Source: a virus. From it: a DNA stretch of 54,708 bases. Both the position numbers and the translations under genes were made by a program. The stretch spans positions 1 to 54,708 of IMG/VR virus record IMGVR_UViG_3300049489_000161. The stretch is one strand, 5' to 3'. Below are positions 1 through 54,708 of this stretch, piece after piece (position 1 is the first letter of the stretch; each line of letters opens with the position of its first letter). The notes under the pieces are model-generated. The model searched no databases, was not told the origin of the DNA, and saw only the letters and a program-made list of their open reading frames with translations.

Positions 1-21
1 CGCTGTGGTGGGTGGGCCGCC
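1..21 (+). terminator. Right arm of a hairpin spanning the window ends
   Basis: If the window is circular, GGCGGCC (54703 through base 1) pairs with GGCCGCC at 15-21 around a 13-base loop. The hairpin would lie between the SSB gene ending at 54687 and the ribosome binding site of the gene at 45, the same placement as other intergenic hairpins here. It has no U-tract. The pairing is read from the sequence; circularity is inferred. Confidence 0.5.
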
Positions 22-44
22 CTTTCCTATGAAGGAGGAAAGCA

Positions 45-764
45 ATGCCCAAGCCTGAGATGTTCTCAGCATCCCGTGCCGAACGGCACATGTCCTGTCA
101 TGCCAGTGCCAACCTGGAACTGGCGATCCCAAACTGGACACCACCGGTGGTGGATCCAGATGCGGACAACGCTGCGAACCGCGGCTCGCACATGCACGAG
201 TTGTTCGCCGGGGTCATGGCCCTACCGCTGAGAGACGCAGAAAATTTCTCGCGTGCTCTCGAGTTCGTCAACAACATCCGGCGTCGCCGGCGTTTCAAGT
301 TGCTGATCGAGCAACAGGTCACGGTCGAGTGGCTGGCTACCAAGCCGAACACGACGGCAGACCTGGTGATGTACGTCTCGGACGAGATGCACATCGTCGA
401 TCTGAAGACAGGGAAGATCCCTGTCGAGGTGATCGACAACCGGCAGATGCTGTACTACGCCGCCAGTTATGGGCACCTCGCGCCGAAAGCAAAGGGTGTC
501 TGGCTGCACATCGTTCAGCCCTGGGCCAACGTCACGGAGTCATGGTTCGCAGACACCAGGACGCTGGCGCAGTTCATGAACGAGGCCTCTGCTACAGAGG
601 CAGCGATCCAAGCAGGCAGTACACAGTTCTCACCTGGGCATCACTGCCAGTTCTGTCCTGCAAATCCTCATGGTCGTGGACTCAAGGGCCAGCCCTTGTG
701 CCCGACCATGCTGGATCTGCTGTACCCCCGTCTGATCGACGAGGACGAGATTCTCAATGGCTGA
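45..764 (+). CDS. Cas4/RecB-like PD-(D/E)XK exonuclease (DUF2800-like)
   Basis: This 239-aa protein looks like a nuclease of the PD-(D/E)XK superfamily, as used in phage replication and recombination. The core is visible in order: H49/H51 in a RGSHMHE stretch, D106 in TADL, D119 and K121 in VDLKTG, then Q134 in the QxxxY-type helix. C18 plus C201, C204 and C219 give the one-plus-three cysteine layout that holds an iron-sulfur cluster in Cas4 and AddB nucleases. AGGAGG lies seven bases before the ATG, so the start is secure. The gene is followed by DNA polymerase and, across the window ends, preceded by a DUF2815-like SSB. From memory that neighbourhood is typical of the DUF2800 family. Polarity and substrate cannot be read from the sequence. 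Confidence 0.8.
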   Translation: MPKPEMFSASRAERHMSCHASANLELAIPNWTPPVVDPDADNAANRGSHMHELFAGVMALPLRDAENFSRALEFVNNIRRRRRFKLLIEQQVTVEWLATKPNTTADLVMYVSDEMHIVDLKTGKIPVEVIDNRQMLYYAASYGHLAPKAKGVWLHIVQPWANVTESWFADTRTLAQFMNEASATEAAIQAGSTQFSPGHHCQFCPANPHGRGLKGQPLCPTMLDLLYPRLIDEDEILNG

Positions 765-803
765 GGATCTTCGCATCACTGACTACTGAAAGAGGAATAC
801 CTG

Positions 804-2903
804 ATGCAAAGAGTCATCGGTCTCGACTTCGAGACGTATGCAGTCACGGATCTACCCACCAATGGGCTGGACAACTACGTGAACTGTGAGTTCTTCACAC
901 CGCTGATCGCAGCAGTGAAGTACGTGAACAACAGGGGTGTCACAGTGCGCGAAGTCTTCGACTTCGTGCGGGATCCAGAGGCTGCACGCGGCGGGCTCTG
1001 GTATCTGGTGAGAGATCCCGAGGTCCGCATCGCTGCGCACAACGCAGGCTTCGAGCAAGCAGTGCTGAGTCGGATGGGCATGCCGGTACCATCTGAGAAG
1101 TTCATCGACACTGCGGTGCTGGCCCGCGCTGCCGGTGCTGCCGGCAAGCTCGAGGCTGCGGCACCACAGTTGCTGGGCCTGGACAAGGTGGAGACAGGGT
1201 TCAACCTGATCAAGCTGTTCTCCATCCCGGGCAAGTACCAGGCCACGTCCGGTCTCGGCGACTTCGATCCTCAGATCGTGGTCGACCATCCGCAGGAGTG
1301 GCAGGAGTTCAGCCGCTACTGCCAGGTCGATGCCGACCTGAGCTACGACCTGGCGATGCTGTTGCTGCCACTGATGTCGGACAAGGAGCTGGCGAACACA
1401 GCAGTGACGATGGACATGAACAACGTGGGCTGGTTCGTGGACATGCCACTGGTCGAGGAGATGCAACGGCGTTACCTCGACAATGTGGACCGAGCGATCG
1501 AGAACTTCCGCGATCTGTGCGATGCCCCGGATCTGAACATGTCCTCGTTTCCACAGCTGCAAGCGTGGTGCAAGGAACGGGGAGTTCGGGCGTCGTCCTT
1601 CGACGAGACTTCGGTGCAGAAAATGCGCACGTCACTGACCAAACGCCTGGAAGCGATGGGCATTGATGAGCCCAAGCGTTCAGGGTTCGAGGAGGTTCTC
1701 GAACTGTTGCACACAAAGCAGGTGATGGGCGGGTCCAGCTTGAAGAAACTGCAGACGCTGATCGATCGTGTCGGGCCTGGCTCCCGGCTGCGGGACTCAT
1801 ACCTGCACATCGGTGCCGGCGCCACGTACCGCACCTCAGGACGTGGTGTGCAGATGCAGAACCTCAAGCGGCTCAACGGCCAGGGCGATGACGTCGAGTT
1901 GCTGTACGACCCGAACGTGTCATGGCCCAACGACCAACTCGCCTCGAACCTGAGGCAGGTGTTCAGAGCCAGCCATCCCAACGGCCGGCTGATCGTCGGA
2001 GACTTCAGCAGTGTGGAGTCCCGCGGGCTGGCATGGCAGGCCGGGGAGACCTGGAAGCTGCAGGCCTACGCCAGAGGCGAAGGCATCTACGAGCACCAGG
2101 CGGCGAAGATCTTCAACGTCGCATACGAGGCTGTCACCAAGCAGCAGCGTCAGACCGGCAAGGTCGGCGAGCTGTCCTGTGGTTACGGTGCTGGGCCCGA
2201 GGCAGTGCAGACCTTTGCAGCCAAGATGGGTGTGGAGCTGTCACTGCAAGAAGCCACGCTGCTGGTGAAGGACTGGCGTGACGCCAACGGCGACATCGTC
2301 AGGTACTGGTACGAGCTCGACGCTGCACTCAAAGCAGCGGTCGGGGGCATCCGGAGCACAGTCAAGATCCCACATGGCTGGGTGCAGATCCTCCCGGTGC
2401 CGGCGCCGGAGTCATTGCGCGAGCAGACGCACGACCAAGACCTGGTCTCACTGCGTGTGTCCATGATCCTCACCACAGGTGAGACAGTGCTGACCCGTGT
2501 GATCCACGGTGCGCATCTGAAGGGGCGCAACATCGGATACTGGAAGCCGAGCGAGCGTAAGACCGGTGCCCTCTGGGTCGACAGGTTCATGAACCCGAAG
2601 ACCAAAAGGGTGCAGATGTACAGCATGTACGGCGGCAAACTGTCGGGGATCCTGACACAGTCGCTGTGCCGTGAGCTGTTCTTCGACAGCCTTCGGAGCG
2701 TTCACGACTGGACACGGATGTTCTCCAACACGCTGCTCATCGGGCAGTTCCACGACGAGATCGTGGTGGAGTGGTGGCCCGAGGCAGGCATGCCTGACCT
2801 AGGCGTCACCATGCAGGCGATGGAGATGCGTATGAGATCAACAGTCCTACCGGGGTTCCCGCTCGACGCGGAGATCAAGTCGGACTTCAGGTACACGAAA
2901 TGA
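804..2903 (+). CDS. Family A DNA polymerase with 3'-5' exonuclease
   Basis: This 699-aa replicative polymerase has both a proofreading and a polymerase domain. Exonuclease motifs: D8-x-E10 (DFET), HNAGFE at 79-84, and Y172xxxD176. Polymerase motifs: motif A D400-F-S-S-V-E405, motif B R449-x3-K453-x7-Y461-G462, and motif C H650-D651-E652. All catalytic residues expected of a Pol I-type enzyme are present, so it should be active. There is no room for a 5'-3' exonuclease domain, as is usual for phage enzymes. An AGAGGA ribosome binding site precedes the ATG. It sits in the replication operon directly after the exonuclease gene, and a hairpin follows its stop codon. Confidence 0.95.
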   Translation: MQRVIGLDFETYAVTDLPTNGLDNYVNCEFFTPLIAAVKYVNNRGVTVREVFDFVRDPEAARGGLWYLVRDPEVRIAAHNAGFEQAVLSRMGMPVPSEKFIDTAVLARAAGAAGKLEAAAPQLLGLDKVETGFNLIKLFSIPGKYQATSGLGDFDPQIVVDHPQEWQEFSRYCQVDADLSYDLAMLLLPLMSDKELANTAVTMDMNNVGWFVDMPLVEEMQRRYLDNVDRAIENFRDLCDAPDLNMSSFPQLQAWCKERGVRASSFDETSVQKMRTSLTKRLEAMGIDEPKRSGFEEVLELLHTKQVMGGSSLKKLQTLIDRVGPGSRLRDSYLHIGAGATYRTSGRGVQMQNLKRLNGQGDDVELLYDPNVSWPNDQLASNLRQVFRASHPNGRLIVGDFSSVESRGLAWQAGETWKLQAYARGEGIYEHQAAKIFNVAYEAVTKQQRQTGKVGELSCGYGAGPEAVQTFAAKMGVELSLQEATLLVKDWRDANGDIVRYWYELDAALKAAVGGIRSTVKIPHGWVQILPVPAPESLREQTHDQDLVSLRVSMILTTGETVLTRVIHGAHLKGRNIGYWKPSERKTGALWVDRFMNPKTKRVQMYSMYGGKLSGILTQSLCRELFFDSLRSVHDWTRMFSNTLLIGQFHDEIVVEWWPEAGMPDLGVTMQAMEMRMRSTVLPGFPLDAEIKSDFRYTK

Positions 2904-2905
2904 GA

Positions 2906-2946
2906 GAACCGGAGCGCCAGGTTGCACAAGCCTGGTGCTCCGGTTC
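2906..2946 (+). terminator. Strong intergenic hairpin after the polymerase gene
   Basis: A 16-base inverted repeat (2906-2921 with 2931-2946, one internal mismatch) encloses a 9-base loop just after the polymerase stop codon and ten bases before the next ribosome binding site. No U-tract follows. It may be a U-less terminator, an RNA processing site or a stabilising 3' end. Confidence 0.6.
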
Positions 2947-2967
2947 ATTCCCAAGAAGGAGGTAGCA

Positions 2968-3462
2968 ATGCTAAGTATCGCACACGTCATAGGGGTGGAC
3001 CCAGGTTTGGTTCATACCGGGTGTGTCTCGCTGAGGTTCGACGAGACGCACCGCACTGTCACAGTGCAGCACCTGGTAGTCCGGGGCCCTGACGTGGACA
3101 AAGTCAAACAATGGATCAAGTCCATCGAGGAGAAGGGGCCGCGGCCTCACGTCTTCGTGGAGAAGTACGCACCGAGGCAGCGGCTCAACGCCGACGAGCG
3201 GATGGTCAAGGCGGACGCCGCGTTCCAGTCGGGACTGCGTGGCTGCACGATGGTCCGTAACATGGGCTCCAAGCAAATCGTCAAGCCGCAGCTGATGCAG
3301 ATGCTGGGGGTGTGGCAGTTCGGCACGCCGACACACCACCAAGACCTGCGAGCCGCAGCCAGGATCGCGCTGTTCGGCATGATGAAAGACCCGCCGCTCA
3401 ATGCGTGGCTGTCCGATGTGGTCAGAGATACCCTCGACGGAAATCCGTGGGAGGTTCGATGA
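2968..3462 (+). CDS. RuvC-like Holliday junction resolvase
   Basis: This 164-aa protein has an RNase H-like fold signature of RuvC resolvases, which cut four-way junctions during replication, recombination or before packaging. The acidic catalytic set is visible: D11 in GVDPG, E65 in VFVEK, and H123-H124-x-D126 near the C-terminus. The chosen ATG has AAGGAGG six bases upstream. An in-frame upstream start at 2935 lies inside the preceding hairpin and is rejected. The stop overlaps the helicase start in an ATGA junction, suggesting coupled translation. The length suits a phage RuvC. Confidence 0.85.
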   Translation: MLSIAHVIGVDPGLVHTGCVSLRFDETHRTVTVQHLVVRGPDVDKVKQWIKSIEEKGPRPHVFVEKYAPRQRLNADERMVKADAAFQSGLRGCTMVRNMGSKQIVKPQLMQMLGVWQFGTPTHHQDLRAAARIALFGMMKDPPLNAWLSDVVRDTLDGNPWEVR

Positions 3463-4634
3463 GCACCGAGCTGGAGGTCAAGGCTGGAGTCACGCTGTTC
3501 GACTACCAGCAGGAGTTCCTGGATGTGGCGGCGGCCAACCCGATCAGGCTGCGCGCCTGCCTGTACTACAAGACAGGCGCCGGCAAGAGCCTGACTTCGT
3601 TGGCAGCCGTGGCCCTGCTCGGATACACCGAGTGTCTAGTGGTGGCACCACCGTCCACGCACCGCCAATGGTGGGAGCTAGGGCGCAAGCTCGGGGTGAA
3701 CATCACCCCGATGTCACACGCGAAGTTCCGGCAGAACACCACAAAGTTGTCACGCACCATGCCTGTGATCGCCGACGAGTTCCACCTGTTCGGCGGACAG
3801 AAGGGCAAAGGCTGGCGCAAGCTGGACAAGCTGGCTCTGCACCTGGATGCGCCGTTGATCCTGTGTTCGGCAACCCCGAACTACAACGACGCGGAACGCT
3901 GCTACTGCGTGCAGCACATCCTCCACCCTGGCAACACCAAGGGTGGGTACCTGCAGTTCATCTACCAGCACTGCACTACGGAACAAAACCCGTTCGGGAT
4001 GGAGCCGGTTGTCACCGGATTCCACAACTACCCGGATGCGGCGGCGTTCCTGGCTGCCATGCCAGGAGTCTATTACCTGCCGGACGATGCGAAGTACACC
4101 ATCCAAGACGAGATGTACCTAGTGCGTCTGGATCCTGCGCTGGAATCCCACGGCTATGACCGGCGCAAGCATCGGCTGGTGGCGAGCCAGATCGAACGCA
4201 TGCACACCGTGCGGTACCAGGGTCTGGTAGATGAAGACGGTTGGCTGCACGCTCCGGTGATGAGTCACCTGCAGCGGCTGATCGCAGACAGCCCGACAAT
4301 GATCTTCACAGTTCATTCGTCGATAGCGGAGGCAGTGTCCCGATCATTTGAGACGCTCGGGATCAAGCACTCAACAGTCACAGGCAAGACGCCCAAGCCA
4401 GAGAAAGAGCAGATCATCCGCTCGTTTCTGTCCGGCTATGTCGATGTCCTGATCGGGACTGCAACGCTGGCCACCGGCACGGACGGGATGGACAGGGTGT
4501 GCGACACCCTGATCATCCTGGACGACACCGACGATGACGCTCTGCGTCGTCAGTTGATAGGCAGGATTCTGCCGCGAGGAGCTTCAACCTCCATCGCGCA
4601 GAAAAAAATCTTCCGCATGGTTCCGGTCTTCTGA
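3459..4634 (+). CDS. SF2 DEAD/DEAH-type helicase
   Basis: This 391-aa ATPase of helicase superfamily 2 should act in replication or recombination. N-terminal motifs: a Q-like FDYQQEF (14-20), Walker A TGAGKS with K43, a DEFH Walker B at 106-109, and SAT at 137-139. The C-terminal RecA-like domain shows motif V (TATLATGTDGMD) and motif VI (QLIGRILPRG). The start overlaps the RuvC stop (ATGA). An upstream in-frame extension to 3312 lies wholly within RuvC and is rejected. Similar compact SF2 helicases are common in actinophage replication modules. The polarity and the DNA structure it acts on are not predictable here. Confidence 0.88.
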   Translation: MSTELEVKAGVTLFDYQQEFLDVAAANPIRLRACLYYKTGAGKSLTSLAAVALLGYTECLVVAPPSTHRQWWELGRKLGVNITPMSHAKFRQNTTKLSRTMPVIADEFHLFGGQKGKGWRKLDKLALHLDAPLILCSATPNYNDAERCYCVQHILHPGNTKGGYLQFIYQHCTTEQNPFGMEPVVTGFHNYPDAAAFLAAMPGVYYLPDDAKYTIQDEMYLVRLDPALESHGYDRRKHRLVASQIERMHTVRYQGLVDEDGWLHAPVMSHLQRLIADSPTMIFTVHSSIAEAVSRSFETLGIKHSTVTGKTPKPEKEQIIRSFLSGYVDVLIGTATLATGTDGMDRVCDTLIILDDTDDDALRRQLIGRILPRGASTSIAQKKIFRMVPVF

Positions 4635-4682
4635 TGCACCCGGGGTGGGGTCGGCAATGGCCGACGCTACGAAGGAGGATCA

Positions 4683-4799
4683 ATGGAATCCACGGAAGCA
4701 GCAGTTGCCAAGCTCAGAGCAATGCTCGCAAAGAATCCGCTCATGCCTGAAGACGAGTACCGCAAGGTGCTCCAGCGCATATATGAGCTGGGCGGCTGA
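4683..4799 (+). CDS. Small 38-aa protein of unknown function
   Basis: A short reading frame with a good AAGGAGG ribosome binding site five bases before its ATG. The product starts MESTEAAVAKLRAM and ends YELGG. It is charged, probably helical, and has no cysteines or membrane segment. It lies between the SF2 helicase and a perfect hairpin, so it forms its own small unit in the replication operon. A small accessory factor is possible, but I do not recognise the family. The ribosome binding site and placement are the main support. Confidence 0.6.
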   Translation: MESTEAAVAKLRAMLAKNPLMPEDEYRKVLQRIYELGG

Positions 4800-4804
4800 C
4801 TGAT

Positions 4805-4838
4805 AGGGGCGGGTTGTCATGGCCGACAACCCGCCCCT
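4805..4838 (+). terminator. Perfect 14-bp hairpin
   Basis: Bases 4805-4818 pair perfectly with 4825-4838 around the loop ATGGCC, six bases after the small gene's stop. The stem is very GC-rich, with no U-run after it. It is likely a terminator or processing hairpin. Confidence 0.65.
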
Positions 4839-4882
4839 GCTGGATTTAGCACACTCACAACCCAAGGAGAAGGAGGGCAGAG

Positions 4883-6274
4883 ATGCCACCAAGTACAAAG
4901 AATCAACGGGAGCGAGATGACCTCGCACCAGTGATAGCCAGCAGTTACCAGATCGTGAGTTACAAGGGGGTGCTGTACATCCCCGCGGACTTCGAGACGT
5001 TGGAGCGGCACGTCACACCTGCGCCTGACCGCAAGGTGTGGCTACCGTTCACACACAAGATGATCCGCATGACAGCCCGGCACCACGATCTGTCCTTCCG
5101 GGACGATCGTGAGCTCAACTCGTTTCGCTACCAGATGGAAGCGGAGGCGATCGAGGTGACCTCGGAGGTGTCGGAGCTGTTGATTCGCACGGACGAAGGG
5201 CTGCGAATGCTGACAAGCGAAGGTGTGTTGGTTGATCCCACAGGATCGTTCATACCCAACTACCTGCCTGTCAAACTCAACGCCGATGAGGGGGTGAAAG
5301 AGCGGGTCATGGATTTGCTCACCGAGTGGGTCGATGATGACGAGGAAGCCTTGTCGCTGCTGCGTCACCTGTCAACAACTCTGGCTCCGCACTGGTCGGC
5401 AGTGAAGTACGTGCTGCTGATCGGTGAGGGGCGCAACGGCAAGTCGCTGCTGATGGAGATGATCGAGCGGATCTTCGGTGAGGAGAACTGCTCGCATGTC
5501 ACCAGGCAGCAGATCAGCGAGAGCAACCCTGTCGTCACCGAGGTGATGGGCAAGCTAGTCAACATCGTGAAGGACGGGCCTGCCTCGTACCTGAAGGACT
5601 CGGGCAACGAGAAGTCTCTGATCGCAGGTGAGGAGATCCCGATCCGCCGGCTGTATCAGAACCAGCCCACGATGGCCAGCACCAACGGGCTGTTCATCGA
5701 GGGACTGAACCGTGAACCGAAGTCGAGAGACAAGTCCTCGGCGTTGCAGTCTCGGCTAGCACGGTTCGAGTTCCCGAACGTGTATCAGGAAGACCGCATG
5801 TTCTACCGCTGGGCCACCTCACCCGAGGTGACCGGCGCGTTGCTATCTCTGATGGTGGACAACTACGTCCGTGAACAAGAAGTACAGATCATGCTGGCGC
5901 CGACCGCGCGCAGCATCGAGCTGAAGCTGGATCACATGATCTCGAACTCACAGGAGTTGCAGTTCCTGATGTGGCTCGAGGACAGCGGTGGTCCGACAGG
6001 TGCCGACGAACTGATCGGCAAGGACATGCGCACAGCCGTGCAAAGGTTCAAGTCCTGGCGGGTGCTGCTCGGCGACATCGGGGTCTACTCCGATGACGAC
6101 GTGGCACGCAACCTGCGCACCGTGCTGCAGGTCGGGCCTCGTAGGTCCGTCCGACAGGGAAACAAGATCACCAAGGTCAGGACTGTGGAGGGCTACAAAC
6201 CCGACGCGGGACGTGTCCTGGCACACCACCGCACAGAGGAGGTGCTCAACGATGAAACCGTGGTGGATGACTGA
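4883..6274 (+). CDS. SF3/D5-like replicative helicase
   Basis: This 463-aa ATPase resembles the helicase half of P4/D5-type phage primase-helicases. Walker A is GEGRNGKS at 181-188 (K187). It is followed by the family's usual sequence of a TRQQIS stretch, the NIVKDGP strand, a K-S-L-I-A-G-E-E-I element and the STNGLF region around the sensor. The N-terminal 150 residues match the helical D5_N-type region. The start has AAGGAGG upstream. The primase-polymerase activity is encoded by the next gene, so the usual fused primase-helicase is split in two here. The 3' end overlaps the primase gene by 23 bases. Confidence 0.82.
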   Translation: MPPSTKNQRERDDLAPVIASSYQIVSYKGVLYIPADFETLERHVTPAPDRKVWLPFTHKMIRMTARHHDLSFRDDRELNSFRYQMEAEAIEVTSEVSELLIRTDEGLRMLTSEGVLVDPTGSFIPNYLPVKLNADEGVKERVMDLLTEWVDDDEEALSLLRHLSTTLAPHWSAVKYVLLIGEGRNGKSLLMEMIERIFGEENCSHVTRQQISESNPVVTEVMGKLVNIVKDGPASYLKDSGNEKSLIAGEEIPIRRLYQNQPTMASTNGLFIEGLNREPKSRDKSSALQSRLARFEFPNVYQEDRMFYRWATSPEVTGALLSLMVDNYVREQEVQIMLAPTARSIELKLDHMISNSQELQFLMWLEDSGGPTGADELIGKDMRTAVQRFKSWRVLLGDIGVYSDDDVARNLRTVLQVGPRRSVRQGNKITKVRTVEGYKPDAGRVLAHHRTEEVLNDETVVDD

Positions 6275-7082
6275 GGAATACGACAAGGACTGGGCTGTCC
6301 CATCCGAGCTGGTCACGTACTCCGGTCCCAAAGGTGTGGCAATCGTCCGCGCCTGGCAAGACGGAAAGACCAGCCCGGGATGGGGGGAGTCCACATTCAT
6401 GGACCTGTACATGAAGGGCAGGTTCAGTGGCCGAGCGGTGATCCCAGGCTACGAGCAGGGGCGTTGGTCGCTGGCGTACGTCATGCGATCGACGCGCCTG
6501 GTGTGCCTGGACATCGACGGCAAGAACGGCGGATTCGACGGGGTGAAGCAGTTGGGCATGTTGCCCTACACACTGGCCGAGACGTCCAAGAGCGGTAACG
6601 GGTATCACCTGTTCTACTCGATCCCGAACGACACCTGGGATCTGGACAGGGGCTATGCCCAGCTGCCGGACAGGATCGGTCTGCAGCAAGGCGTGGATCT
6701 GCGATCGGTGGGGTGCGTCTATCACTACGCACAACAGCGGTGGAACGGCCGGCCGGTCACCACCCTGCCGACGTACATGCACCAGCAGATGCTCGCACGC
6801 AAGGCGTCTACCGCAGCCGCGGTCGACGAAATCATCAAGCTCCTGAATGCAGGAGACCCGATGGAGGTAGCAATGAAGCACGACGAATTGATCACGGATC
6901 TGAACAAGCCGATCCCTGCTGGCAAGCGCAACACCACGCTGTTCGCCATCGGCTCCCAGATGCATCTGGCACAAGTGCCCAACTGGGCCAACCTGGTCCA
7001 CGACCGGGCCCTGGCCGTCGGCCTGGACCACCTTGAGGCGGACAAGCTGATCGCCAACATCACGCGGTACGGAGACAGCTGA
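6252..7082 (+). CDS. Primase-polymerase (AEP superfamily)
   Basis: This 276-aa protein looks like a bifunctional DNA primase/polymerase that would make primers for the family A polymerase. The archaeo-eukaryotic primase catalytic set is visible: D87-x-D89 in CLDIDGK, H119 in GYHLFY, and D149 in VDLRS. The C-terminal part after about residue 210 resembles a PriCT-type helical domain. AGGAGGT lies eight bases before the chosen ATG. A longer frame from 6093 is a shadow inside the helicase gene. It follows the SF3 helicase, its expected functional partner, and overlaps the next gene by one base (TGATG). Confidence 0.82.
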   Translation: MKPWWMTEEYDKDWAVPSELVTYSGPKGVAIVRAWQDGKTSPGWGESTFMDLYMKGRFSGRAVIPGYEQGRWSLAYVMRSTRLVCLDIDGKNGGFDGVKQLGMLPYTLAETSKSGNGYHLFYSIPNDTWDLDRGYAQLPDRIGLQQGVDLRSVGCVYHYAQQRWNGRPVTTLPTYMHQQMLARKASTAAAVDEIIKLLNAGDPMEVAMKHDELITDLNKPIPAGKRNTTLFAIGSQMHLAQVPNWANLVHDRALAVGLDHLEADKLIANITRYGDS

Positions 7083-7486
7083 TGTCTGACGTCTCGATTG
7101 AAGAGCTGGAAGAGTTGCTCGAGAGCAACAGCGATCCAGACGGACAGTGGCGCGGCGCCGACGTGTGTGATGCCCTGACTCGTTTGATCGACGAGAAGCA
7201 GCAAGAAGCTGAATGGGGCTCTCCCATCCGACAGGAGGTTCTCGAAGAAGCAATCGGTCTCACCTGTGGTGACCGCAACCAGGACTACGGTGACCCTCGT
7301 CCCAACTTCGAGGACACCGCAGCGATGTGGTCGGCGTACAAGGGAGTGACGTTCGAGGCTCACGATGTGGCCGCCATGATGATTCTGCTAAAGGTGGCCC
7401 GTCTGAAGACGAGCCCTGGCAAGCGGGACAACTGGACGGATGCCGCGGGCTATGCGGGGTTGGGTGCTGAGGTCTCAGCAGAGTAG
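7082..7486 (+). CDS. DUF6378-like phage protein
   Basis: A 134-aa protein whose C-terminal half carries a pattern I associate with DUF6378: VLEEAIGLTCGDRNQDYGDP, then FEDTAAMWSAY, HDVAAMMILLKVARL and a final DNWTDAAGYAGLG. That domain is common in actinophages, usually near nucleotide metabolism or replication genes, but its biochemical role is not established to my knowledge. The N-terminal 65 residues are acidic and less conserved-looking. The start overlaps the primase stop by one base, and a strong intrinsic terminator follows, making this the last gene of the replication operon. Confidence 0.72.
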   Translation: MSDVSIEELEELLESNSDPDGQWRGADVCDALTRLIDEKQQEAEWGSPIRQEVLEEAIGLTCGDRNQDYGDPRPNFEDTAAMWSAYKGVTFEAHDVAAMMILLKVARLKTSPGKRDNWTDAAGYAGLGAEVSAE

Positions 7487-7493
7487 TGAGAGA

Positions 7494-7535
7494 AGAGAGG
7501 TTCCGGTGCATGCGCATCGGAACCTCTCTTTTTTT
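7494..7535 (+). terminator. Intrinsic terminator of the replication operon
   Basis: AGAGAGGTTCCG (7494-7505) pairs with CGGAACCTCTCT (7518-7529) and is followed by a run of T to 7535. This is the only hairpin in the window with a textbook U-tract, eight bases after the stop of the DUF6378-like gene. Confidence 0.92.
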
Positions 7536-7556
7536 CAGGGGGGTTATGCTGCTGAC

Positions 7557-8114
7557 ATGTCAGACACTTCACAGTCCTTCCTGTCAGCAGCTGAGGTAGA
7601 GCTTAAGAGAAGGTTCAGAAAAGAAGAGGCTGATTTGCGGGTGCTGCCTTCTGATGCAGCACCCGCGCGGGAGTCGGCCCGCATCGACCAGCTTGTGCTG
7701 CCGGACGATATGCGGGCGAAGATGCCCGTGACGAAGGACAAGTTCCTGGTCAAGGAGAACCCTCACATCGTGGCCTGGGAGCGCGAGGTCCGCAAGTTCC
7801 TGCGGAACCTGTCGCCCGAACACGGCCACCGCGTGTCGGCCGCCATGATCTACGAGTGGGCCACCGGGATCAGGGTCGTGGACGTGATGAACACCCCGCC
7901 CGATCGCCAGGGCCCGCACGACTCGTGGCGTAGCGATCTCCGCAAGATCAACAAGATCATGACCTACTACTTCGGCAAGCCGTACTCCACCTACATCTGC
8001 GGCAAGAAGGTGCCCAAGGCGTACCGGGTGCGGCCCGGGTACTACATCCGCCGGCACCGCCCGATGACGCTCACGTTGTGGGCGGAGTATTCCGAGGGCG
8101 TGCTGTACCCGTGA
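7557..8114 (+). CDS. Conserved-looking protein of unknown function
   Basis: A 185-aa basic protein, helical at the N-terminus, with a compact C-terminal half (HRVSAAMIYEW, then a lysine- and tyrosine-rich SWRSDLRKINKIM region) that could be a winged-helix DNA-binding fold. That is a guess from composition and helix pattern. It starts about 20 bases after an intrinsic terminator, so it needs its own promoter. A TATGCT hexamer at 7545-7550 would place a transcript start at or near the ATG, as in leaderless actinobacterial genes. A weak AGGGGGG is the only ribosome-binding candidate. It overlaps the next gene in a GTGA junction. Confidence 0.65.
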   Translation: MSDTSQSFLSAAEVELKRRFRKEEADLRVLPSDAAPARESARIDQLVLPDDMRAKMPVTKDKFLVKENPHIVAWEREVRKFLRNLSPEHGHRVSAAMIYEWATGIRVVDVMNTPPDRQGPHDSWRSDLRKINKIMTYYFGKPYSTYICGKKVPKAYRVRPGYYIRRHRPMTLTLWAEYSEGVLYP

Positions 8115-8461
8115 CCGATCGTGGTCCGATCAAGATCCTCGAGGACGGGACGAGGATCTACTCGAACTACGCCCGGTACACACCGATGCCCGACGAGCAG
8201 CGCACCAACACGATCCGCAAGCCGGCGGACCCAGGTGCGCTGCGGTTCCACGCGCAGTGGTTCCTACCGCTGGACCTGCTGCCCGACGATCTTCGGCTGA
8301 TGCCGCAGACCCGCCCGGACACCGACGCCTACGACCACATGGCCAAGCCGCGCAAGTGCATGTGCGTACCCTGTCAGCGCCCGGAGGCCGTGGCGTGGCA
8401 GGAGAAGTGGCGCAAGGACCACGGGCTCATACGCGCAAGGCCTCGTCGTCGGAGTCGATGA
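8111..8461 (+). CDS. Small basic protein with a CxCxxC motif
   Basis: A 116-aa product starting at a GTG that overlaps the upstream stop (GTGA). The N-terminal third contains ILEDGTRIYSNYARY. The C-terminal part carries CMCVPC and ends in a strongly basic tail (RARPRRRSR). The three cysteines may bind metal or be redox active, but no family is recognised. Its 3' end runs 35 bases into the 3' end of the convergent minus-strand gene 8427-8714, so the early and late blocks meet here without a spacer. Confidence 0.6.
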   Translation: MTDRGPIKILEDGTRIYSNYARYTPMPDEQRTNTIRKPADPGALRFHAQWFLPLDLLPDDLRLMPQTRPDTDAYDHMAKPRKCMCVPCQRPEAVAWQEKWRKDHGLIRARPRRRSR

Positions 8462-8714
8462 ACTCCTTGTCGAACATGGCGCCGCCCTCCAGCCGCTGGA
8501 ACAACTGCTGGATGGAATCCAGGTCTCGGCTGATGATCGCCTGCAGAATCAACGTGGCCGCGGTCTTGTCGAGCAGATCCGGGGATTCCTTGTAGACCAT
8601 CTGCACCGTGCCGAACCGCTGATGCCACAACCACAGGACACGGGTGTCCAGCGTGGTGCGGTGGGCTTCGGGCACGCGGGTGCGCCACCGATGCACGGCC
8701 ACGAGATCACTCAT
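8427..8714 (-). CDS. Last gene of the late operon, unknown function
   Basis: A 95-aa protein beginning MSDLVAVHRWRTRVP and ending DSDDEALRV. The middle is helical (LLDKTAATLILQAII, then DSIQQLFQRLEGG). The length and position next to the terminase genes recall small head-completion or terminase-associated proteins, but no signature supports a function. An AGGGGAG ribosome binding site precedes the ATG, which overlaps the upstream gene by four bases (ATGA). It terminates inside the opposing gene. Confidence 0.65.
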   Translation of the reverse strand: MSDLVAVHRWRTRVPEAHRTTLDTRVLWLWHQRFGTVQMVYKESPDLLDKTAATLILQAIISRDLDSIQQLFQRLEGGAMFDKEFIDSDDEALRV

Positions 8715-9010
8715 GATCCCAGCTCCCCTCCGGTCAGGTCGGCGAACTCGATGTTGAGTTTGCGCTTGGTAGCCGGGTGGCTGCCGGGCCGACGGCGGCC
8801 CACCATCCGGTTGAAGATCATGCCGCGGGCGGCGTTGGCTCTGGCAGCCGCGCCTCGCTCGGTGGAGTTCGCGTTGTTGGCGATCTCGAACAGCGTGCGC
8901 ACCACCAGCTCGTGCGCCGGCAGGCTGATCAGATCGTCAGTGGTGATCTCCGGGTTGTCCGCCACCATCTGCATCGCCTGTCGGATAGTGACCATGCGCT
9001 TCAGGCCCAT
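8711..9010 (-). CDS. Small helical protein downstream of TerL; possible small terminase
   Basis: A 99-aa protein rich in helix (IRQAMQMVADNP, ELVVRTLFEIAN) with ARANAARGMIFNRMVG and a basic tail region. Small terminase subunits often have this size and contain an A-x-x-I/L-x-R-x-x-G stretch, and the gene overlaps the 3' end of the large terminase. That assignment is only suggestive. A TTG at 9022 extends the frame by four residues. I chose ATG 9010 because GGAG sits six bases upstream of it. Confidence 0.65.
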   Translation of the reverse strand: MGLKRMVTIRQAMQMVADNPEITTDDLISLPAHELVVRTLFEIANNANSTERGAAARANAARGMIFNRMVGRRRPGSHPATKRKLNIEFADLTGGELGS

Positions 9011-10461
9011 ACTGCGCTCCAATCCTCCTCGTAGTTCACCGAGGCTGTGCGTTGCCCGGAGTGATCAAAAAATTTCCCGTTGAAGAAGTCCAGCTCCTTC
9101 ACCGCCTGCACCGCGTAGCGCAGAGCGTCCATCATGTGGCTGTACTTGTCGTGCATCGGCTGCTGGGTCCACATCTGCAGCCGGGTGTTGAACTCGTACT
9201 TGTAGTTCTCCAGGCACTCCAGCAGCCACTGGCAGTTCCCCTCGTGGACGATCGTGTTGTACAGCATCATCCGGGTCTGTTGGATGTCGGTGACAAGTGT
9301 GTAGTCGCCACTGCGAGAGCCAGGAATCTTCCACACCTTGTTGGACTTGGCGAGCACCGCCACGTTCGGGAACCGCTGGCGCATCATGTCAGCAGGCGTG
9401 GTGTTGATCGCCCGTTCGTGATGCTCGCCGTCCCACGGCAGGATCAGCGCGGAGATCTTGTTGAACCACGGCTTCACCTGCAGATCGTCCACGTACTCCG
9501 GCAGTGCCTTGCCGTGACCCTCACCACAGTCGTAGAGGAACAGCCGCCCGTTCACCCACTGAAACGCGACCCAACTGGTGGCGTCCGACTGGATCCCCGA
9601 GGAGCCGATGTCGAAGGCCACGTACACCGGGTGGCCCGGGTCGAGGTTGAAGGCATGGACCCGCTTGTCGTCCACCATCTTCATGTACGCCTCGCCGTAC
9701 ACGGCGGCCGCGTCCATCTCCTCGAACGAGCAGTAGTATTCCTGCTCGAACATCCGGTCGTTGCCGAACCGCTTCAGGTAGGTGTCCCTGATCCGCTCGA
9801 GCTCATCCTCGGACAGCACGGGCGGAAGGCCTTCGCGCTTCATGATCGCGTTGATGTCGTTGATGTCGCGGGTGATGATCTGCGCTTCGGGGTTGGAGCG
9901 CATCGATTCCATCAACTGCCACAACGGGTTGCGGCGTTTCCCACGCGGAGTGCTCACGACCATCAGCCGCTTGTCCTCAGCCCGGTTCTCGAGAATCGGC
10001 ATCAGCCGCGGGATGGGATCCTCTCTGGTGAACAGCGCCAGCTCGGTGATCGTGTAGTCCTGGAACGACGTACCGACACCGGACTTGTCCTGGCCGGACT
10101 GGAAGTAGCCCTGCAACTTCAGCCGGCTGTGATTGGTGAACCGGCCTTCCATCACGGTGGCCTTCCAGTCCACGGTCTCTGCCGGCACGTTGTCCTGCAG
10201 CCCACGGATGTACTCCCCGGACCCTGGGTCGATGTAGGTCTTGTCCCAGAGGATGTCGCGGATCATCGGGTTGGACAGGCTGATGTAGACGCCGGTGGTC
10301 TTGGGCGTGCGCAGCCTGGCGTCGCACTGCTCCATCGACGCGGCAACGTCCTTCCCGGTCTGCCGGGGCAGCACGGCGATCCCGTATCGCTTGGTCCTCC
10401 ACATCTTGTGGAGTTCCTGTTGATAGGGCCGCGGCTTGTAGTAGACCGGGAAGGTCGGCAC
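9001..10461 (-). CDS. terL: Terminase large subunit
   Basis: This 486-aa packaging motor combines an ATPase that pumps DNA into the capsid with a nuclease that cuts the concatemer. The ATPase shows a Walker A-like RQTGKD (K37), YTITELALF at about 134-143 with E140 at the Walker B/catalytic position, and STPRGK as the coupling motif. The nuclease begins at AFDIGSSG (D284) and later has a DALRYAV element, as expected for an RNase H-like terminase nuclease. I chose the GTG at 10461 because AGGAG lies just upstream and the previous gene stops at 10470. The frame to 10587 overlaps that gene. It sits 20 kb from the portal gene, near the end of the late operon. Confidence 0.92.
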   Translation of the reverse strand: MPTFPVYYKPRPYQQELHKMWRTKRYGIAVLPRQTGKDVAASMEQCDARLRTPKTTGVYISLSNPMIRDILWDKTYIDPGSGEYIRGLQDNVPAETVDWKATVMEGRFTNHSRLKLQGYFQSGQDKSGVGTSFQDYTITELALFTREDPIPRLMPILENRAEDKRLMVVSTPRGKRRNPLWQLMESMRSNPEAQIITRDINDINAIMKREGLPPVLSEDELERIRDTYLKRFGNDRMFEQEYYCSFEEMDAAAVYGEAYMKMVDDKRVHAFNLDPGHPVYVAFDIGSSGIQSDATSWVAFQWVNGRLFLYDCGEGHGKALPEYVDDLQVKPWFNKISALILPWDGEHHERAINTTPADMMRQRFPNVAVLAKSNKVWKIPGSRSGDYTLVTDIQQTRMMLYNTIVHEGNCQWLLECLENYKYEFNTRLQMWTQQPMHDKYSHMMDALRYAVQAVKELDFFNGKFFDHSGQRTASVNYEEDWSAVWA

Positions 10462-10469
10462 CGCGGCTC

Positions 10470-11009
10470 CTACTCGGGTGGGGTGATCAGGTTTTCGAGC
10501 TGACTGATCAGCGTCGTGCGTGGTTCGTCCTTGGCGCTCTCGGCGTCCAGCACGCTCAGCGCCCTGTCCGGATCGTCCCCGACCCACTCCATCAACTGCG
10601 CGATGGTGGCGTTGATGGTGGGCGAAGGATCGTCCTGCGGCGCGCTAGCACGGGCTGTGGTCGGGGTGTCGCGGATGTCAATGAGCAAAGCGATGAACAC
10701 ACCATCCACTCCGCCGGCGGTCTGATACTTCTTCAGCGCGTATGCCGCCCGCTCCCCGTCGCCGGGGACATCCTCGTCCACCCAGTCCGTGACGGCCGCC
10801 TTGTTCAGCCAGTCGGTCGGCAGCGCGTAGTTGCTTCCCGGAGGCGGGACATCAGCGAGCAGTGCGAACTGCTCGACGGTGGAGTCGAAGCTGCCTGCAT
10901 AGCCGTCACGCACGTCCTCCACGTACGCCTGTTGATCGGCTGCGGTCTCGGCGGGCGAACTCCACGAAGGATCGTGGTACTTCGTGCCGTCGTGCGGGGT
11001 GGTGGTCAT
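10470..11009 (-). CDS. Probable virion-associated protein, unknown
   Basis: A 179-aa acidic protein. The C-terminal 45 residues (LMEWVGDDPDRALSVLDAES and a following helix) recall a short helical module I have seen repeatedly in small actinophage proteins near terminase and capsid genes, though I cannot name a family. The middle region includes a stretch rich in W, D and A (TDWLNKAAVTDWVDED). The ATG has AAGGGA upstream, and eight bases separate its stop from the terminase start. A role in assembly is inferred from position only. Confidence 0.68.
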   Translation of the reverse strand: MTTTPHDGTKYHDPSWSSPAETAADQQAYVEDVRDGYAGSFDSTVEQFALLADVPPPGSNYALPTDWLNKAAVTDWVDEDVPGDGERAAYALKKYQTAGGVDGVFIALLIDIRDTPTTARASAPQDDPSPTINATIAQLMEWVGDDPDRALSVLDAESAKDEPRTTLISQLENLITPPE

Positions 11010-11022
11010 GGCAGTGATCCCT

Positions 11023-12051
11023 TCAGATCTGCAAGTGTGGCAGTCCTATTGTGCCGAACAACGTCGAGAAATCTTCCTTCTCAGAACTGCTGCCGGCCTT
11101 GGCCGGGATACCTGCCTGCGGCGGGTCGACAGGCGTTGAACCCGCCGCAGGAGGTGCAGCGGGCCCAGGCTGTGCCTGCTGCGTAGCGGGGCCGCTCCCC
11201 GCCGTCTGTGCCCTGGCCGCCTGTTGGCTGCGCAGGTTGTCGATGATGGGCTGCACCGGGATGCTATAGCCCTGCAACTTGCCGTCCTGCCGGATCTCGT
11301 ACGGAGCCGCCAGGGTTGCGAACTCATCGGCGAGCTGCCGGTTGAACGTCTTGACGCCGGGGATCAGATCGGGGTTGTTCTTGAACAGATCGATCGACGC
11401 ATGCACGGTCTGGAGGAACTGCTGTGAGCCCTCCATCTTCGTCTGGGCCGCTTCCCTGATCTCCTGCACGAGAATGCTGCGGACAGCCTCCTGCCACTCC
11501 TTGGCGTCGTTGCTGTCCTTCAGCCGCTCCATCCCCTCCCTGCCAATGGCCGGCACCTCGGTGCCCACCAGCAGCCGGGGGTGCTTCTCGAGCGCCGCAA
11601 AGTAGTTCTCGTAGTCCTTGCGGGCCTGCTCAAACGCCTCCTGCTGGTAGCCCTGGACGATGTTCTGCTCGATCTTGGTGCTCAACTCGCCAAGTCGTGG
11701 GATGAATGTGGCGGGTTCTGCTGTCCAATCAGCGGGAAGATCTGCTGGCTGGCTGACGGCTGCAGGCTGTTGAGCACTTCCATCAGCAGCTCCTCCTGAA
11801 GTTGAAGCCGCTTGTGCTGTGGTTGCTGACTCTGCTCCAGCCGCCGCATTGCCTGGGCTACCGGCTGCAGAGCTTCCCACAGCAGCTCCCTCTGCTGGCG
11901 TAGGAGCTGGGCTTGCTGGTTGTTCAGCAGTCGCTCCATCTCCTGCAGCTGGCGTAGCCTCGCCCTCTGGCGCCAACGCATCCATGAGAGCACTGAATGC
12001 AGCATCGCCAGTGCCTTGGAGCTCCACTGCTTCACGGGTGTCCTCACTCAT
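11023..12051 (-). CDS. Ala/Gly/Pro-rich helical protein, possible scaffold
   Basis: A 342-aa protein with a disordered N-terminal third made almost entirely of A, G, S, P and Q. A helical centre at about 115-250 contains YQQEAFEQARKDYENYF and QEAVRSILVQEIREAAQ. A second low-complexity linker leads to an acidic C-terminus. This architecture fits a scaffolding or internal virion protein, but the gene lies 17 kb from the capsid gene, which is unusual for a scaffold. It overlaps the upstream gene by eight bases. The ribosome binding site is weak (GGGACAGCA), so coupled translation is likely. Confidence 0.65.
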   Translation of the reverse strand: MSEDTREAVELQGTGDAAFSALMDALAPEGEATPAAGDGATAEQPASPAPTPAEGAAVGSSAAGSPGNAAAGAESATTAQAASTSGGAADGSAQQPAAVSQPADLPADWTAEPATFIPRLGELSTKIEQNIVQGYQQEAFEQARKDYENYFAALEKHPRLLVGTEVPAIGREGMERLKDSNDAKEWQEAVRSILVQEIREAAQTKMEGSQQFLQTVHASIDLFKNNPDLIPGVKTFNRQLADEFATLAAPYEIRQDGKLQGYSIPVQPIIDNLRSQQAARAQTAGSGPATQQAQPGPAAPPAAGSTPVDPPQAGIPAKAGSSSEKEDFSTLFGTIGLPHLQI

Positions 12052-12616
12052 TGCTGTCCCAGTTCGTCTTCATCTCCTCGAGCTCGGCCCGGAGCAGTTC
12101 CTGTGCGGTCTCGGTGAACTCAAAATCGATCTGGTCGAGCAGACTGGTAAGACCCACACTGCCGAAGAACATCTTGTGGACTTCGGAGATCGCCGCCAGT
12201 TCGATGGCCGCGTCGTGCTGCTCACAGTTCCAGTCGAGTTCCCACGACAGGATCGTCTTCTGCCAGGAGATGATGACGTTGAGGTAGTGCAGGTTGTTCT
12301 GCTCCGCATCCTCCTCGGGAGTGGTGGCGCTGTCCCAGTTCTCGTCGGTGTCCAGCTCCGCCTGCAGCCCGTCCAGCAGTTCGTCAAGTTTGGCGTAGTA
12401 CAGGTCGCGGTAGTGCGGCATGTCGGCGAAACCCAGGTCGGCGTGCGTCGACACGATCCGGGTGGCCCACTGCGGAGTGATCCGCTCCTTGCGAACCGTC
12501 TTCGAGGACAGCAGGATCTCCCGCCACATCTTCAGGATCGGGCTATACGCCACGTCCTGGGTGTCGCCAAGGATGTCTTCGACGGTGAGCTCGGTGGCTT
12601 CGGTGCTGTCGGTCAC
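12044..12616 (-). CDS. Acidic helical protein, unknown
   Basis: A 190-aa, strongly acidic protein that begins at a GTG overlapping the upstream stop (GTGA). It is rich in D, E, W and L, with long helices near the C-terminus (ETAQELLRAELEEMKTNW). I recognise no enzymatic motif. Position in the packaging/assembly end of the late operon suggests a structural or assembly role. Tight overlaps with both neighbours indicate co-translation with the genes at 12613 and 11023. Confidence 0.65.
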   Translation of the reverse strand: MTDSTEATELTVEDILGDTQDVAYSPILKMWREILLSSKTVRKERITPQWATRIVSTHADLGFADMPHYRDLYYAKLDELLDGLQAELDTDENWDSATTPEEDAEQNNLHYLNVIISWQKTILSWELDWNCEQHDAAIELAAISEVHKMFFGSVGLTSLLDQIDFEFTETAQELLRAELEEMKTNWDSNE

Positions 12617-13419
12617 TGGATTTTTCCCATCAGTTGGAGTTGGCGGTGCTCGGCCTGGATCGTACGAACCACAGACCGGATGTCGTAGCAGAGGTCGTTC
12701 TCGATGTAGACCTTCTTGCAGGTCTCGGGAACCATCTCGCTGCCCCCGTAGTAGTCCTGCACGTCGAACAGGTTGAAGCCTTCCCGCCCGTTGTAGCAGT
12801 GAATCTTGAACGGAAACCGAGGATCGGTGTAAATGCCGACCTGGTAGGAGGGAAGCGTGATCTTCACTTCGGCGGGGCGTTGAGCCTGCTCCCCGGAAAC
12901 CTCGAAGGTTTCCACGTAGTCACCGTTGCGCACGGTCTGCGTGGTGACTCCGGTATCCATGTATTTCAAGACGCGCCGGCCACGGGGCTTCGGGTATGCG
13001 GGCTTTTGCACTTCCTCCTGGTGCCACTTCCGCCCCAACTCGTCAATGCGGATGACCTCATCGGGCGCTGCGGTGTTGAGCCGCTGTCCGGGCATCTCGT
13101 TGGGATCGGGCTGACTGGAGACGACGACGGTGGTCTCCTCCAGTTTCTCGACAACGGGCCCCTGAGGTGGCGCTGCCGGGGCAGGAGCAGGGTCGTCGTA
13201 GCCGAAGAACGACGCCGGGGGTGTTTGGTCGTCGTCGCCGTTCAGCGCCTGTGAGAGGCCTTCCTGGGCTTCTGGGCCGGGGTCGTCAGCCGGCACCTGC
13301 CCGTGGCTGACGAGAGTGTCCTTGAGTTCGTCCACCGACCACTGCCGGTAGTGCTTCGTGATGGGTACTCCGGCGTCCCTCAACTGTTTGTAGAGGACGC
13401 TCTTGTACTGCTGGGACAC
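12613..13419 (-). CDS. Two-part protein with LEM/SAP-like N-terminus, unknown
   Basis: A 268-aa protein. The first 40 residues (YKQLRDAGVPITKHYRQWSVDELKDTL) look like a short helix-extended-loop-helix fold of the SAP/HeH kind found in phage structural proteins. A P/A-rich linker follows, then a C-terminal beta-rich part containing FPFKIHCYNGREGFNLFDVQDYYGG. The GTG start has AGGAGG close upstream. It is the first gene downstream, in reading direction, of the 13501-13591 repeat element, so that element may control this and the following packaging genes. Confidence 0.65.
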   Translation of the reverse strand: MSQQYKSVLYKQLRDAGVPITKHYRQWSVDELKDTLVSHGQVPADDPGPEAQEGLSQALNGDDDQTPPASFFGYDDPAPAPAAPPQGPVVEKLEETTVVVSSQPDPNEMPGQRLNTAAPDEVIRIDELGRKWHQEEVQKPAYPKPRGRRVLKYMDTGVTTQTVRNGDYVETFEVSGEQAQRPAEVKITLPSYQVGIYTDPRFPFKIHCYNGREGFNLFDVQDYYGGSEMVPETCKKVYIENDLCYDIRSVVRTIQAEHRQLQLMGKIQ

Positions 13420-13500
13420 AGACCCTCCTAGGTGGTCTACGAGCCTTTACAGGGCTTCTCTGCGCTTCGACCCTACCCCAGACCCCCCGACGCCGGGGGA

Positions 13501-13591
13501 TGTAGACACACGTAGACAACGAAAAAAGCTCCCTTTTCTTATATATACATCTCCTTAAAGGGGGTTTTTTCGCTGTCTACAACTGTCTACA
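13501..13591 (-). repeat. ~91-bp inverted iteron element, copy 1
   Basis: TGTAGACA at 13501-13508 and a degenerate CGTAGACA at 13511-13518 face TGTCTACA at 13574-13581 and 13584-13591. Inside are GAAAAAA/TTTTTTCG arms, a CCCTTT/AAAGGG pair and a TATATATA core. Its reverse complement aligns along its whole length with 48444-48533. The TAG stop of the upstream 1196-aa gene lies inside the last repeat. It sits in the only sizeable gap of the late operon. Function is unknown: promoter, operator, origin or terminator are all possible. Confidence 0.8.
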
Positions 13592-16500
13592 TTCTGCTGT
13601 AGTCCCGACCGGGCTCCGGCACCCCGTTGGCGTACAGCGCCGAGTTGCCTTCCTGCACATTCCGCGCATACTCGAAGGTCTCCACACTGCCCTGCGCGTA
13701 ACCGACGTTCACACTCACCGGCGTGTAGCGGTACTGCACGGTGTTGAACTGCCCCGACGACGGCAGACCGTCCACGCTATGAGCGAAGAAGTACCACTGC
13801 TGCAGATCCCTGCGCACCAGAAGTTCGTCACTGCGCTCCCACGACAGTCCCTCATAGTCGGGGCCGCGGTCATCGGAGAATCGCTTCACCAGATTGACCG
13901 GTCCACCGTTGAGCGCCTTCGCCCGGATGCCGTACTCCATCGTGCCGACGAAATCCCCCAGCGTCAGGGAGACCTGCTGTAGATGTGCCCAGGCGTCGTG
14001 GGCCTTGTTCGCGCCCTGCGTGTTCATCTCGAAGAACCACGGGATCGGACGCTGCCCCACTTCCCGGACTGTGGGCTGTGCCGGGTCTTTGGCCGGCAGC
14101 ACGTAGTCGTCCTGCCGTGCGTCCGGGTCGAGGTAGAACAGCCCGTCCGGACGTACCACGCCGACGAACACTCGTGCCCCGTACTCGATCACCCGCAGTG
14201 ACGCGGCCTGGATCAGGAACCGTGACCACGTTCCCGACTCTCCGCCGGCCACGTCGTACACCCAGATCTCGTTACCGAGGCAGCCGTCCTCCAATTGCTC
14301 ACCCCGCGGATTCTTCACCAGGAAGTAGAGCCGGTTGTCCTGCACCGCGCTGACGATCCACTGCTTGTCCTGCAGCTGCTCCCACATGTTGGAGATGTCA
14401 TCGGACAACGTCTTGTGGTTGATGTTGTAGTTCTGCGCCGTCGACTTCAGCAGCGCCCGGTCGATGGGCCGGATCAGCGCGTTGTTGTGGACCAGCACTC
14501 CATACGGCGACATCGTTCCGGGTGTGTTCGTGGTCTCCTCAAAACCCATCACCGCCGTCGAGGACGACTGTGCCGTCAGATCGGCCGGCGCCATGTAGTA
14601 GCAGATCGAGGTGCCGTCGCTGCCCAGGCACAGGATGGTGACGGTGTCCACGGACTGCGGGTTTTGCCACAGCACCACCGAACCGGGGACATGCAGGTTG
14701 CCGGACGACAACGTCTTCACGCCGCCACCCCGGTGCGCGGTGAACTTCGTGTACTCGCCAGGGCGGTTGGTCGTCCACCGCACTGCCGCCGGTTCCTCCG
14801 CATCTCCCGCGAGGATGATCCGGTCTCCGGCCACCAGCCCTGCACGGGCCTTCGGCGGCCGCGAGTAGTTGACCCGGTTGGTCGGTGACGGCAGCGGCAT
14901 TGAGTCGATGGTGAACTTCCGGTTCGGGGTGATGTTGATCCAACCACCCTTCACGTATGGCAGCACCTCGTTGCGCATGCGTGCGGCGTCATCGGCGAAC
15001 AACTCCCGCGACCCGGCCCAGGTCGCCTCCACCGGGACTGGATCCTGATCGGACCAGGAGAACGTGTACAGGTGCCAGCGCAGCGCACCGGCTGTGACGG
15101 CATGGTCGTACACCGCCTGCGGAACCGTGGCCACCAGTTGGTCGGCACACAGGTCGGCGGTGCTGGTCACCTTCGTCGGGTCGGGCTCGTTGCTGCCGTT
15201 CGGCTGCAGCCACAGCCAGTTCGACTGCGGCCGCTTGATCCGTACCTCAGTCATCTTTGACGGCGCGGACTCGCCGAGCTCCGTCTCGAAAGTGTAGAAG
15301 AAGCCCATCTTGTACTTGTTGTCCGCGATGGCACCGTTGTTGATCAGAGCTTCCGCACCACGGCTGCCACTCGGCTCCGGGGGTGGGATCTCATCGGGGT
15401 CGACCCGCGTGATCTCGACGCTGGGGCTGAGATTCGGCGCTGCCACGTTCTCCCAGGAGTACGTGATCTTCCCCGCGCTGGGTGTTGAGCCGTCGAAGTA
15501 GGCATCCACCGTGGCAGAGTCGGACTCGATCATCCCGGCGTCCAGGGAGAACATCTGCAACGGCGTCGCGCCCTTGATCGTGATGCTGATGTCGGCCACG
15601 ACCGCGTTCGGTTTGCCGGGGGTGACGACCGCTCCGGGTCGCACCCACCCCGTACCGTCCCCGGAGGCCTTCGTGTCGGAGACGAGCGCCTCCTCCTTGC
15701 GGTCCCGGTCGTACAGCCGCAGATCCAGGGTGACGTCCTTCGGAGTTCCGATCGCTTCTTTGCGAACGTGCATGCTGCCGGCGACCGGCCCGCCCGGGAT
15801 GATCGGAACCCTGAGCGAGGTGACGGTGAGATCGGTCGGCCCCCACTCCACCGAGGGGGACTGGTTCGCCGGGCCCTGCCAGAAGAAGTCGTTGCCGGAT
15901 GCACCGCTGAAAAAGGCTGTCGACTCGTTGGCACGGCAGAACATCACCTTCTTCACCTTCGCCCAGGACAGCGTCTTCTTCGTGCTGTCGGCCCCAAGGT
16001 AGATCCGTGCGGTCACCGCGTTGTCCGGAGCTTCGATCGCCGGGCTCTCCCAGGTGCCGGAGCGCGGCTCGGGGGAGAACTTGATCGGCTCCCCGATCTC
16101 GGTGCCGTTGTTGCGGTAGAACTGCACACGGGCCCTGGCGACCGCATCCTCACTGAGGTCGTACTCGTAGGCCAGGTGGTACTTCTTGCCGGGCTCGATG
16201 TCGTCGTACTTGGCGCTGCGCGCCAGGAACACGTTCTTGCCCTTCTCGTCGGTGAGCTTCATCCAGTCACCGTCTTTGCTGAGCTTCGGGTCTCCCTTGT
16301 CCGCGGTCCATCCGTCCAGCCCGGTGGCCGAGACGTTGTGCAGCGGAGACGTGGCGAGGTTCTTGCGGCTGGGCAGCGACCACACCTGCAGCACGCTGTT
16401 GCTGCCCGCCTGTGCCGGAGAGGACGAACGGATGATCCGCCAGGCACAGTGGGCGCTCTTGTCCCAGTGGGTGAACCCCGCCTCGAACGATGGGTTGAGC

Positions 16501-17177
16501 AGCTCGTTGCGACGGGCGTCGTAGCCCCGCTTGTCGATCCATCCTCGTGAGGGGTGGACCACGGTGGGCTTGTGGTCGTCGCTCCACTCCGGCTGGGTGA
16601 CGGAGTTCATCCGCTTGGCGACCTTCTCGGTGCCCACCATGAACAGCCGCACCGAGTCGCCGGCGTCCGACAGTGCCAGGATCTTGTTGTCGATCTGCAG
16701 GTACGACACGTACTTGGTGGCCGCACTGAAGTTCAGGGTCGCCACACCCTGCGGGATGTAGAACCCCACCTTCTCGTGGTCGAGCGGGAACACGATCTGG
16801 TTCGGCTCGGAGAACAGCATCACCCGGAACCCGACGGTCTGGTCCGGCTCCCGGGTGGCGAACAGCAAAGCCCGTGATCCGTTGTTCAGGTAGAACGGCT
16901 CCATCGATCCGACCAGTGGTTGATCGAACGCGATCCCCGGCACGTCGATCGCCGTCTTGTCCATGTCGGGGGTGTCGAGGTAGGACATGTACCGCAGACC
17001 GGGACGCACGGCCAGTCCGCGGTCGCGGGTGACCATCATGTTCTCCATCAGCCGGCACGAGGTCGGGTCGGACAACCCCGGCGGGTATGCCGTGGACCAG
17101 CCGGTGAAGTTGCGCAGGTACGCCCTCGACAGTGGTCGGTCGATCGGGGGCGGTGTCTGCTTCTTCGCGCCAGCCAT
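13587..17177 (-). CDS. Large tail nozzle-like protein with carbohydrate-binding-like insert
   Basis: This 1196-aa virion protein begins with a pattern typical of T7 gp12-like tail nozzles: an early glycine/proline turn region, SCRLMENMMVTRDRGLAVRPG, then beta strands with many W and Y. Residues from about 223 (LLNPSFEAGFTHWDKSA) to about 440 look like one or two galactose/carbohydrate-binding jelly rolls inserted in the nozzle. A later KYKMGFFYTFETELGESAPS region resembles a fibronectin-like fold. T7 gp12 is about 800 aa, so this version is much enlarged. The ATG has AAAGGAG upstream, and the adaptor-like gene precedes it, matching the T7 gene 11-12 order. The stop codon lies within the repeat element at 13584-13591. 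The assignment is by pattern, not by search. Confidence 0.7.
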   Translation of the reverse strand: MAGAKKQTPPPIDRPLSRAYLRNFTGWSTAYPPGLSDPTSCRLMENMMVTRDRGLAVRPGLRYMSYLDTPDMDKTAIDVPGIAFDQPLVGSMEPFYLNNGSRALLFATREPDQTVGFRVMLFSEPNQIVFPLDHEKVGFYIPQGVATLNFSAATKYVSYLQIDNKILALSDAGDSVRLFMVGTEKVAKRMNSVTQPEWSDDHKPTVVHPSRGWIDKRGYDARRNELLNPSFEAGFTHWDKSAHCAWRIIRSSSPAQAGSNSVLQVWSLPSRKNLATSPLHNVSATGLDGWTADKGDPKLSKDGDWMKLTDEKGKNVFLARSAKYDDIEPGKKYHLAYEYDLSEDAVARARVQFYRNNGTEIGEPIKFSPEPRSGTWESPAIEAPDNAVTARIYLGADSTKKTLSWAKVKKVMFCRANESTAFFSGASGNDFFWQGPANQSPSVEWGPTDLTVTSLRVPIIPGGPVAGSMHVRKEAIGTPKDVTLDLRLYDRDRKEEALVSDTKASGDGTGWVRPGAVVTPGKPNAVVADISITIKGATPLQMFSLDAGMIESDSATVDAYFDGSTPSAGKITYSWENVAAPNLSPSVEITRVDPDEIPPPEPSGSRGAEALINNGAIADNKYKMGFFYTFETELGESAPSKMTEVRIKRPQSNWLWLQPNGSNEPDPTKVTSTADLCADQLVATVPQAVYDHAVTAGALRWHLYTFSWSDQDPVPVEATWAGSRELFADDAARMRNEVLPYVKGGWINITPNRKFTIDSMPLPSPTNRVNYSRPPKARAGLVAGDRIILAGDAEEPAAVRWTTNRPGEYTKFTAHRGGGVKTLSSGNLHVPGSVVLWQNPQSVDTVTILCLGSDGTSICYYMAPADLTAQSSSTAVMGFEETTNTPGTMSPYGVLVHNNALIRPIDRALLKSTAQNYNINHKTLSDDISNMWEQLQDKQWIVSAVQDNRLYFLVKNPRGEQLEDGCLGNEIWVYDVAGGESGTWSRFLIQAASLRVIEYGARVFVGVVRPDGLFYLDPDARQDDYVLPAKDPAQPTVREVGQRPIPWFFEMNTQGANKAHDAWAHLQQVSLTLGDFVGTMEYGIRAKALNGGPVNLVKRFSDDRGPDYEGLSWERSDELLVRRDLQQWYFFAHSVDGLPSSGQFNTVQYRYTPVSVNVGYAQGSVETFEYARNVQEGNSALYANGVPEPGRDYSRM

Positions 17178-17186
17178 GCTGCTCCT

Positions 17187-17939
17187 TTAGAAGTCCGAGT
17201 GGGGGTGGCGGTGTTGCGTGGTCTCCGGCACCAGCCCGCTCTCCACCGGCAGGGTGAACGAGTTCATGTACGGCATGTCGGTGTTGCGAGACTCCCGCTC
17301 GAGCACCTGGTACATGACGTCCTTGTAGTTGCCCTCCAGCGTGGGAACCCGCGGCTGCATCACCGGGTCGGTCTGCGCGTAGTAGAACGCTGCACGGGCG
17401 GTGATGACGTCCGGGTAGTCGAAGTCGATGAACTGGTTGCGGATCGACTCCGAGACATCCTCCCCGGTCTCCGGCAGCCGGAACATCCGAGGCTCCCGCA
17501 TCACCGGGATCTCGATGGTCAGCCCATCCTCGGCACGGGTCAGCGGCCGGGAGAACAGCAGCGACTGCCGGGTGATCGCGCACCACAGACCGGGCTCCCA
17601 CTCGTACTTGGGCAGAGACGCCCGTGGCAGGAACTGCGCCCACACGATCGAGCGTCCGTCCTCCACCAGACGCACCGCGTCGTCGTTGAGGATGCGGGGC
17701 CGCAGGTTCGTGGGGATCAGCACCTCGCGCATACCGACCACAGCCTTGCCGATGTCCAGCGTGGAGGCGTAGAACGCCCACTCGCTCTCCAGTGCGTTGG
17801 CTCGCAGCGCCCTGTTGAGTGCGCGGGTGACGGCGCGGTACCGGTCGAACTCCGCCTGGTAGGTCAGGTCCAGCCCGTCCAGCATGCCGAGCACTTCCGC
17901 GACACCATCGTCAAGGGTGAACCTCAGTTCAGTGTTCAT
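17187..17939 (-). CDS. Head-to-tail adaptor-like protein (gp11/gp4 type)
   Basis: A 250-aa protein with an opening helix pair (TYQAEFDRYRAVTRALNRALRANALE) and a beta-rich middle. A C-terminal helical stretch carries FDYPDVITARAAFYY. Podovirus adaptors that join portal and nozzle have this size and helix-rich start, and the gene directly precedes the nozzle-like gene as gene 11 precedes 12 in T7. The chosen ATG overlaps the previous stop (ATGA). An in-frame ATG five codons upstream is also possible. It is likely a structural ring protein of the tail. Confidence 0.65.
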   Translation of the reverse strand: MNTELRFTLDDGVAEVLGMLDGLDLTYQAEFDRYRAVTRALNRALRANALESEWAFYASTLDIGKAVVGMREVLIPTNLRPRILNDDAVRLVEDGRSIVWAQFLPRASLPKYEWEPGLWCAITRQSLLFSRPLTRAEDGLTIEIPVMREPRMFRLPETGEDVSESIRNQFIDFDYPDVITARAAFYYAQTDPVMQPRVPTLEGNYKDVMYQVLERESRNTDMPYMNSFTLPVESGLVPETTQHRHPHSDF

Positions 17940-18973
17940 GCGCCCGTGTCCCATCTGCGCAGTGACGCGCCGTCCGGCTTGACAGAGGCTCCGATAACTG
18001 GCGCCGCTGCGAGGTTGGTGTTGCCCTGCCGCGCCTCAAGCTGCGCGCCAGCCGAGTAGCCGGAGATCCAGTCGGGGAGCTGCTTCTGCTTGTACGACCT
18101 CGACAGCGTTCGGGCAGCCGCAGCGGAGTCCTGCTCGATCCCCTGCTTGGCTTCCTTCTTCTTGCCCTTCTTCGGCTCGACCTCGTACGACTCGGCGACC
18201 CGGTAGTGGGCCAGCATCTGGTTGTAGGTGTTGGAGCGAGACGTAAGCGTGTCGGCGCGGGACTTGTAGTATTCCTGCCACAGCCGGTCCTTCTCCGACT
18301 CGGCACCTCGGAACGCATTCGCCATCGCGGTCTCGGTGTCCAGGGACAGATCGGTGATGCCGGCGTTCGTGCTGGCCATCGAGTCGAAGTAGGCGCGGTT
18401 GGCTTCGCCGGCGTTCGCCTGCCAGTTCCGGGCCGCCATAAGCATCGCCCGCGTCGCATCCGTCTCACCGGCTCCCTGACTCAGCAGTTGTGACATGGCC
18501 TCCTGCCGTTCCCGCACCATGTTGGACACGCCGGTCTCCGCGACCCGGGCCGTGTCGACCTCGGCGTTCTGCCCAGCGGTGAGGAAGGCGTCGTAGCGCA
18601 TCGTGGCACCCTGCTTCGCCTCGTCGAGCTGACTGAGCAGGGCTTGCTCGACGTCACGAATGTTCTGTCGGCGGGCTTTCGACAGGCCTTTTGACGACAG
18701 GGCGATCCGGAACGCTTCGAGCTGGGCCTCGAGGTCTTTGGCCTTCTGCAGCTCGGACTTGCCAGCACGAGTGTCGCGCTCCTCCTGCGCGCGCAGCTGC
18801 TTGTCAACGGGAGACTCGTTCTTCCCGCCGCCACCGCTGCTGCCACTCGACGACTTCTTGCCGAGCGTCTTGCCCTTCGACGTCGTCGGACTGTCCGCCG
18901 ACACAGGGGCGGCGAGCACGGGAGGTTTCGCGGAAGGGCGCTTTCCCTTCGGACGACCAGGTGCGGTAGCCAT
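17936..18973 (-). CDS. Helical internal virion protein candidate
   Basis: A 345-aa protein. The first 60 residues are disordered and rich in K, S, G and P. The rest is almost entirely alpha-helical and rich in A, Q, E and R (QLRAQEERDTRAGKSELQKA, then ANGE-like repeats with many A and R). It has no membrane segment or enzyme motif. Its position next to adaptor and nozzle genes and its composition recall T7 gp14-like core or ejection proteins. The start shares one base with the upstream stop (TAATG) and has GGAG just before. The functional label is an inference from context. Confidence 0.6.
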   Translation of the reverse strand: MATAPGRPKGKRPSAKPPVLAAPVSADSPTTSKGKTLGKKSSSGSSGGGGKNESPVDKQLRAQEERDTRAGKSELQKAKDLEAQLEAFRIALSSKGLSKARRQNIRDVEQALLSQLDEAKQGATMRYDAFLTAGQNAEVDTARVAETGVSNMVRERQEAMSQLLSQGAGETDATRAMLMAARNWQANAGEANRAYFDSMASTNAGITDLSLDTETAMANAFRGAESEKDRLWQEYYKSRADTLTSRSNTYNQMLAHYRVAESYEVEPKKGKKKEAKQGIEQDSAAAARTLSRSYKQKQLPDWISGYSAGAQLEARQGNTNLAAAPVIGASVKPDGASLRRWDTGA

Positions 18974-20397
18974 TACTTCTCCCATCCAAGTGCTCTGCGG
19001 ATCTCCTGTGGATCACGCAAGGAAAAACCGATGTCCGTTGGTTGGCCGTACTCCAGTTGAAAACTGGTCTGCTTGTCTAGCCAGTCCCACACTTCCTGCC
19101 GTTCCTGAGGGCTGAAGTTGTCGACAGTGAACGACCTTTCCACTGCCGCCAAGACATCTTCGACCTTCTGCTCCGGGTCGTTGATGTTCAGCCACATGTC
19201 CTTGTACCACTGCTCAAGCTTCGCCTCGTTCGACTCAGGATCGATGCCCCGGTACGCAGGGTTGCTGTACCCCATTGGGATCTTGTCCGGGGTCCATTTC
19301 TCATCCTTCGAAGACAGCACGGACGGGATGTTCCATCCTGCAGTTTTCGCTGAGGACATCCGCTCTGTGATCTCGGTGTCGAGGGCGCGGACGGCGGCCG
19401 CATCCAGTGCAGCGAGGTTCGCCGTGGAACGGATCTCTTCATAGTTGTCCACCGTGGTCGTGGTGACGTCGCTGTCCCGAGGCCCCGGTGCCGACAGCGG
19501 AGTGACCGGGCCGATGCTGAACGGCAGTGTCTCGCGTTCCGTCGTCTTCTTGATCACCCCGACGACCGGATCAGAGGTGCCCACCTTGAAGTTCTTCATC
19601 TCCTCGGCAGTGATCAGTCGTTCCCCAGACAGGTACTCGTCCAGATCCTGGCCGACCGCCGTGAAGTTGATCTCCTCCAACAGCTTCAGCGTGTTGATCG
19701 CCCGGATCTCCGAGCCGCCGCCCTCACCAAAGATGGCGGTCACACGGTCGTCGTACTGCTGCTGGCGCTCAGGATCCCAGCCCTGCGTCGAACGTTTGCC
19801 GGCCAGCTTGATGTCCCGTTGCGAGGCCTTCCACAGTTGCGAGTTCCACGTCGCCGCCTGCTGCTGGTCGGGGGTCATCTTGTCCCACTGTTTCCAGGTC
19901 ACAGGGGCCAACTCGTTCTGCTCAGCCATCACCCGGATTGACGTGGCCGTGTCAGCGTCGGGCGGCTTGAATCCCGGCGTGTCGCGATACAGATCTTCAA
20001 GGTTCTTGATCTGCTGCGCGTCCAGGCCGTAGTCGAATGCCTGACCCTGCTGGATCTTCTTGTCCTGGTAGTTGAACGTGTCATCGGCTTTTGCATTGGC
20101 TGGCTTCTCTAGTCCAGGGGTCTGCCACCCCAAGTCCTGCAACACAGCCAGTTCTGCCTGACTGGGCATGTTCGTTAACGGAGCAGACACCGCGCCGGCA
20201 GCACCAACAGGCATCATCAGCTGTGTGACGAAGTCTCGTTCTGCAGTGTCCATCGAGACCGGGTTGGACGGCGGCAGCGTCTGTGAATAGGTGTTCTGCG
20301 CTTCACGCTTCTGCCGATCACCATCACGAGCTGCAGAACTCTTTGGCGCTGCGGTCGCCCCCAGCCCCAACCATTTCACGGAGGGAAGATCAGCCAT
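18973..20397 (-). CDS. Virion protein of unknown function, possible internal protein
   Basis: A 474-aa protein starting MADLPSVKWLGLG, with GAGGAGAGG just upstream of the ATG. The frame extends to 20562 but the extension is inside the fibre gene and is rejected. It is mixed alpha with many D, Q and W, and ends with QEVWDWLDKQTSFQLEY and a basic-acidic tail. No catalytic motif is seen. It lies between fibre and tail-tube genes in the virion operon. An internal or tail-associated role is plausible, but nothing in the sequence decides between them. Confidence 0.62.
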   Translation of the reverse strand: MADLPSVKWLGLGATAAPKSSAARDGDRQKREAQNTYSQTLPPSNPVSMDTAERDFVTQLMMPVGAAGAVSAPLTNMPSQAELAVLQDLGWQTPGLEKPANAKADDTFNYQDKKIQQGQAFDYGLDAQQIKNLEDLYRDTPGFKPPDADTATSIRVMAEQNELAPVTWKQWDKMTPDQQQAATWNSQLWKASQRDIKLAGKRSTQGWDPERQQQYDDRVTAIFGEGGGSEIRAINTLKLLEEINFTAVGQDLDEYLSGERLITAEEMKNFKVGTSDPVVGVIKKTTERETLPFSIGPVTPLSAPGPRDSDVTTTTVDNYEEIRSTANLAALDAAAVRALDTEITERMSSAKTAGWNIPSVLSSKDEKWTPDKIPMGYSNPAYRGIDPESNEAKLEQWYKDMWLNINDPEQKVEDVLAAVERSFTVDNFSPQERQEVWDWLDKQTSFQLEYGQPTDIGFSLRDPQEIRRALGWEK

Positions 20398-20407
20398 TGT
20401 CCTCTCC

Positions 20408-21211
20408 TCACAGCTTGATGATATAGACGAGGGCGTAGTAAGGCGGCATGTTGTCGTGGGCCTGTGTCGCGTCAGCTGGGGTGTTGTTCGTGACACCGTG
20501 GTTGTGCGGAGCATTCGCTGAATCAATGGGAAGTGTCCAGCCCCACGGAACGTCCCAGGCATTGTGAATCACGTGCGAGTGATCGCCAACACCACCGGTT
20601 GCGTCAAACACTCCAGAAGCACCGCCAGTGATACGCCGGAAGAATGCTCCGTCGCCTTTCCTGATAACAGTGTCATCACCGGACAACGTGTGGTTGTGCC
20701 CCCCAGCGCCGTTCTCGCCGTGAGTGTGCATCAGAGTCCGTTGCTGAACTGTGTGTCCATGAGCGGCATCAGCGTTCTGCGTGGTGTGCCCGTGAGAAGG
20801 CACTCCGGATTGCGCAGATGTCAGCTTCACCGACTCCACTCCGCCCTGCGAACCTCTCGCTTTTCCTACGACACCCGGAGGAGTGGTCGCACCGAGAATG
20901 AACCTGTTTCGCAGATCAGGAGTACCGTTCTGCCCGTTGCAGAACGCCCAACCGGGAGGAGCAGCGTCACCGTTGTACGCCACGATCACTCCCGCAGGCA
21001 CGCCACCGATCGCCGACGGATCAAGTGGAGACCAGGTGTCCGTGGCGCTGGTGCCCAGAATCTTGCCGGCCGGCACGCCAGTCGCGGGCTTGCGCAGCAG
21101 TCCACGGTCGAGTGCCTTCAACGCGGCCTTCACCCAGTTGGTGTGCTCGAAGTGCCCGGACTGGCCCTCAACCGGATCGGCCGGCTCAGGTGTGGGCAGT
21201 AGTGACGACAT
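20408..21211 (-). CDS. Tail collar-type fibre protein
   Basis: A 267-aa fibre protein. Residues about 70-110 carry the tail-collar signature: GVIVAYNGDAAPPGWAFCNG followed by TPDLRNRFILGA. The downstream region is rich in HxH pairs (SHGHTTQ, AHGHTVQ, GHNHTL), which in T4 gp12-like fibres bind metal in the trimer. It ends PPYYALVYIIKL, a common ending for this family. The first 35 residues (PADPVEGQSGHFEHTNWVKA) match the start of the neighbouring 171-aa protein, suggesting a shared attachment module. A role in host surface contact is expected. Confidence 0.82.
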   Translation of the reverse strand: MSSLLPTPEPADPVEGQSGHFEHTNWVKAALKALDRGLLRKPATGVPAGKILGTSATDTWSPLDPSAIGGVPAGVIVAYNGDAAPPGWAFCNGQNGTPDLRNRFILGATTPPGVVGKARGSQGGVESVKLTSAQSGVPSHGHTTQNADAAHGHTVQQRTLMHTHGENGAGGHNHTLSGDDTVIRKGDGAFFRRITGGASGVFDATGGVGDHSHVIHNAWDVPWGWTLPIDSANAPHNHGVTNNTPADATQAHDNMPPYYALVYIIKL

Positions 21212-21220
21212 CAGGCTCTC

Positions 21221-21736
21221 CTAGACGTACCAGATACGGATCTTCCGGGTGGCTCCTGGCCCCAGGTAGATCGAGTTGGTTGCAGGGTTCAGCATCAGTT
21301 GCGTGCTGCTCGGTGTGGACGACACATCCACCAGCGACCACACCACTGCTCCGGCTTTCAGCCCCGCCGGTGTTGCCCAGCCAGTGCCGTCAGCGGTCAT
21401 CGTCAGTTCCAAGTACAGCGGCACGCGGTTGTCCACGTACTGCTTGGTCGTGGCGTGCCCGTTGGCGGTGGGCGAGCCGACAGCCACCGGCCCAGAGATG
21501 TTCAGCCCCGTGCCCTCCACTCGAACGGTCACCTCGGTGCCGGCCAGCTCGAGTTTCAGCGGGCCGCTCATCGTGTCGCCCGATCGCTTCACAGATTCCC
21601 GGTCAAGGCGCTTCACGAACTCCTTGATCCACCGAGACCAGGCGAAGTGCCCTGGCTTGCCGGCCACAGGATCGACAGGCTCGACGCCTTGCGTCCCTCC
21701 TGGGTACGGAAACACTGGCGCACTGCTGCTACCCAT
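21221..21736 (-). CDS. Second fibre protein sharing the N-terminal anchor
   Basis: A 171-aa protein starting MGSSSAPVFPYPGG. Residues about 18-52 (PVDPVAGKPGHFAWSRWIKE and the next 12) align with the N-terminus of the 267-aa collar fibre. A GDTMSGPLKLE segment and HATTKQYVDNR follow. This combination is typical of phage fibres with repeated trimerising beta elements. The C-terminus (YLGPGATRKIRIWYV) is beta-rich. The ATG has GGAGAGGAG upstream and overlaps the previous gene by eight bases. It is likely part of the same adhesion complex as its neighbour. Confidence 0.75.
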   Translation of the reverse strand: MGSSSAPVFPYPGGTQGVEPVDPVAGKPGHFAWSRWIKEFVKRLDRESVKRSGDTMSGPLKLELAGTEVTVRVEGTGLNISGPVAVGSPTANGHATTKQYVDNRVPLYLELTMTADGTGWATPAGLKAGAVVWSLVDVSSTPSSTQLMLNPATNSIYLGPGATRKIRIWYV

Positions 21737-21932
21737 TGACGAGCTCCTCTCCTCCGGTGGGCGGCGCGGGCTGCACAGACCATTTGTCGCGCCAGCCGTC
21801 CTCCCAATAGACCGGGACTCCCTCGTCCCAGATGTCGATCCACGGGTCCGGCCAGACGCAGACCGTGCCGCAGTAGATGGCAAGGATCTCCTTGCCACCA
21901 CTTACGGCGCGGCCCACGTTGGTCAGGTCCAT
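21729..21932 (-). CDS. Small tryptophan-rich protein
   Basis: A 67-aa protein beginning MDLTNVGRAVSGGKEI. It has six tryptophans in about 25 residues (VWPDPWIDIWDEGVP, then EDGWRDKWSV). The ATG shares one base with the upstream stop (TGATG) and has GGAG six bases before it. An alternative GTG at 21968 would overlap the upstream gene. Similar short W-rich proteins preceding fibre genes are often tail accessory proteins, but I recognise no family. Confidence 0.62.
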   Translation of the reverse strand: MDLTNVGRAVSGGKEILAIYCGTVCVWPDPWIDIWDEGVPVYWEDGWRDKWSVQPAPPTGGEELVNG

Positions 21933-22144
21933 CAGCTGCTCCGGTACGCCACCGCAGCGTTGCACCACATCATCGACTCCTGCAGCGCGGTAAGCGCCTG
22001 TGCCCGTTCGCGGCTCTCAGGAATAGCCCCTTCGATCCACCGGGCCAGATCGAGATGCATCTCCCGCACCGCCTCATGATGGTCCTTCTTGTCCTGCGTA
22101 TCCGCAGGGTGGTACTCAAACCTTTGTGTAACTTCGCGGCTCAT
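21932..22144 (-). CDS. Acb2/Tad1-hairpin-like small protein (candidate anti-CBASS sponge)
   Basis: A 70-aa protein that is two helices plus a short lead. The C-terminal half reads PESRERAQALTALQESMMW followed by CNAAVA. This closely follows what I remember of the Acb2/Tad1 helical-hairpin domain (pattern P-x-S-R-E-x-x-x-A-L-x-x-L-E-x-x-M-W-x-N-A-x-x-A). Acb2 proteins are hexameric sponges that bind cyclic di- and trinucleotides and so block CBASS defence; Tad1 acts on Thoeris signals. Sponge activity here is inferred. The gene overlaps the endolysin gene by four bases and sits in the late operon. Homologues are usually annotated as hypothetical in actinophages. Confidence 0.68.
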   Translation of the reverse strand: MSREVTQRFEYHPADTQDKKDHHEAVREMHLDLARWIEGAIPESRERAQALTALQESMMWCNAAVAYRSS

Positions 22145-22785
22145 TCGGCCACCACTTTCACTTTAGGATTCGGCTCGAAGAAGTGCTTGGCCTGCTTGTT
22201 GTTTAGTACCCCGGTCTCCCGGTAGCCCTTCTTCTTCTGCCACTTCTTCACCGCCCGCTCGACAGCCGGGGTGTACTTATTGCCAGGGCGCTCCTCGCTC
22301 AGCGGGGCCTGCACCTTCAGGAAGCCACGGCGGATCAGCCTGTAGCGCAACTGCTTCACGCTGTCGCTGTCGTCCACACCGGGCTTGAGCCGGTTCACGT
22401 AAACCGTGATGGTGGTGTCAAAGTCGATGTCCTTGCCGCCAAGATCCTCGCTCCAGCCCTCGTACTGGTAGCCCCAGGCGCGCTGGAACCACTCGATCGA
22501 GACCGTCGCCATCTTGCCGCGGCCACCTGCATCGGTAGAACGCACCATCCCATCACCGACGTACAGAACGACATGGCCGTACTCCCCGCCCGAGTAGTAG
22601 ATCGGCGCACCGATCGGGATGTTCTTCTTCGAGGTGTGCTTCTTCTTGGCGTTGTGCCACTGGCTGATCGCCGACGGATACCAGTGGTTTGTCGGGTAGA
22701 TCTCCTGACACTCCCACAGGCACATGTTGACCTTGTTGGTCTGCTTGCGCTTGAAGGCCTTCGCCGCTTCACGACCGTTCTTCAT
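22141..22785 (-). CDS. Endolysin: CHAP/NlpC-like peptidase plus peptidoglycan-binding domain
   Basis: This 214-aa lysin would cut host peptidoglycan at the end of infection. The N-terminal part has the cysteine-histidine arrangement of CHAP/NlpC peptidases: C22 in MCLWECQ and H71 in EYGHVVLYVG. The PIGAPIYYSGG before the histidine is typical. A linker leads to a C-terminal peptidoglycan-binding helix bundle (about 140-205) with VKQLRYRLIRRGFL and TPAVERAVKKWQKKKG. No signal peptide is seen, so release should depend on the neighbouring membrane protein. The start overlaps the previous stop (ATGA), with AAGGGG upstream. Confidence 0.85.
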   Translation of the reverse strand: MKNGREAAKAFKRKQTNKVNMCLWECQEIYPTNHWYPSAISQWHNAKKKHTSKKNIPIGAPIYYSGGEYGHVVLYVGDGMVRSTDAGGRGKMATVSIEWFQRAWGYQYEGWSEDLGGKDIDFDTTITVYVNRLKPGVDDSDSVKQLRYRLIRRGFLKVQAPLSEERPGNKYTPAVERAVKKWQKKKGYRETGVLNNKQAKHFFEPNPKVKVVAE

Positions 22786-22961
22786 GCGTGCGCCCCTTCC
22801 ACGAAGCCAGGGTTCTGATCCTCCACGTCGTCATCAGGCGCCGGCACATCTGTGCTCGGCTCGACGTAGCCGTACTCCTCGGCCGTCTCGACCTCGGCAT
22901 CCTCCGCATTGAGGTCGGCATCGACCTGGTCCTCATCGCCAAACTCATTCATTACTGTCAT
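22782..22961 (-). CDS. Small acidic 59-aa protein in the lysis cassette
   Basis: A short gene between holin candidate and endolysin, with AAGGAG seven bases before the ATG. The product begins MTVMNEFGDEDQVDADLNAE, is extremely acidic (about a third D and E) and has no membrane segment. It overlaps the holin candidate by 17 bases and the endolysin start by four (ATGA), which supports real translation. The function is unknown. Small soluble proteins next to holins sometimes tune lysis timing, but the sequence does not show that here. Confidence 0.65.
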   Translation of the reverse strand: MTVMNEFGDEDQVDADLNAEDAEVETAEEYGYVEPSTDVPAPDDDVEDQNPGFVEGAHA

Positions 22962-23247
22962 CGTGCTTCTCCTTGTCGTCGTGCCTGCCGAAGTGGTTCG
23001 TCACCGCTCCGGCCAGTGCGCCCATGCCCACTGCGGCCAGTGTCCCAAACTCTTGGGCCGTGGTGTCGTCAGCCACACCCAGCCCGAACAGAGCGATGAG
23101 GGTGAGGATCGCAAGGGTGGTGACCATCAGGGTCGGAGCCGGGTATCGTGCGGCCCGCAGGATCGCCCAGGTCAACGCCCACGCCACACCCAGGATGATG
23201 ACAACGGCAGCCGCGACGGCTATCGGTGTCGGTTCAGCGGGGTTCAT
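22945..23247 (-). CDS. Small membrane protein, holin candidate
   Basis: A 100-aa protein with about three hydrophobic segments: VAAAVVIILGVAWALTWAIL near residues 10-30, a second around 38-58 (TLMVTTLAILTLIALFGLGV) and a third, glycine/alanine-rich one around 67-86. A charged hydrophilic tail (HDDKEKHDDSNE) ends the protein. Size, topology and position beside the endolysin fit a holin, which would permeabilise the membrane to release the lysin. No holin family signature is identified, so a different membrane role is possible. Confidence 0.68.
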   Translation of the reverse strand: MNPAEPTPIAVAAAVVIILGVAWALTWAILRAARYPAPTLMVTTLAILTLIALFGLGVADDTTAQEFGTLAAVGMGALAGAVTNHFGRHDDKEKHDDSNE

Positions 23248-23262
23248 CTCGAGCTCTCTCTG

Positions 23263-25332
23263 CTAGTAGGCAACGGCTGTGTACTGGACGGTGACTGCTT
23301 TGCTGACCTGCGGGCCTTTCGCGGGATCAGAGGCGTTGGCGAACCCCAACGTCACAGAGGACGCAGATGACGTGACGACCCGCACATGGGGGAGTCCGTT
23401 CAGCATGGAGACGTCGAGCGGGCCTGGCGTGGCGGTGACCGCCCACTTTCCTGTGGGAGACGTGGGCAGCGTCACCACCAGTTGGCCGTTGGCGTCCGTG
23501 GTCCCCGAGGCCACGCCACCGATGCACCGGGCCTCCATCTGCTGCTTCTGCACAGCGTCAGTGGCGCCGGTCGCCGCCGGGATCTGCACACCGTTCGGGC
23601 GCACCTCAAACACTGGGGCCCCGGCATCCGCGTTGGCAACAGAGGTATAGCAAGCCAGCAGTGTGTACGCCCCGACCGCGCCCTCACGCACGATCTGGGT
23701 ACTGCCCAGCTGCGTCATGCGGTATCCGCTGGAACCCCAGTTGCTACGCAGCGTCCCGTCCCACAGCACCTCGAACTTTGACGTCCCATCACCGAGAGCT
23801 ACCTTGAACAATGACACGGTGGGGAACTGGTCAAAGGACCGCAGTTCAGCAGGGATCTGGTTGGCGGCTTTGGCGCGGGTGTACAGCCGGTTCGTCTCGA
23901 CCAGGCCGGTAGCCCAGTTGATGTTGATTGGGCTGTCCACATACGCCCCAGCAGCGTCATACCGCTGCACAGACCAAGTGCCGCCAGCTGCGGTTGGGTT
24001 CACACCATTGGCCCAACGGGTGTAGGTGTTCCCCGCCCCGTCGTCGATCCGGTAGCGGATCTCCTTGTTCTGGGTGTCGATGCCCAGCAGATCCATGAAG
24101 GACGCTGCCCCGTCAACGACTGTGCCCGTAGTGTTGCCGACCCGGTAGACGCTGTTCAGCGGGTTGGGCGCAACGATCCACGAATTCGAGATCTTGCAGG
24201 ACACCGCGTCCTCAAGCCAGATCGAGTAGTACGGGCTGATCAGGCCAGCACCTGTACCGCTGTCATCGGCCTCACCCCACGTCACGTTCGACTGGATGTA
24301 GACGTTGGAGACGCCCTTGAGTTTGATGCCCGCCTTCTGCACGCCGGCACTCTGATCGCCGCCGCCGTCGCGGGCGAACTTGCAGTCCGAGACGGTGATG
24401 CCGTAGGTGTACATCCCGATCGCCGTGTTGCCCAGGATGACCAGACCCTCGCCGGAATTCGCGTCCGTGCTGCACTGCACCAGGTCGCAGTTCAGCGCCT
24501 TCTGCATCCGGATGCCCGGAGCGTCCGAATCACGGTTCACCGACGGGTCACCCGGCGTTGAGCCGGAACGCTCGAACCGACTGGAGTGGATCGACACCAT
24601 GCCGTTGCTGCGGGTCGTCGAGTCGAGGCACAGCCCGCCGTGCAGGTTGAAGTAGAACTGGCAGCCGATGATCCGTACGTCGGTCAGAGACAGGTCGTCG
24701 GTCACCCGCAGCCCATAACCGTTGCGGGCGACATGGCAGTCGCGCATGTCGAACACATGCAACCGGCCTGTCACGCCGTAGTTGGAGAAGCCGTGGATCG
24801 TGCAGTTCGCCAACTTCCACGACCGCTCCCACGAGTGGTTGCCGAGGTGGACGCCGTCCAGCGCCACGGGTGCTTCGTCACCTTGGCCGAGCAGACAGAG
24901 CTGCTCGATCAGCACGCCGTTGATCGTGGCCGCCCGCTCGATCAGCGACCGGCCGGTGAACGAGGGAGCCGCGATGATCGCGCACGTCGAGTCGGGGTCA
25001 TCATCGTGCCGGTACTTCGGGCTGTGCTCGCCACGCCAGATCTGACCGTGCAGCGGCCACAGAGTCCGCGACACCTTGTACTTGCCTCGGGGGAAGTAGA
25101 CCAGGCCGCCGACTCCGGCCGCCATGTACGCAGCCTCCACCGCATCCGTGTCATCAGCGATGCCGTCTCCGACCGCGCCATACCGCTGCGGGATGAACTC
25201 CAGCGAGTCACCCTTGTCACCCTTGGGGCCGCGATCACCCTTGTCACCCTTGTCGCCCTTGGGCCCGCGAGGACCAGGTGCGACCGGACGCCAGACCTTC
25301 GTCACAGGGTCGCGGTACATCAGGACAGCCAT
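23263..25332 (-). CDS. Collagen-stalked beta-helix tail spike
   Basis: A 689-aa spike. After a short head-binding start, G-x-y collagen-like repeats (PRGPKGDKGDKGDRGPKGD) form a stalk. Then YGAVGDGIADDTDAV marks the start of a pectate lyase-like right-handed beta-helix of the phage depolymerase type, extending through many asparagine- and glycine-rich turns. The C-terminal 200 residues (DGTSKFEVLWDGTLRSN, TDAVQKQQ) match the corresponding part of the next spike. It probably binds and perhaps degrades a surface glycan; specific catalytic residues are not identified. AAGGAG precedes the ATG, and the longer frame start at 25353 overlaps the upstream gene. Confidence 0.82.
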   Translation of the reverse strand: MAVLMYRDPVTKVWRPVAPGPRGPKGDKGDKGDRGPKGDKGDSLEFIPQRYGAVGDGIADDTDAVEAAYMAAGVGGLVYFPRGKYKVSRTLWPLHGQIWRGEHSPKYRHDDDPDSTCAIIAAPSFTGRSLIERAATINGVLIEQLCLLGQGDEAPVALDGVHLGNHSWERSWKLANCTIHGFSNYGVTGRLHVFDMRDCHVARNGYGLRVTDDLSLTDVRIIGCQFYFNLHGGLCLDSTTRSNGMVSIHSSRFERSGSTPGDPSVNRDSDAPGIRMQKALNCDLVQCSTDANSGEGLVILGNTAIGMYTYGITVSDCKFARDGGGDQSAGVQKAGIKLKGVSNVYIQSNVTWGEADDSGTGAGLISPYYSIWLEDAVSCKISNSWIVAPNPLNSVYRVGNTTGTVVDGAASFMDLLGIDTQNKEIRYRIDDGAGNTYTRWANGVNPTAAGGTWSVQRYDAAGAYVDSPININWATGLVETNRLYTRAKAANQIPAELRSFDQFPTVSLFKVALGDGTSKFEVLWDGTLRSNWGSSGYRMTQLGSTQIVREGAVGAYTLLACYTSVANADAGAPVFEVRPNGVQIPAATGATDAVQKQQMEARCIGGVASGTTDANGQLVVTLPTSPTGKWAVTATPGPLDVSMLNGLPHVRVVTSSASSVTLGFANASDPAKGPQVSKAVTVQYTAVAY

Positions 25333-25342
25333 GTCGTCTCCT

Positions 25343-27976
25343 TCACTCCGCAACTCCCGGAAGGACGGAAGGTATTGCTTCGTTGGTCAGCCATGAGATT
25401 GTTCCGCTCATCACCGCTGCGTTGTTGTTGCGGTACTGCACTTTGCCGTCGGCGCTGGCAATGCTGACCACAGTGTTCTGCGAAGCGCTTGCCGCCGCTA
25501 CGGGATAGATCGATATTGACTGGTCAGCATTCGGGCGAAATCCCACAGGCAGCGAAGCCAGCAACTCGTGTGTCACCGACGTTCCCGTGTTGGCAAGCTT
25601 GAGAGTCAAGTAAACGACCGGCCCTACCCGGCGCAGTTGAACACTGGTGTATGACGCCGTGGCATTCGCCGTCACACTGCCAATCATGTTGCGTGCCCCA
25701 GAGTCGTAGCCAGAAGGAGTGGCCGCGACCAGCGATGGTATCTGCTGCTTCTGCACAGCATCGCTGGGATTGACCGCTGGGCCAATCTTCACTGCGCCAC
25801 TCGCGTACACCTCGAACACCGACACGTCAGCGTCCGCATTTGCTGTCGAGGTGTAAACCCCTAGCATCGTCTGAGTGCCGCTCGCGCCTTGTCTGACGAT
25901 CTGCGTACAGCCAAGTTTCACCGTGCCGAAACCGGCATTCCCATAGTTCGCCTTGACATCGCCCTTCCAGTCGATGTCGAACTTGATCGTTCCATCGCTG
26001 AGCGCCACACGAAACAGCGAAGTCGCCGGAGACGTGGTGGCAGCACGGACTTCAAGCGCGATCTTGTTGTTGTTGACGGAGAACACGCCCAGCTGGTTCG
26101 TCCACGTCGATCCGTCATCAGCATCGACATAGAACGGAGAGTCTAAGTACGCACCTGTTACCTTGTCGTGCCGACGAAGACTGAGGTCCCCGCCTTCACT
26201 GTCACGGGCGAGACCCCACTCGAACCGTGTCACGTCCGCGGACTTCATGCGGAACGCCTTGTAGTCCTCAGCGAGACCTTCCACCGTCCACGTCATGAAC
26301 GGGCCGGTCAGCCCTCCACCGCCACCACCCGTGTCGATCGTGGTGTTGTCGACGATCAGACCGATCGTCTCCAGCGCGACAAGCAGTTCGGACAGCACCG
26401 GGTCCACCGTCCCGCCGATGACAGGCCGGATGTCGTTGGAGATGTACAGGTGGTTGATCGCGCTGATCGAACCGTCCCGCATCCACACGTCCGACATCGA
26501 CACGGTTCCGGTATCCCGGTTGACGTCCAGGGCGTTCTGAACGAACACCCCGTCGTCGTCGTAGCGGGCGATGACAAACGCCGAGCCGCTACCGAGAATC
26601 AGCGGGTCTTCGGTGTTCGGGTTGGCACCGACCGCCCAACGATTCACCCCATCGGTCTGGAACACGACGTAGCGTTCCGTGCCCTGCTCGTTGCTGACGA
26701 ACAGTTTCTTCGGCGAGCCCTCCGAAGCGGGAAGCCCATCACGCAGCGCAGCGATCAGAGAGTTCGCACTCACCTTGGACGACCAGTCATCACGGATGAA
26801 CCCGAACATCTGCTCCCGGTCGGACTGGTCGGTGCCACGGTCCCTGCCGGAGAACAGCATGAGCGGGCCGGTCCAGTCCCAGTTCTGCGCCTGGATCAGA
26901 GCCTCGGTGAAGATCGCAGCCTGCAACGGTTCGGAGACAGCCGTGGGATCAGTGCCGGTGGGAGCGCCGTACTCGGTCAGCCAGATCTTCTTGTCGGCGT
27001 CACCGCCAGCCACCATCGCAGCCCGGACTAGGGGAAGCCGTTGGAACGTGTTCCATGCGATCGTCGTGGCATCGGTAGGCAGCGCCGGGTAGCAGTACGG
27101 ATGCACCGACCAGGCATCGAAGTAGCCCTGGATGCCCGCGGCGTAGCAGCCGATGGTGAAGTCTGCCGGTGCGATCGATCCGCCAGGAGTCGTGACGGCC
27201 GGAGACAGCGCCCCGGCGATGACCGTGGCATTCGGCGCAATCGCCTTGAGCACCGGATAGGCAGCCTTCACCATTTCGGTGTAGACCACCGGGTCGGGCG
27301 ACGGTTTCCAGAACGGAACGTGGTTCGCCTCGTTCCAGATCTCCCACGCCTCAACCTGGGGGAAGTGGGTGGCGGCGGCCGCACAGAAGTCAGCGAAGAA
27401 CGCCATGTCCGTGGGAGGCGACTTGTCTTCGCCAGGAATGGTGGCGGCCCAGTCAGGGGAGTAGCCGAGAATCCCCAGCACCTGCATCCCGTGGGCCTTG
27501 GCCGCGGCCACGACACGATCCTGCACGGACCAGTCAAACACCCCGCGCACCTTCTCGATGGCGGACCAGTCGAAGTCGAGACGCAGCCAGCGAATCCCGA
27601 TCGACCGGTAAATGCCCAGCTCGTGATCGAGGTCTGCGTCAGGTTGCGCAATGAGGCCGTAGCCGCCGGCGATGCCCAGCTCGTAGACCGCCGAGGGCGT
27701 CCAGCCGGAACTGGTGTCCGCTTCTGCGTCTTCGTCAACCCACAGCCAGGTGTCCGCAGGAGGCGCGGCGTCAATAGCCGGCGGATCGTCTGAGATCCAC
27801 ACACCTCCTGGCGGCCCCAGCGGGCCCTTGTCGCCCTTGTCGCCCTTGTCGCCCTTGTCGCCCTTGTCGCCCTTGTCACCGGGGCGACCCTTCGGCCCGG
27901 GCGGGCCGTTGACATCCACCTCGATGGTGATCTGAGGTGGCGGCGTGACAGTGATCTCAACGTCGGGATTCATCAT
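25343..27976 (-). CDS. Collagen-stalked tail spike with GH clan A-like barrel
   Basis: An 877-aa spike with six repeated GDK triplets near residues 33-50, followed by a TIM-barrel glycosidase. Candidate catalytic residues: acid/base E216 in WEIWNEANHVPFW and nucleophile E335 in IWLTEYGAP. This arrangement resembles GH39/GH5-type clan A enzymes. The C-terminal region contains two copies of a short beta module (RWAVGANP...., and FEWGLARD....) and a segment homologous to the end of the neighbouring spike (DGTIKFDIDWKGDVKAN, SDAVQKQQ). It likely hydrolyses a host surface polysaccharide during adsorption. The start overlaps the upstream stop (ATGA). Confidence 0.82.
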   Translation of the reverse strand: MMNPDVEITVTPPPQITIEVDVNGPPGPKGRPGDKGDKGDKGDKGDKGDKGPLGPPGGVWISDDPPAIDAAPPADTWLWVDEDAEADTSSGWTPSAVYELGIAGGYGLIAQPDADLDHELGIYRSIGIRWLRLDFDWSAIEKVRGVFDWSVQDRVVAAAKAHGMQVLGILGYSPDWAATIPGEDKSPPTDMAFFADFCAAAATHFPQVEAWEIWNEANHVPFWKPSPDPVVYTEMVKAAYPVLKAIAPNATVIAGALSPAVTTPGGSIAPADFTIGCYAAGIQGYFDAWSVHPYCYPALPTDATTIAWNTFQRLPLVRAAMVAGGDADKKIWLTEYGAPTGTDPTAVSEPLQAAIFTEALIQAQNWDWTGPLMLFSGRDRGTDQSDREQMFGFIRDDWSSKVSANSLIAALRDGLPASEGSPKKLFVSNEQGTERYVVFQTDGVNRWAVGANPNTEDPLILGSGSAFVIARYDDDGVFVQNALDVNRDTGTVSMSDVWMRDGSISAINHLYISNDIRPVIGGTVDPVLSELLVALETIGLIVDNTTIDTGGGGGGLTGPFMTWTVEGLAEDYKAFRMKSADVTRFEWGLARDSEGGDLSLRRHDKVTGAYLDSPFYVDADDGSTWTNQLGVFSVNNNKIALEVRAATTSPATSLFRVALSDGTIKFDIDWKGDVKANYGNAGFGTVKLGCTQIVRQGASGTQTMLGVYTSTANADADVSVFEVYASGAVKIGPAVNPSDAVQKQQIPSLVAATPSGYDSGARNMIGSVTANATASYTSVQLRRVGPVVYLTLKLANTGTSVTHELLASLPVGFRPNADQSISIYPVAAASASQNTVVSIASADGKVQYRNNNAAVMSGTISWLTNEAIPSVLPGVAE
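27825..27878 (-). repeat. Six tandem 9-bp collagen-coding repeats
   Basis: The unit CCCTTGTCG is repeated six times without interruption, the last copy ending A. It encodes Gly-Asp-Lys triplets of the spike stalk. Near-identity at the DNA level suggests recent expansion or slippage. A less regular set occurs in the neighbouring spike at about 25209-25266. Confidence 0.9.
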
Positions 27977-28326
27977 GAGGATGTCCTCGTTACGTCCGTG
28001 TGAACGGTGATCTTGCCATACGCCAGCGTGGTGACGGGATCCAGACCGTTCGCCTCCGCCAGCTGCACATCCCAGTACCCGGTGTACTTGCCACGCTTGG
28101 CGAGCTTCTCACAGTCCGGGCTTTCCAGCACGACGTCCGCGCCCGTGGCGTTCTCGTAGATGTAGAACTCCGCGTCTACGCGCTGGCTTTCCGGACGGGA
28201 CCGGACTTGTGCCTTCCAGGTTCTGCCGGCCACCACTGCGGAGTCCACCTTCACATGCAGTGTGAGCGTGTCCCCGGCGTAGTGGTCGATGTTGATGACC
28301 TGGGGGCGTGAGTCAAGATCAGGCAC
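27973..28326 (-). CDS. Small beta-rich virion protein (baseplate/BppU-N-like)
   Basis: A 117-aa protein with the pattern HYAGDTLTLHVKVD, then VRSRPES, YTGYWDVQ and GKITVHTDVTR. This immunoglobulin-like beta fold, ending in a G-x-x-x-V-x-x-D-V-T-R stretch, is common in phage proteins that start or mount receptor-binding proteins. It begins at a GTG with GAGGAG upstream and is followed at once by the spike gene. A mounting role for the spikes is inferred from order and fold pattern. Confidence 0.65.
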   Translation of the reverse strand: MPDLDSRPQVINIDHYAGDTLTLHVKVDSAVVAGRTWKAQVRSRPESQRVDAEFYIYENATGADVVLESPDCEKLAKRGKYTGYWDVQLAEANGLDPVTTLAYGKITVHTDVTRTSS

Positions 28327-28334
28327 GATGCTCC

Positions 28335-29030
28335 TCAGGCGATGATCAGGTACAGGACGTTGGGGTCTTTGGTGGCGAGAGCGTCGTACTGGGCCTGCGT
28401 TCCTTTCCAGAACGGGAAGCCGACGGACTCGAACCAGCCCCGCAACTCGGCTGCGTGATACGCGGCCAGGTCTGCGGAGGCTGAGGCGTTGGCGGCCAGA
28501 CCGTTCATGGTGGCGAGGGCTGCCGCGAGTTCATCACGGAAGTCCTTGATGACCTCGGTGATCAGCATGAACAGACCGTCGACCCGTTCGATCGTCACCT
28601 CGACGACATCCCGATCCTCCAGCAGGACGATCAGGTCCGTACCGGTGCTGACCCCGGAACTGTAGATGTTGCTGGTGTCCTGATCGGTGTTCGACCCGAT
28701 CTCGAGCTGACCCTTGAGCACCGGGGTTGAGTACCCGGACGGTGGGATCAACGTGACGTCGTAGGAGTACGAGCCGGCGGTGAGCGCCAGGTCGTCAGCC
28801 TGGAACTCGAAGTACATCATGTTCGGGTTGTTGACGTCCGAGGCGGCGTTCACGGAGAGCACTTCGCGTCCACCGCGCTGGCCCTGTTCCGCGGCGACGA
28901 ATCGCAGCGTGCTGCCCGCGAGATCGATCGGTGTTCCGTCGGCCGCCTTGAACCACACGCCGAAGGCGAACGACTTGTTCGCTTCGACGGAGATGTTCGT
29001 TTCCCGACGCGGGGTGTTGCCGAGTGCCAT
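28335..29030 (-). CDS. Virion protein, spike-mounting candidate
   Basis: A 231-aa protein whose N-terminal half (RRETNISVEANKSFAFGVWF, then TLRFVAA and YSYDVTLIPPSG) is a beta-rich fold like the neighbouring 117-aa protein. The C-terminus is helical (VIKDFRDELAAALATMNGLA) and ends FPFWKGTQAQYDAL...NVLYLIIA, a tail frequently seen on actinophage minor tail and fibre proteins. The ATG has GAGAGAGG upstream. A hairpin separates it from the small gene upstream. It probably forms part of the adhesion apparatus. Confidence 0.68.
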   Translation of the reverse strand: MALGNTPRRETNISVEANKSFAFGVWFKAADGTPIDLAGSTLRFVAAEQGQRGGREVLSVNAASDVNNPNMMYFEFQADDLALTAGSYSYDVTLIPPSGYSTPVLKGQLEIGSNTDQDTSNIYSSGVSTGTDLIVLLEDRDVVEVTIERVDGLFMLITEVIKDFRDELAAALATMNGLAANASASADLAAYHAAELRGWFESVGFPFWKGTQAQYDALATKDPNVLYLIIA

Positions 29031-29046
29031 GCGATGCCTCTCTCCA

Positions 29047-29084
29047 GTTGAGGGCAGGTGCCCAAGTGGACACCCGCCCTCAAC
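29047..29084 (-). terminator. Hairpin between capsid-side and fibre-side late genes
   Basis: A 14-bp stem with one mismatch (29047-29060 with 29071-29084) and a 10-base loop lies just after the 69-aa gene in the reading direction. No U-tract. It may attenuate transcription or protect the 3' end of capsid messages, keeping capsid output above fibre output. Confidence 0.6.
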
Positions 29085-29090
29085 GGTCGG

Positions 29091-29300
29091 TTACTTGCCG
29101 GGGGGCATCTTTTCCTCGGGAGGCGGTCCGCCTTCGGGTCCGCCTTCGGGTCCGCCCTTCTCAGGACCACCAGGCCCACCCTCAGGTGGCGGACCTTCGC
29201 CGCCCGGCTTGCCGCCGCCTTCGCCCGCACCTTCCAGTGCGTCGATGGCAACGCCGGCCAGCTCCTGGATCTGCTTCAGCAGTTCGATCAATTGCTCCAT
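29091..29300 (-). CDS. Small Gly/Pro/Glu-rich protein after the capsid gene
   Basis: A 69-aa protein with a short amphipathic helix (MEQLIELLKQIQELAGVAID) followed by low-complexity repeats of G, P and E ending in MPPGK. It lies ten bases after the capsid gene and before a strong hairpin, so it should be produced in similar amounts to capsid. A decoration or head-associated role would suit that place, but no family is recognised. The ribosome binding site is weak (AGGTTCAG). Confidence 0.68.
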   Translation of the reverse strand: MEQLIELLKQIQELAGVAIDALEGAGEGGGKPGGEGPPPEGGPGGPEKGGPEGGPEGGPPPEEKMPPGK

Positions 29301-29309
29301 GATCTGAAC

Positions 29310-30674
29310 CTATCGCTTGGTCGTGGCGACATCGCCTGCCGACTGAACCGGCAGGCCGGTGTCGAGGTTGTTGGTCGCGTTGTACGGCGAGTGGAACCAC
29401 TCGGGAGTGGACTTGAGCGGGTCCGGGCCGGACAACGGGTAGGTCTCGGGGGAGACGCCCTTCTGCGCACGGGCCGCAGCGACCTGAGCAGCGACGAAGG
29501 TGAACGAATCGCCCACGACCTTGAGGTTGGTCACGGTGTCGGGGAGGAACAACGGCACCACGCCTTCCGAAAGCTGGTCGATGACCCACACGTCGTAGGA
29601 GAAGTCCTGCACGTACTCAGTGCCCTTGAACCGGGTGCCGCCGTCCTGCTCGCGCTTCTCGCTGAAGTGCTCGTAGGTCTGGATCGCGTTCTTGTACGCG
29701 GCCAGCGCGACGACCTGGCGCAGCGTGCGACCAGCGGTGGCGCTGGATGCCACCGGGTCCACGACCAGGTTCGAGTCGGTGTACACCTTCGGCAGGAACT
29801 CGGGGTGGATCTTCACGAGCTTCCAGGAACCCTTCAGGGTGCCGAGGTAGCCGGAAGCATTCGCCCCGGAGATGTCGCCGTCCTTGTACAGCTTGAACGC
29901 CGACTCGGTGCCGGCACCCTTCTCGATGAGCGCGTTGATGTACACGAGCTCGAGGGCGCTGGTGACAAGCAGGAACCGCTCGTTGTTGCCGAAGTTGCTG
30001 TCGAACCAGTTGTCGCTGAACAGCAGGGTCAGCGCATCCAGCGTCGACATCGGGTTCGCGTCATCGAGGAACATGCCCTTGATGGTGGCGAACGACGGCT
30101 GGATCTGGTTGTCGCTGTCCTCACCAGGCTCGGCCACCCACTTGTAGTCCGCGGCGTTGCCGGTGCAGGCGATGCGGTGGGCATCGGTGGTGACCGGAGG
30201 CGGCGTCTCGGTCGAGAGACGCGGGACCATCTTGCCGGTCATGTGGCCCTGGATCGCAGCGAGCAGGCAGTATTTGTCGTGGTCGCGCAGCACGGTGGTC
30301 TGCATCTTGCGGCCGGTGTACTCCTGCACGATGTTCTTGATCGGGCTGAAGCGCAGCTGCTCGTCGAACACGGTGAAGCCAAAGGAACGGTGCCGGCTCA
30401 TCGAGTAGGTGCGCCACTCGATCGGGGGGATGCCGTTCTTCCACTCGGCGGTGTACTCACTGCCCGAGTAGTGGTCGGCCCCGATCCGGCTGATGTCGGC
30501 GTCGACGATGTAGTCGTCCACGCGGATGTCGGGAACCCGGATGCTGCGAGCGTTCGGGTTCGGCTTGATCTCCGAGCCGGTGAACATTCCGGCGACCGGG
30601 CTGGTGATGCGAAGGTACGTGGCCAGCGCGACCTGGTAGTCGGTGAGGCTGTCCTTCTGGACTGGTGCGACCAT
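29310..30674 (-). CDS. Major capsid protein
   Basis: A 454-aa protein directly downstream of the portal gene, the usual place for the main head subunit. It has an extended N-terminal arm, a beta-rich E-loop-like region (SRIGADHYSGSEYTAEWKNG), a spine helix region (ALELVYINALIEKG), and a C-terminal domain with FVAAQVAAARAQKG. It fits an HK97-type fold in length and layout, though no family signature was searched. RBS AAGGGAG precedes the ATG. The short gene after it and a following hairpin suggest separately tuned, high expression. Confidence 0.82.
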   Translation of the reverse strand: MVAPVQKDSLTDYQVALATYLRITSPVAGMFTGSEIKPNPNARSIRVPDIRVDDYIVDADISRIGADHYSGSEYTAEWKNGIPPIEWRTYSMSRHRSFGFTVFDEQLRFSPIKNIVQEYTGRKMQTTVLRDHDKYCLLAAIQGHMTGKMVPRLSTETPPPVTTDAHRIACTGNAADYKWVAEPGEDSDNQIQPSFATIKGMFLDDANPMSTLDALTLLFSDNWFDSNFGNNERFLLVTSALELVYINALIEKGAGTESAFKLYKDGDISGANASGYLGTLKGSWKLVKIHPEFLPKVYTDSNLVVDPVASSATAGRTLRQVVALAAYKNAIQTYEHFSEKREQDGGTRFKGTEYVQDFSYDVWVIDQLSEGVVPLFLPDTVTNLKVVGDSFTFVAAQVAAARAQKGVSPETYPLSGPDPLKSTPEWFHSPYNATNNLDTGLPVQSAGDVATTKR

Positions 30675-30706
30675 GTCGCGTTCTCCCTTGTGTCTCGACG
30701 CCTGGT

Positions 30707-32692
30707 TTAGGCGGGTGCTCTCATCACGTTAGAGGGTTGAGTAGAGGTAGTCGAATACCCCTGTTCCATTTCAGGATTCGTTCCAGTAGATGCAGGAGTT
30801 TGCATACCTAGCTGCTGCATGATGACTTCCTGGGTCTGCCGCAGCATGGTCATCTGTTCCTGCAACATGGTCAGGGCCGTCTCTGTCATCGCCACCATGT
30901 CGTCTGTACCGGCGACGTTGGCGTTCAAGTTCTCCTCGAGAACAGCAATGCGCTGATCCCGCTCGTCTACTGCTTCAACATTGCCACCCCACATCAGCCC
31001 GATGTCCTTGGCAGAGGCCGAGCCGGACAGTTCGATCTGCTTGCTGATGATGTACTGCATGGCCTTGGCCGCCTGCGAGAGCATCTGCTGATCCTGTGAG
31101 GACGCCATAGCCGGCATCGCCTGGGACAGCGGGACGAACAGTTCGTTGAGGATGCGCAGCTGCTTCTCGTCTTCCATCTCCACCAGAGAGCCGGGCACCA
31201 CGCGCACCCAGTATTCGGTGGCGAGGTCGGCAAAATCGATCTCGATGGTGCCGTCCTCTTCGATGTACTCCGTACCGAGCCCGGCCTTCAGCAATCTCAG
31301 CCGGGCCTCCGCCGACGGCTTGATGCGCTTCACGGCCTGCAACTCGGCGAAGTACACCGTCAGTGCGTACGAGCAGTAGTGGCTGAAGAACGACTCGATC
31401 GCCTTCTGGTAGTTGTTCGTGGTGATGTCCACCATCGCCTGCTGCGCCTCGACACCCTGTGGTGTGGCCGACATCCCGCTTCCGGCCTGTGTCGCCATCT
31501 GCTGGTCGGCAGACCCGATCAGGTTCACCATGCTGCCGAGGTTCTGCTGACTGATCGTGCCGTACTGCATCAGCGTCTGGGTGTTCACCTCGAACGCCTC
31601 GATGCGGGCGTTCGGGTTGGAGACCTCGGTGTACTTGCCGGGGCTGAGGTTTGGCAGCGCGTTGACCGCGCCGAAGCCCAGGATGCTCGGGTTGATGTTG
31701 CGGTACCAGAGCTTCATCGCGCCGTTCAGCATCAAGTCCTGGAAGTCCTGCCGGCCGATCAGCAGTTCCACCTGAGACTTGCCCAGCGGCTGCTGGCTGT
31801 CCTTCTCCAGCACCAGGAAGTGGACCGGGTGCTGCTTGAGCGGGTGCTTGTTCTTCTCGATCCGCAGCAGATGTTTGGTGTGAGGGGAGAAGGTGAGGAA
31901 CGGCTCGCCACTGGAGGAGTACCAGGTGATGATCTCGTAGCCCTCGGGGACCATGCCGAACTTCCGGGTCTGGTAGTCCACCGAATCCCTGGACCGGCCA
32001 TACGGCGCCTGCTGCAGCATCGACTTCAAAGCCGCGATGTCCCAGCCGATGGTCTGGTCCCGGATCAGCGCATGCACTTCCGCCCTGGTCAGATACCTAC
32101 GGACGAACACGTTCTGCGCCTGGCGGATGTCCCGCACCCCTGGATCGGGAAACACATCCCGGTAGTGGATGGCGTCGTACTTCATGTACCAGCCGCCGGC
32201 GGCGTCCTGCAACAGCGTGGGGATCACCACGTCAAACCCGAGGGTCAGCGCGGTCTTCACCGACGCGAACAGGTTCTGCTGCATGTCGTTGCTGTACTCG
32301 TCAGACCCGATGATCTTCGTGGTCAGGATGTGCTTGGCGAAGATCCCTGGCATCGAGTCGTCATCGAACTCAGAGATCACCTCCACGTTCGGAGTGTTCT
32401 GCACCAGATTGCGCGCTATGCGGCGAATGAGTCCGGCTGTCTCACCCGAGGAGATGTTTGGCAAATCAGGCTTCGGGCTGATGACAGACCCGTCCGCCAA
32501 CTTCTCCAGTTTGTCGTAGGTCGCCACCCGGCGATCCATCTCCGACTTGTATCTCATGTAGGTCGAGTACATGCCAGAGCCGTAGGCACCAATGCCTCGA
32601 ACGTCGAGACTCCCGTCTCGGGGATCCAGCCGGTACTCGTCGTACCAATCCTCGAAGGAAGTGATGGGTTGCATCCCCAGATCTACTGCCAC
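30707..32692 (-). CDS. Portal protein
   Basis: This 661-aa protein should form the dodecameric ring through which DNA enters and leaves the head. Features of podovirus portals are visible: a helical N-terminal region, a WYRNINPS segment and a stem/wing region, IQ- and Q-rich helices toward the C-terminus (LRQTQEVIMQQLGMQ), and a disordered polar tail. It begins at a GTG with GAGGAAGG upstream and overlaps the end of the giant gene by ten bases. It precedes the capsid gene. Length is usual for T7- or P22-like portals. Confidence 0.85.
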   Translation of the reverse strand: MAVDLGMQPITSFEDWYDEYRLDPRDGSLDVRGIGAYGSGMYSTYMRYKSEMDRRVATYDKLEKLADGSVISPKPDLPNISSGETAGLIRRIARNLVQNTPNVEVISEFDDDSMPGIFAKHILTTKIIGSDEYSNDMQQNLFASVKTALTLGFDVVIPTLLQDAAGGWYMKYDAIHYRDVFPDPGVRDIRQAQNVFVRRYLTRAEVHALIRDQTIGWDIAALKSMLQQAPYGRSRDSVDYQTRKFGMVPEGYEIITWYSSSGEPFLTFSPHTKHLLRIEKNKHPLKQHPVHFLVLEKDSQQPLGKSQVELLIGRQDFQDLMLNGAMKLWYRNINPSILGFGAVNALPNLSPGKYTEVSNPNARIEAFEVNTQTLMQYGTISQQNLGSMVNLIGSADQQMATQAGSGMSATPQGVEAQQAMVDITTNNYQKAIESFFSHYCSYALTVYFAELQAVKRIKPSAEARLRLLKAGLGTEYIEEDGTIEIDFADLATEYWVRVVPGSLVEMEDEKQLRILNELFVPLSQAMPAMASSQDQQMLSQAAKAMQYIISKQIELSGSASAKDIGLMWGGNVEAVDERDQRIAVLEENLNANVAGTDDMVAMTETALTMLQEQMTMLRQTQEVIMQQLGMQTPASTGTNPEMEQGYSTTSTQPSNVMRAPA

Positions 32693-35600
32693 TGCTTCAG
32701 CCTTCCTCGTTCGGATGAGACACGTTCTCGCCTGACGTCTGCCCGGCGAATCAACGGAGAGTTGGTGTTGATCATCGACACCGAATCGATCTGTGCGGCA
32801 CTCATCCCGGTGAAGAAGCTCATCCGCGTGATGTACGAGTTGGGTGTGAAGCCACCACCACCACCGCCGCCATAACCGCCACCACCCCTACGACTGTAGC
32901 CACCGTAGCTGCGGTATCCGCTAAACCGACCTCCACCGCTGATGGTGTCCTTGGGCGTGTAGGTCTTTTTCTTGATCTGTTCCAGGATCGAGTCGTTCGG
33001 AGTCACCTGGCCAGTCACCTGCGTCGGCTCCAACGAGGCGCGACCGGTGTTGAGGTTCTTCACATCGTCGACCGCGTTGCCGCGTTCATCGAGGCTCATC
33101 CCGTTGGCCGGCTTGATCATCCCGGCAGGGACCGGAAGCCCCAGCGCCTGGGCGATGGACTGACGTGGGAACGGCGTGGCCCACGGCCTACCGTCCGGCC
33201 CGATCACATACGTGGCGTTCAACTGGTTGTACTCCGCAGAAGGTTGCGAGGGGATCTGGTTGGAGTACAGGATCTCCCGCAGCCCTGGTGAACTCGGGTC
33301 AGTGCTGTCACCGAAGTAGTACCTGTTGGCCCGGAACTTGGCCGCGGTCTCCGTCATGCCACGGTTCACGCCGTCCTGCACGATCCGATCCAGGATGCGG
33401 GCCTGCAGCAGATCCCGCTGTTCCTGCGAGGCGTAGAACCCCTGGAACCCTGGATCGTCAAGCGTGACCAGTCCGGCCATGAGCGACTTGACCATCGCCT
33501 CCTGGCCTTCGATCGACAGCTCCTCCCGGCCATTCCTCGAGATCGAGGTGCCCATCATCATCGCGTCAGCCATCGCATCGGCTTCCGCTTCCAGCGATTC
33601 AGGAGAGGAGGAGACGCCAGCCGCGATGTCCCGCTGCTCCAACTGCGGGATCAGCGCGGCCTTCAGCCTGTCGAACTGTTGCAGCTGCTCCTTGTACAAC
33701 TTGCCTGACTGCGCATCGATGTCGCCCTGGTTCCACCAGACATCCGCGGCTTCCGCCTGCGTCTTCAGGATCGACCCGATGTCGTCCTGGGACAGCAGTC
33801 CCGAGCCTCCGGCACCGAAGAACCTGGCGTAGACCAGTGCCTCCAGCGTCGCGTTGTCCACCGCTTCGGTCGGGACGTTCTGCGTCTTGACGACCATGTT
33901 CTCCCGGGCGAAGGAGCTGGGCCCCGTGATCTGCCCGGTGAACAGCGACAGCAGCACGGCAGCCGTGGCGTTGTTCTCCGCGTACTGGTGCAGGTAGGCG
34001 TCCCCGCCGCTGCGGGTCATGTACGCCAGCCCGCTGACCGGCTCCATGACCGGCTTCCCGTCAGCCCCGATCACCGGCTCGCCGTTGTCGTCCAGCACCG
34101 GAACTTCCTTCTGGTACTGCTGCAGCGCGTCGGTCTGCTGGGGCAGGCTCGACCCCTGCTGCAGGTCCAGCGTTCCGCCGTCCTTCGGGTTGGTCATCGC
34201 CACCAGCCACGGGTTGCGGTCATACTTGTCGAACGCACTGCGAATGCCGTTGACGAACTGGTTCTCGATCAGCGCCTTCTCGTACATCCCGACAATGGAG
34301 ATACCCAGCAGTGTGGTGGTGCTCAATCGTTCAGGGGATTCCACCCGGGCATCCGCCTCCGCGGACTCCTGCAGCAGTTTCGCTGTGAGATCCGCATCGC
34401 GGTACAGACTGAGCACCGAGTTCGGGATCGCGGAGACCCCATCGAGGAACCCTTGCGAGATCAGTCGGATGTCGCCGGTCTCGAAGAACCGCACCACCCC
34501 CATCAGTGGGGAGGTGAACTGACGCAGCACCCAGTGCGGGACGATCGCGGCGCGGCCACTCTCGTCCTTCTTGAACAGCGTGCCGAGCATCGGGATGTCA
34601 TCCAAGAAGATGGCGTCCTGGTAGCGGAAGTCGTTGGCCGCCTTCTGCGGGTCGTAGACCAGCGGGATGTTGAGGTAGGTGGCCTGCCGGCGGCGGCGCT
34701 TCTCCTCCTCGTCCTCCCCACCGAAGCCCAGGATCTCGGCGCCCATCATGCCGAACGCGAACAGCCCGGCCTGCGTCACCATGCCGCGCACGAACAGCCG
34801 GGACAGATCCAGTGTCTCGATGACGTCGTTGAAGTCCATCGGCTTGAACTCCAGTGACGGGTCTTTGCTGCGGTTGCGCACAATCCACGACCGCCACGGG
34901 TTCTCGCGTCCAGACAACGTCATCGCCACCATCTGATCGACACCGGTCATGCCGGTCAGGTAGGTCAGTGCGTTGACGTTGAAGCGCGTGAACAGGAACG
35001 GGATCTTCAGCGCGTGCCCGATCCATGTGCCGAAGCCCTCCTGCGCACACAGCGTCTCGATCGGGCGCATGAACAGCTTGGCGGCCACCGTGTTCTTCTG
35101 CGAACGGATGTTGCCCACCGCGTTGATGCCCATCTGATGTGGGTTGGCCTTCTTGGTACTGAACTTCTTCTTCAGCCACAGCGGGTCTTTCTTCATCTCC
35201 GCGACCAAGGTCTCCACGCTGACCACGTTGTTCGGGGCCAGTTCGAGGTACTCGATAGCGGCGGCCAGGTAGCGAATCGCCACCGACTTCTGCGACTGCC
35301 CGATCGTCGGATCGCTCATCACGCGAGAGACGGTCGTAGCCGTACGCTCCAGTGTTCGGCTGACCTTCCCGCCACTTGGCACAGTCTGTCCCTCAGCGTT
35401 GACCGTGCCACCAGGCTCGAGCAGCCCGGACTTGTAGGTCATCTCACCGAAGATCTCCCCGATGAACTCGGTCGAGTCCCCGAGGATCGTCGCCAACTGG
35501 TCGAGCATCTTCAGCTGCTCCATCGAGAACTTCGGCTCGACCCCCAGCTTCGATCCAATCGCGGCCGTCGTCTTCCCGCCCCGGCCCAGGTTGTTGCCCG

Positions 35601-38600
35601 ACAAGATGTTGGTGACGTTCTCGATCTGGTTACGGAAGAACGACTCCCCCAACGCCGACACCCACAGCGCAGGGTTGAACAGCCGGGTCGTGAGCGACAG
35701 ATGCACCGCGCCGCGCAGGAACAGCGACGAGTCTCGCAGCGACTCCTGGTACTGCGCACCGTTCTTGGCGTAGTCCTTCACGGACTTCTTCTTCTGGGGG
35801 CGGGCCTTGTTGTTCTTCAGCCACGCCTTCTGGTACGCGATCCGGTCGCTCATCTCCGTGATCTTGATGCTGCGCAACTGGTTCGCCATGTACTCATCAC
35901 TCGGAAGCCCGGCCAGCAGGCTGTGGGTGATGCTCATCGACTCCAGGATCGCGGGGTCTTGCATCAGAACCCGTGCATCAGGATCGACCGACAGGTACGG
36001 ACGGTTGCCGTCGGCATCCATCATCTTCGCCACGATCTCCTGCTTCACGCTCAGGCTCATCGTGTTGAAGTTGGGGTTCGATCCCTGGTACGTCACCCAG
36101 AACCCGTCCAGCGGGGACAGGAACATCGCCATGAACTCTTGATGGGACTCCAGCATCTGCCCCATCAGGGTCTCCACCCAGGAGCCCCAGTCGTTCTCGA
36201 CATCCTCGAACTTGCCGCGCTTGATCTGCTTGGTGGGCGACCACACACCGGCCTCGAACACCTTCCGCCAGAACACCACATGCTCCAACGGCACCATCGC
36301 ACCGTGCAACGGGTGCAGCCGGTGCGGGCCGGTGATGTTCTGACGCATCGCGGACACGGCCTCGATGTACATCTTCGCCGTGACCTGCTCGGTGTAGTCC
36401 GTTTGATCGGTGCGAGGGCCCGGAGTGCCGTACCACTGGCGCACCAGGAAGTCGATCTCCGCCCACTCCCCGTGCGTCAGCCCCAGGTCATCCAGCAGCT
36501 TGTTCCGGAGAACGACGGCCTTCTGCCATTCCTGCCGTTCCTTCTCCGTGTCTCCGCGCTGGATGACGTGCAAGTACGACGTCATGTCCTTCGTCGTGGA
36601 ATCCAGCCGGACATGCTCCAACGGGGTCAGATGCTTGAACGGGGAGAAGGACGGGTCTTCCGGCATGATCCGGGACACCATGCGCCACACCGTGTCCGCG
36701 TCATCCTCGAAGAGACTGATGGTGTTCTCTCCGTCGATGATCTCCTGCTGAGTGGGGAGCACCCTACGTGCGCCCTTCTTGCCGACCTCCTGCTGCTTGA
36801 CCAGCACCCGGCCGCCGACCGCTCCGGCGGTGATCCGGGAGTTGAACGGGGAAACGTCACTCTCACGGGAGAACGACGAATACGCCGCCCCGATCGGGTT
36901 CTTGTCAGACGCCACCACGTTGTTCAGTTGCAGCGACATCGGCCGCAGCATCGTCTTCGGTTTCTGCGGAGCGCCGTTCTTGTCCGGCAGCTCCTGGTAC
37001 ATGCGGACCCAGAAGGTCAGGTCTCCGTCAAAGTAGTGCTCCGGGACCACACGACCGTCGGGAAGCGTGATCTGGGGGAAAACCGCGTTCGCCTTGTCGA
37101 GGAGGTACTGGCGCATCTCCGGCCGACGCGGGTCGTTCAGCAACTGCGACAGGATCGCCGGCATGAACCCGACCATCGCCTCCCGGTTCGAGTCCGGCAC
37201 CGTCAGGAACCCCGGCAGCGACAACACCATGTCCGGGGTGACCCCCGGTGCGGCCAGTGCCGCCAGGACCGCGACGGCGATGTTGTCGATCGCGGAACTG
37301 CGGTTCGTGTCCAAGGCGATGCCGAGGGGCTGTACCGCGCCCGGCATCACCGACGCGAACAACTCGTTCAGTTCAGCGGCGAACGTCGTGAGCAGCCGTT
37401 CCTGATCCATCAACTGCAGGATCTGTGAACTGGTCAGCCCGTGGTTCATCTTGGACCAGCCATCGAGAAGCATCCGGAGCAGTTCTCTGCGCTCCGCGTC
37501 CGTACCCACCACGCCGGCAGGGACCAGGACATCCAGCAACTCGTTCTCGATGTCCCACCCGGTGACGGCGAACATGTTGCGGAACGTGTGGGATACGCCC
37601 CGGACACTGCCCTTGCTGGCGATGCCCTCCGTCGACGTGTACGACGCGATTCCGCGCGTGTTGCCTGCGATCGTCGACAGGTTGGACGTATAGCCCGTCT
37701 TCGGGTCCATGAACGAGATCGTGGTCTTGTTGCCAGTGCCCTCGGCGTGCAGCTTCAACGCCGCATCCTCGGTGACCAGGCCCACCAGTTCAAGCTTGCG
37801 GCGGTCCCGATCGACCTCCTCCACCTCCAACGGGGGTGGCACGGTCCAGTTCGCCTCCACATCCGCGGGACCGAACGCGACCCGCAGTTTCGGGAACGGC
37901 GTACCGTCAACGTCCTCCTGGTCCTGCCACTGCTGACGCAGGTTCTTGATGTGCTCCTCTTTCTCAGGGAGCTTGAACCCGATCCGCTGCAGCAGCACGT
38001 TGCCGTCACCGGCCACGCGGATGTACAGGTCACCAGCCATCACGGTGCTGCCCGGCTCGAAGACCTCCTTGCCCAGTTTCAGTGCGTCGAAGAAGTCCTT
38101 CAGCGCCTGCTCCGGCGGTTTCACCCCAACCTTGGTGGTGCCGTCAGGGTTCTGCTTGAAGAACGGGATCGAGTCCTTGTACTCGTTCCCGTACTTCTTG
38201 TCAGTCATCTGCCTCAGCAGCTGCTTGAAGCCGGGGCTGTTCGGATCTCCGTCGTCCGTCATGGCGAGCAGTTGCTTGGCGATCCGGTTGAACTGCGCCG
38301 TCTCACCCGTGCCCTTCTGGGGCGGGCCAAACAGCAGCAGATCGTTGGTGCCCGGCACAGAGACCGAGTAGTTCTTCGGCACCAGCAGCATGCTGAACCG
38401 GCGCCACTCCTTGGCCCGTGCCGGATCGATGACGCGGTTGCCCTCGGTGAGTTCGGAGAGCCAGTCCACCCATGCGTTCAGCTCGAAGTTGTCAGCGCGC
38501 TGCGGAGAGGTCTCCACCAGCGTCGACTCAAGCGCCTGCACCGTCTCGTTGACGTAGTCCTCGTCCTCGGTAGACGGCACGAAGAACTGCCCGGCATTGC

Positions 38601-41600
38601 CGAGATCCTTGTACCCGAGACCGCCCTCGAGCATCGCGCGGCTCAAGGACTGGCGCAGCAGCGTCGTCTTCGTGTTGCTGGCGAGCACGACGATCACACC
38701 TCGACGGGCGTACTCCTCCACCACCTTGGTGCCGACCTCGACCGCCTTGGTGTGCATCCCCCCGGCGTAATTGAGCAGCGACTGCAGATCGATGACCACA
38801 CCATCGCCGTAGGTCGGCGGGAACTTCATCCCGCTGAACCCGTCCTCCACCTGCTTGGCGGCCACCAGATGCCCGACGTTGCTGGTCTTCGACGCGGCCT
38901 GCTCATGCACAAACAGGATCCCCGAGCCGGCCATCAGCTTCTCCAGCGACTTCGCGTAGTGCGAGTTCAACAGATCGTTGACGACGTCCTGCGTCATGGT
39001 CTCCGGCAGCCCGAGGTACTTCAGCTTGCCGCCCAACTGCTCGGCCTGCACCATGTTCAGCAGCTGCTTCTTGTTGTCCTCGTTCTGGTCGTTGATCGCG
39101 CGCCGGCTCTCAAACCGGCGTTCGTCCTGCGCGGCCTGCTGACCCTGCCACTCCTGCAACCGCAGTTGCCGCAGTGTACGGATGTCCGTGCGCTCATCGG
39201 AGGCGATCAGGCGTGCCTTGGAAACGGGGGCCACCTTGCCGAGCACGGTGTTCCCCAGTTCCTCCAGCGTCACTTCCTCGCCAAGATCCCCCAGACCCAG
39301 CCGCTCCAGCCGTTCCTGGCTGTACTGCGGGGTGCTGTACATCTCAATGATGTCCACGTACGTCTTGTCCGTGCCGTACCCGGCCCGGCCCAGAATCCTC
39401 TGGGTGACTTTTTCGCTGTTCGCCACGAACTTCGGCGGGTCGCCAGCTTTGTCCAGACTCTCCAGGGGCATCGTGCCGCCCTGGGATTCGTACGCGATCC
39501 ACTTCTCCGCCGGCCAGACCTCCTTGAGACCTGTCGACGGGTTCCGCCCCATTACGACGTGGCGGGACTTGACGTACTTGTAGAGCGCGGTCAGGTCGTC
39601 CACCTGCAACCGGCCATGCGGGAACATCGCGGTGGCGAGCGCCATCGTCTTGCGTTCCAACATCTCCGTGAGCGTGGCCGAGTTCTCCTCGAAGTCCTTC
39701 GTGCGTCGCAACGCGCTGGTCCGGAACGCCCGGAACGACTGGCCCTGCTTCGTGATCGCGTCCAGCGGGATCTGCAACCCCGTGCCGAACACACCGCTGA
39801 CCGCGTACAGCATCGATGCGATCAGGCCGACCTCGCTGCGTCCTGCCGACGCCCGGCCCACGCCGTCGAAGTACACGTTGTTCGCGTACTCCGGGCCCGG
39901 CGGCTTCTTGTTGACGTCCACATAGGTGATCGAGATCGTGGCACCGGTGGCCGGGATCAGCTGCGGGTTCTTCGTCAGGTACTTGAGCAGCACGTCCAGG
40001 TTCAGCGACTTCAGAGGGGACGAGCGCGTGTTCTCGTCGAGCATGATCGTGTCGCCCACAATGTCGCGCAGTGGCACGGGCACGCCCGTGTCCGCCGGAG
40101 TGATGTTCACCTCCCACACCGCGTGGTTGTGGATGCGCAGGTACGCCTCTCGATCCAGGTAGTCCTGCAGATCAAGCGAGGTGTTCGGGTCCAGCACAAA
40201 CTCACGGGTGGTGGTGTGCGCCGCCAGGTCCACATCCTCCGAGGTGGCGAACCCTGTGGCGATCCACACATCCATCTCGTCGTTCGTGACGCCCTCCATC
40301 TGCACGGCCGCCTCCACCGAGGCCCCGTCCAGCAGCTTCCGCGCCTTCGCCAGGTGCATCGGGATGCGGTCGTGCCACTGCCCGAGCCTGTTCTGGGGGT
40401 ACAACTCGGTGAGGATCTGCTCCGCGGCCTCGTCCATGCGAGTCATGCGGGGGTCGAGCGTCGTGGCAGCGATCGCTTCGACGGCATCCAGCACCCGCGG
40501 GTGGAACAGCGGGTCGGACAGCGACGCCCAGGACGTGTCGTACAGCTTCCGCACGTCGTCGACGTTCTTGCCGAGGATGATCGGCAGCACCCGGGTGTCG
40601 TCGGACGACCGGACAGACCGTTCACTGATCGTCAACGTGGCACAGAACTCCCCGAGCTGATCCCACTGCTCGGGAGTCAGCACGTCCGCCGTCTGCTCGC
40701 TGAACACACGCGAGTCGTTGTTCGTCCACACCAACTCCCGGAACTTCGCCAGCAGCTGGTAGATGTTCTGCTCGGTGCCGGGGGTCGTATCGATCTTCGC
40801 CTTGTAGCCGGCGAACTTGTTGATCCGCTCCTGCGTACCGAGGAACTGGACGATCGCCGTCTTCTTCACGAAGTCGAACTTCTTGTCGTCGGCGGAACGA
40901 CCGTGGCTGAGTTGGAACGTCTTTAGGACGGAGGCGTACTCCATGCGGGACCGGAACGCCAGCAGATCCGACAGGTCAGCATTCTTCGCGTGGTCGATCC
41001 CGTCCTGCGCCTCCTGCATCCGGCGTTCCAGCTCCGCCCGCACCACCGGATCGGTGGCCGACTTCAACTGGATCCGGGCTTCCTCGAACCGGTCAACGGC
41101 GGCCAGGCCCATGAGGTCGCGCACCGTGTCCTCGTGGAGCTGCTTCTCCGCGTCCGACATCGGAGCGATGTACTCGAGGTACGCCGTGTCGTCGCCCCAG
41201 AACCGCTTCTGCAGTTCCGCTGAGATCAACTGCTGCAAGTCTGGCAGAGAGGCCTTCTGCACGTTCGCCAACGACTTCAGTACTCGGTAGACGCCGATCA
41301 CCAGCTTGTCCCGCACCTGCTGGAGACTCTGCTCGGTGACACTCTCGGCGGTCGTGTAGGCCACGATGAACGAGTCAATCATGTTGGAGATCGGGAAGAA
41401 CCCGTCCTCCCACGCCTCAGCGGTGCCCTCCTCCACGGCGGCGTTGCGGATGAACGCCTCGACCATGCTGATGTAGCGGTACGCCCGGCGCAGCTCCGGC
41501 TCGTCCGCTGTCGGGTTGAACAGCGAGGCGAACGAGGTGTCCTGCAGCAGATGTCCGATGTTGGAGGTCTGCACACCGTTCGAGTAGGTCTGCACCGTAC

Positions 41601-44600
41601 CCACCGGGTTCACGTCCCGCATCGTCGGGAACAGCACCAGCTTGGCGAACTCCTGCGTGCGAGGATCATGCAGCATCTGCAGCGCCGTCTCCTCGTCGGA
41701 CATGTCCAACTCGACCAGGCGGCCATTCTCCAACTGGATGCGCACCGGGCCCTTCGCCAGCTTCGACAGGTTCGTCGCCACCTGATCCCAGGACAGCGTC
41801 GTCAGCGCCGCGGACTCCGCCCGCAACGCATTGCCGAACCCCCACATGTCGGCCATCGTGATCGCCTCACCCATCGGGCGGGTCAGATCAGGCGGCAGCC
41901 CCTTGTCGTGGGCACGGAAGAACATGTCGTACATCGCCGTGTACAACTGCTGCATCGCGTTCGGGCCGACACCATCAGGGAACGCCTGGGCATTGCGGAT
42001 TGCCCGGCGCAGGAACCCCAGCATCTCGGCGGAGTTCGTGTCCTTGCCGGTGTTCTGCACCTCGGCGCGGATCTCCTCCACCGTCTGCCGCTGACTCACC
42101 GGCTTCTTGTTGTTCTCCGCGATACGTGCGGCGATCTCGTCTTTCTGCCACGCCAGCTCCTCCTGCATCGCTGTCGTGATCCGGGCGTTCGAGTCGCTGT
42201 CCGCCTTGCGCTGCACAAGAGCCTTCGACATCGGCTCGGCCATCTGGGAGAAGTCGGCGATCGCATCCAGCACCTGCTGCTGGCTGTTCCCCGCGCCCCA
42301 CTGGTTGCGGGCATTCACCTCGTAACCGGCTTTGTCGTCATCGAACGGCAGCAGTTCCGGGCGTCCGGCCAGCCACACCGGGTTGGCGTTGATCTGCGTG
42401 TACAACTCCTCGATGCTCTGCGCCCTGGCGACCGCCTCCCAGAACAACTGCCGCTGCCGGCCGCCGTCCTCGAGCGTGTTCAGGATGTACGCCGTCTGCA
42501 GGAACCGGGACTGGATCTGATCCCAGCGCACCACCCCCTCGACACCGTCCTCCAGCTTGTCCTTCGTCGGAGTGTTCGCCATCACGTTCCACTCGGCGAT
42601 CAACGTGTTGACGTGCCAGATCAGCGCAGCCTTCTTCGGATCGGTCTCGGTGAGCGCCTGCTCCACCCAGTCCCGCATGTGGACCTCGCCGCCCACCACC
42701 TCGACGACGCCCAGGGCGGCGCCGTTCGGGATCATCGCGGCGATCTTGCGGGCAACCCGCTCGTCCCCGGTGCGCAGCATGTCGTTCAGCACGGCCCGGC
42801 GGTCGGAGGCATCCAGCGACGGATACAGCATGGCCCAGGCGTCGATCATCTCCGACAGATCCTTCAGCCCGTTCTCGAACTGGCGCCGGGCCTTGTCGGA
42901 ACGGTCCTGCCGCTTCTTCTGCTCCGCCGATGTGCTGGTACCCAGCGCGTCGATCAGCATCGTGTAGGAGTTCATCTGCAGCGCGCCGTCCGGCCCGGTC
43001 TGCGTCAGCACGTCCGCGCCCCACGGAGGGTTGCCGATCCCATGTTTCTTCGAGTAGTCGGCCGCCCGCCTCAACATCGCCATGAACGCGGCGCGGTCCT
43101 TCTCGTTCTTCGACAGGGACAGCTCCATCAACTGCCGCAGCGTCACATGCGGGCCGATGTACATCGAGGCCTTGCCCAGCAGCTCGTACAGCGACGTGTC
43201 GGAGAACACCTCCATCATCGCCAGCGCCGCCGTGTTCGAGTTGCCGCCCTGCTTGGCGTTGTTGCGGGTCAGCGGGCGCAGCGTCTGGATCTTCTTCATG
43301 ATCGGAGAGTCCGGATCGGCACCCTCCTGCATCTCGAGCTCGACGTCGAGGCTCTTGCCGAGCAGCATCTGCAGCATCGACACCTGCTCGCCCGGCACGA
43401 TGCCGAACACCCCGCCGTCCTTCACCACCGCCGGCACCCGCATGTTGGCGACGTACAGCAGCAGCTCCGTCTCCGACAGGTTCGGGAACTTGCCGGCGAT
43501 CCCCTCCGAGGCGATGATCTGCTTCAGCCAGTAGACCGTGCGCTCCTGGATCCGGTCGCGGCCCAGCATGCCCTCGCTGTCCGACTGCGTCTTGCCGGCA
43601 CCCAGCTTCGCGTACAGCTCCACCAGCTTCGCCTGGCCTGCGACCGCGTCCGCCATCTGATCGGCGTCCATCGCGCCCAGCACGGTCGCCGAGTTGTACA
43701 GCGCCGAGTAGTGGAGGAACTGCTCGGGGCGGGTCTGCGCCGCCGATCCCAGCATCATCAACGCATCACCATGCGTCTTCGCCATCCACCGTGCCACTCG
43801 CTTCAGCACCGAACTGGGTGCAGGAACCGCGGGCTTCAGCGGGTTCACGATGACGTCCTCACGGTTGACGTCGCGCCAGTAGGCGAACTCCTGCTGGATC
43901 GCGTCGAACTCCACCGAGATCATGTTCCAGATCTGCAGCGCCTCCGGGCGGCCCGTGCTGTCACCCATCGCCAGCAGCGCCTCCCCGCCAAGGTCGTACA
44001 TCCCCTTCACCAAGATCGTGCGGGCGTCCGTGACATTTGCCAGGACGTTCGCCTGGAACTGCTTGAGCAGCGCCCGGAACTCCTTGGCCGGCTGCAGCAC
44101 CCTGCCGTACCGCTGCTCCAGCCGGGCGCTCAACCGCAGCAGTCCCAGCACCACCTTGTCGTGCAGGTCGGAAGGGTTCAGCGGATCGGAGAACGCCTCA
44201 ATGTAGATGGCCTCCGCATCCGGCACCCCGATGTTGATCTCCCACCCGGTGTCCGATCCCACCACGGTGCCCTGGTCATCCACCCAGGTCGTGTTCCGCT
44301 GTGCGTACTGGTTGCCGCGCCGGATGTTCGCCAGCTGCTCCGGCGGCTCGTAGGTACTGGCGATCTCCACCGCGTTGTCACCGTCGTGATCGCCGTTCAA
44401 CGTCTTCAGCACGGACTCGTCGAAGCTCATCGTGCCGTGGATGTCGGCCGCCGACATCACCAGCGACACCTGCGGCACGAACACCGCGAACGATCCCTGC
44501 CCAGTCAACGGGTTGCGGACCATCTTCAGCTCGACGACCTTGCGCATCGCCTCCGCCATCGAGTCCGTCACCGGCACCAGGTTGCCCGTCGCCGGGTCTT

Positions 44601-47337
44601 TCACCTTGAACTTCTTCTCGAACACCCAGTTCAGCTTCTCGTTGAACACCCGGGTCGCCTCGGTCTTGGCGGCCGTATCGTCGAACGAGATCTGGACGTA
44701 CTTCAAGTACAGGTCGTACAGCAGCCCCGGCTTCTGCCGGGTGCCCACCAGCATCTCGGCGGCCTGTACCGTCTCCGCCAGATCCGCGATCGTGTCGTTC
44801 GCCACCCGGATGTTGTCCTGCGCCTGCGCCGCAGCATCCGTATCCCCGGCGGCCTGCGCCGCGGCCAGCTCCTGGGTGTACGTGTCGAGCAACTGCTGCG
44901 CACGTTCGCGCTGTGTCTGCAGACCATCGACGTTGGTCAGCAGGTTCTCCATCACGGATTCCATCGACATCACCGCAGCGTTCACCGCGAACTCGTTGCC
45001 GTCGACACGACCGTCCTCGAGCACCACCCGTGAGGAGGACCGGCCTGTCAGCAGCGAAGACTTGCCACCGATCGAGTCCTTCTTGCGGGTGTCCGCCGCC
45101 ACCGCGTTCTGCCGCAGCAGATCCTGGATCTCACGCGCCACCGGGGAGTCGAACGAGGCCATCTTCTGGCCCTCGTTCAGCATGTTCATCAACGCCCGGA
45201 CCTCGGCGTCCTCCTTCGGGGTGGCGATCGCCAGCTTCTCGATCTCCGACTTCGTCATCCCCGAGGTGATCTGCTTCCACTCCTGCTCGGTCGGGGGATT
45301 CCCGGACATCCGCATCGCGTACAGCAACCGGGCCCGGTTGTTCACCACCTGATCGGAGGTGGCCCGCTTGTTCAGCGTGCCCAGCCCCATGCCCATGCCG
45401 CCGGCGAACCCGTACGCTGCGGCCCACGCCATCTGCGCCGGATCGAGATCCTCGCTCAGACTCATCGGCTCGAACGCCGCCTGGATGAACTCCTCACCAC
45501 CTTCGGCATACCCGGTGATCAGCGCGTCCCGGAACCGGGAACCCTGCCGAGTCATCCCAACCGCCGCGTTGTAGTAGTCGTCCATGAACGAAGCCGTGCC
45601 GTCATCCAGCATCCGGGCCTGCCGCGCCAGATAACTAGTCGGCACCATCCGCAGGAACTCGCTCGGCGCGGCCAACTGCAACGTCGGGGAGATCTTCACG
45701 ATGTTGCCGTCAGCATCCCGGCGGAACCGCATCCCGTTCAACACCTCGTCGTCGGCACGGGAGGCCAGCCAATCCCTGGTACGAGTCGGCAGCACGGCGT
45801 CCGCCACCTTGGTGGTGACCCTCTCCTGCACGTCCCGCAACGTGGTGTACTGCAACGGCTTGTCCGTCACTTTCCCGAGGATCTTCGGGGCGGCAGCCGT
45901 GGCCAGGTCATCCGCGCTCTGCCCCGGCGTGGTTCTCGCGGTGGCGGTCGCGGCACTGGCCCGGGACGCCTGCGCCGCCCGTCCGATCGCGCCGGCCATT
46001 CCCACCTGCAGCGCATCGATCGTCGTCTTGCCGATCGCGCCGACCCACTCCTGACGGGTCGTGTAGGGGTCGAAATCCCCGCGGGCCTCGTTCCATCCCT
46101 CACCGACGACCAGCTGACCCACCCCGCCGATCGTCATCGCACTCATCGTGCCCATGTACATCGCACGGCCCGCCGGGTTGGAGAACTGCATCACGCCATC
46201 GGCCAGCGCCGCCCCGACATCCAGCACCTGGACCCAGCCCGGAGCCTTGCGCGACCCATCCGGGTTGGTGTCGTAGAACGCCACCGTGTTGTCACCGATG
46301 TCGCCGAACCCCACCTCCGACATACCGTGGCTCAGGTTCTGCGTCACGTTCATCAACTTCGTGCCGACCTGCGCATACTGTTGCAGCCACGTCCCGGCGC
46401 CGCCGAACAACTGGTCCGTACCCTCATACCGGGCATTCGCGCGACTGGCGATCACACTGGCACGGGCCGCCGTCTCCACCAGCTCGTCCTGGTTCAAGTA
46501 CCCGGCCACCGTGCCCAGGCCGAACCCGATCACACCACCGATCGCCGCTCCGACCGGGCCGCCGATACTGCCGAACGCGGCACCCTGCGCCGCTGTGGTG
46601 AGACCGGCACCGGCGATCAGCGCATTGTTCTGCCACCCCTCGAACCGATTCTCCGTCGCCTCGAGATCGTCCTTGTACTGCTCGGCCTGTGGCGCGTACA
46701 ACGCCTGCTCCGACCGCTCGCTGCGTTTCGCGTTCACCGCCAGGGACAACGCCTCAGGGTTCGAGCGCAACGCCTCGAACTCCCGGCCCTTCTCCTCCCG
46801 GGTCATCACGAAGTCCGACATCATCGTGTCGGCCGTCTTCGCGTCGAACGTGTCGTAGACGTTCCCCTGCTTCTGGCCGTTGACGAAGATGTCCCCGAAC
46901 CGCAGATCCTTCTTCTCGTCGTCCCACGTCACGACACCCGTGGCCTTGTAGCCCTCGGTGTCGGCGCCCGGATCGAACTGGGAGAAGAACACACTGGCCC
47001 GATCCTCATCGAACGCCTTCTGCTGCCAGACGTTCGACTGCTTGATCATCTGGTTGTAGAAGTCGGTGTTCCACCCGTTCTCCGTGCCACCGGCATTCGC
47101 CCCCGTGTACCACTGCGGGGCGACCTCCATCATCGAATCCTGAGGAGCCCACGGCTGAAGACCCTTCCGGCCCTGGTCGATCCACAGATCCTGGTCGCGG
47201 GCGAACCGCTCGGACGCCTGCGCCATCCCCAACGGCGCGGCAGGACTGTCAGCCTGCTTCTTGAACTGGGACTGACCACCCTTGAAATCGACCACGACGT
47301 GACGCCCCTTCGATGACCGCTGCTCTTGGGCCACCAT
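32683..47337 (-). CDS. Giant 4884-aa protein with RNA polymerase beta-prime-like DxDGD site; probable injected virion protein
   Basis: One uninterrupted frame of 14,655 bases, over a quarter of the window, probably the first gene of the late transcript. Residues 239-281 form a glycine-zipper, membrane-active-looking segment (GGPVGAAIGGVIGFGLGTVA). G758-K759...T764-G-R766-S and R941-N-P943, followed by N981-G-D983-H-D-G-D987, match in order the beta-prime subunit elements GKR..SGRS, NRAP and NADFDGD that hold the catalytic magnesium. Between them a coiled-coil-like insert (about 800-870) is extra. Long helical regions follow. The C-terminal part contains FFETGDIRLISQGFLDG, similar to large polyvalent phage proteins. 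The last 60 residues are glycine/tyrosine-rich. I infer a virion protein ejected with DNA that may transcribe early genes. The paired lysine-bearing barrel was not found. An alternative GTG start at 47295 has AAGGGG upstream. Confidence 0.8.
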   Translation of the reverse strand: MVAQEQRSSKGRHVVVDFKGGQSQFKKQADSPAAPLGMAQASERFARDQDLWIDQGRKGLQPWAPQDSMMEVAPQWYTGANAGGTENGWNTDFYNQMIKQSNVWQQKAFDEDRASVFFSQFDPGADTEGYKATGVVTWDDEKKDLRFGDIFVNGQKQGNVYDTFDAKTADTMMSDFVMTREEKGREFEALRSNPEALSLAVNAKRSERSEQALYAPQAEQYKDDLEATENRFEGWQNNALIAGAGLTTAAQGAAFGSIGGPVGAAIGGVIGFGLGTVAGYLNQDELVETAARASVIASRANARYEGTDQLFGGAGTWLQQYAQVGTKLMNVTQNLSHGMSEVGFGDIGDNTVAFYDTNPDGSRKAPGWVQVLDVGAALADGVMQFSNPAGRAMYMGTMSAMTIGGVGQLVVGEGWNEARGDFDPYTTRQEWVGAIGKTTIDALQVGMAGAIGRAAQASRASAATATARTTPGQSADDLATAAAPKILGKVTDKPLQYTTLRDVQERVTTKVADAVLPTRTRDWLASRADDEVLNGMRFRRDADGNIVKISPTLQLAAPSEFLRMVPTSYLARQARMLDDGTASFMDDYYNAAVGMTRQGSRFRDALITGYAEGGEEFIQAAFEPMSLSEDLDPAQMAWAAAYGFAGGMGMGLGTLNKRATSDQVVNNRARLLYAMRMSGNPPTEQEWKQITSGMTKSEIEKLAIATPKEDAEVRALMNMLNEGQKMASFDSPVAREIQDLLRQNAVAADTRKKDSIGGKSSLLTGRSSSRVVLEDGRVDGNEFAVNAAVMSMESVMENLLTNVDGLQTQRERAQQLLDTYTQELAAAQAAGDTDAAAQAQDNIRVANDTIADLAETVQAAEMLVGTRQKPGLLYDLYLKYVQISFDDTAAKTEATRVFNEKLNWVFEKKFKVKDPATGNLVPVTDSMAEAMRKVVELKMVRNPLTGQGSFAVFVPQVSLVMSAADIHGTMSFDESVLKTLNGDHDGDNAVEIASTYEPPEQLANIRRGNQYAQRNTTWVDDQGTVVGSDTGWEINIGVPDAEAIYIEAFSDPLNPSDLHDKVVLGLLRLSARLEQRYGRVLQPAKEFRALLKQFQANVLANVTDARTILVKGMYDLGGEALLAMGDSTGRPEALQIWNMISVEFDAIQQEFAYWRDVNREDVIVNPLKPAVPAPSSVLKRVARWMAKTHGDALMMLGSAAQTRPEQFLHYSALYNSATVLGAMDADQMADAVAGQAKLVELYAKLGAGKTQSDSEGMLGRDRIQERTVYWLKQIIASEGIAGKFPNLSETELLLYVANMRVPAVVKDGGVFGIVPGEQVSMLQMLLGKSLDVELEMQEGADPDSPIMKKIQTLRPLTRNNAKQGGNSNTAALAMMEVFSDTSLYELLGKASMYIGPHVTLRQLMELSLSKNEKDRAAFMAMLRRAADYSKKHGIGNPPWGADVLTQTGPDGALQMNSYTMLIDALGTSTSAEQKKRQDRSDKARRQFENGLKDLSEMIDAWAMLYPSLDASDRRAVLNDMLRTGDERVARKIAAMIPNGAALGVVEVVGGEVHMRDWVEQALTETDPKKAALIWHVNTLIAEWNVMANTPTKDKLEDGVEGVVRWDQIQSRFLQTAYILNTLEDGGRQRQLFWEAVARAQSIEELYTQINANPVWLAGRPELLPFDDDKAGYEVNARNQWGAGNSQQQVLDAIADFSQMAEPMSKALVQRKADSDSNARITTAMQEELAWQKDEIAARIAENNKKPVSQRQTVEEIRAEVQNTGKDTNSAEMLGFLRRAIRNAQAFPDGVGPNAMQQLYTAMYDMFFRAHDKGLPPDLTRPMGEAITMADMWGFGNALRAESAALTTLSWDQVATNLSKLAKGPVRIQLENGRLVELDMSDEETALQMLHDPRTQEFAKLVLFPTMRDVNPVGTVQTYSNGVQTSNIGHLLQDTSFASLFNPTADEPELRRAYRYISMVEAFIRNAAVEEGTAEAWEDGFFPISNMIDSFIVAYTTAESVTEQSLQQVRDKLVIGVYRVLKSLANVQKASLPDLQQLISAELQKRFWGDDTAYLEYIAPMSDAEKQLHEDTVRDLMGLAAVDRFEEARIQLKSATDPVVRAELERRMQEAQDGIDHAKNADLSDLLAFRSRMEYASVLKTFQLSHGRSADDKKFDFVKKTAIVQFLGTQERINKFAGYKAKIDTTPGTEQNIYQLLAKFRELVWTNNDSRVFSEQTADVLTPEQWDQLGEFCATLTISERSVRSSDDTRVLPIILGKNVDDVRKLYDTSWASLSDPLFHPRVLDAVEAIAATTLDPRMTRMDEAAEQILTELYPQNRLGQWHDRIPMHLAKARKLLDGASVEAAVQMEGVTNDEMDVWIATGFATSEDVDLAAHTTTREFVLDPNTSLDLQDYLDREAYLRIHNHAVWEVNITPADTGVPVPLRDIVGDTIMLDENTRSSPLKSLNLDVLLKYLTKNPQLIPATGATISITYVDVNKKPPGPEYANNVYFDGVGRASAGRSEVGLIASMLYAVSGVFGTGLQIPLDAITKQGQSFRAFRTSALRRTKDFEENSATLTEMLERKTMALATAMFPHGRLQVDDLTALYKYVKSRHVVMGRNPSTGLKEVWPAEKWIAYESQGGTMPLESLDKAGDPPKFVANSEKVTQRILGRAGYGTDKTYVDIIEMYSTPQYSQERLERLGLGDLGEEVTLEELGNTVLGKVAPVSKARLIASDERTDIRTLRQLRLQEWQGQQAAQDERRFESRRAINDQNEDNKKQLLNMVQAEQLGGKLKYLGLPETMTQDVVNDLLNSHYAKSLEKLMAGSGILFVHEQAASKTSNVGHLVAAKQVEDGFSGMKFPPTYGDGVVIDLQSLLNYAGGMHTKAVEVGTKVVEEYARRGVIVVLASNTKTTLLRQSLSRAMLEGGLGYKDLGNAGQFFVPSTEDEDYVNETVQALESTLVETSPQRADNFELNAWVDWLSELTEGNRVIDPARAKEWRRFSMLLVPKNYSVSVPGTNDLLLFGPPQKGTGETAQFNRIAKQLLAMTDDGDPNSPGFKQLLRQMTDKKYGNEYKDSIPFFKQNPDGTTKVGVKPPEQALKDFFDALKLGKEVFEPGSTVMAGDLYIRVAGDGNVLLQRIGFKLPEKEEHIKNLRQQWQDQEDVDGTPFPKLRVAFGPADVEANWTVPPPLEVEEVDRDRRKLELVGLVTEDAALKLHAEGTGNKTTISFMDPKTGYTSNLSTIAGNTRGIASYTSTEGIASKGSVRGVSHTFRNMFAVTGWDIENELLDVLVPAGVVGTDAERRELLRMLLDGWSKMNHGLTSSQILQLMDQERLLTTFAAELNELFASVMPGAVQPLGIALDTNRSSAIDNIAVAVLAALAAPGVTPDMVLSLPGFLTVPDSNREAMVGFMPAILSQLLNDPRRPEMRQYLLDKANAVFPQITLPDGRVVPEHYFDGDLTFWVRMYQELPDKNGAPQKPKTMLRPMSLQLNNVVASDKNPIGAAYSSFSRESDVSPFNSRITAGAVGGRVLVKQQEVGKKGARRVLPTQQEIIDGENTISLFEDDADTVWRMVSRIMPEDPSFSPFKHLTPLEHVRLDSTTKDMTSYLHVIQRGDTEKERQEWQKAVVLRNKLLDDLGLTHGEWAEIDFLVRQWYGTPGPRTDQTDYTEQVTAKMYIEAVSAMRQNITGPHRLHPLHGAMVPLEHVVFWRKVFEAGVWSPTKQIKRGKFEDVENDWGSWVETLMGQMLESHQEFMAMFLSPLDGFWVTYQGSNPNFNTMSLSVKQEIVAKMMDADGNRPYLSVDPDARVLMQDPAILESMSITHSLLAGLPSDEYMANQLRSIKITEMSDRIAYQKAWLKNNKARPQKKKSVKDYAKNGAQYQESLRDSSLFLRGAVHLSLTTRLFNPALWVSALGESFFRNQIENVTNILSGNNLGRGGKTTAAIGSKLGVEPKFSMEQLKMLDQLATILGDSTEFIGEIFGEMTYKSGLLEPGGTVNAEGQTVPSGGKVSRTLERTATTVSRVMSDPTIGQSQKSVAIRYLAAAIEYLELAPNNVVSVETLVAEMKKDPLWLKKKFSTKKANPHQMGINAVGNIRSQKNTVAAKLFMRPIETLCAQEGFGTWIGHALKIPFLFTRFNVNALTYLTGMTGVDQMVAMTLSGRENPWRSWIVRNRSKDPSLEFKPMDFNDVIETLDLSRLFVRGMVTQAGLFAFGMMGAEILGFGGEDEEEKRRRRQATYLNIPLVYDPQKAANDFRYQDAIFLDDIPMLGTLFKKDESGRAAIVPHWVLRQFTSPLMGVVRFFETGDIRLISQGFLDGVSAIPNSVLSLYRDADLTAKLLQESAEADARVESPERLSTTTLLGISIVGMYEKALIENQFVNGIRSAFDKYDRNPWLVAMTNPKDGGTLDLQQGSSLPQQTDALQQYQKEVPVLDDNGEPVIGADGKPVMEPVSGLAYMTRSGGDAYLHQYAENNATAAVLLSLFTGQITGPSSFARENMVVKTQNVPTEAVDNATLEALVYARFFGAGGSGLLSQDDIGSILKTQAEAADVWWNQGDIDAQSGKLYKEQLQQFDRLKAALIPQLEQRDIAAGVSSSPESLEAEADAMADAMMMGTSISRNGREELSIEGQEAMVKSLMAGLVTLDDPGFQGFYASQEQRDLLQARILDRIVQDGVNRGMTETAAKFRANRYYFGDSTDPSSPGLREILYSNQIPSQPSAEYNQLNATYVIGPDGRPWATPFPRQSIAQALGLPVPAGMIKPANGMSLDERGNAVDDVKNLNTGRASLEPTQVTGQVTPNDSILEQIKKKTYTPKDTISGGGRFSGYRSYGGYSRRGGGGYGGGGGGGFTPNSYITRMSFFTGMSAAQIDSVSMINTNSPLIRRADVRRERVSSERGRLKQWQ

Positions 47338-47636
47338 ATCGGACGCCGCGGCGGAAGATCGGGTCTGACGCGAACCCCCACACCCATCCCTGGGTATCCC
47401 ACATGCGGCCGGGTTGTCTCACGAAACGTCTCAGCATGGGTTCAGATCAGAGCGAACCCATCACCCGGACGCCAACAACAGGAAACACCCACAGCAACTG
47501 TAGGGACGGGATACCCACAGAGGGCTTTTCAGGGGTTTCGTTGGGTGCGGTTAGGTGTCAAGGGTGAAAAATGGAAACTTTTGTGTGAAGTACCAAAACA
47601 AACAATAGAAACAAATAACACAACACTATACCCCCT

Positions 47637-47654
47637 ATACATATTGATATGTAT
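47637..47654. promoter_or_regulatory. Palindrome, operator candidate
   Basis: ATACATAT TG ATATGTAT: perfect 8-base arms with a two-base centre in the AT-rich divergent region. It is a likely binding site for a dimeric regulator, or part of a promoter. Confidence 0.5.
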
Positions 47655-47668
47655 GGATATGGGTATTA

Positions 47669-47684
47669 CTGAAATCCATTTCAG
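47669..47684. promoter_or_regulatory. Second palindrome, operator candidate
   Basis: CTGAAAT CC ATTTCAG: perfect 7-base arms around CC, fifteen bases after the previous palindrome and upstream of the gene at 47748. The two sites have different sequences. Confidence 0.5.
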
Positions 47685-47747
47685 GTGTTGTGGTTGATTA
47701 GGTTGTGTCTGGTTTTGGTAATGATGCCAATGAAAGGACTGTCTCAC

Positions 47748-48047
47748 ATGTCTGAGAATCCACTGCAAAGTCTGCTCGGTGCTGCTTCAGCTGCTGCAAT
47801 CGCTAACATCTCTCGTACTCCGGAACAGCGTGCCGCTGATTCAGCCGGTGTTGACTTGCTGTCCGCACAGGTCCTCGGTGTTCTCATCGAACAACGAAAG
47901 GAGCTGGCGGGTCAGCACAAGATTGAGCGTGAAGACGCGAAGGCCAACAACATGGCTGTCGGCTCTGCCGAATGGAAAGAGATGGTCGATGGACAAAAGC
48001 GAGCAATCGCTGCCATCGATGCAATGATCGCACGCCGCGGTCGTTAA
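47748..48047 (+). CDS. Small helical protein, first gene of the right arm
   Basis: A 99-aa protein starting MSENPLQSLLGAASAAAIAN. It is mostly helical with SAQVLGVLIEQRKELAGQHK in the middle and a basic end (RRGR). The ATG has AAAGGA about nine bases upstream. A longer in-frame start at 47685 overlaps the AT-rich control region and is less likely. It stands alone between the divergent region and a strong terminator, so it is probably an early, independently expressed gene. No family is recognised. Confidence 0.68.
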   Translation: MSENPLQSLLGAASAAAIANISRTPEQRAADSAGVDLLSAQVLGVLIEQRKELAGQHKIEREDAKANNMAVGSAEWKEMVDGQKRAIAAIDAMIARRGR

Positions 48048-48085
48048 GAGTGTGAGATCCCTTCGGGGATCTCCTCTCTTATTTT
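48046..48085 (+). terminator. UUCG-loop terminator
   Basis: GAGATCCC (48054-48061), loop TTCG, GGGATCTC (48066-48073), with outer AAGAG/CTCTT pairing and a following TATTTT run. It closes the single-gene unit at 47748-48047. Confidence 0.85.
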
Positions 48086-48288
48086 CTATCCCGCTTTTTT
48101 TCACACGCTCACACGTTGACGTCTTCAATAACGTCAAACAGAAACTTCCTCGCCTAGTCGCGTGACGTTTGCACTCAGGCTACTGAGTGACCGGCTCCAT
48201 CTTGGCGAGGTGTGTGTGAGTGTGTGATTGTTTGCGGGATAGGTACTTCACATACGCTACGCGGCGTAGCTCAAATCACTCGACACCG

Positions 48289-48302
48289 TTGATGATCATC
48301 AA
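48289..48302. promoter_or_regulatory. 14-bp perfect palindrome
   Basis: TTGATGATCATCAA, fully self-complementary, 26 bases before the first TGTAGACA repeat. Possible dimer binding site. Confidence 0.5.
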
Positions 48303-48327
48303 GGTTGTCCGGTGATCAGCCTCAAAA

Positions 48328-48383
48328 TGTAGACACCCCTCACTGTCTACAGGGTGTCTACATCCGGCACCGAGGTGTCTACA
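48328..48383. repeat. Four TGTAGACA/TGTCTACA iterons flanking the element
   Basis: TGTAGACA at 48328-48335, then TGTCTACA at 48344-48351, 48355-48362 and 48376-48383. These exact 8-bp copies sit upstream of the larger element, bringing the total here to seven within 206 bases. Tight, directional clustering suggests cooperative protein binding. Confidence 0.8.
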
Positions 48384-48443
48384 TTCAGCCCAGATGCCTG
48401 GTTTTCTCGCACGTTAGTACGAAAACCCGGCCCTTTGGTGGTA

Positions 48444-48533
48444 TGTAGACACATGTAGACAACGAAAAAAACCCCTTTAAGGAAAGTGTATATATATAAA
48501 GGGGGTCAACTTTTTGTGACTACGGTGTCTACA
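48444..48533 (+). repeat. ~90-bp inverted iteron element, copy 2
   Basis: TGTAGACA at 48444-48451 and 48454-48461 (one helical turn apart) face TGTCTACA at 48526-48533. Inside are CGAAAAAA, a CCCCTTTA/TAAAGGGG inverted pair and TATATATA. It aligns along its length with the reverse complement of 13501-13591. In each case the same end points at the next downstream gene on that strand, which suits a promoter-like or operator role. Origin function is also possible. Confidence 0.8.
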
Positions 48534-48626
48534 CCCCAGTCCCAGCGCCCCAGCGTCGGGTGACACTCCTGATTCCGGGCGACGACATGGCTCCACTTCA
48601 GTGCGGATCTCACTCCTAATCACCTC

Positions 48627-48674
48627 TCGGTTGCGACCTCGTATCGGTTGCGACCTCCCTTCGTTTGCGAACTC
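48627..48674 (+). repeat. Three direct repeats with 17-bp period
   Basis: TCGGTTGCGACCTC at 48627-48640 and 48644-48657, and a diverged TCGTTTGCGAACTC at 48661-48674. The exact 17-base phasing suggests iterons bound by one protein, close upstream of the gene at 48812. Confidence 0.75.
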
Positions 48675-48811
48675 AGACACCATGCGTGGTGTCACATACC
48701 AAAAAACTGGTTTTGGTTGGAAAAGGAAAGAGAGAGATAAGGAGAAAGAGTCAAGAGTCACACCAGATGGGACATCCATAGTGACCAAGACTCTCTCGGA
48801 AAGGAGCTCAA

Positions 48812-49096
48812 ATGAGCGTTCCCACATTCATCGGCTATCTCCTGCTGGCTTTCACCGCAGGACTGGTGTTGCACCCAGTGTTCGCCTCCGTCTCACGAAA
48901 GATCAGCGATCGCCTGTGGAACCGCAGGGTGAACGCAGTCGTAAACAGTCTTCGGGCTGACGGCTGGACAGTCTTGGAGCCGGACCACACCGTTCCGACG
49001 CAAGCCACCTCCACTCGCCCTACCGTCCCTGACGACTGGGACTCCTGGGGCGTGGTGGAGACAGGCCTTGGCTCCACTGCCCGGGGTCAGGTGTGA
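48812..49096 (+). CDS. Single-pass membrane protein, unknown
   Basis: A 94-aa protein with one N-terminal hydrophobic segment (FIGYLLLAFTAGLVLHPVFA), a basic stretch (RKISDRLWNRR) that should stay in the cytoplasm, and a polar tail ending STARGQV. The ATG has AAAGGAG upstream. It overlaps the next gene, a lipoprotein, by four bases (GTGA). The tight coupling suggests the two act together at the envelope. It may be a superinfection-exclusion or host-modifying protein, but no family is recognised. Confidence 0.68.
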   Translation: MSVPTFIGYLLLAFTAGLVLHPVFASVSRKISDRLWNRRVNAVVNSLRADGWTVLEPDHTVPTQATSTRPTVPDDWDSWGVVETGLGSTARGQV

Positions 49097-49410
49097 AGGC
49101 AATGACGGCAGTGGTGCTTCTCAGCATCACTGCCGTCACTGCCGGTTGCACCTCCGCTACGACTCCCGAACCCATCAGCACTACACCGCTGCGGTTCTCC
49201 GACAACAGCCATGATGATCGTGACCTCAACAACGAGGCCTTCGATCTGATCTGGTGGGAGATGACACACAACTCGCCCGGCGCGGCTACTGCCCTGTGCA
49301 TCTCAGCACAGGTGCAGACCGCCGCGTCGTGGCAGACGTTCGACAACAACACCGGGCATGTCTTCCCGCGCACCGCATGGTTGCGTGGAATCTACCGTCA
49401 CTGCCCGTGA
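49093..49410 (+). CDS. Predicted small lipoprotein
   Basis: A 105-aa protein starting at a GTG that overlaps the upstream stop. The N-terminus (KAMTAVVLLSITAVTAGC) is a short signal peptide with a lipobox ending in a cysteine at about residue 19. The mature part is polar and contains WWEMTHNSPGAATALC and a second cysteine near the end, which may form a disulfide. It should be exported and lipid-anchored outside the membrane. Phage lipoproteins of this size often block further infection, and that role is inferred only from type and position. Confidence 0.72.
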   Translation: MKAMTAVVLLSITAVTAGCTSATTPEPISTTPLRFSDNSHDDRDLNNEAFDLIWWEMTHNSPGAATALCISAQVQTAASWQTFDNNTGHVFPRTAWLRGIYRHCP

Positions 49411-49420
49411 CCTCAACGAC

Positions 49421-49443
49421 CTGAGCATGTCGTGAAACTGCTC
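49421..49443 (+). repeat. Duplicated hairpin motif, left copy
   Basis: A 23-base sequence beginning CTGAGCATG and ending GAAACTGCTC occurs here and, with one base changed, at 49781-49803, exactly 360 bases away. Each copy folds as a GAGCA/TGCTC stem with the loop TG(T/A)CGTGAAAC. Confidence 0.85.
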
Positions 49444-49780
49444 CCTCACTACGGCCGAGGCACCCGGCTAGTGGGTAGAACAGAGTGCCTGGGCTGCGGT
49501 CCAACGGAGGTACCTCGTAAGAGCGTGAGCAGCACCGCAGTGCGTGGCTCACACACAAGTTTCCCTGGGTAGCTCCCGGGGATGGCGTGGCTGAATAACT
49601 CCTGTGGTTCCGGGAGTAAAGCAGCGCATGGGTCACGACAAGCGGGATCTCGGGCAGAGATCCTGCGCTGTGGAGGCACAGCTCAGTGACTGTCTTACCG
49701 GACAACATGTGAGTCAACGGCGACATCCGACAACCAAGGAGCCCGCTGTTGTATGAGAGTGGTACCTCATCGCCAACGTC

Positions 49781-49803
49781 CTGAGCATGACGTGAAACTG
49801 CTC
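49781..49803 (+). repeat. Duplicated hairpin motif, right copy
   Basis: Right copy of the 23-base hairpin motif, with TGAGCA/TGCTCA pairing extended by one base. It lies just before the hairpin at 49813 and the gene at 49876. Confidence 0.85.
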
Positions 49804-49812
49804 ACCTCAGAC

Positions 49813-49854
49813 GTGGCCCCGCTGCTGCTGCTCCCCCGCCAGCAGCGGGGTCAC
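49813..49854 (+). terminator. 15-bp intergenic hairpin
   Basis: Bases 49813-49827 pair with 49840-49854 (one G-U) around a 12-base C-rich loop, seven bases before the AAGGAG of the next gene. No U-run. Confidence 0.6.
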
Positions 49855-49875
49855 CTTCCACAAGGAGAATCAGCA

Positions 49876-50130
49876 ATGCCAAGCGCCGATCCACCTGTCC
49901 ACGCGGTCAAGATCACGCTGACGACAGGCGACATCGAGGCACAGTTCATCTGCTCCAAAGGGGCATGCGGACTGTGCCGGGAGTTCCAGTCGTACGCCAA
50001 GTACGAACCCTGGACCTACTACGACGGGCCCGTGAAGCACTCGCTGCACAACGGGGTCATCACCCTGCGTCATGCACCAGACTCCGTCGTCTGGTCATAC
50101 GGCGCGAAGTTCACAGACAACCCTCGCTGA
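49876..50130 (+). CDS. Small protein with a CSKGACGLC motif
   Basis: An 84-aa protein starting MPSADPPVHAVKITLTTGDI. Three cysteines occur in CSKGACGLC, possibly a metal site with a fourth ligand elsewhere. The rest is beta-like with aromatic residues (YEPWTYYDGPVKHSL). The chosen ATG has AAGGAGAA upstream and follows a strong hairpin. A longer frame from 49753 overlaps the structured region and is rejected. Its function is unknown. Confidence 0.65.
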   Translation: MPSADPPVHAVKITLTTGDIEAQFICSKGACGLCREFQSYAKYEPWTYYDGPVKHSLHNGVITLRHAPDSVVWSYGAKFTDNPR

Positions 50131-50156
50131 ATCACAAGCCCTGAACGAGCGAGGGT
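50120..50156 (+). terminator. Hairpin overlapping a stop codon
   Basis: ACCCTCGCT (50120-50128) pairs with AGCGAGGGT (50148-50156). The stem includes the first base of the TGA stop of the preceding gene. It is followed directly by a second hairpin. Confidence 0.6.
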
Positions 50157-50157
50157 C

Positions 50158-50203
50158 GGTGGACCCAGGCAACCGGACACAACCGTGTCCACCTGGGTCC
50201 ACC
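50158..50203 (+). terminator. Long two-step hairpin
   Basis: GGTGGACCCAGG (50158-50169) pairs perfectly with CCTGGGTCCACC (50192-50203). A second stem, GGACAC/GTGTCC, lies inside. It precedes the AAAGGAGG of the next gene. Confidence 0.65.
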
Positions 50204-50225
50204 ACCTACCCACAAAGGAGGGGCA

Positions 50226-50573
50226 ATGAGCCCACGTAGTACCGCAATGGAGCGCATCGCCAAGCTGCAGGAGCAGCTCGCCCAGGAAACGCAGAAGCTG
50301 CGTACCAAGGCGATCAAGGCTGCGCAGTCTGCAGTCGAGAAGGCCACCACCAAGGTGGAGTCCAAGAGCAAGCGAGTCGTGCGTCTCACCGAGTCGCAGG
50401 CCCGGGGTGCCGAGCTGCTCGACACTGCCAAGGCCGAGCTCGCTGAAGCCCAGGCTGAACTGGCCGCAGCGAAGGACGAGTACGAAGCTTTGCTCGACGG
50501 CAACGACTTCATCGAGCTCGAGCTGGATGTCGTGAGTGACAACAATGACGCTGACGCCGGCATCGACGCCTGA
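50226..50573 (+). CDS. Coiled-coil protein, unknown
   Basis: A 115-aa protein that is almost entirely a charged coiled coil, rich in K, A, E and Q (RIAKLQEQLAQETQKLRTKA, then AKAELAEAQAELAAAKDEYE), with an acidic C-terminus. AAAGGAGG precedes the ATG. Such proteins may multimerise or act as scaffolds, but nothing indicates a specific role. Its 3' end overlaps the next gene by 29 bases, suggesting translational coupling with the nucleotidyltransferase. Confidence 0.7.
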   Translation: MSPRSTAMERIAKLQEQLAQETQKLRTKAIKAAQSAVEKATTKVESKSKRVVRLTESQARGAELLDTAKAELAEAQAELAAAKDEYEALLDGNDFIELELDVVSDNNDADAGIDA

Positions 50574-51345
50574 TCAAGCGATCACTCGTCTGCGCGGGCA
50601 GCTGCACGGGAGTCCGGTGTTCATCGCCGGCTCCTGTGTGGCTGCCAGTGCGCACGGACACTCGGCGTTCCACGACATCGACGTGTTCGTACCGTCTCAA
50701 GGTGTGCTGTTCACCACGATTCAGAAGCTGCTCGACCAGGGCTACTACCTGGACGACCGCTTCGATCGTGTGTGGTTCCGCTGGCAGAAGTACGGCCTCA
50801 AAGGGTGGCACACCAACTCGATGCGCATGTTCAGCCTGGACAACATCGAGACCAACATCGTGTACAAACTGGTCGACGGGCATCCGACAACCTCGTTGTC
50901 GCAGGTGCTGGAGTCATTCGACTTCGGCTTGCTCGGGGTGGGGTATGACCTGGAGCAGGATGTGTACCGAGATCTGCGTCCGTACCTGTTCCCGGGTTTC
51001 GACCCGAAGGTCGGAGGCCCGTTGCCGATGATGCCCAACAAGCGGGGCAACTGGCGCCGCGGATTCATCTCCCGGTACAACGGGTTGCGCGAAGCCGCTC
51101 GCCTGGCGAAGTACCACGGCTACGGCTACGACATGTCGTCTGTGATGGACGACATGGTGCTCGGCTACCGCATGGCTGCGGTGTACCACGGCGATCACTT
51201 CGACGCGGACAAGCAGCTGCTCGGTGAGATCTACACAGTCCTCGCCGACCGCATCGAGGCTGAGGAGTTCGACGAGCTGGCCACGGCCTACGCCACGTTG
51301 GACTTCAACGATGATCTCGATGTCATCATGGACAAACTCGAGTAG
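50545..51345 (+). CDS. Nucleotidyltransferase-fold protein
   Basis: A 266-aa protein with the core of a minimal nucleotidyltransferase: G29-S30 in IAGSCVAAS and D44-x-D46 in HDIDVF, the usual G-S...D-x-D set that binds nucleotide and metal. Later NIETNIVYKL and ESFDFGLLGVGYDL follow the pattern of phage and bacterial nucleotidyltransferases that transfer NMP to RNA or protein. The third acid may be D124 or E117 but is uncertain. Starts at 50536 (GTG) or 50545 (ATG) are both possible; neither has a clear ribosome binding site. The substrate is unknown. Roles in tRNA or host-protein modification, or in toxin-like inhibition, are all open. Confidence 0.72.
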   Translation: MTLTPASTPDQAITRLRGQLHGSPVFIAGSCVAASAHGHSAFHDIDVFVPSQGVLFTTIQKLLDQGYYLDDRFDRVWFRWQKYGLKGWHTNSMRMFSLDNIETNIVYKLVDGHPTTSLSQVLESFDFGLLGVGYDLEQDVYRDLRPYLFPGFDPKVGGPLPMMPNKRGNWRRGFISRYNGLREAARLAKYHGYGYDMSSVMDDMVLGYRMAAVYHGDHFDADKQLLGEIYTVLADRIEAEEFDELATAYATLDFNDDLDVIMDKLE

Positions 51346-51353
51346 GTGAGTTC

Positions 51354-51539
51354 ATGAATGACGATTCACGATCGAGACACTCGTCAAGTCTGGGCTCACG
51401 CTCAGACGACGACACCGTCCTGGACCTGGTGGAACAGGACAACCAGCAGCACCAGAAGCAGCGTCAACTGAGCCTCGCTCAGCTGTACCGCAAGGCCAAG
51501 GAGCGCGGCCTGGTGCTGCCGCACACGCAGTACCGGTAA
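51354..51539 (+). CDS. Small polar protein, unknown
   Basis: A 61-aa protein rich in S, D and Q (SRSRHSSSLGSRSDDDTVLD) with a basic helical end (SLAQLYRKAKERGLVLPH). It starts eight bases after the nucleotidyltransferase stop; AGGTGAG is the likely ribosome binding site. It may be a short regulator, and no family is recognised. It is followed by two hairpins before the next gene. Confidence 0.55.
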   Translation: MNDDSRSRHSSSLGSRSDDDTVLDLVEQDNQQHQKQRQLSLAQLYRKAKERGLVLPHTQYR

Positions 51540-51545
51540 GACCAC

Positions 51546-51601
51546 GACACCACTGTCAGAAACAGTTGTGTCACACCCCTCATTCACACTCGTGATGAGG
51601 G
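51546..51601 (+). terminator. Two adjacent hairpins
   Basis: GACACCACTGT (51546-51556) pairs with ACAGTTGTGTC (51562-51572) with one mismatch. CCCTCAT (51577-51583) pairs with ATGAGGG (51595-51601). A GATAAT lies just after the second stem and could be a -10 element for the gene at 51639. Confidence 0.55.
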
Positions 51602-51638
51602 ATAATCGAAGGGCACACAGCCCGGAAAGTAGGTAGCA

Positions 51639-52025
51639 ATGCTGGAGATCACCAAGACCCTGGACGGCCGCACGTTCGTCGAGGGCACAGACACGAAGGG
51701 GAACTCCGGTTCCTGTGTTCTGCAGTCGGACGCCTGGGACGCCGTCCTCGCCATGCGAGCTCAGCACGCAGCGATGATGGAGTTCGATGCCACTGTTGAC
51801 ACCTTCTTCGCCCCTCTCGTGGAGGCTGCGGAGAAGTTCAACACCACTCTCACGGGTGCCAACAACCCGTGGGCCGAGGTCGTCCTCGGAGAGGACATCG
51901 AGGGTCAGCGAGCGCAGGCCATTCACCTCGACACCGAAGGTGTCCTGCTCCGTCTGCTCGACGAGACCGATGGTTCGATGCTTCGCTGGATCAACGGCGG
52001 CACCGAACTGATCGCCGTCGTCTAG
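51639..52025 (+). CDS. Unknown protein
   Basis: A 128-aa, slightly acidic protein starting MLEITKTLDGRTFVEGTDTK, with a helical centre (TVDTFFAPLVEAAEKFNTTL) and a beta-rich end (EGVLLRLLDETDGSMLRWIN). The ATG has AAGTAGGT upstream. No motif is recognised. It stands between two hairpins, so it is expressed as a separate unit of the right arm. It might be an early host-takeover protein, but this is only a guess from position. Confidence 0.65.
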   Translation: MLEITKTLDGRTFVEGTDTKGNSGSCVLQSDAWDAVLAMRAQHAAMMEFDATVDTFFAPLVEAAEKFNTTLTGANNPWAEVVLGEDIEGQRAQAIHLDTEGVLLRLLDETDGSMLRWINGGTELIAVV

Positions 52026-52038
52026 TCACCAAGATCTC

Positions 52039-52076
52039 ACCGCCGCTCCCTGTCTCCCCCGTCGGGGAGCGGCGGT
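52039..52076 (+). terminator. Perfect 12-bp hairpin
   Basis: ACCGCCGCTCCC (52039-52050) pairs perfectly with GGGAGCGGCGGT (52065-52076), loop 14 bases, followed by GCTTTGG. It lies between the gene ending at 52025 and the MoxR-like gene. Confidence 0.65.
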
Positions 52077-52101
52077 GCTTTGGTGTCTGCGGAGTTCGCT
52101 G

Positions 52102-53019
52102 ATGATTGAACAACTGATGTGTCTGTACACCATGAGCATGGCGTACGACGTCCGCTCTCCGATGCCACACATTGTGGGGCCTCCGGGATGCGGTAAGTCC
52201 ACCAGCGTTGAACAGTTGGCTGACCTGTTGGGTGTGAACTTGCACATCATCAACGTCAGCCGGCTGTCCCCGTTGGAGATCGAAGGGGTGCAAATGCCCC
52301 ACGGAACTGATGACGAGATGCGCCTGCGCATGCTGCCGGCCACGTTCTGGACTCAGTTGAAAGAGGGAGACATCCTTCTGTTCGACGAGTTCTTACGTGG
52401 GTTTCCGGAGGTGTACAACGGTCTGCTCGACATCTTCACCAGCCGCAGGGCTGGCGCGTTCCATCTGCCGAAGGTCTTCATCATCGGGGCGTCCAACTCT
52501 GTGATCGCTTACGATCCAGCGCTGGACGACAGGCTTCTACACCTGCCTGTTCGTGACCCGAGGAAGTCTCGGACCGAGCGCAACAACCTGGCGAAGATCA
52601 TGGTCGACGCACTGGGGTTGCTGCCCGACATGGCCACGGATGTGGACATGGAGGAGCTGCTCAACACCACGGTGCTGCCCATGTACGACATCCTCGATTC
52701 GTTCACGAAGAAGGGGGTGAAGGTCGGTGGCAAGCAGGGCGACGGTCAGTCGCTGCGCAAGCTGATCGGTCAAACTCAACTACGCATGGTCAAGACCTCA
52801 GCACTGAGGTCGATGATCGAGCGCAACAACCAACTGTCGATGGCAGCGAACAAACCTCAGTTCGTTCTGCTGATAGATGGCAAGAACCCGCCGGCCAACT
52901 ACATCAAGGCGGCCGAAGCACTGGTGGGTAATCCACGACTGACACCTGTTCAGGCTCTGAACCTGAGCATGAACCTAGAGCTGATCGCACTTGCGGCAGC
53001 GGAAAGTGAGGAAGCATGA
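52102..53019 (+). CDS. MoxR-type AAA+ ATPase
   Basis: A 305-aa AAA+ ATPase. Walker A GPPGCGKST has K32; Walker B ILLFDEF has D95-E96; a sensor-like IIGASN and DDRLLHLP with its arginine follow. Together these match the MoxR subgroup. MoxR ATPases usually pair with von Willebrand A proteins to insert metal or remodel target complexes, and the next gene encodes exactly such a partner, overlapping by four bases (ATGA). The ATG at 52102 has GCGGAG upstream; a longer frame begins inside the hairpin and is rejected. The target in this phage is unknown. Confidence 0.82.
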   Translation: MIEQLMCLYTMSMAYDVRSPMPHIVGPPGCGKSTSVEQLADLLGVNLHIINVSRLSPLEIEGVQMPHGTDDEMRLRMLPATFWTQLKEGDILLFDEFLRGFPEVYNGLLDIFTSRRAGAFHLPKVFIIGASNSVIAYDPALDDRLLHLPVRDPRKSRTERNNLAKIMVDALGLLPDMATDVDMEELLNTTVLPMYDILDSFTKKGVKVGGKQGDGQSLRKLIGQTQLRMVKTSALRSMIERNNQLSMAANKPQFVLLIDGKNPPANYIKAAEALVGNPRLTPVQALNLSMNLELIALAAAESEEA

Positions 53020-53945
53020 AGCACGACATGACCATCATCCGTTTCAGCAACGACCTGGCATTCCCGACCGGGATGCTCAAAGCGATGCTGCCTGACATAG
53101 AGACCGCACTGTTCTTCGCTCAGCTGTACCAGCTGAACGCGCAAGACCTGGGTGTCCTGGTTCACACGCTGTTCAAGTCCCCGGTGGTCGAGGCACTGAC
53201 CGCTGAAGGCGGGCTGCACTCCGACCTGCTGCAGGACTACCTGGTCGAGGTCGTCCCTGATGTGGTGCGCCACGGCGACATCATCTTCGGAGAGGTCAAG
53301 CCGAAGGGCGAGATCCTGCCCGAGCTGTGGGCCTCCGCCAGGGTGGAGATCGCAGCCTCGATCCAGAAGGTGGCCGAAAAGTTGAAGGACGTGGTCACCG
53401 CACTGCCCGGCAAGAAGGGCGAGATGGTGTTCAAGTCCATGCTGGTCATGAACTCCAAGCGCCCGACGATCGGGGACCACAGAGCACAGGTGTTCCACGC
53501 TCCGCAGGAACCCAACCTCGTGGTGCTGGATGTGTCCGGCTCGATGTCGGAGTCCACGGTGGAGGCAATCGTGGGCGATGTGGTGGCGTTGAGCTGGGAA
53601 GCGGACGCTCACCTGGCCATCGTGTCCAACACCACGACCCACTGGGCACCGGGTGAGTACACGGTGGAGGCTGTGCTCAACGCCGCGGAGTACGGCGGCA
53701 CGCACTACGAGACGCTGGCTCCGCTGTTCGAGGACCAGACCTGGGGTGCGGTCATCACGATCGCTGACTACGACAGCAGTCGTGATGCCAAGAGCGCCAT
53801 CAAAGCGTGCAACGGTTCCATCGACACCGTGCTGGACATCAGCCTGGTGTCACGGCCCACGTTCCTCGCCGAGGTTGTGGGCCAATTGGCTGGAGAGGTC
53901 AAGCCGCTGATGATGGCGGCTGACAACTACAGCCTGCGTTACTGA
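53016..53945 (+). CDS. VWA (MIDAS) domain protein, MoxR partner
   Basis: A 309-aa protein with a von Willebrand factor A domain in its C-terminal half. The metal-ion adhesion site is visible: D172-x-S174-x-S176 in LDVSGSMS, the threonine in GGTHYETLAP, and the aspartate in TIADYDSS. The N-terminal 150 residues are helical with an amphipathic KVAEKLKDVVTAL stretch and may hold the substrate or partner site. Coupled to the MoxR gene by an ATGA overlap, it probably works as a two-protein complex. Such pairs are known in bacteria for maturation of enzymes or gas vesicles and in some defence loci. Confidence 0.8.
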   Translation: MKHDMTIIRFSNDLAFPTGMLKAMLPDIETALFFAQLYQLNAQDLGVLVHTLFKSPVVEALTAEGGLHSDLLQDYLVEVVPDVVRHGDIIFGEVKPKGEILPELWASARVEIAASIQKVAEKLKDVVTALPGKKGEMVFKSMLVMNSKRPTIGDHRAQVFHAPQEPNLVVLDVSGSMSESTVEAIVGDVVALSWEADAHLAIVSNTTTHWAPGEYTVEAVLNAAEYGGTHYETLAPLFEDQTWGAVITIADYDSSRDAKSAIKACNGSIDTVLDISLVSRPTFLAEVVGQLAGEVKPLMMAADNYSLRY

Positions 53946-53960
53946 AGTTCCTTGCAGTAC

Positions 53961-53987
53961 ACCCCCGGGCCACACGGGTCCGGGGGT
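53961..53987 (+). terminator. Intergenic hairpin
   Basis: ACCCCCGG (53961-53968) pairs with CCGGGGGT (53980-53987). It precedes the AAGGAGG of the SSB gene by about 18 bases. Confidence 0.6.
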
Positions 53988-54015
53988 TCACACCGATTCT
54001 CCAAGGAGGAGAGTT

Positions 54016-54687
54016 ATGTCCAAAGATCCGAAGAACGTCACGTTCTACGGTCGTCTGTCCTACCCGACGTTCACCGCACAAGAGGCGTACGACCGCAGCC
54101 TGAAGGGGAGCTACCCGGCCAAGGATGTGGGGTCTGCCGCACCTGACTTCCTGCTGCTGGTCAACGACACGCAGTTCAAGAAGGTGCTCGACCACTGCGT
54201 GGGAGTGTTCCTGCCCTACTGCCAGGCTCAGCACGAGGCGGGCGAGAAGCGCGATGCGCTCGACCCGAAGGAAGTCAAGCAGCTGATCGAGTCGATCCAG
54301 GGTGACCTGGCGGATCAGGTGTTCAACTCCCCGTTCAAGCTGGTGTCCGACAAGACGGCGGAGCTGGCGCCCGAGGCAGTGGCAGCGGTGAAGATCATCG
54401 GTCCCAAGGGCGGTGACTTCGAGCTGAAGGCGATCGTGAACGACGAGTCGGAACTGGCAGTGCCAGACCCCGACCTGCTGTCATTCCCGGTGCTGAAGCC
54501 GCTGGGCTCCACGACCCACGAGATCTACCCGGGTTGCGTGGTCGCAGTCACGGCGAACCTGTACGCCTACAAGAACGGCAAGCTGCCAGGCTTCAGTGCA
54601 GGAGCGAACGTGGCGGTGTTCCGTGCGGACGCCGACCGCTTCGGAGGTGGCGCCGGCATTGACACCGACGAGATCTTCCTCGACTGA
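54016..54687 (+). CDS. Single-stranded DNA-binding protein (DUF2815-like)
   Basis: A 223-aa protein that resembles the DUF2815 group of phage single-strand DNA-binding proteins. The pattern NVTFYGRLSYPTF near the start, then beta-rich KNGKLPGFSAG and ANVAVFRADADRFGGG, suits an OB fold. The acidic C-terminal tail (GIDTDEIFLD) is like the tails that recruit replication partners. AAGGAGG precedes the ATG. It follows the MoxR/VWA pair and, across the window ends, is followed by the Cas4-like exonuclease and the polymerase. That order supports both the SSB call and a circular map. Confidence 0.78.
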   Translation: MSKDPKNVTFYGRLSYPTFTAQEAYDRSLKGSYPAKDVGSAAPDFLLLVNDTQFKKVLDHCVGVFLPYCQAQHEAGEKRDALDPKEVKQLIESIQGDLADQVFNSPFKLVSDKTAELAPEAVAAVKIIGPKGGDFELKAIVNDESELAVPDPDLLSFPVLKPLGSTTHEIYPGCVVAVTANLYAYKNGKLPGFSAGANVAVFRADADRFGGGAGIDTDEIFLD

Positions 54688-54702
54688 AGGTCTCGTTGAA
54701 GT

Positions 54703-54708
54703 GGCGGC
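54703..54708 (+). terminator. Left arm of the end-spanning hairpin
   Basis: GGCGGC at the last six bases pairs with GCCGCC at 16-21 of the window if the ends are joined. See the entry for 1-21. Confidence 0.5.

Follow-up and report, generated by a model that had tools for sequence, protein, structure and literature searches.

A precedent for a giant virion protein that includes an RNA polymerase comes from the Thermus phage P23-45. Its gp96 is a tape measure protein of 5,002 residues with an N-terminal two-barrel virion RNA polymerase (vRNAP) (PMC10770324). In the single-chain enzymes with solved structures, the lysine-bearing barrel (DPBB-B) precedes the aspartate-bearing barrel (DPBB-A) (PMC10770324). 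The Microbacterium phage Burro and other members of cluster EK carry a gene of more than 13 kb, which is among the largest in viruses and whose role is unclear (PMC7302621). Its product, Burro gp27 and relatives, has no similarity to the vRNAP of phage N4, and a band of ~250 kDa from Burro virions is presumed to be this product or a processed part of it (PMC7302621). The protein was still called one of unknown function in papers of 2021 and 2026 (PMC8281081; PMC13069448). No report tying it to RNA polymerase was found in the literature searched, which was mostly open-access. The related phages are podoviruses with tails of <10 to ~14 nm (PMC8281081, PMC13069448). According to the present analysis, both halves of an RNA polymerase active site of the cellular type appear to be present in the giant protein of these actinobacterial short-tailed phages, widely separated and with their order reversed.

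The giant gene and its neighbourhood

The stretch of DNA that was analysed, called the window here, is a virus record of 54,708 bases. It contains a giant gene followed directly by the portal gene (Table 1). The encoded protein is 24% identical to Burro gp27 over most of its length. Compared with the capsid protein, for which the identity is 80%, the giant gene thus changes far faster than its neighbours. At E ≤ 1, a Pfam search with the giant protein of the window had no match, and scanning viral sequences with this one protein gave nothing either. Relatives emerged only by tblastn with residues 601-1200, which matched Microbacterium phages and one Arthrobacter phage exclusively. These include the 13-kb genes of the Microbacterium podophages Burro, Akoni and TinyTimothy. 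In every annotated relative examined, the match falls in the giant gene, which encodes 4,434-4,494 aa and directly precedes the portal gene. IMG/VR scans yielded ~30 further genomes with relatives, many of them near 54 kb. Two contigs from bacterial bins labelled Propionibacteriaceae or Propionibacterium (L056 and L057) also carry relatives, which hints at other actinobacterial hosts or at binned phage contigs.

Table 1. Coordinates of features in the window and of a hairpin-like element in related sequences (L numbers).
Feature	Position	Strand	Basis
Capsid gene	29310..30674	-	80% identity to Burro gp29, proposed capsid protein (PMC7302621)
Portal gene, directly downstream of the giant gene; same neighbour in all relatives examined	30707..32692	-	58% identity to annotated Burro portal
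Giant protein gene	32683..47337	-	single open frame without stop, 4,884 aa, 538.7 kDa
DPBB-B candidate, beta-like barrel, residues 3100-3262	37552..38040	-	alignment, hhalign best place, AF2, Foldseek top match RNAP beta (weak E)
K3242, proposed counterpart of beta R1106	37612..37614	-	invariant 29/29; hhalign aligns it with R of PSRM
K3204, proposed counterpart of beta K1073	37726..37728	-	invariant 29/29
K3195, proposed counterpart of E. coli beta K1065	37753..37755	-	invariant 29/29; register from hhalign
Predicted DPBB-A, beta-prime-like barrel region, residues ~756-1000, long helical insert ~790-865	44338..45072	-	AF2 strands; hhalign to beta-prime at 936-1007
D983-H-D985-G-D987, proposed Mg2+-binding catalytic loop	44377..44391	-	invariant 28/28
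R941-x-P943.....S949, in register with bacterial beta-prime RAPTLHRLS	44491..44517	-	invariant 28/28; aligned by hhalign and hmmsearch
Glycine-rich hydrophobic stretch, residues 233-279; possible membrane or channel segment	46501..46641	-	PHROG 18476, E 1.4e-5; PHROG 6056 'internal virion protein', E 0.026
CCATG-NGAGA-CATGG sites	L001:18083; L002:16487-16783; L005:10167-10395; L006:10193-10504; L008:5542-5916; L009:6101-6424; L018:289 and 471; L022:3496 and 3712; L027:6496		

Three GenBank records (L003, L004 and L007) name the giant protein of relatives 'tape measure'. This label looks wrong, as the phages of this group are described as podoviruses whose tails measure less than ~15 nm (PMC8281081, PMC13069448). 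A length that scales with a long tail, as is typical of tape measures, is not found in these short-tailed relatives.

The gap beside the giant gene contains repeated elements. A hairpin-like sequence, CCATG-NGAGA-CATGG, occurs in 1-5 copies per genome among the relatives (Table 1). Where the phages are annotated, every close copy is located in a gap of ~0.9 kb on the left side of the giant gene, upstream of the genes that run leftward. Its five inner base pairs are nearly constant, and the outer ones show weak covariation. This element is a candidate for a vRNAP promoter, an origin or a packaging site. It is absent from the window and the covariation of its stem is not clearly above that of shuffles, and a promoter role was not adopted. 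In the window, TGTCTACA recurs about seven times, in either orientation (48328-48540), in the gap adjoining the giant gene and beside an AT-rich stretch. These copies are a lineage-specific counterpart of the repeats in the relatives' gap. Further along, two 30-nt repeats (49414-49443 and 49774-49803) are 93% alike, and their two differences keep a possible ACG[A/T]C...G[T/A]CGT stem paired.

The beta-prime-like region, a putative DPBB-A

A sequence-only reading of the window had pointed to a beta-prime-like signature in the giant protein, DHDGD at residues 983-987 with R941-N-P943 upstream. Both motifs are present, and L-N-G directly precedes the first. In 28 aligned sequences that are only 17-32% identical, R941, P943, S949, D983, D985, G986, D987, R1006 and G1008 are invariant. 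The pattern RxP.....S[FYW] preceding DxDGD is kept in 28/28, and DxDGD is kept by every relative examined. Aspartates that vary among homologues, which would have spoken against the beta-prime-like reading, were thus not found. The DHDGD letters by themselves prove nothing, since DxDGD arose in 216 of 2000 shuffles of the giant protein (11%). None of the 2000 contained the combined pattern, R.P.....S[F..] and then D.DGD with the correct spacing. The likeness of GGKSS...TGRSS (757-769) to GKR..SGRS of beta-prime, drawn in the same reading, has to be given up as support because even the nearest relatives do not keep these letters. The stretch falls where the model described below places the first strand of the barrel.

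Profile searches relate this region to RNA polymerases. When an HMM of the 28 phage rows was searched against 177,635 PDB sequences, the top three matches were beta-prime chains of the non-virion RNA polymerases (nvRNAP) of phiKZ and of AR9/PBS2 type (E 0.004-0.005), whose RNP..GS and DFDGD align with the phage motifs. RPA1 came next. Six members matched PHROG 2987 'RNA polymerase beta subunit' (best E 4.4e-5) and the window protein matched PHROG 2986, an RNA polymerase family (E 0.015). PHROG 2206 'virion RNA polymerase' was weakly matched by one member (E 1.8e-5), somewhere along its giant protein. Aligned by hhalign to 15 actinobacterial beta-prime sequences, the region gave P 1.5e-5 and a probability of 80%. 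The bacterial beta-prime profile, scanned against the full family profile of 4,884 columns, found its best place at 936-1007 with a score of 38.8. Shuffling of columns (25 shuffles) gave a mean of 17.3 (sd 2.2, maximum 22.9) and the reversed profile 18.2.

The first AlphaFold2 (AF2) model comprises residues 438-1637 and was built from 28 rows. It has a mean pLDDT of 69.5 and a pTM of 0.42 and is mostly helical. Model residues 350-600 are mostly at 70-94, with strands around the motif. The strands assigned to DPBB-A are E323-329, E350-353, E500-504, E514-520, E532-536 and E551-554 (model numbering; +437 for the protein). A conserved helical region (1040-1210) follows, on the side of DPBB-A where two-barrel RNA polymerases have their bridge helix and trigger loop. 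Foldseek placed a beta-prime chain first in the PDB, and several beta-prime and QDE-1 chains are among the top 20, with E-values of 0.1 and above. In a viral library, the giant proteins of Burro and Truong came first; weaker matches were a Pithovirus RNA polymerase (rank 6) and an RNA polymerase subunit of a crAss-like phage (rank 25). For this model and the second one described below, every E-value against the PDB is >0.001 and TM-scores are low, in part because the models include much other material. A double-psi barrel is thus partly supported: the DPBB-A region is modelled at about 85 pLDDT, but the Foldseek E-values are weak. The beta-prime-like reading of 936-1007 is supported by invariance, the PDB profile search, the PHROG families and hhalign with its shuffles, and weakly by the fold search. 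As judged from alignment and model, the protein contains a putative DPBB-A with the DxDxD Mg2+ loop that characterizes two-barrel RNA polymerases.

A candidate for the partner barrel

The lysine barrel had not been located in the sequence-only reading. A position just before DPBB-A, as in other single-chain enzymes, was rejected: residues 438-757 are modelled as helical apart from three short low-confidence strands, with no barrel. A candidate now exists ~2,200 residues downstream, at 3100-3262, with weak E-values for its fold. Only four lysines (1812, 3195, 3204 and 3242) are invariant in the full alignment of 29 sequences and 4,884 columns, and the last three all lie within this strand-rich region. 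When hhalign was run without bias along the entire protein, the bacterial beta profile found its best place at 3195-3266 (score 24.6). There, K3195, K3204 and K3242 fall on the K, K and R positions of beta, which are K1065, K1073 and R1106 in E. coli numbering. The first two are 9 residues apart in the window and 8 in the EK1 phages, as in E. coli. Compact members read GDK..LEWNGMKY.L..........LP.HG....W.ID......SKE, and the bacterial counterpart is GDKLAGRHGNKGVIS......MP..DGTPVDI.LNPLGVPSRMN. The scan score exceeds the shuffle maximum only modestly (25 shuffles: mean 18.3, sd 2.1, maximum 22.9; reversed profile 13.0). With residues 3170-3264 alone, hhalign gave 20.6, compared with a maximum of 20.8 in 60 shuffles.

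The second AF2 model (residues 2880-3400) has a pLDDT of 77.8 and a pTM of 0.66. K3195 and K3204 lie in a stretch of lower confidence (blocks of ~60-70 pLDDT). Foldseek against the PDB returned RNAP beta chains at ranks 1, 3, 9, 18 and 23, with E-values of 0.4 and above. Searches of the PDB, Pfam and PHROGs with HMMs of the DPBB-B alignment gave no significant match. This last result would be expected if 3100-3262 were an unrelated lysine-bearing domain and the partner barrel lay elsewhere, in unmodelled parts or in another virion protein. Such an arrangement is rather unlikely, given that the unbiased scan of all 4,884 columns selects 3195-3266, that the region holds three of the only four lysines kept by all sequences and that the best PDB fold match of the model is a beta chain. 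Alignment and model indicate that residues 3100-3262 are likely the beta-like partner barrel.

DPBB-A might also be the only genuine barrel, a decayed or re-used RNA polymerase fragment that now serves a structural purpose, e.g. as ejection tunnel or scaffold, without catalysis. The weaker evidence for DPBB-B and the largely helical nature of the giant protein fit this explanation. The three aspartates, the arginine and the three lysines, on the other hand, never vary in sequences that otherwise share only 17-32% identity. A decayed site would have lost these residues, and the explanation is considered improbable.

Proposed function and comparison with known systems

The giant protein is probably a two-barrel (beta/beta-prime type) virion RNA polymerase within a large ejection protein. 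DPBB-A (~756-1000) would provide the three aspartates that hold Mg2+ and, in addition, an arginine corresponding to beta-prime R425. From DPBB-B (~3100-3262) would come lysine counterparts of beta K1065 and K1073 and, in the place of beta R1106, another basic residue. The barrels, ~2,200 residues apart, would meet as one active site, either within one chain or as two large cleaved pieces. Carried in the virion and ejected with the DNA, the protein would transcribe the first phage genes. The present data show residue conservation, a relation of both segments to RNA polymerase at the sequence and profile level and a common gene neighbourhood in the relatives examined; virion association is published for Burro (PMC7302621). 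That the barrels pair and are catalytic, and that the protein is ejected and transcribes early genes, is inferred. An ejected early transcriptase is the best reading because of the virion location in Burro, the neighbouring portal gene, the glycine-rich N-terminal segment and the precedents of P23-45, crAss-like phages and N4, and because no other RNA polymerase was found in the scanned ORFs. The scan covered 20 other ORFs of the window; the annotations of Burro and Akoni list no other RNA polymerase either.

It is fairly probable that the barrels are reversed in one giant virion polypeptide, DPBB-A first and DPBB-B ~2,200 residues on, perhaps cut into two pieces of close to 250 kDa, one functioning as a beta-prime subunit and the other as a beta subunit. 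The Burro giant protein has a predicted mass of 488 kDa, and a band at ~250 kDa would be compatible with a cut in the virion.

Another two-barrel enzyme, e.g. a primase or a PolD-like DNA polymerase, could be built from the same elements, as PolD has the same two-barrel core (PMC4996933, PMC6355029). This is quite improbable: the ORF scan found that the phage encodes its own DNA polymerase and primase, the nearest profile matches are RNA polymerases and the gene is located among virion genes, adjoining the portal gene. The frequency of DxDGD in shuffles and the GenBank labels might point to a tape-measure or ejection protein that is unrelated to RNA polymerase and has the motif by chance. This is hardly credible in view of the invariance, the profile matches and the shuffled hhalign controls, and a tape measure of 4,500 aa would be superfluous in podoviruses whose tails are shorter than ~15 nm (PMC8281081, PMC13069448).

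The gene of more than 13 kb makes up about a quarter of the genome in these actinobacterial podophages and has been reported as virion-associated, with unknown function, since 2020. A role as virion RNA polymerase, if true, would account for it. The phages would then represent a third lineage of giant virion two-barrel RNA polymerases besides the crAss-like and P23-45 phages, one with Gram-positive hosts. The reversed order of the barrels, if true, would mean that permutation is compatible with the universal transcription core, a point of relevance to the evolution of the cellular enzyme. Cultured Microbacterium phages make the virion RNA polymerase reading directly testable.

Among known systems, the jumbo-phage nvRNAPs (phiKZ gp055, AR9/PBS2; PDB 7ogp, 7s01) provide the best PDB sequence match of the DPBB-A profile, their beta-prime motif being in register. 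They consist of separate subunits, are absent from the virion and belong to jumbo phages. YonO of SPbeta is a single-chain two-barrel RNA polymerase with DxDGD, a likeness taken solely from the description in the sequence-only reading, but is about 100 kDa, prophage-expressed and has its barrels close together (PMC5467207). In its giant size (~3,500 aa), its place in the virion and its ejection by a podovirus, the N4 vRNAP (Schitoviridae) resembles the enzyme proposed here, but it has the T7-like single-subunit fold (PMC12633501). The Pfam search of the window protein (E ≤ 1) yielded no family of that kind. The vRNAP of crAss-like phages (phi14:2 gp66 and relatives) is, as proposed here for the giant protein, a very large single-chain two-barrel virion enzyme of a short-tailed phage, with R-x-P and DxDxD; its motif is DFDID and its order is B then A. 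tblastn from the window matched only Microbacterium and Arthrobacter phages and no crAss-like sequence. P23-45 gp96 shares the giant virion protein and the DPBB-A loop, with FRNPVMGHGG...DFDGD compared with VRNPLTGQGS...DHDGD in the window. A direct hhalign comparison with gp96 as a single sequence gave a match (probability 3.8%, P 0.011) too weak to be used as support. Both barrels of gp96 lie within 327-1124, B then A, in a siphovirus, whereas in these podoviruses DPBB-A comes first and the candidate DPBB-B ~2,200 residues later. The compact B-then-A order of gp96, gp66, QDE-1 and YonO is thus not found in the giant protein. By analogy, the best reading is that it would work like P23-45 gp96 and the crAss-like vRNAP.
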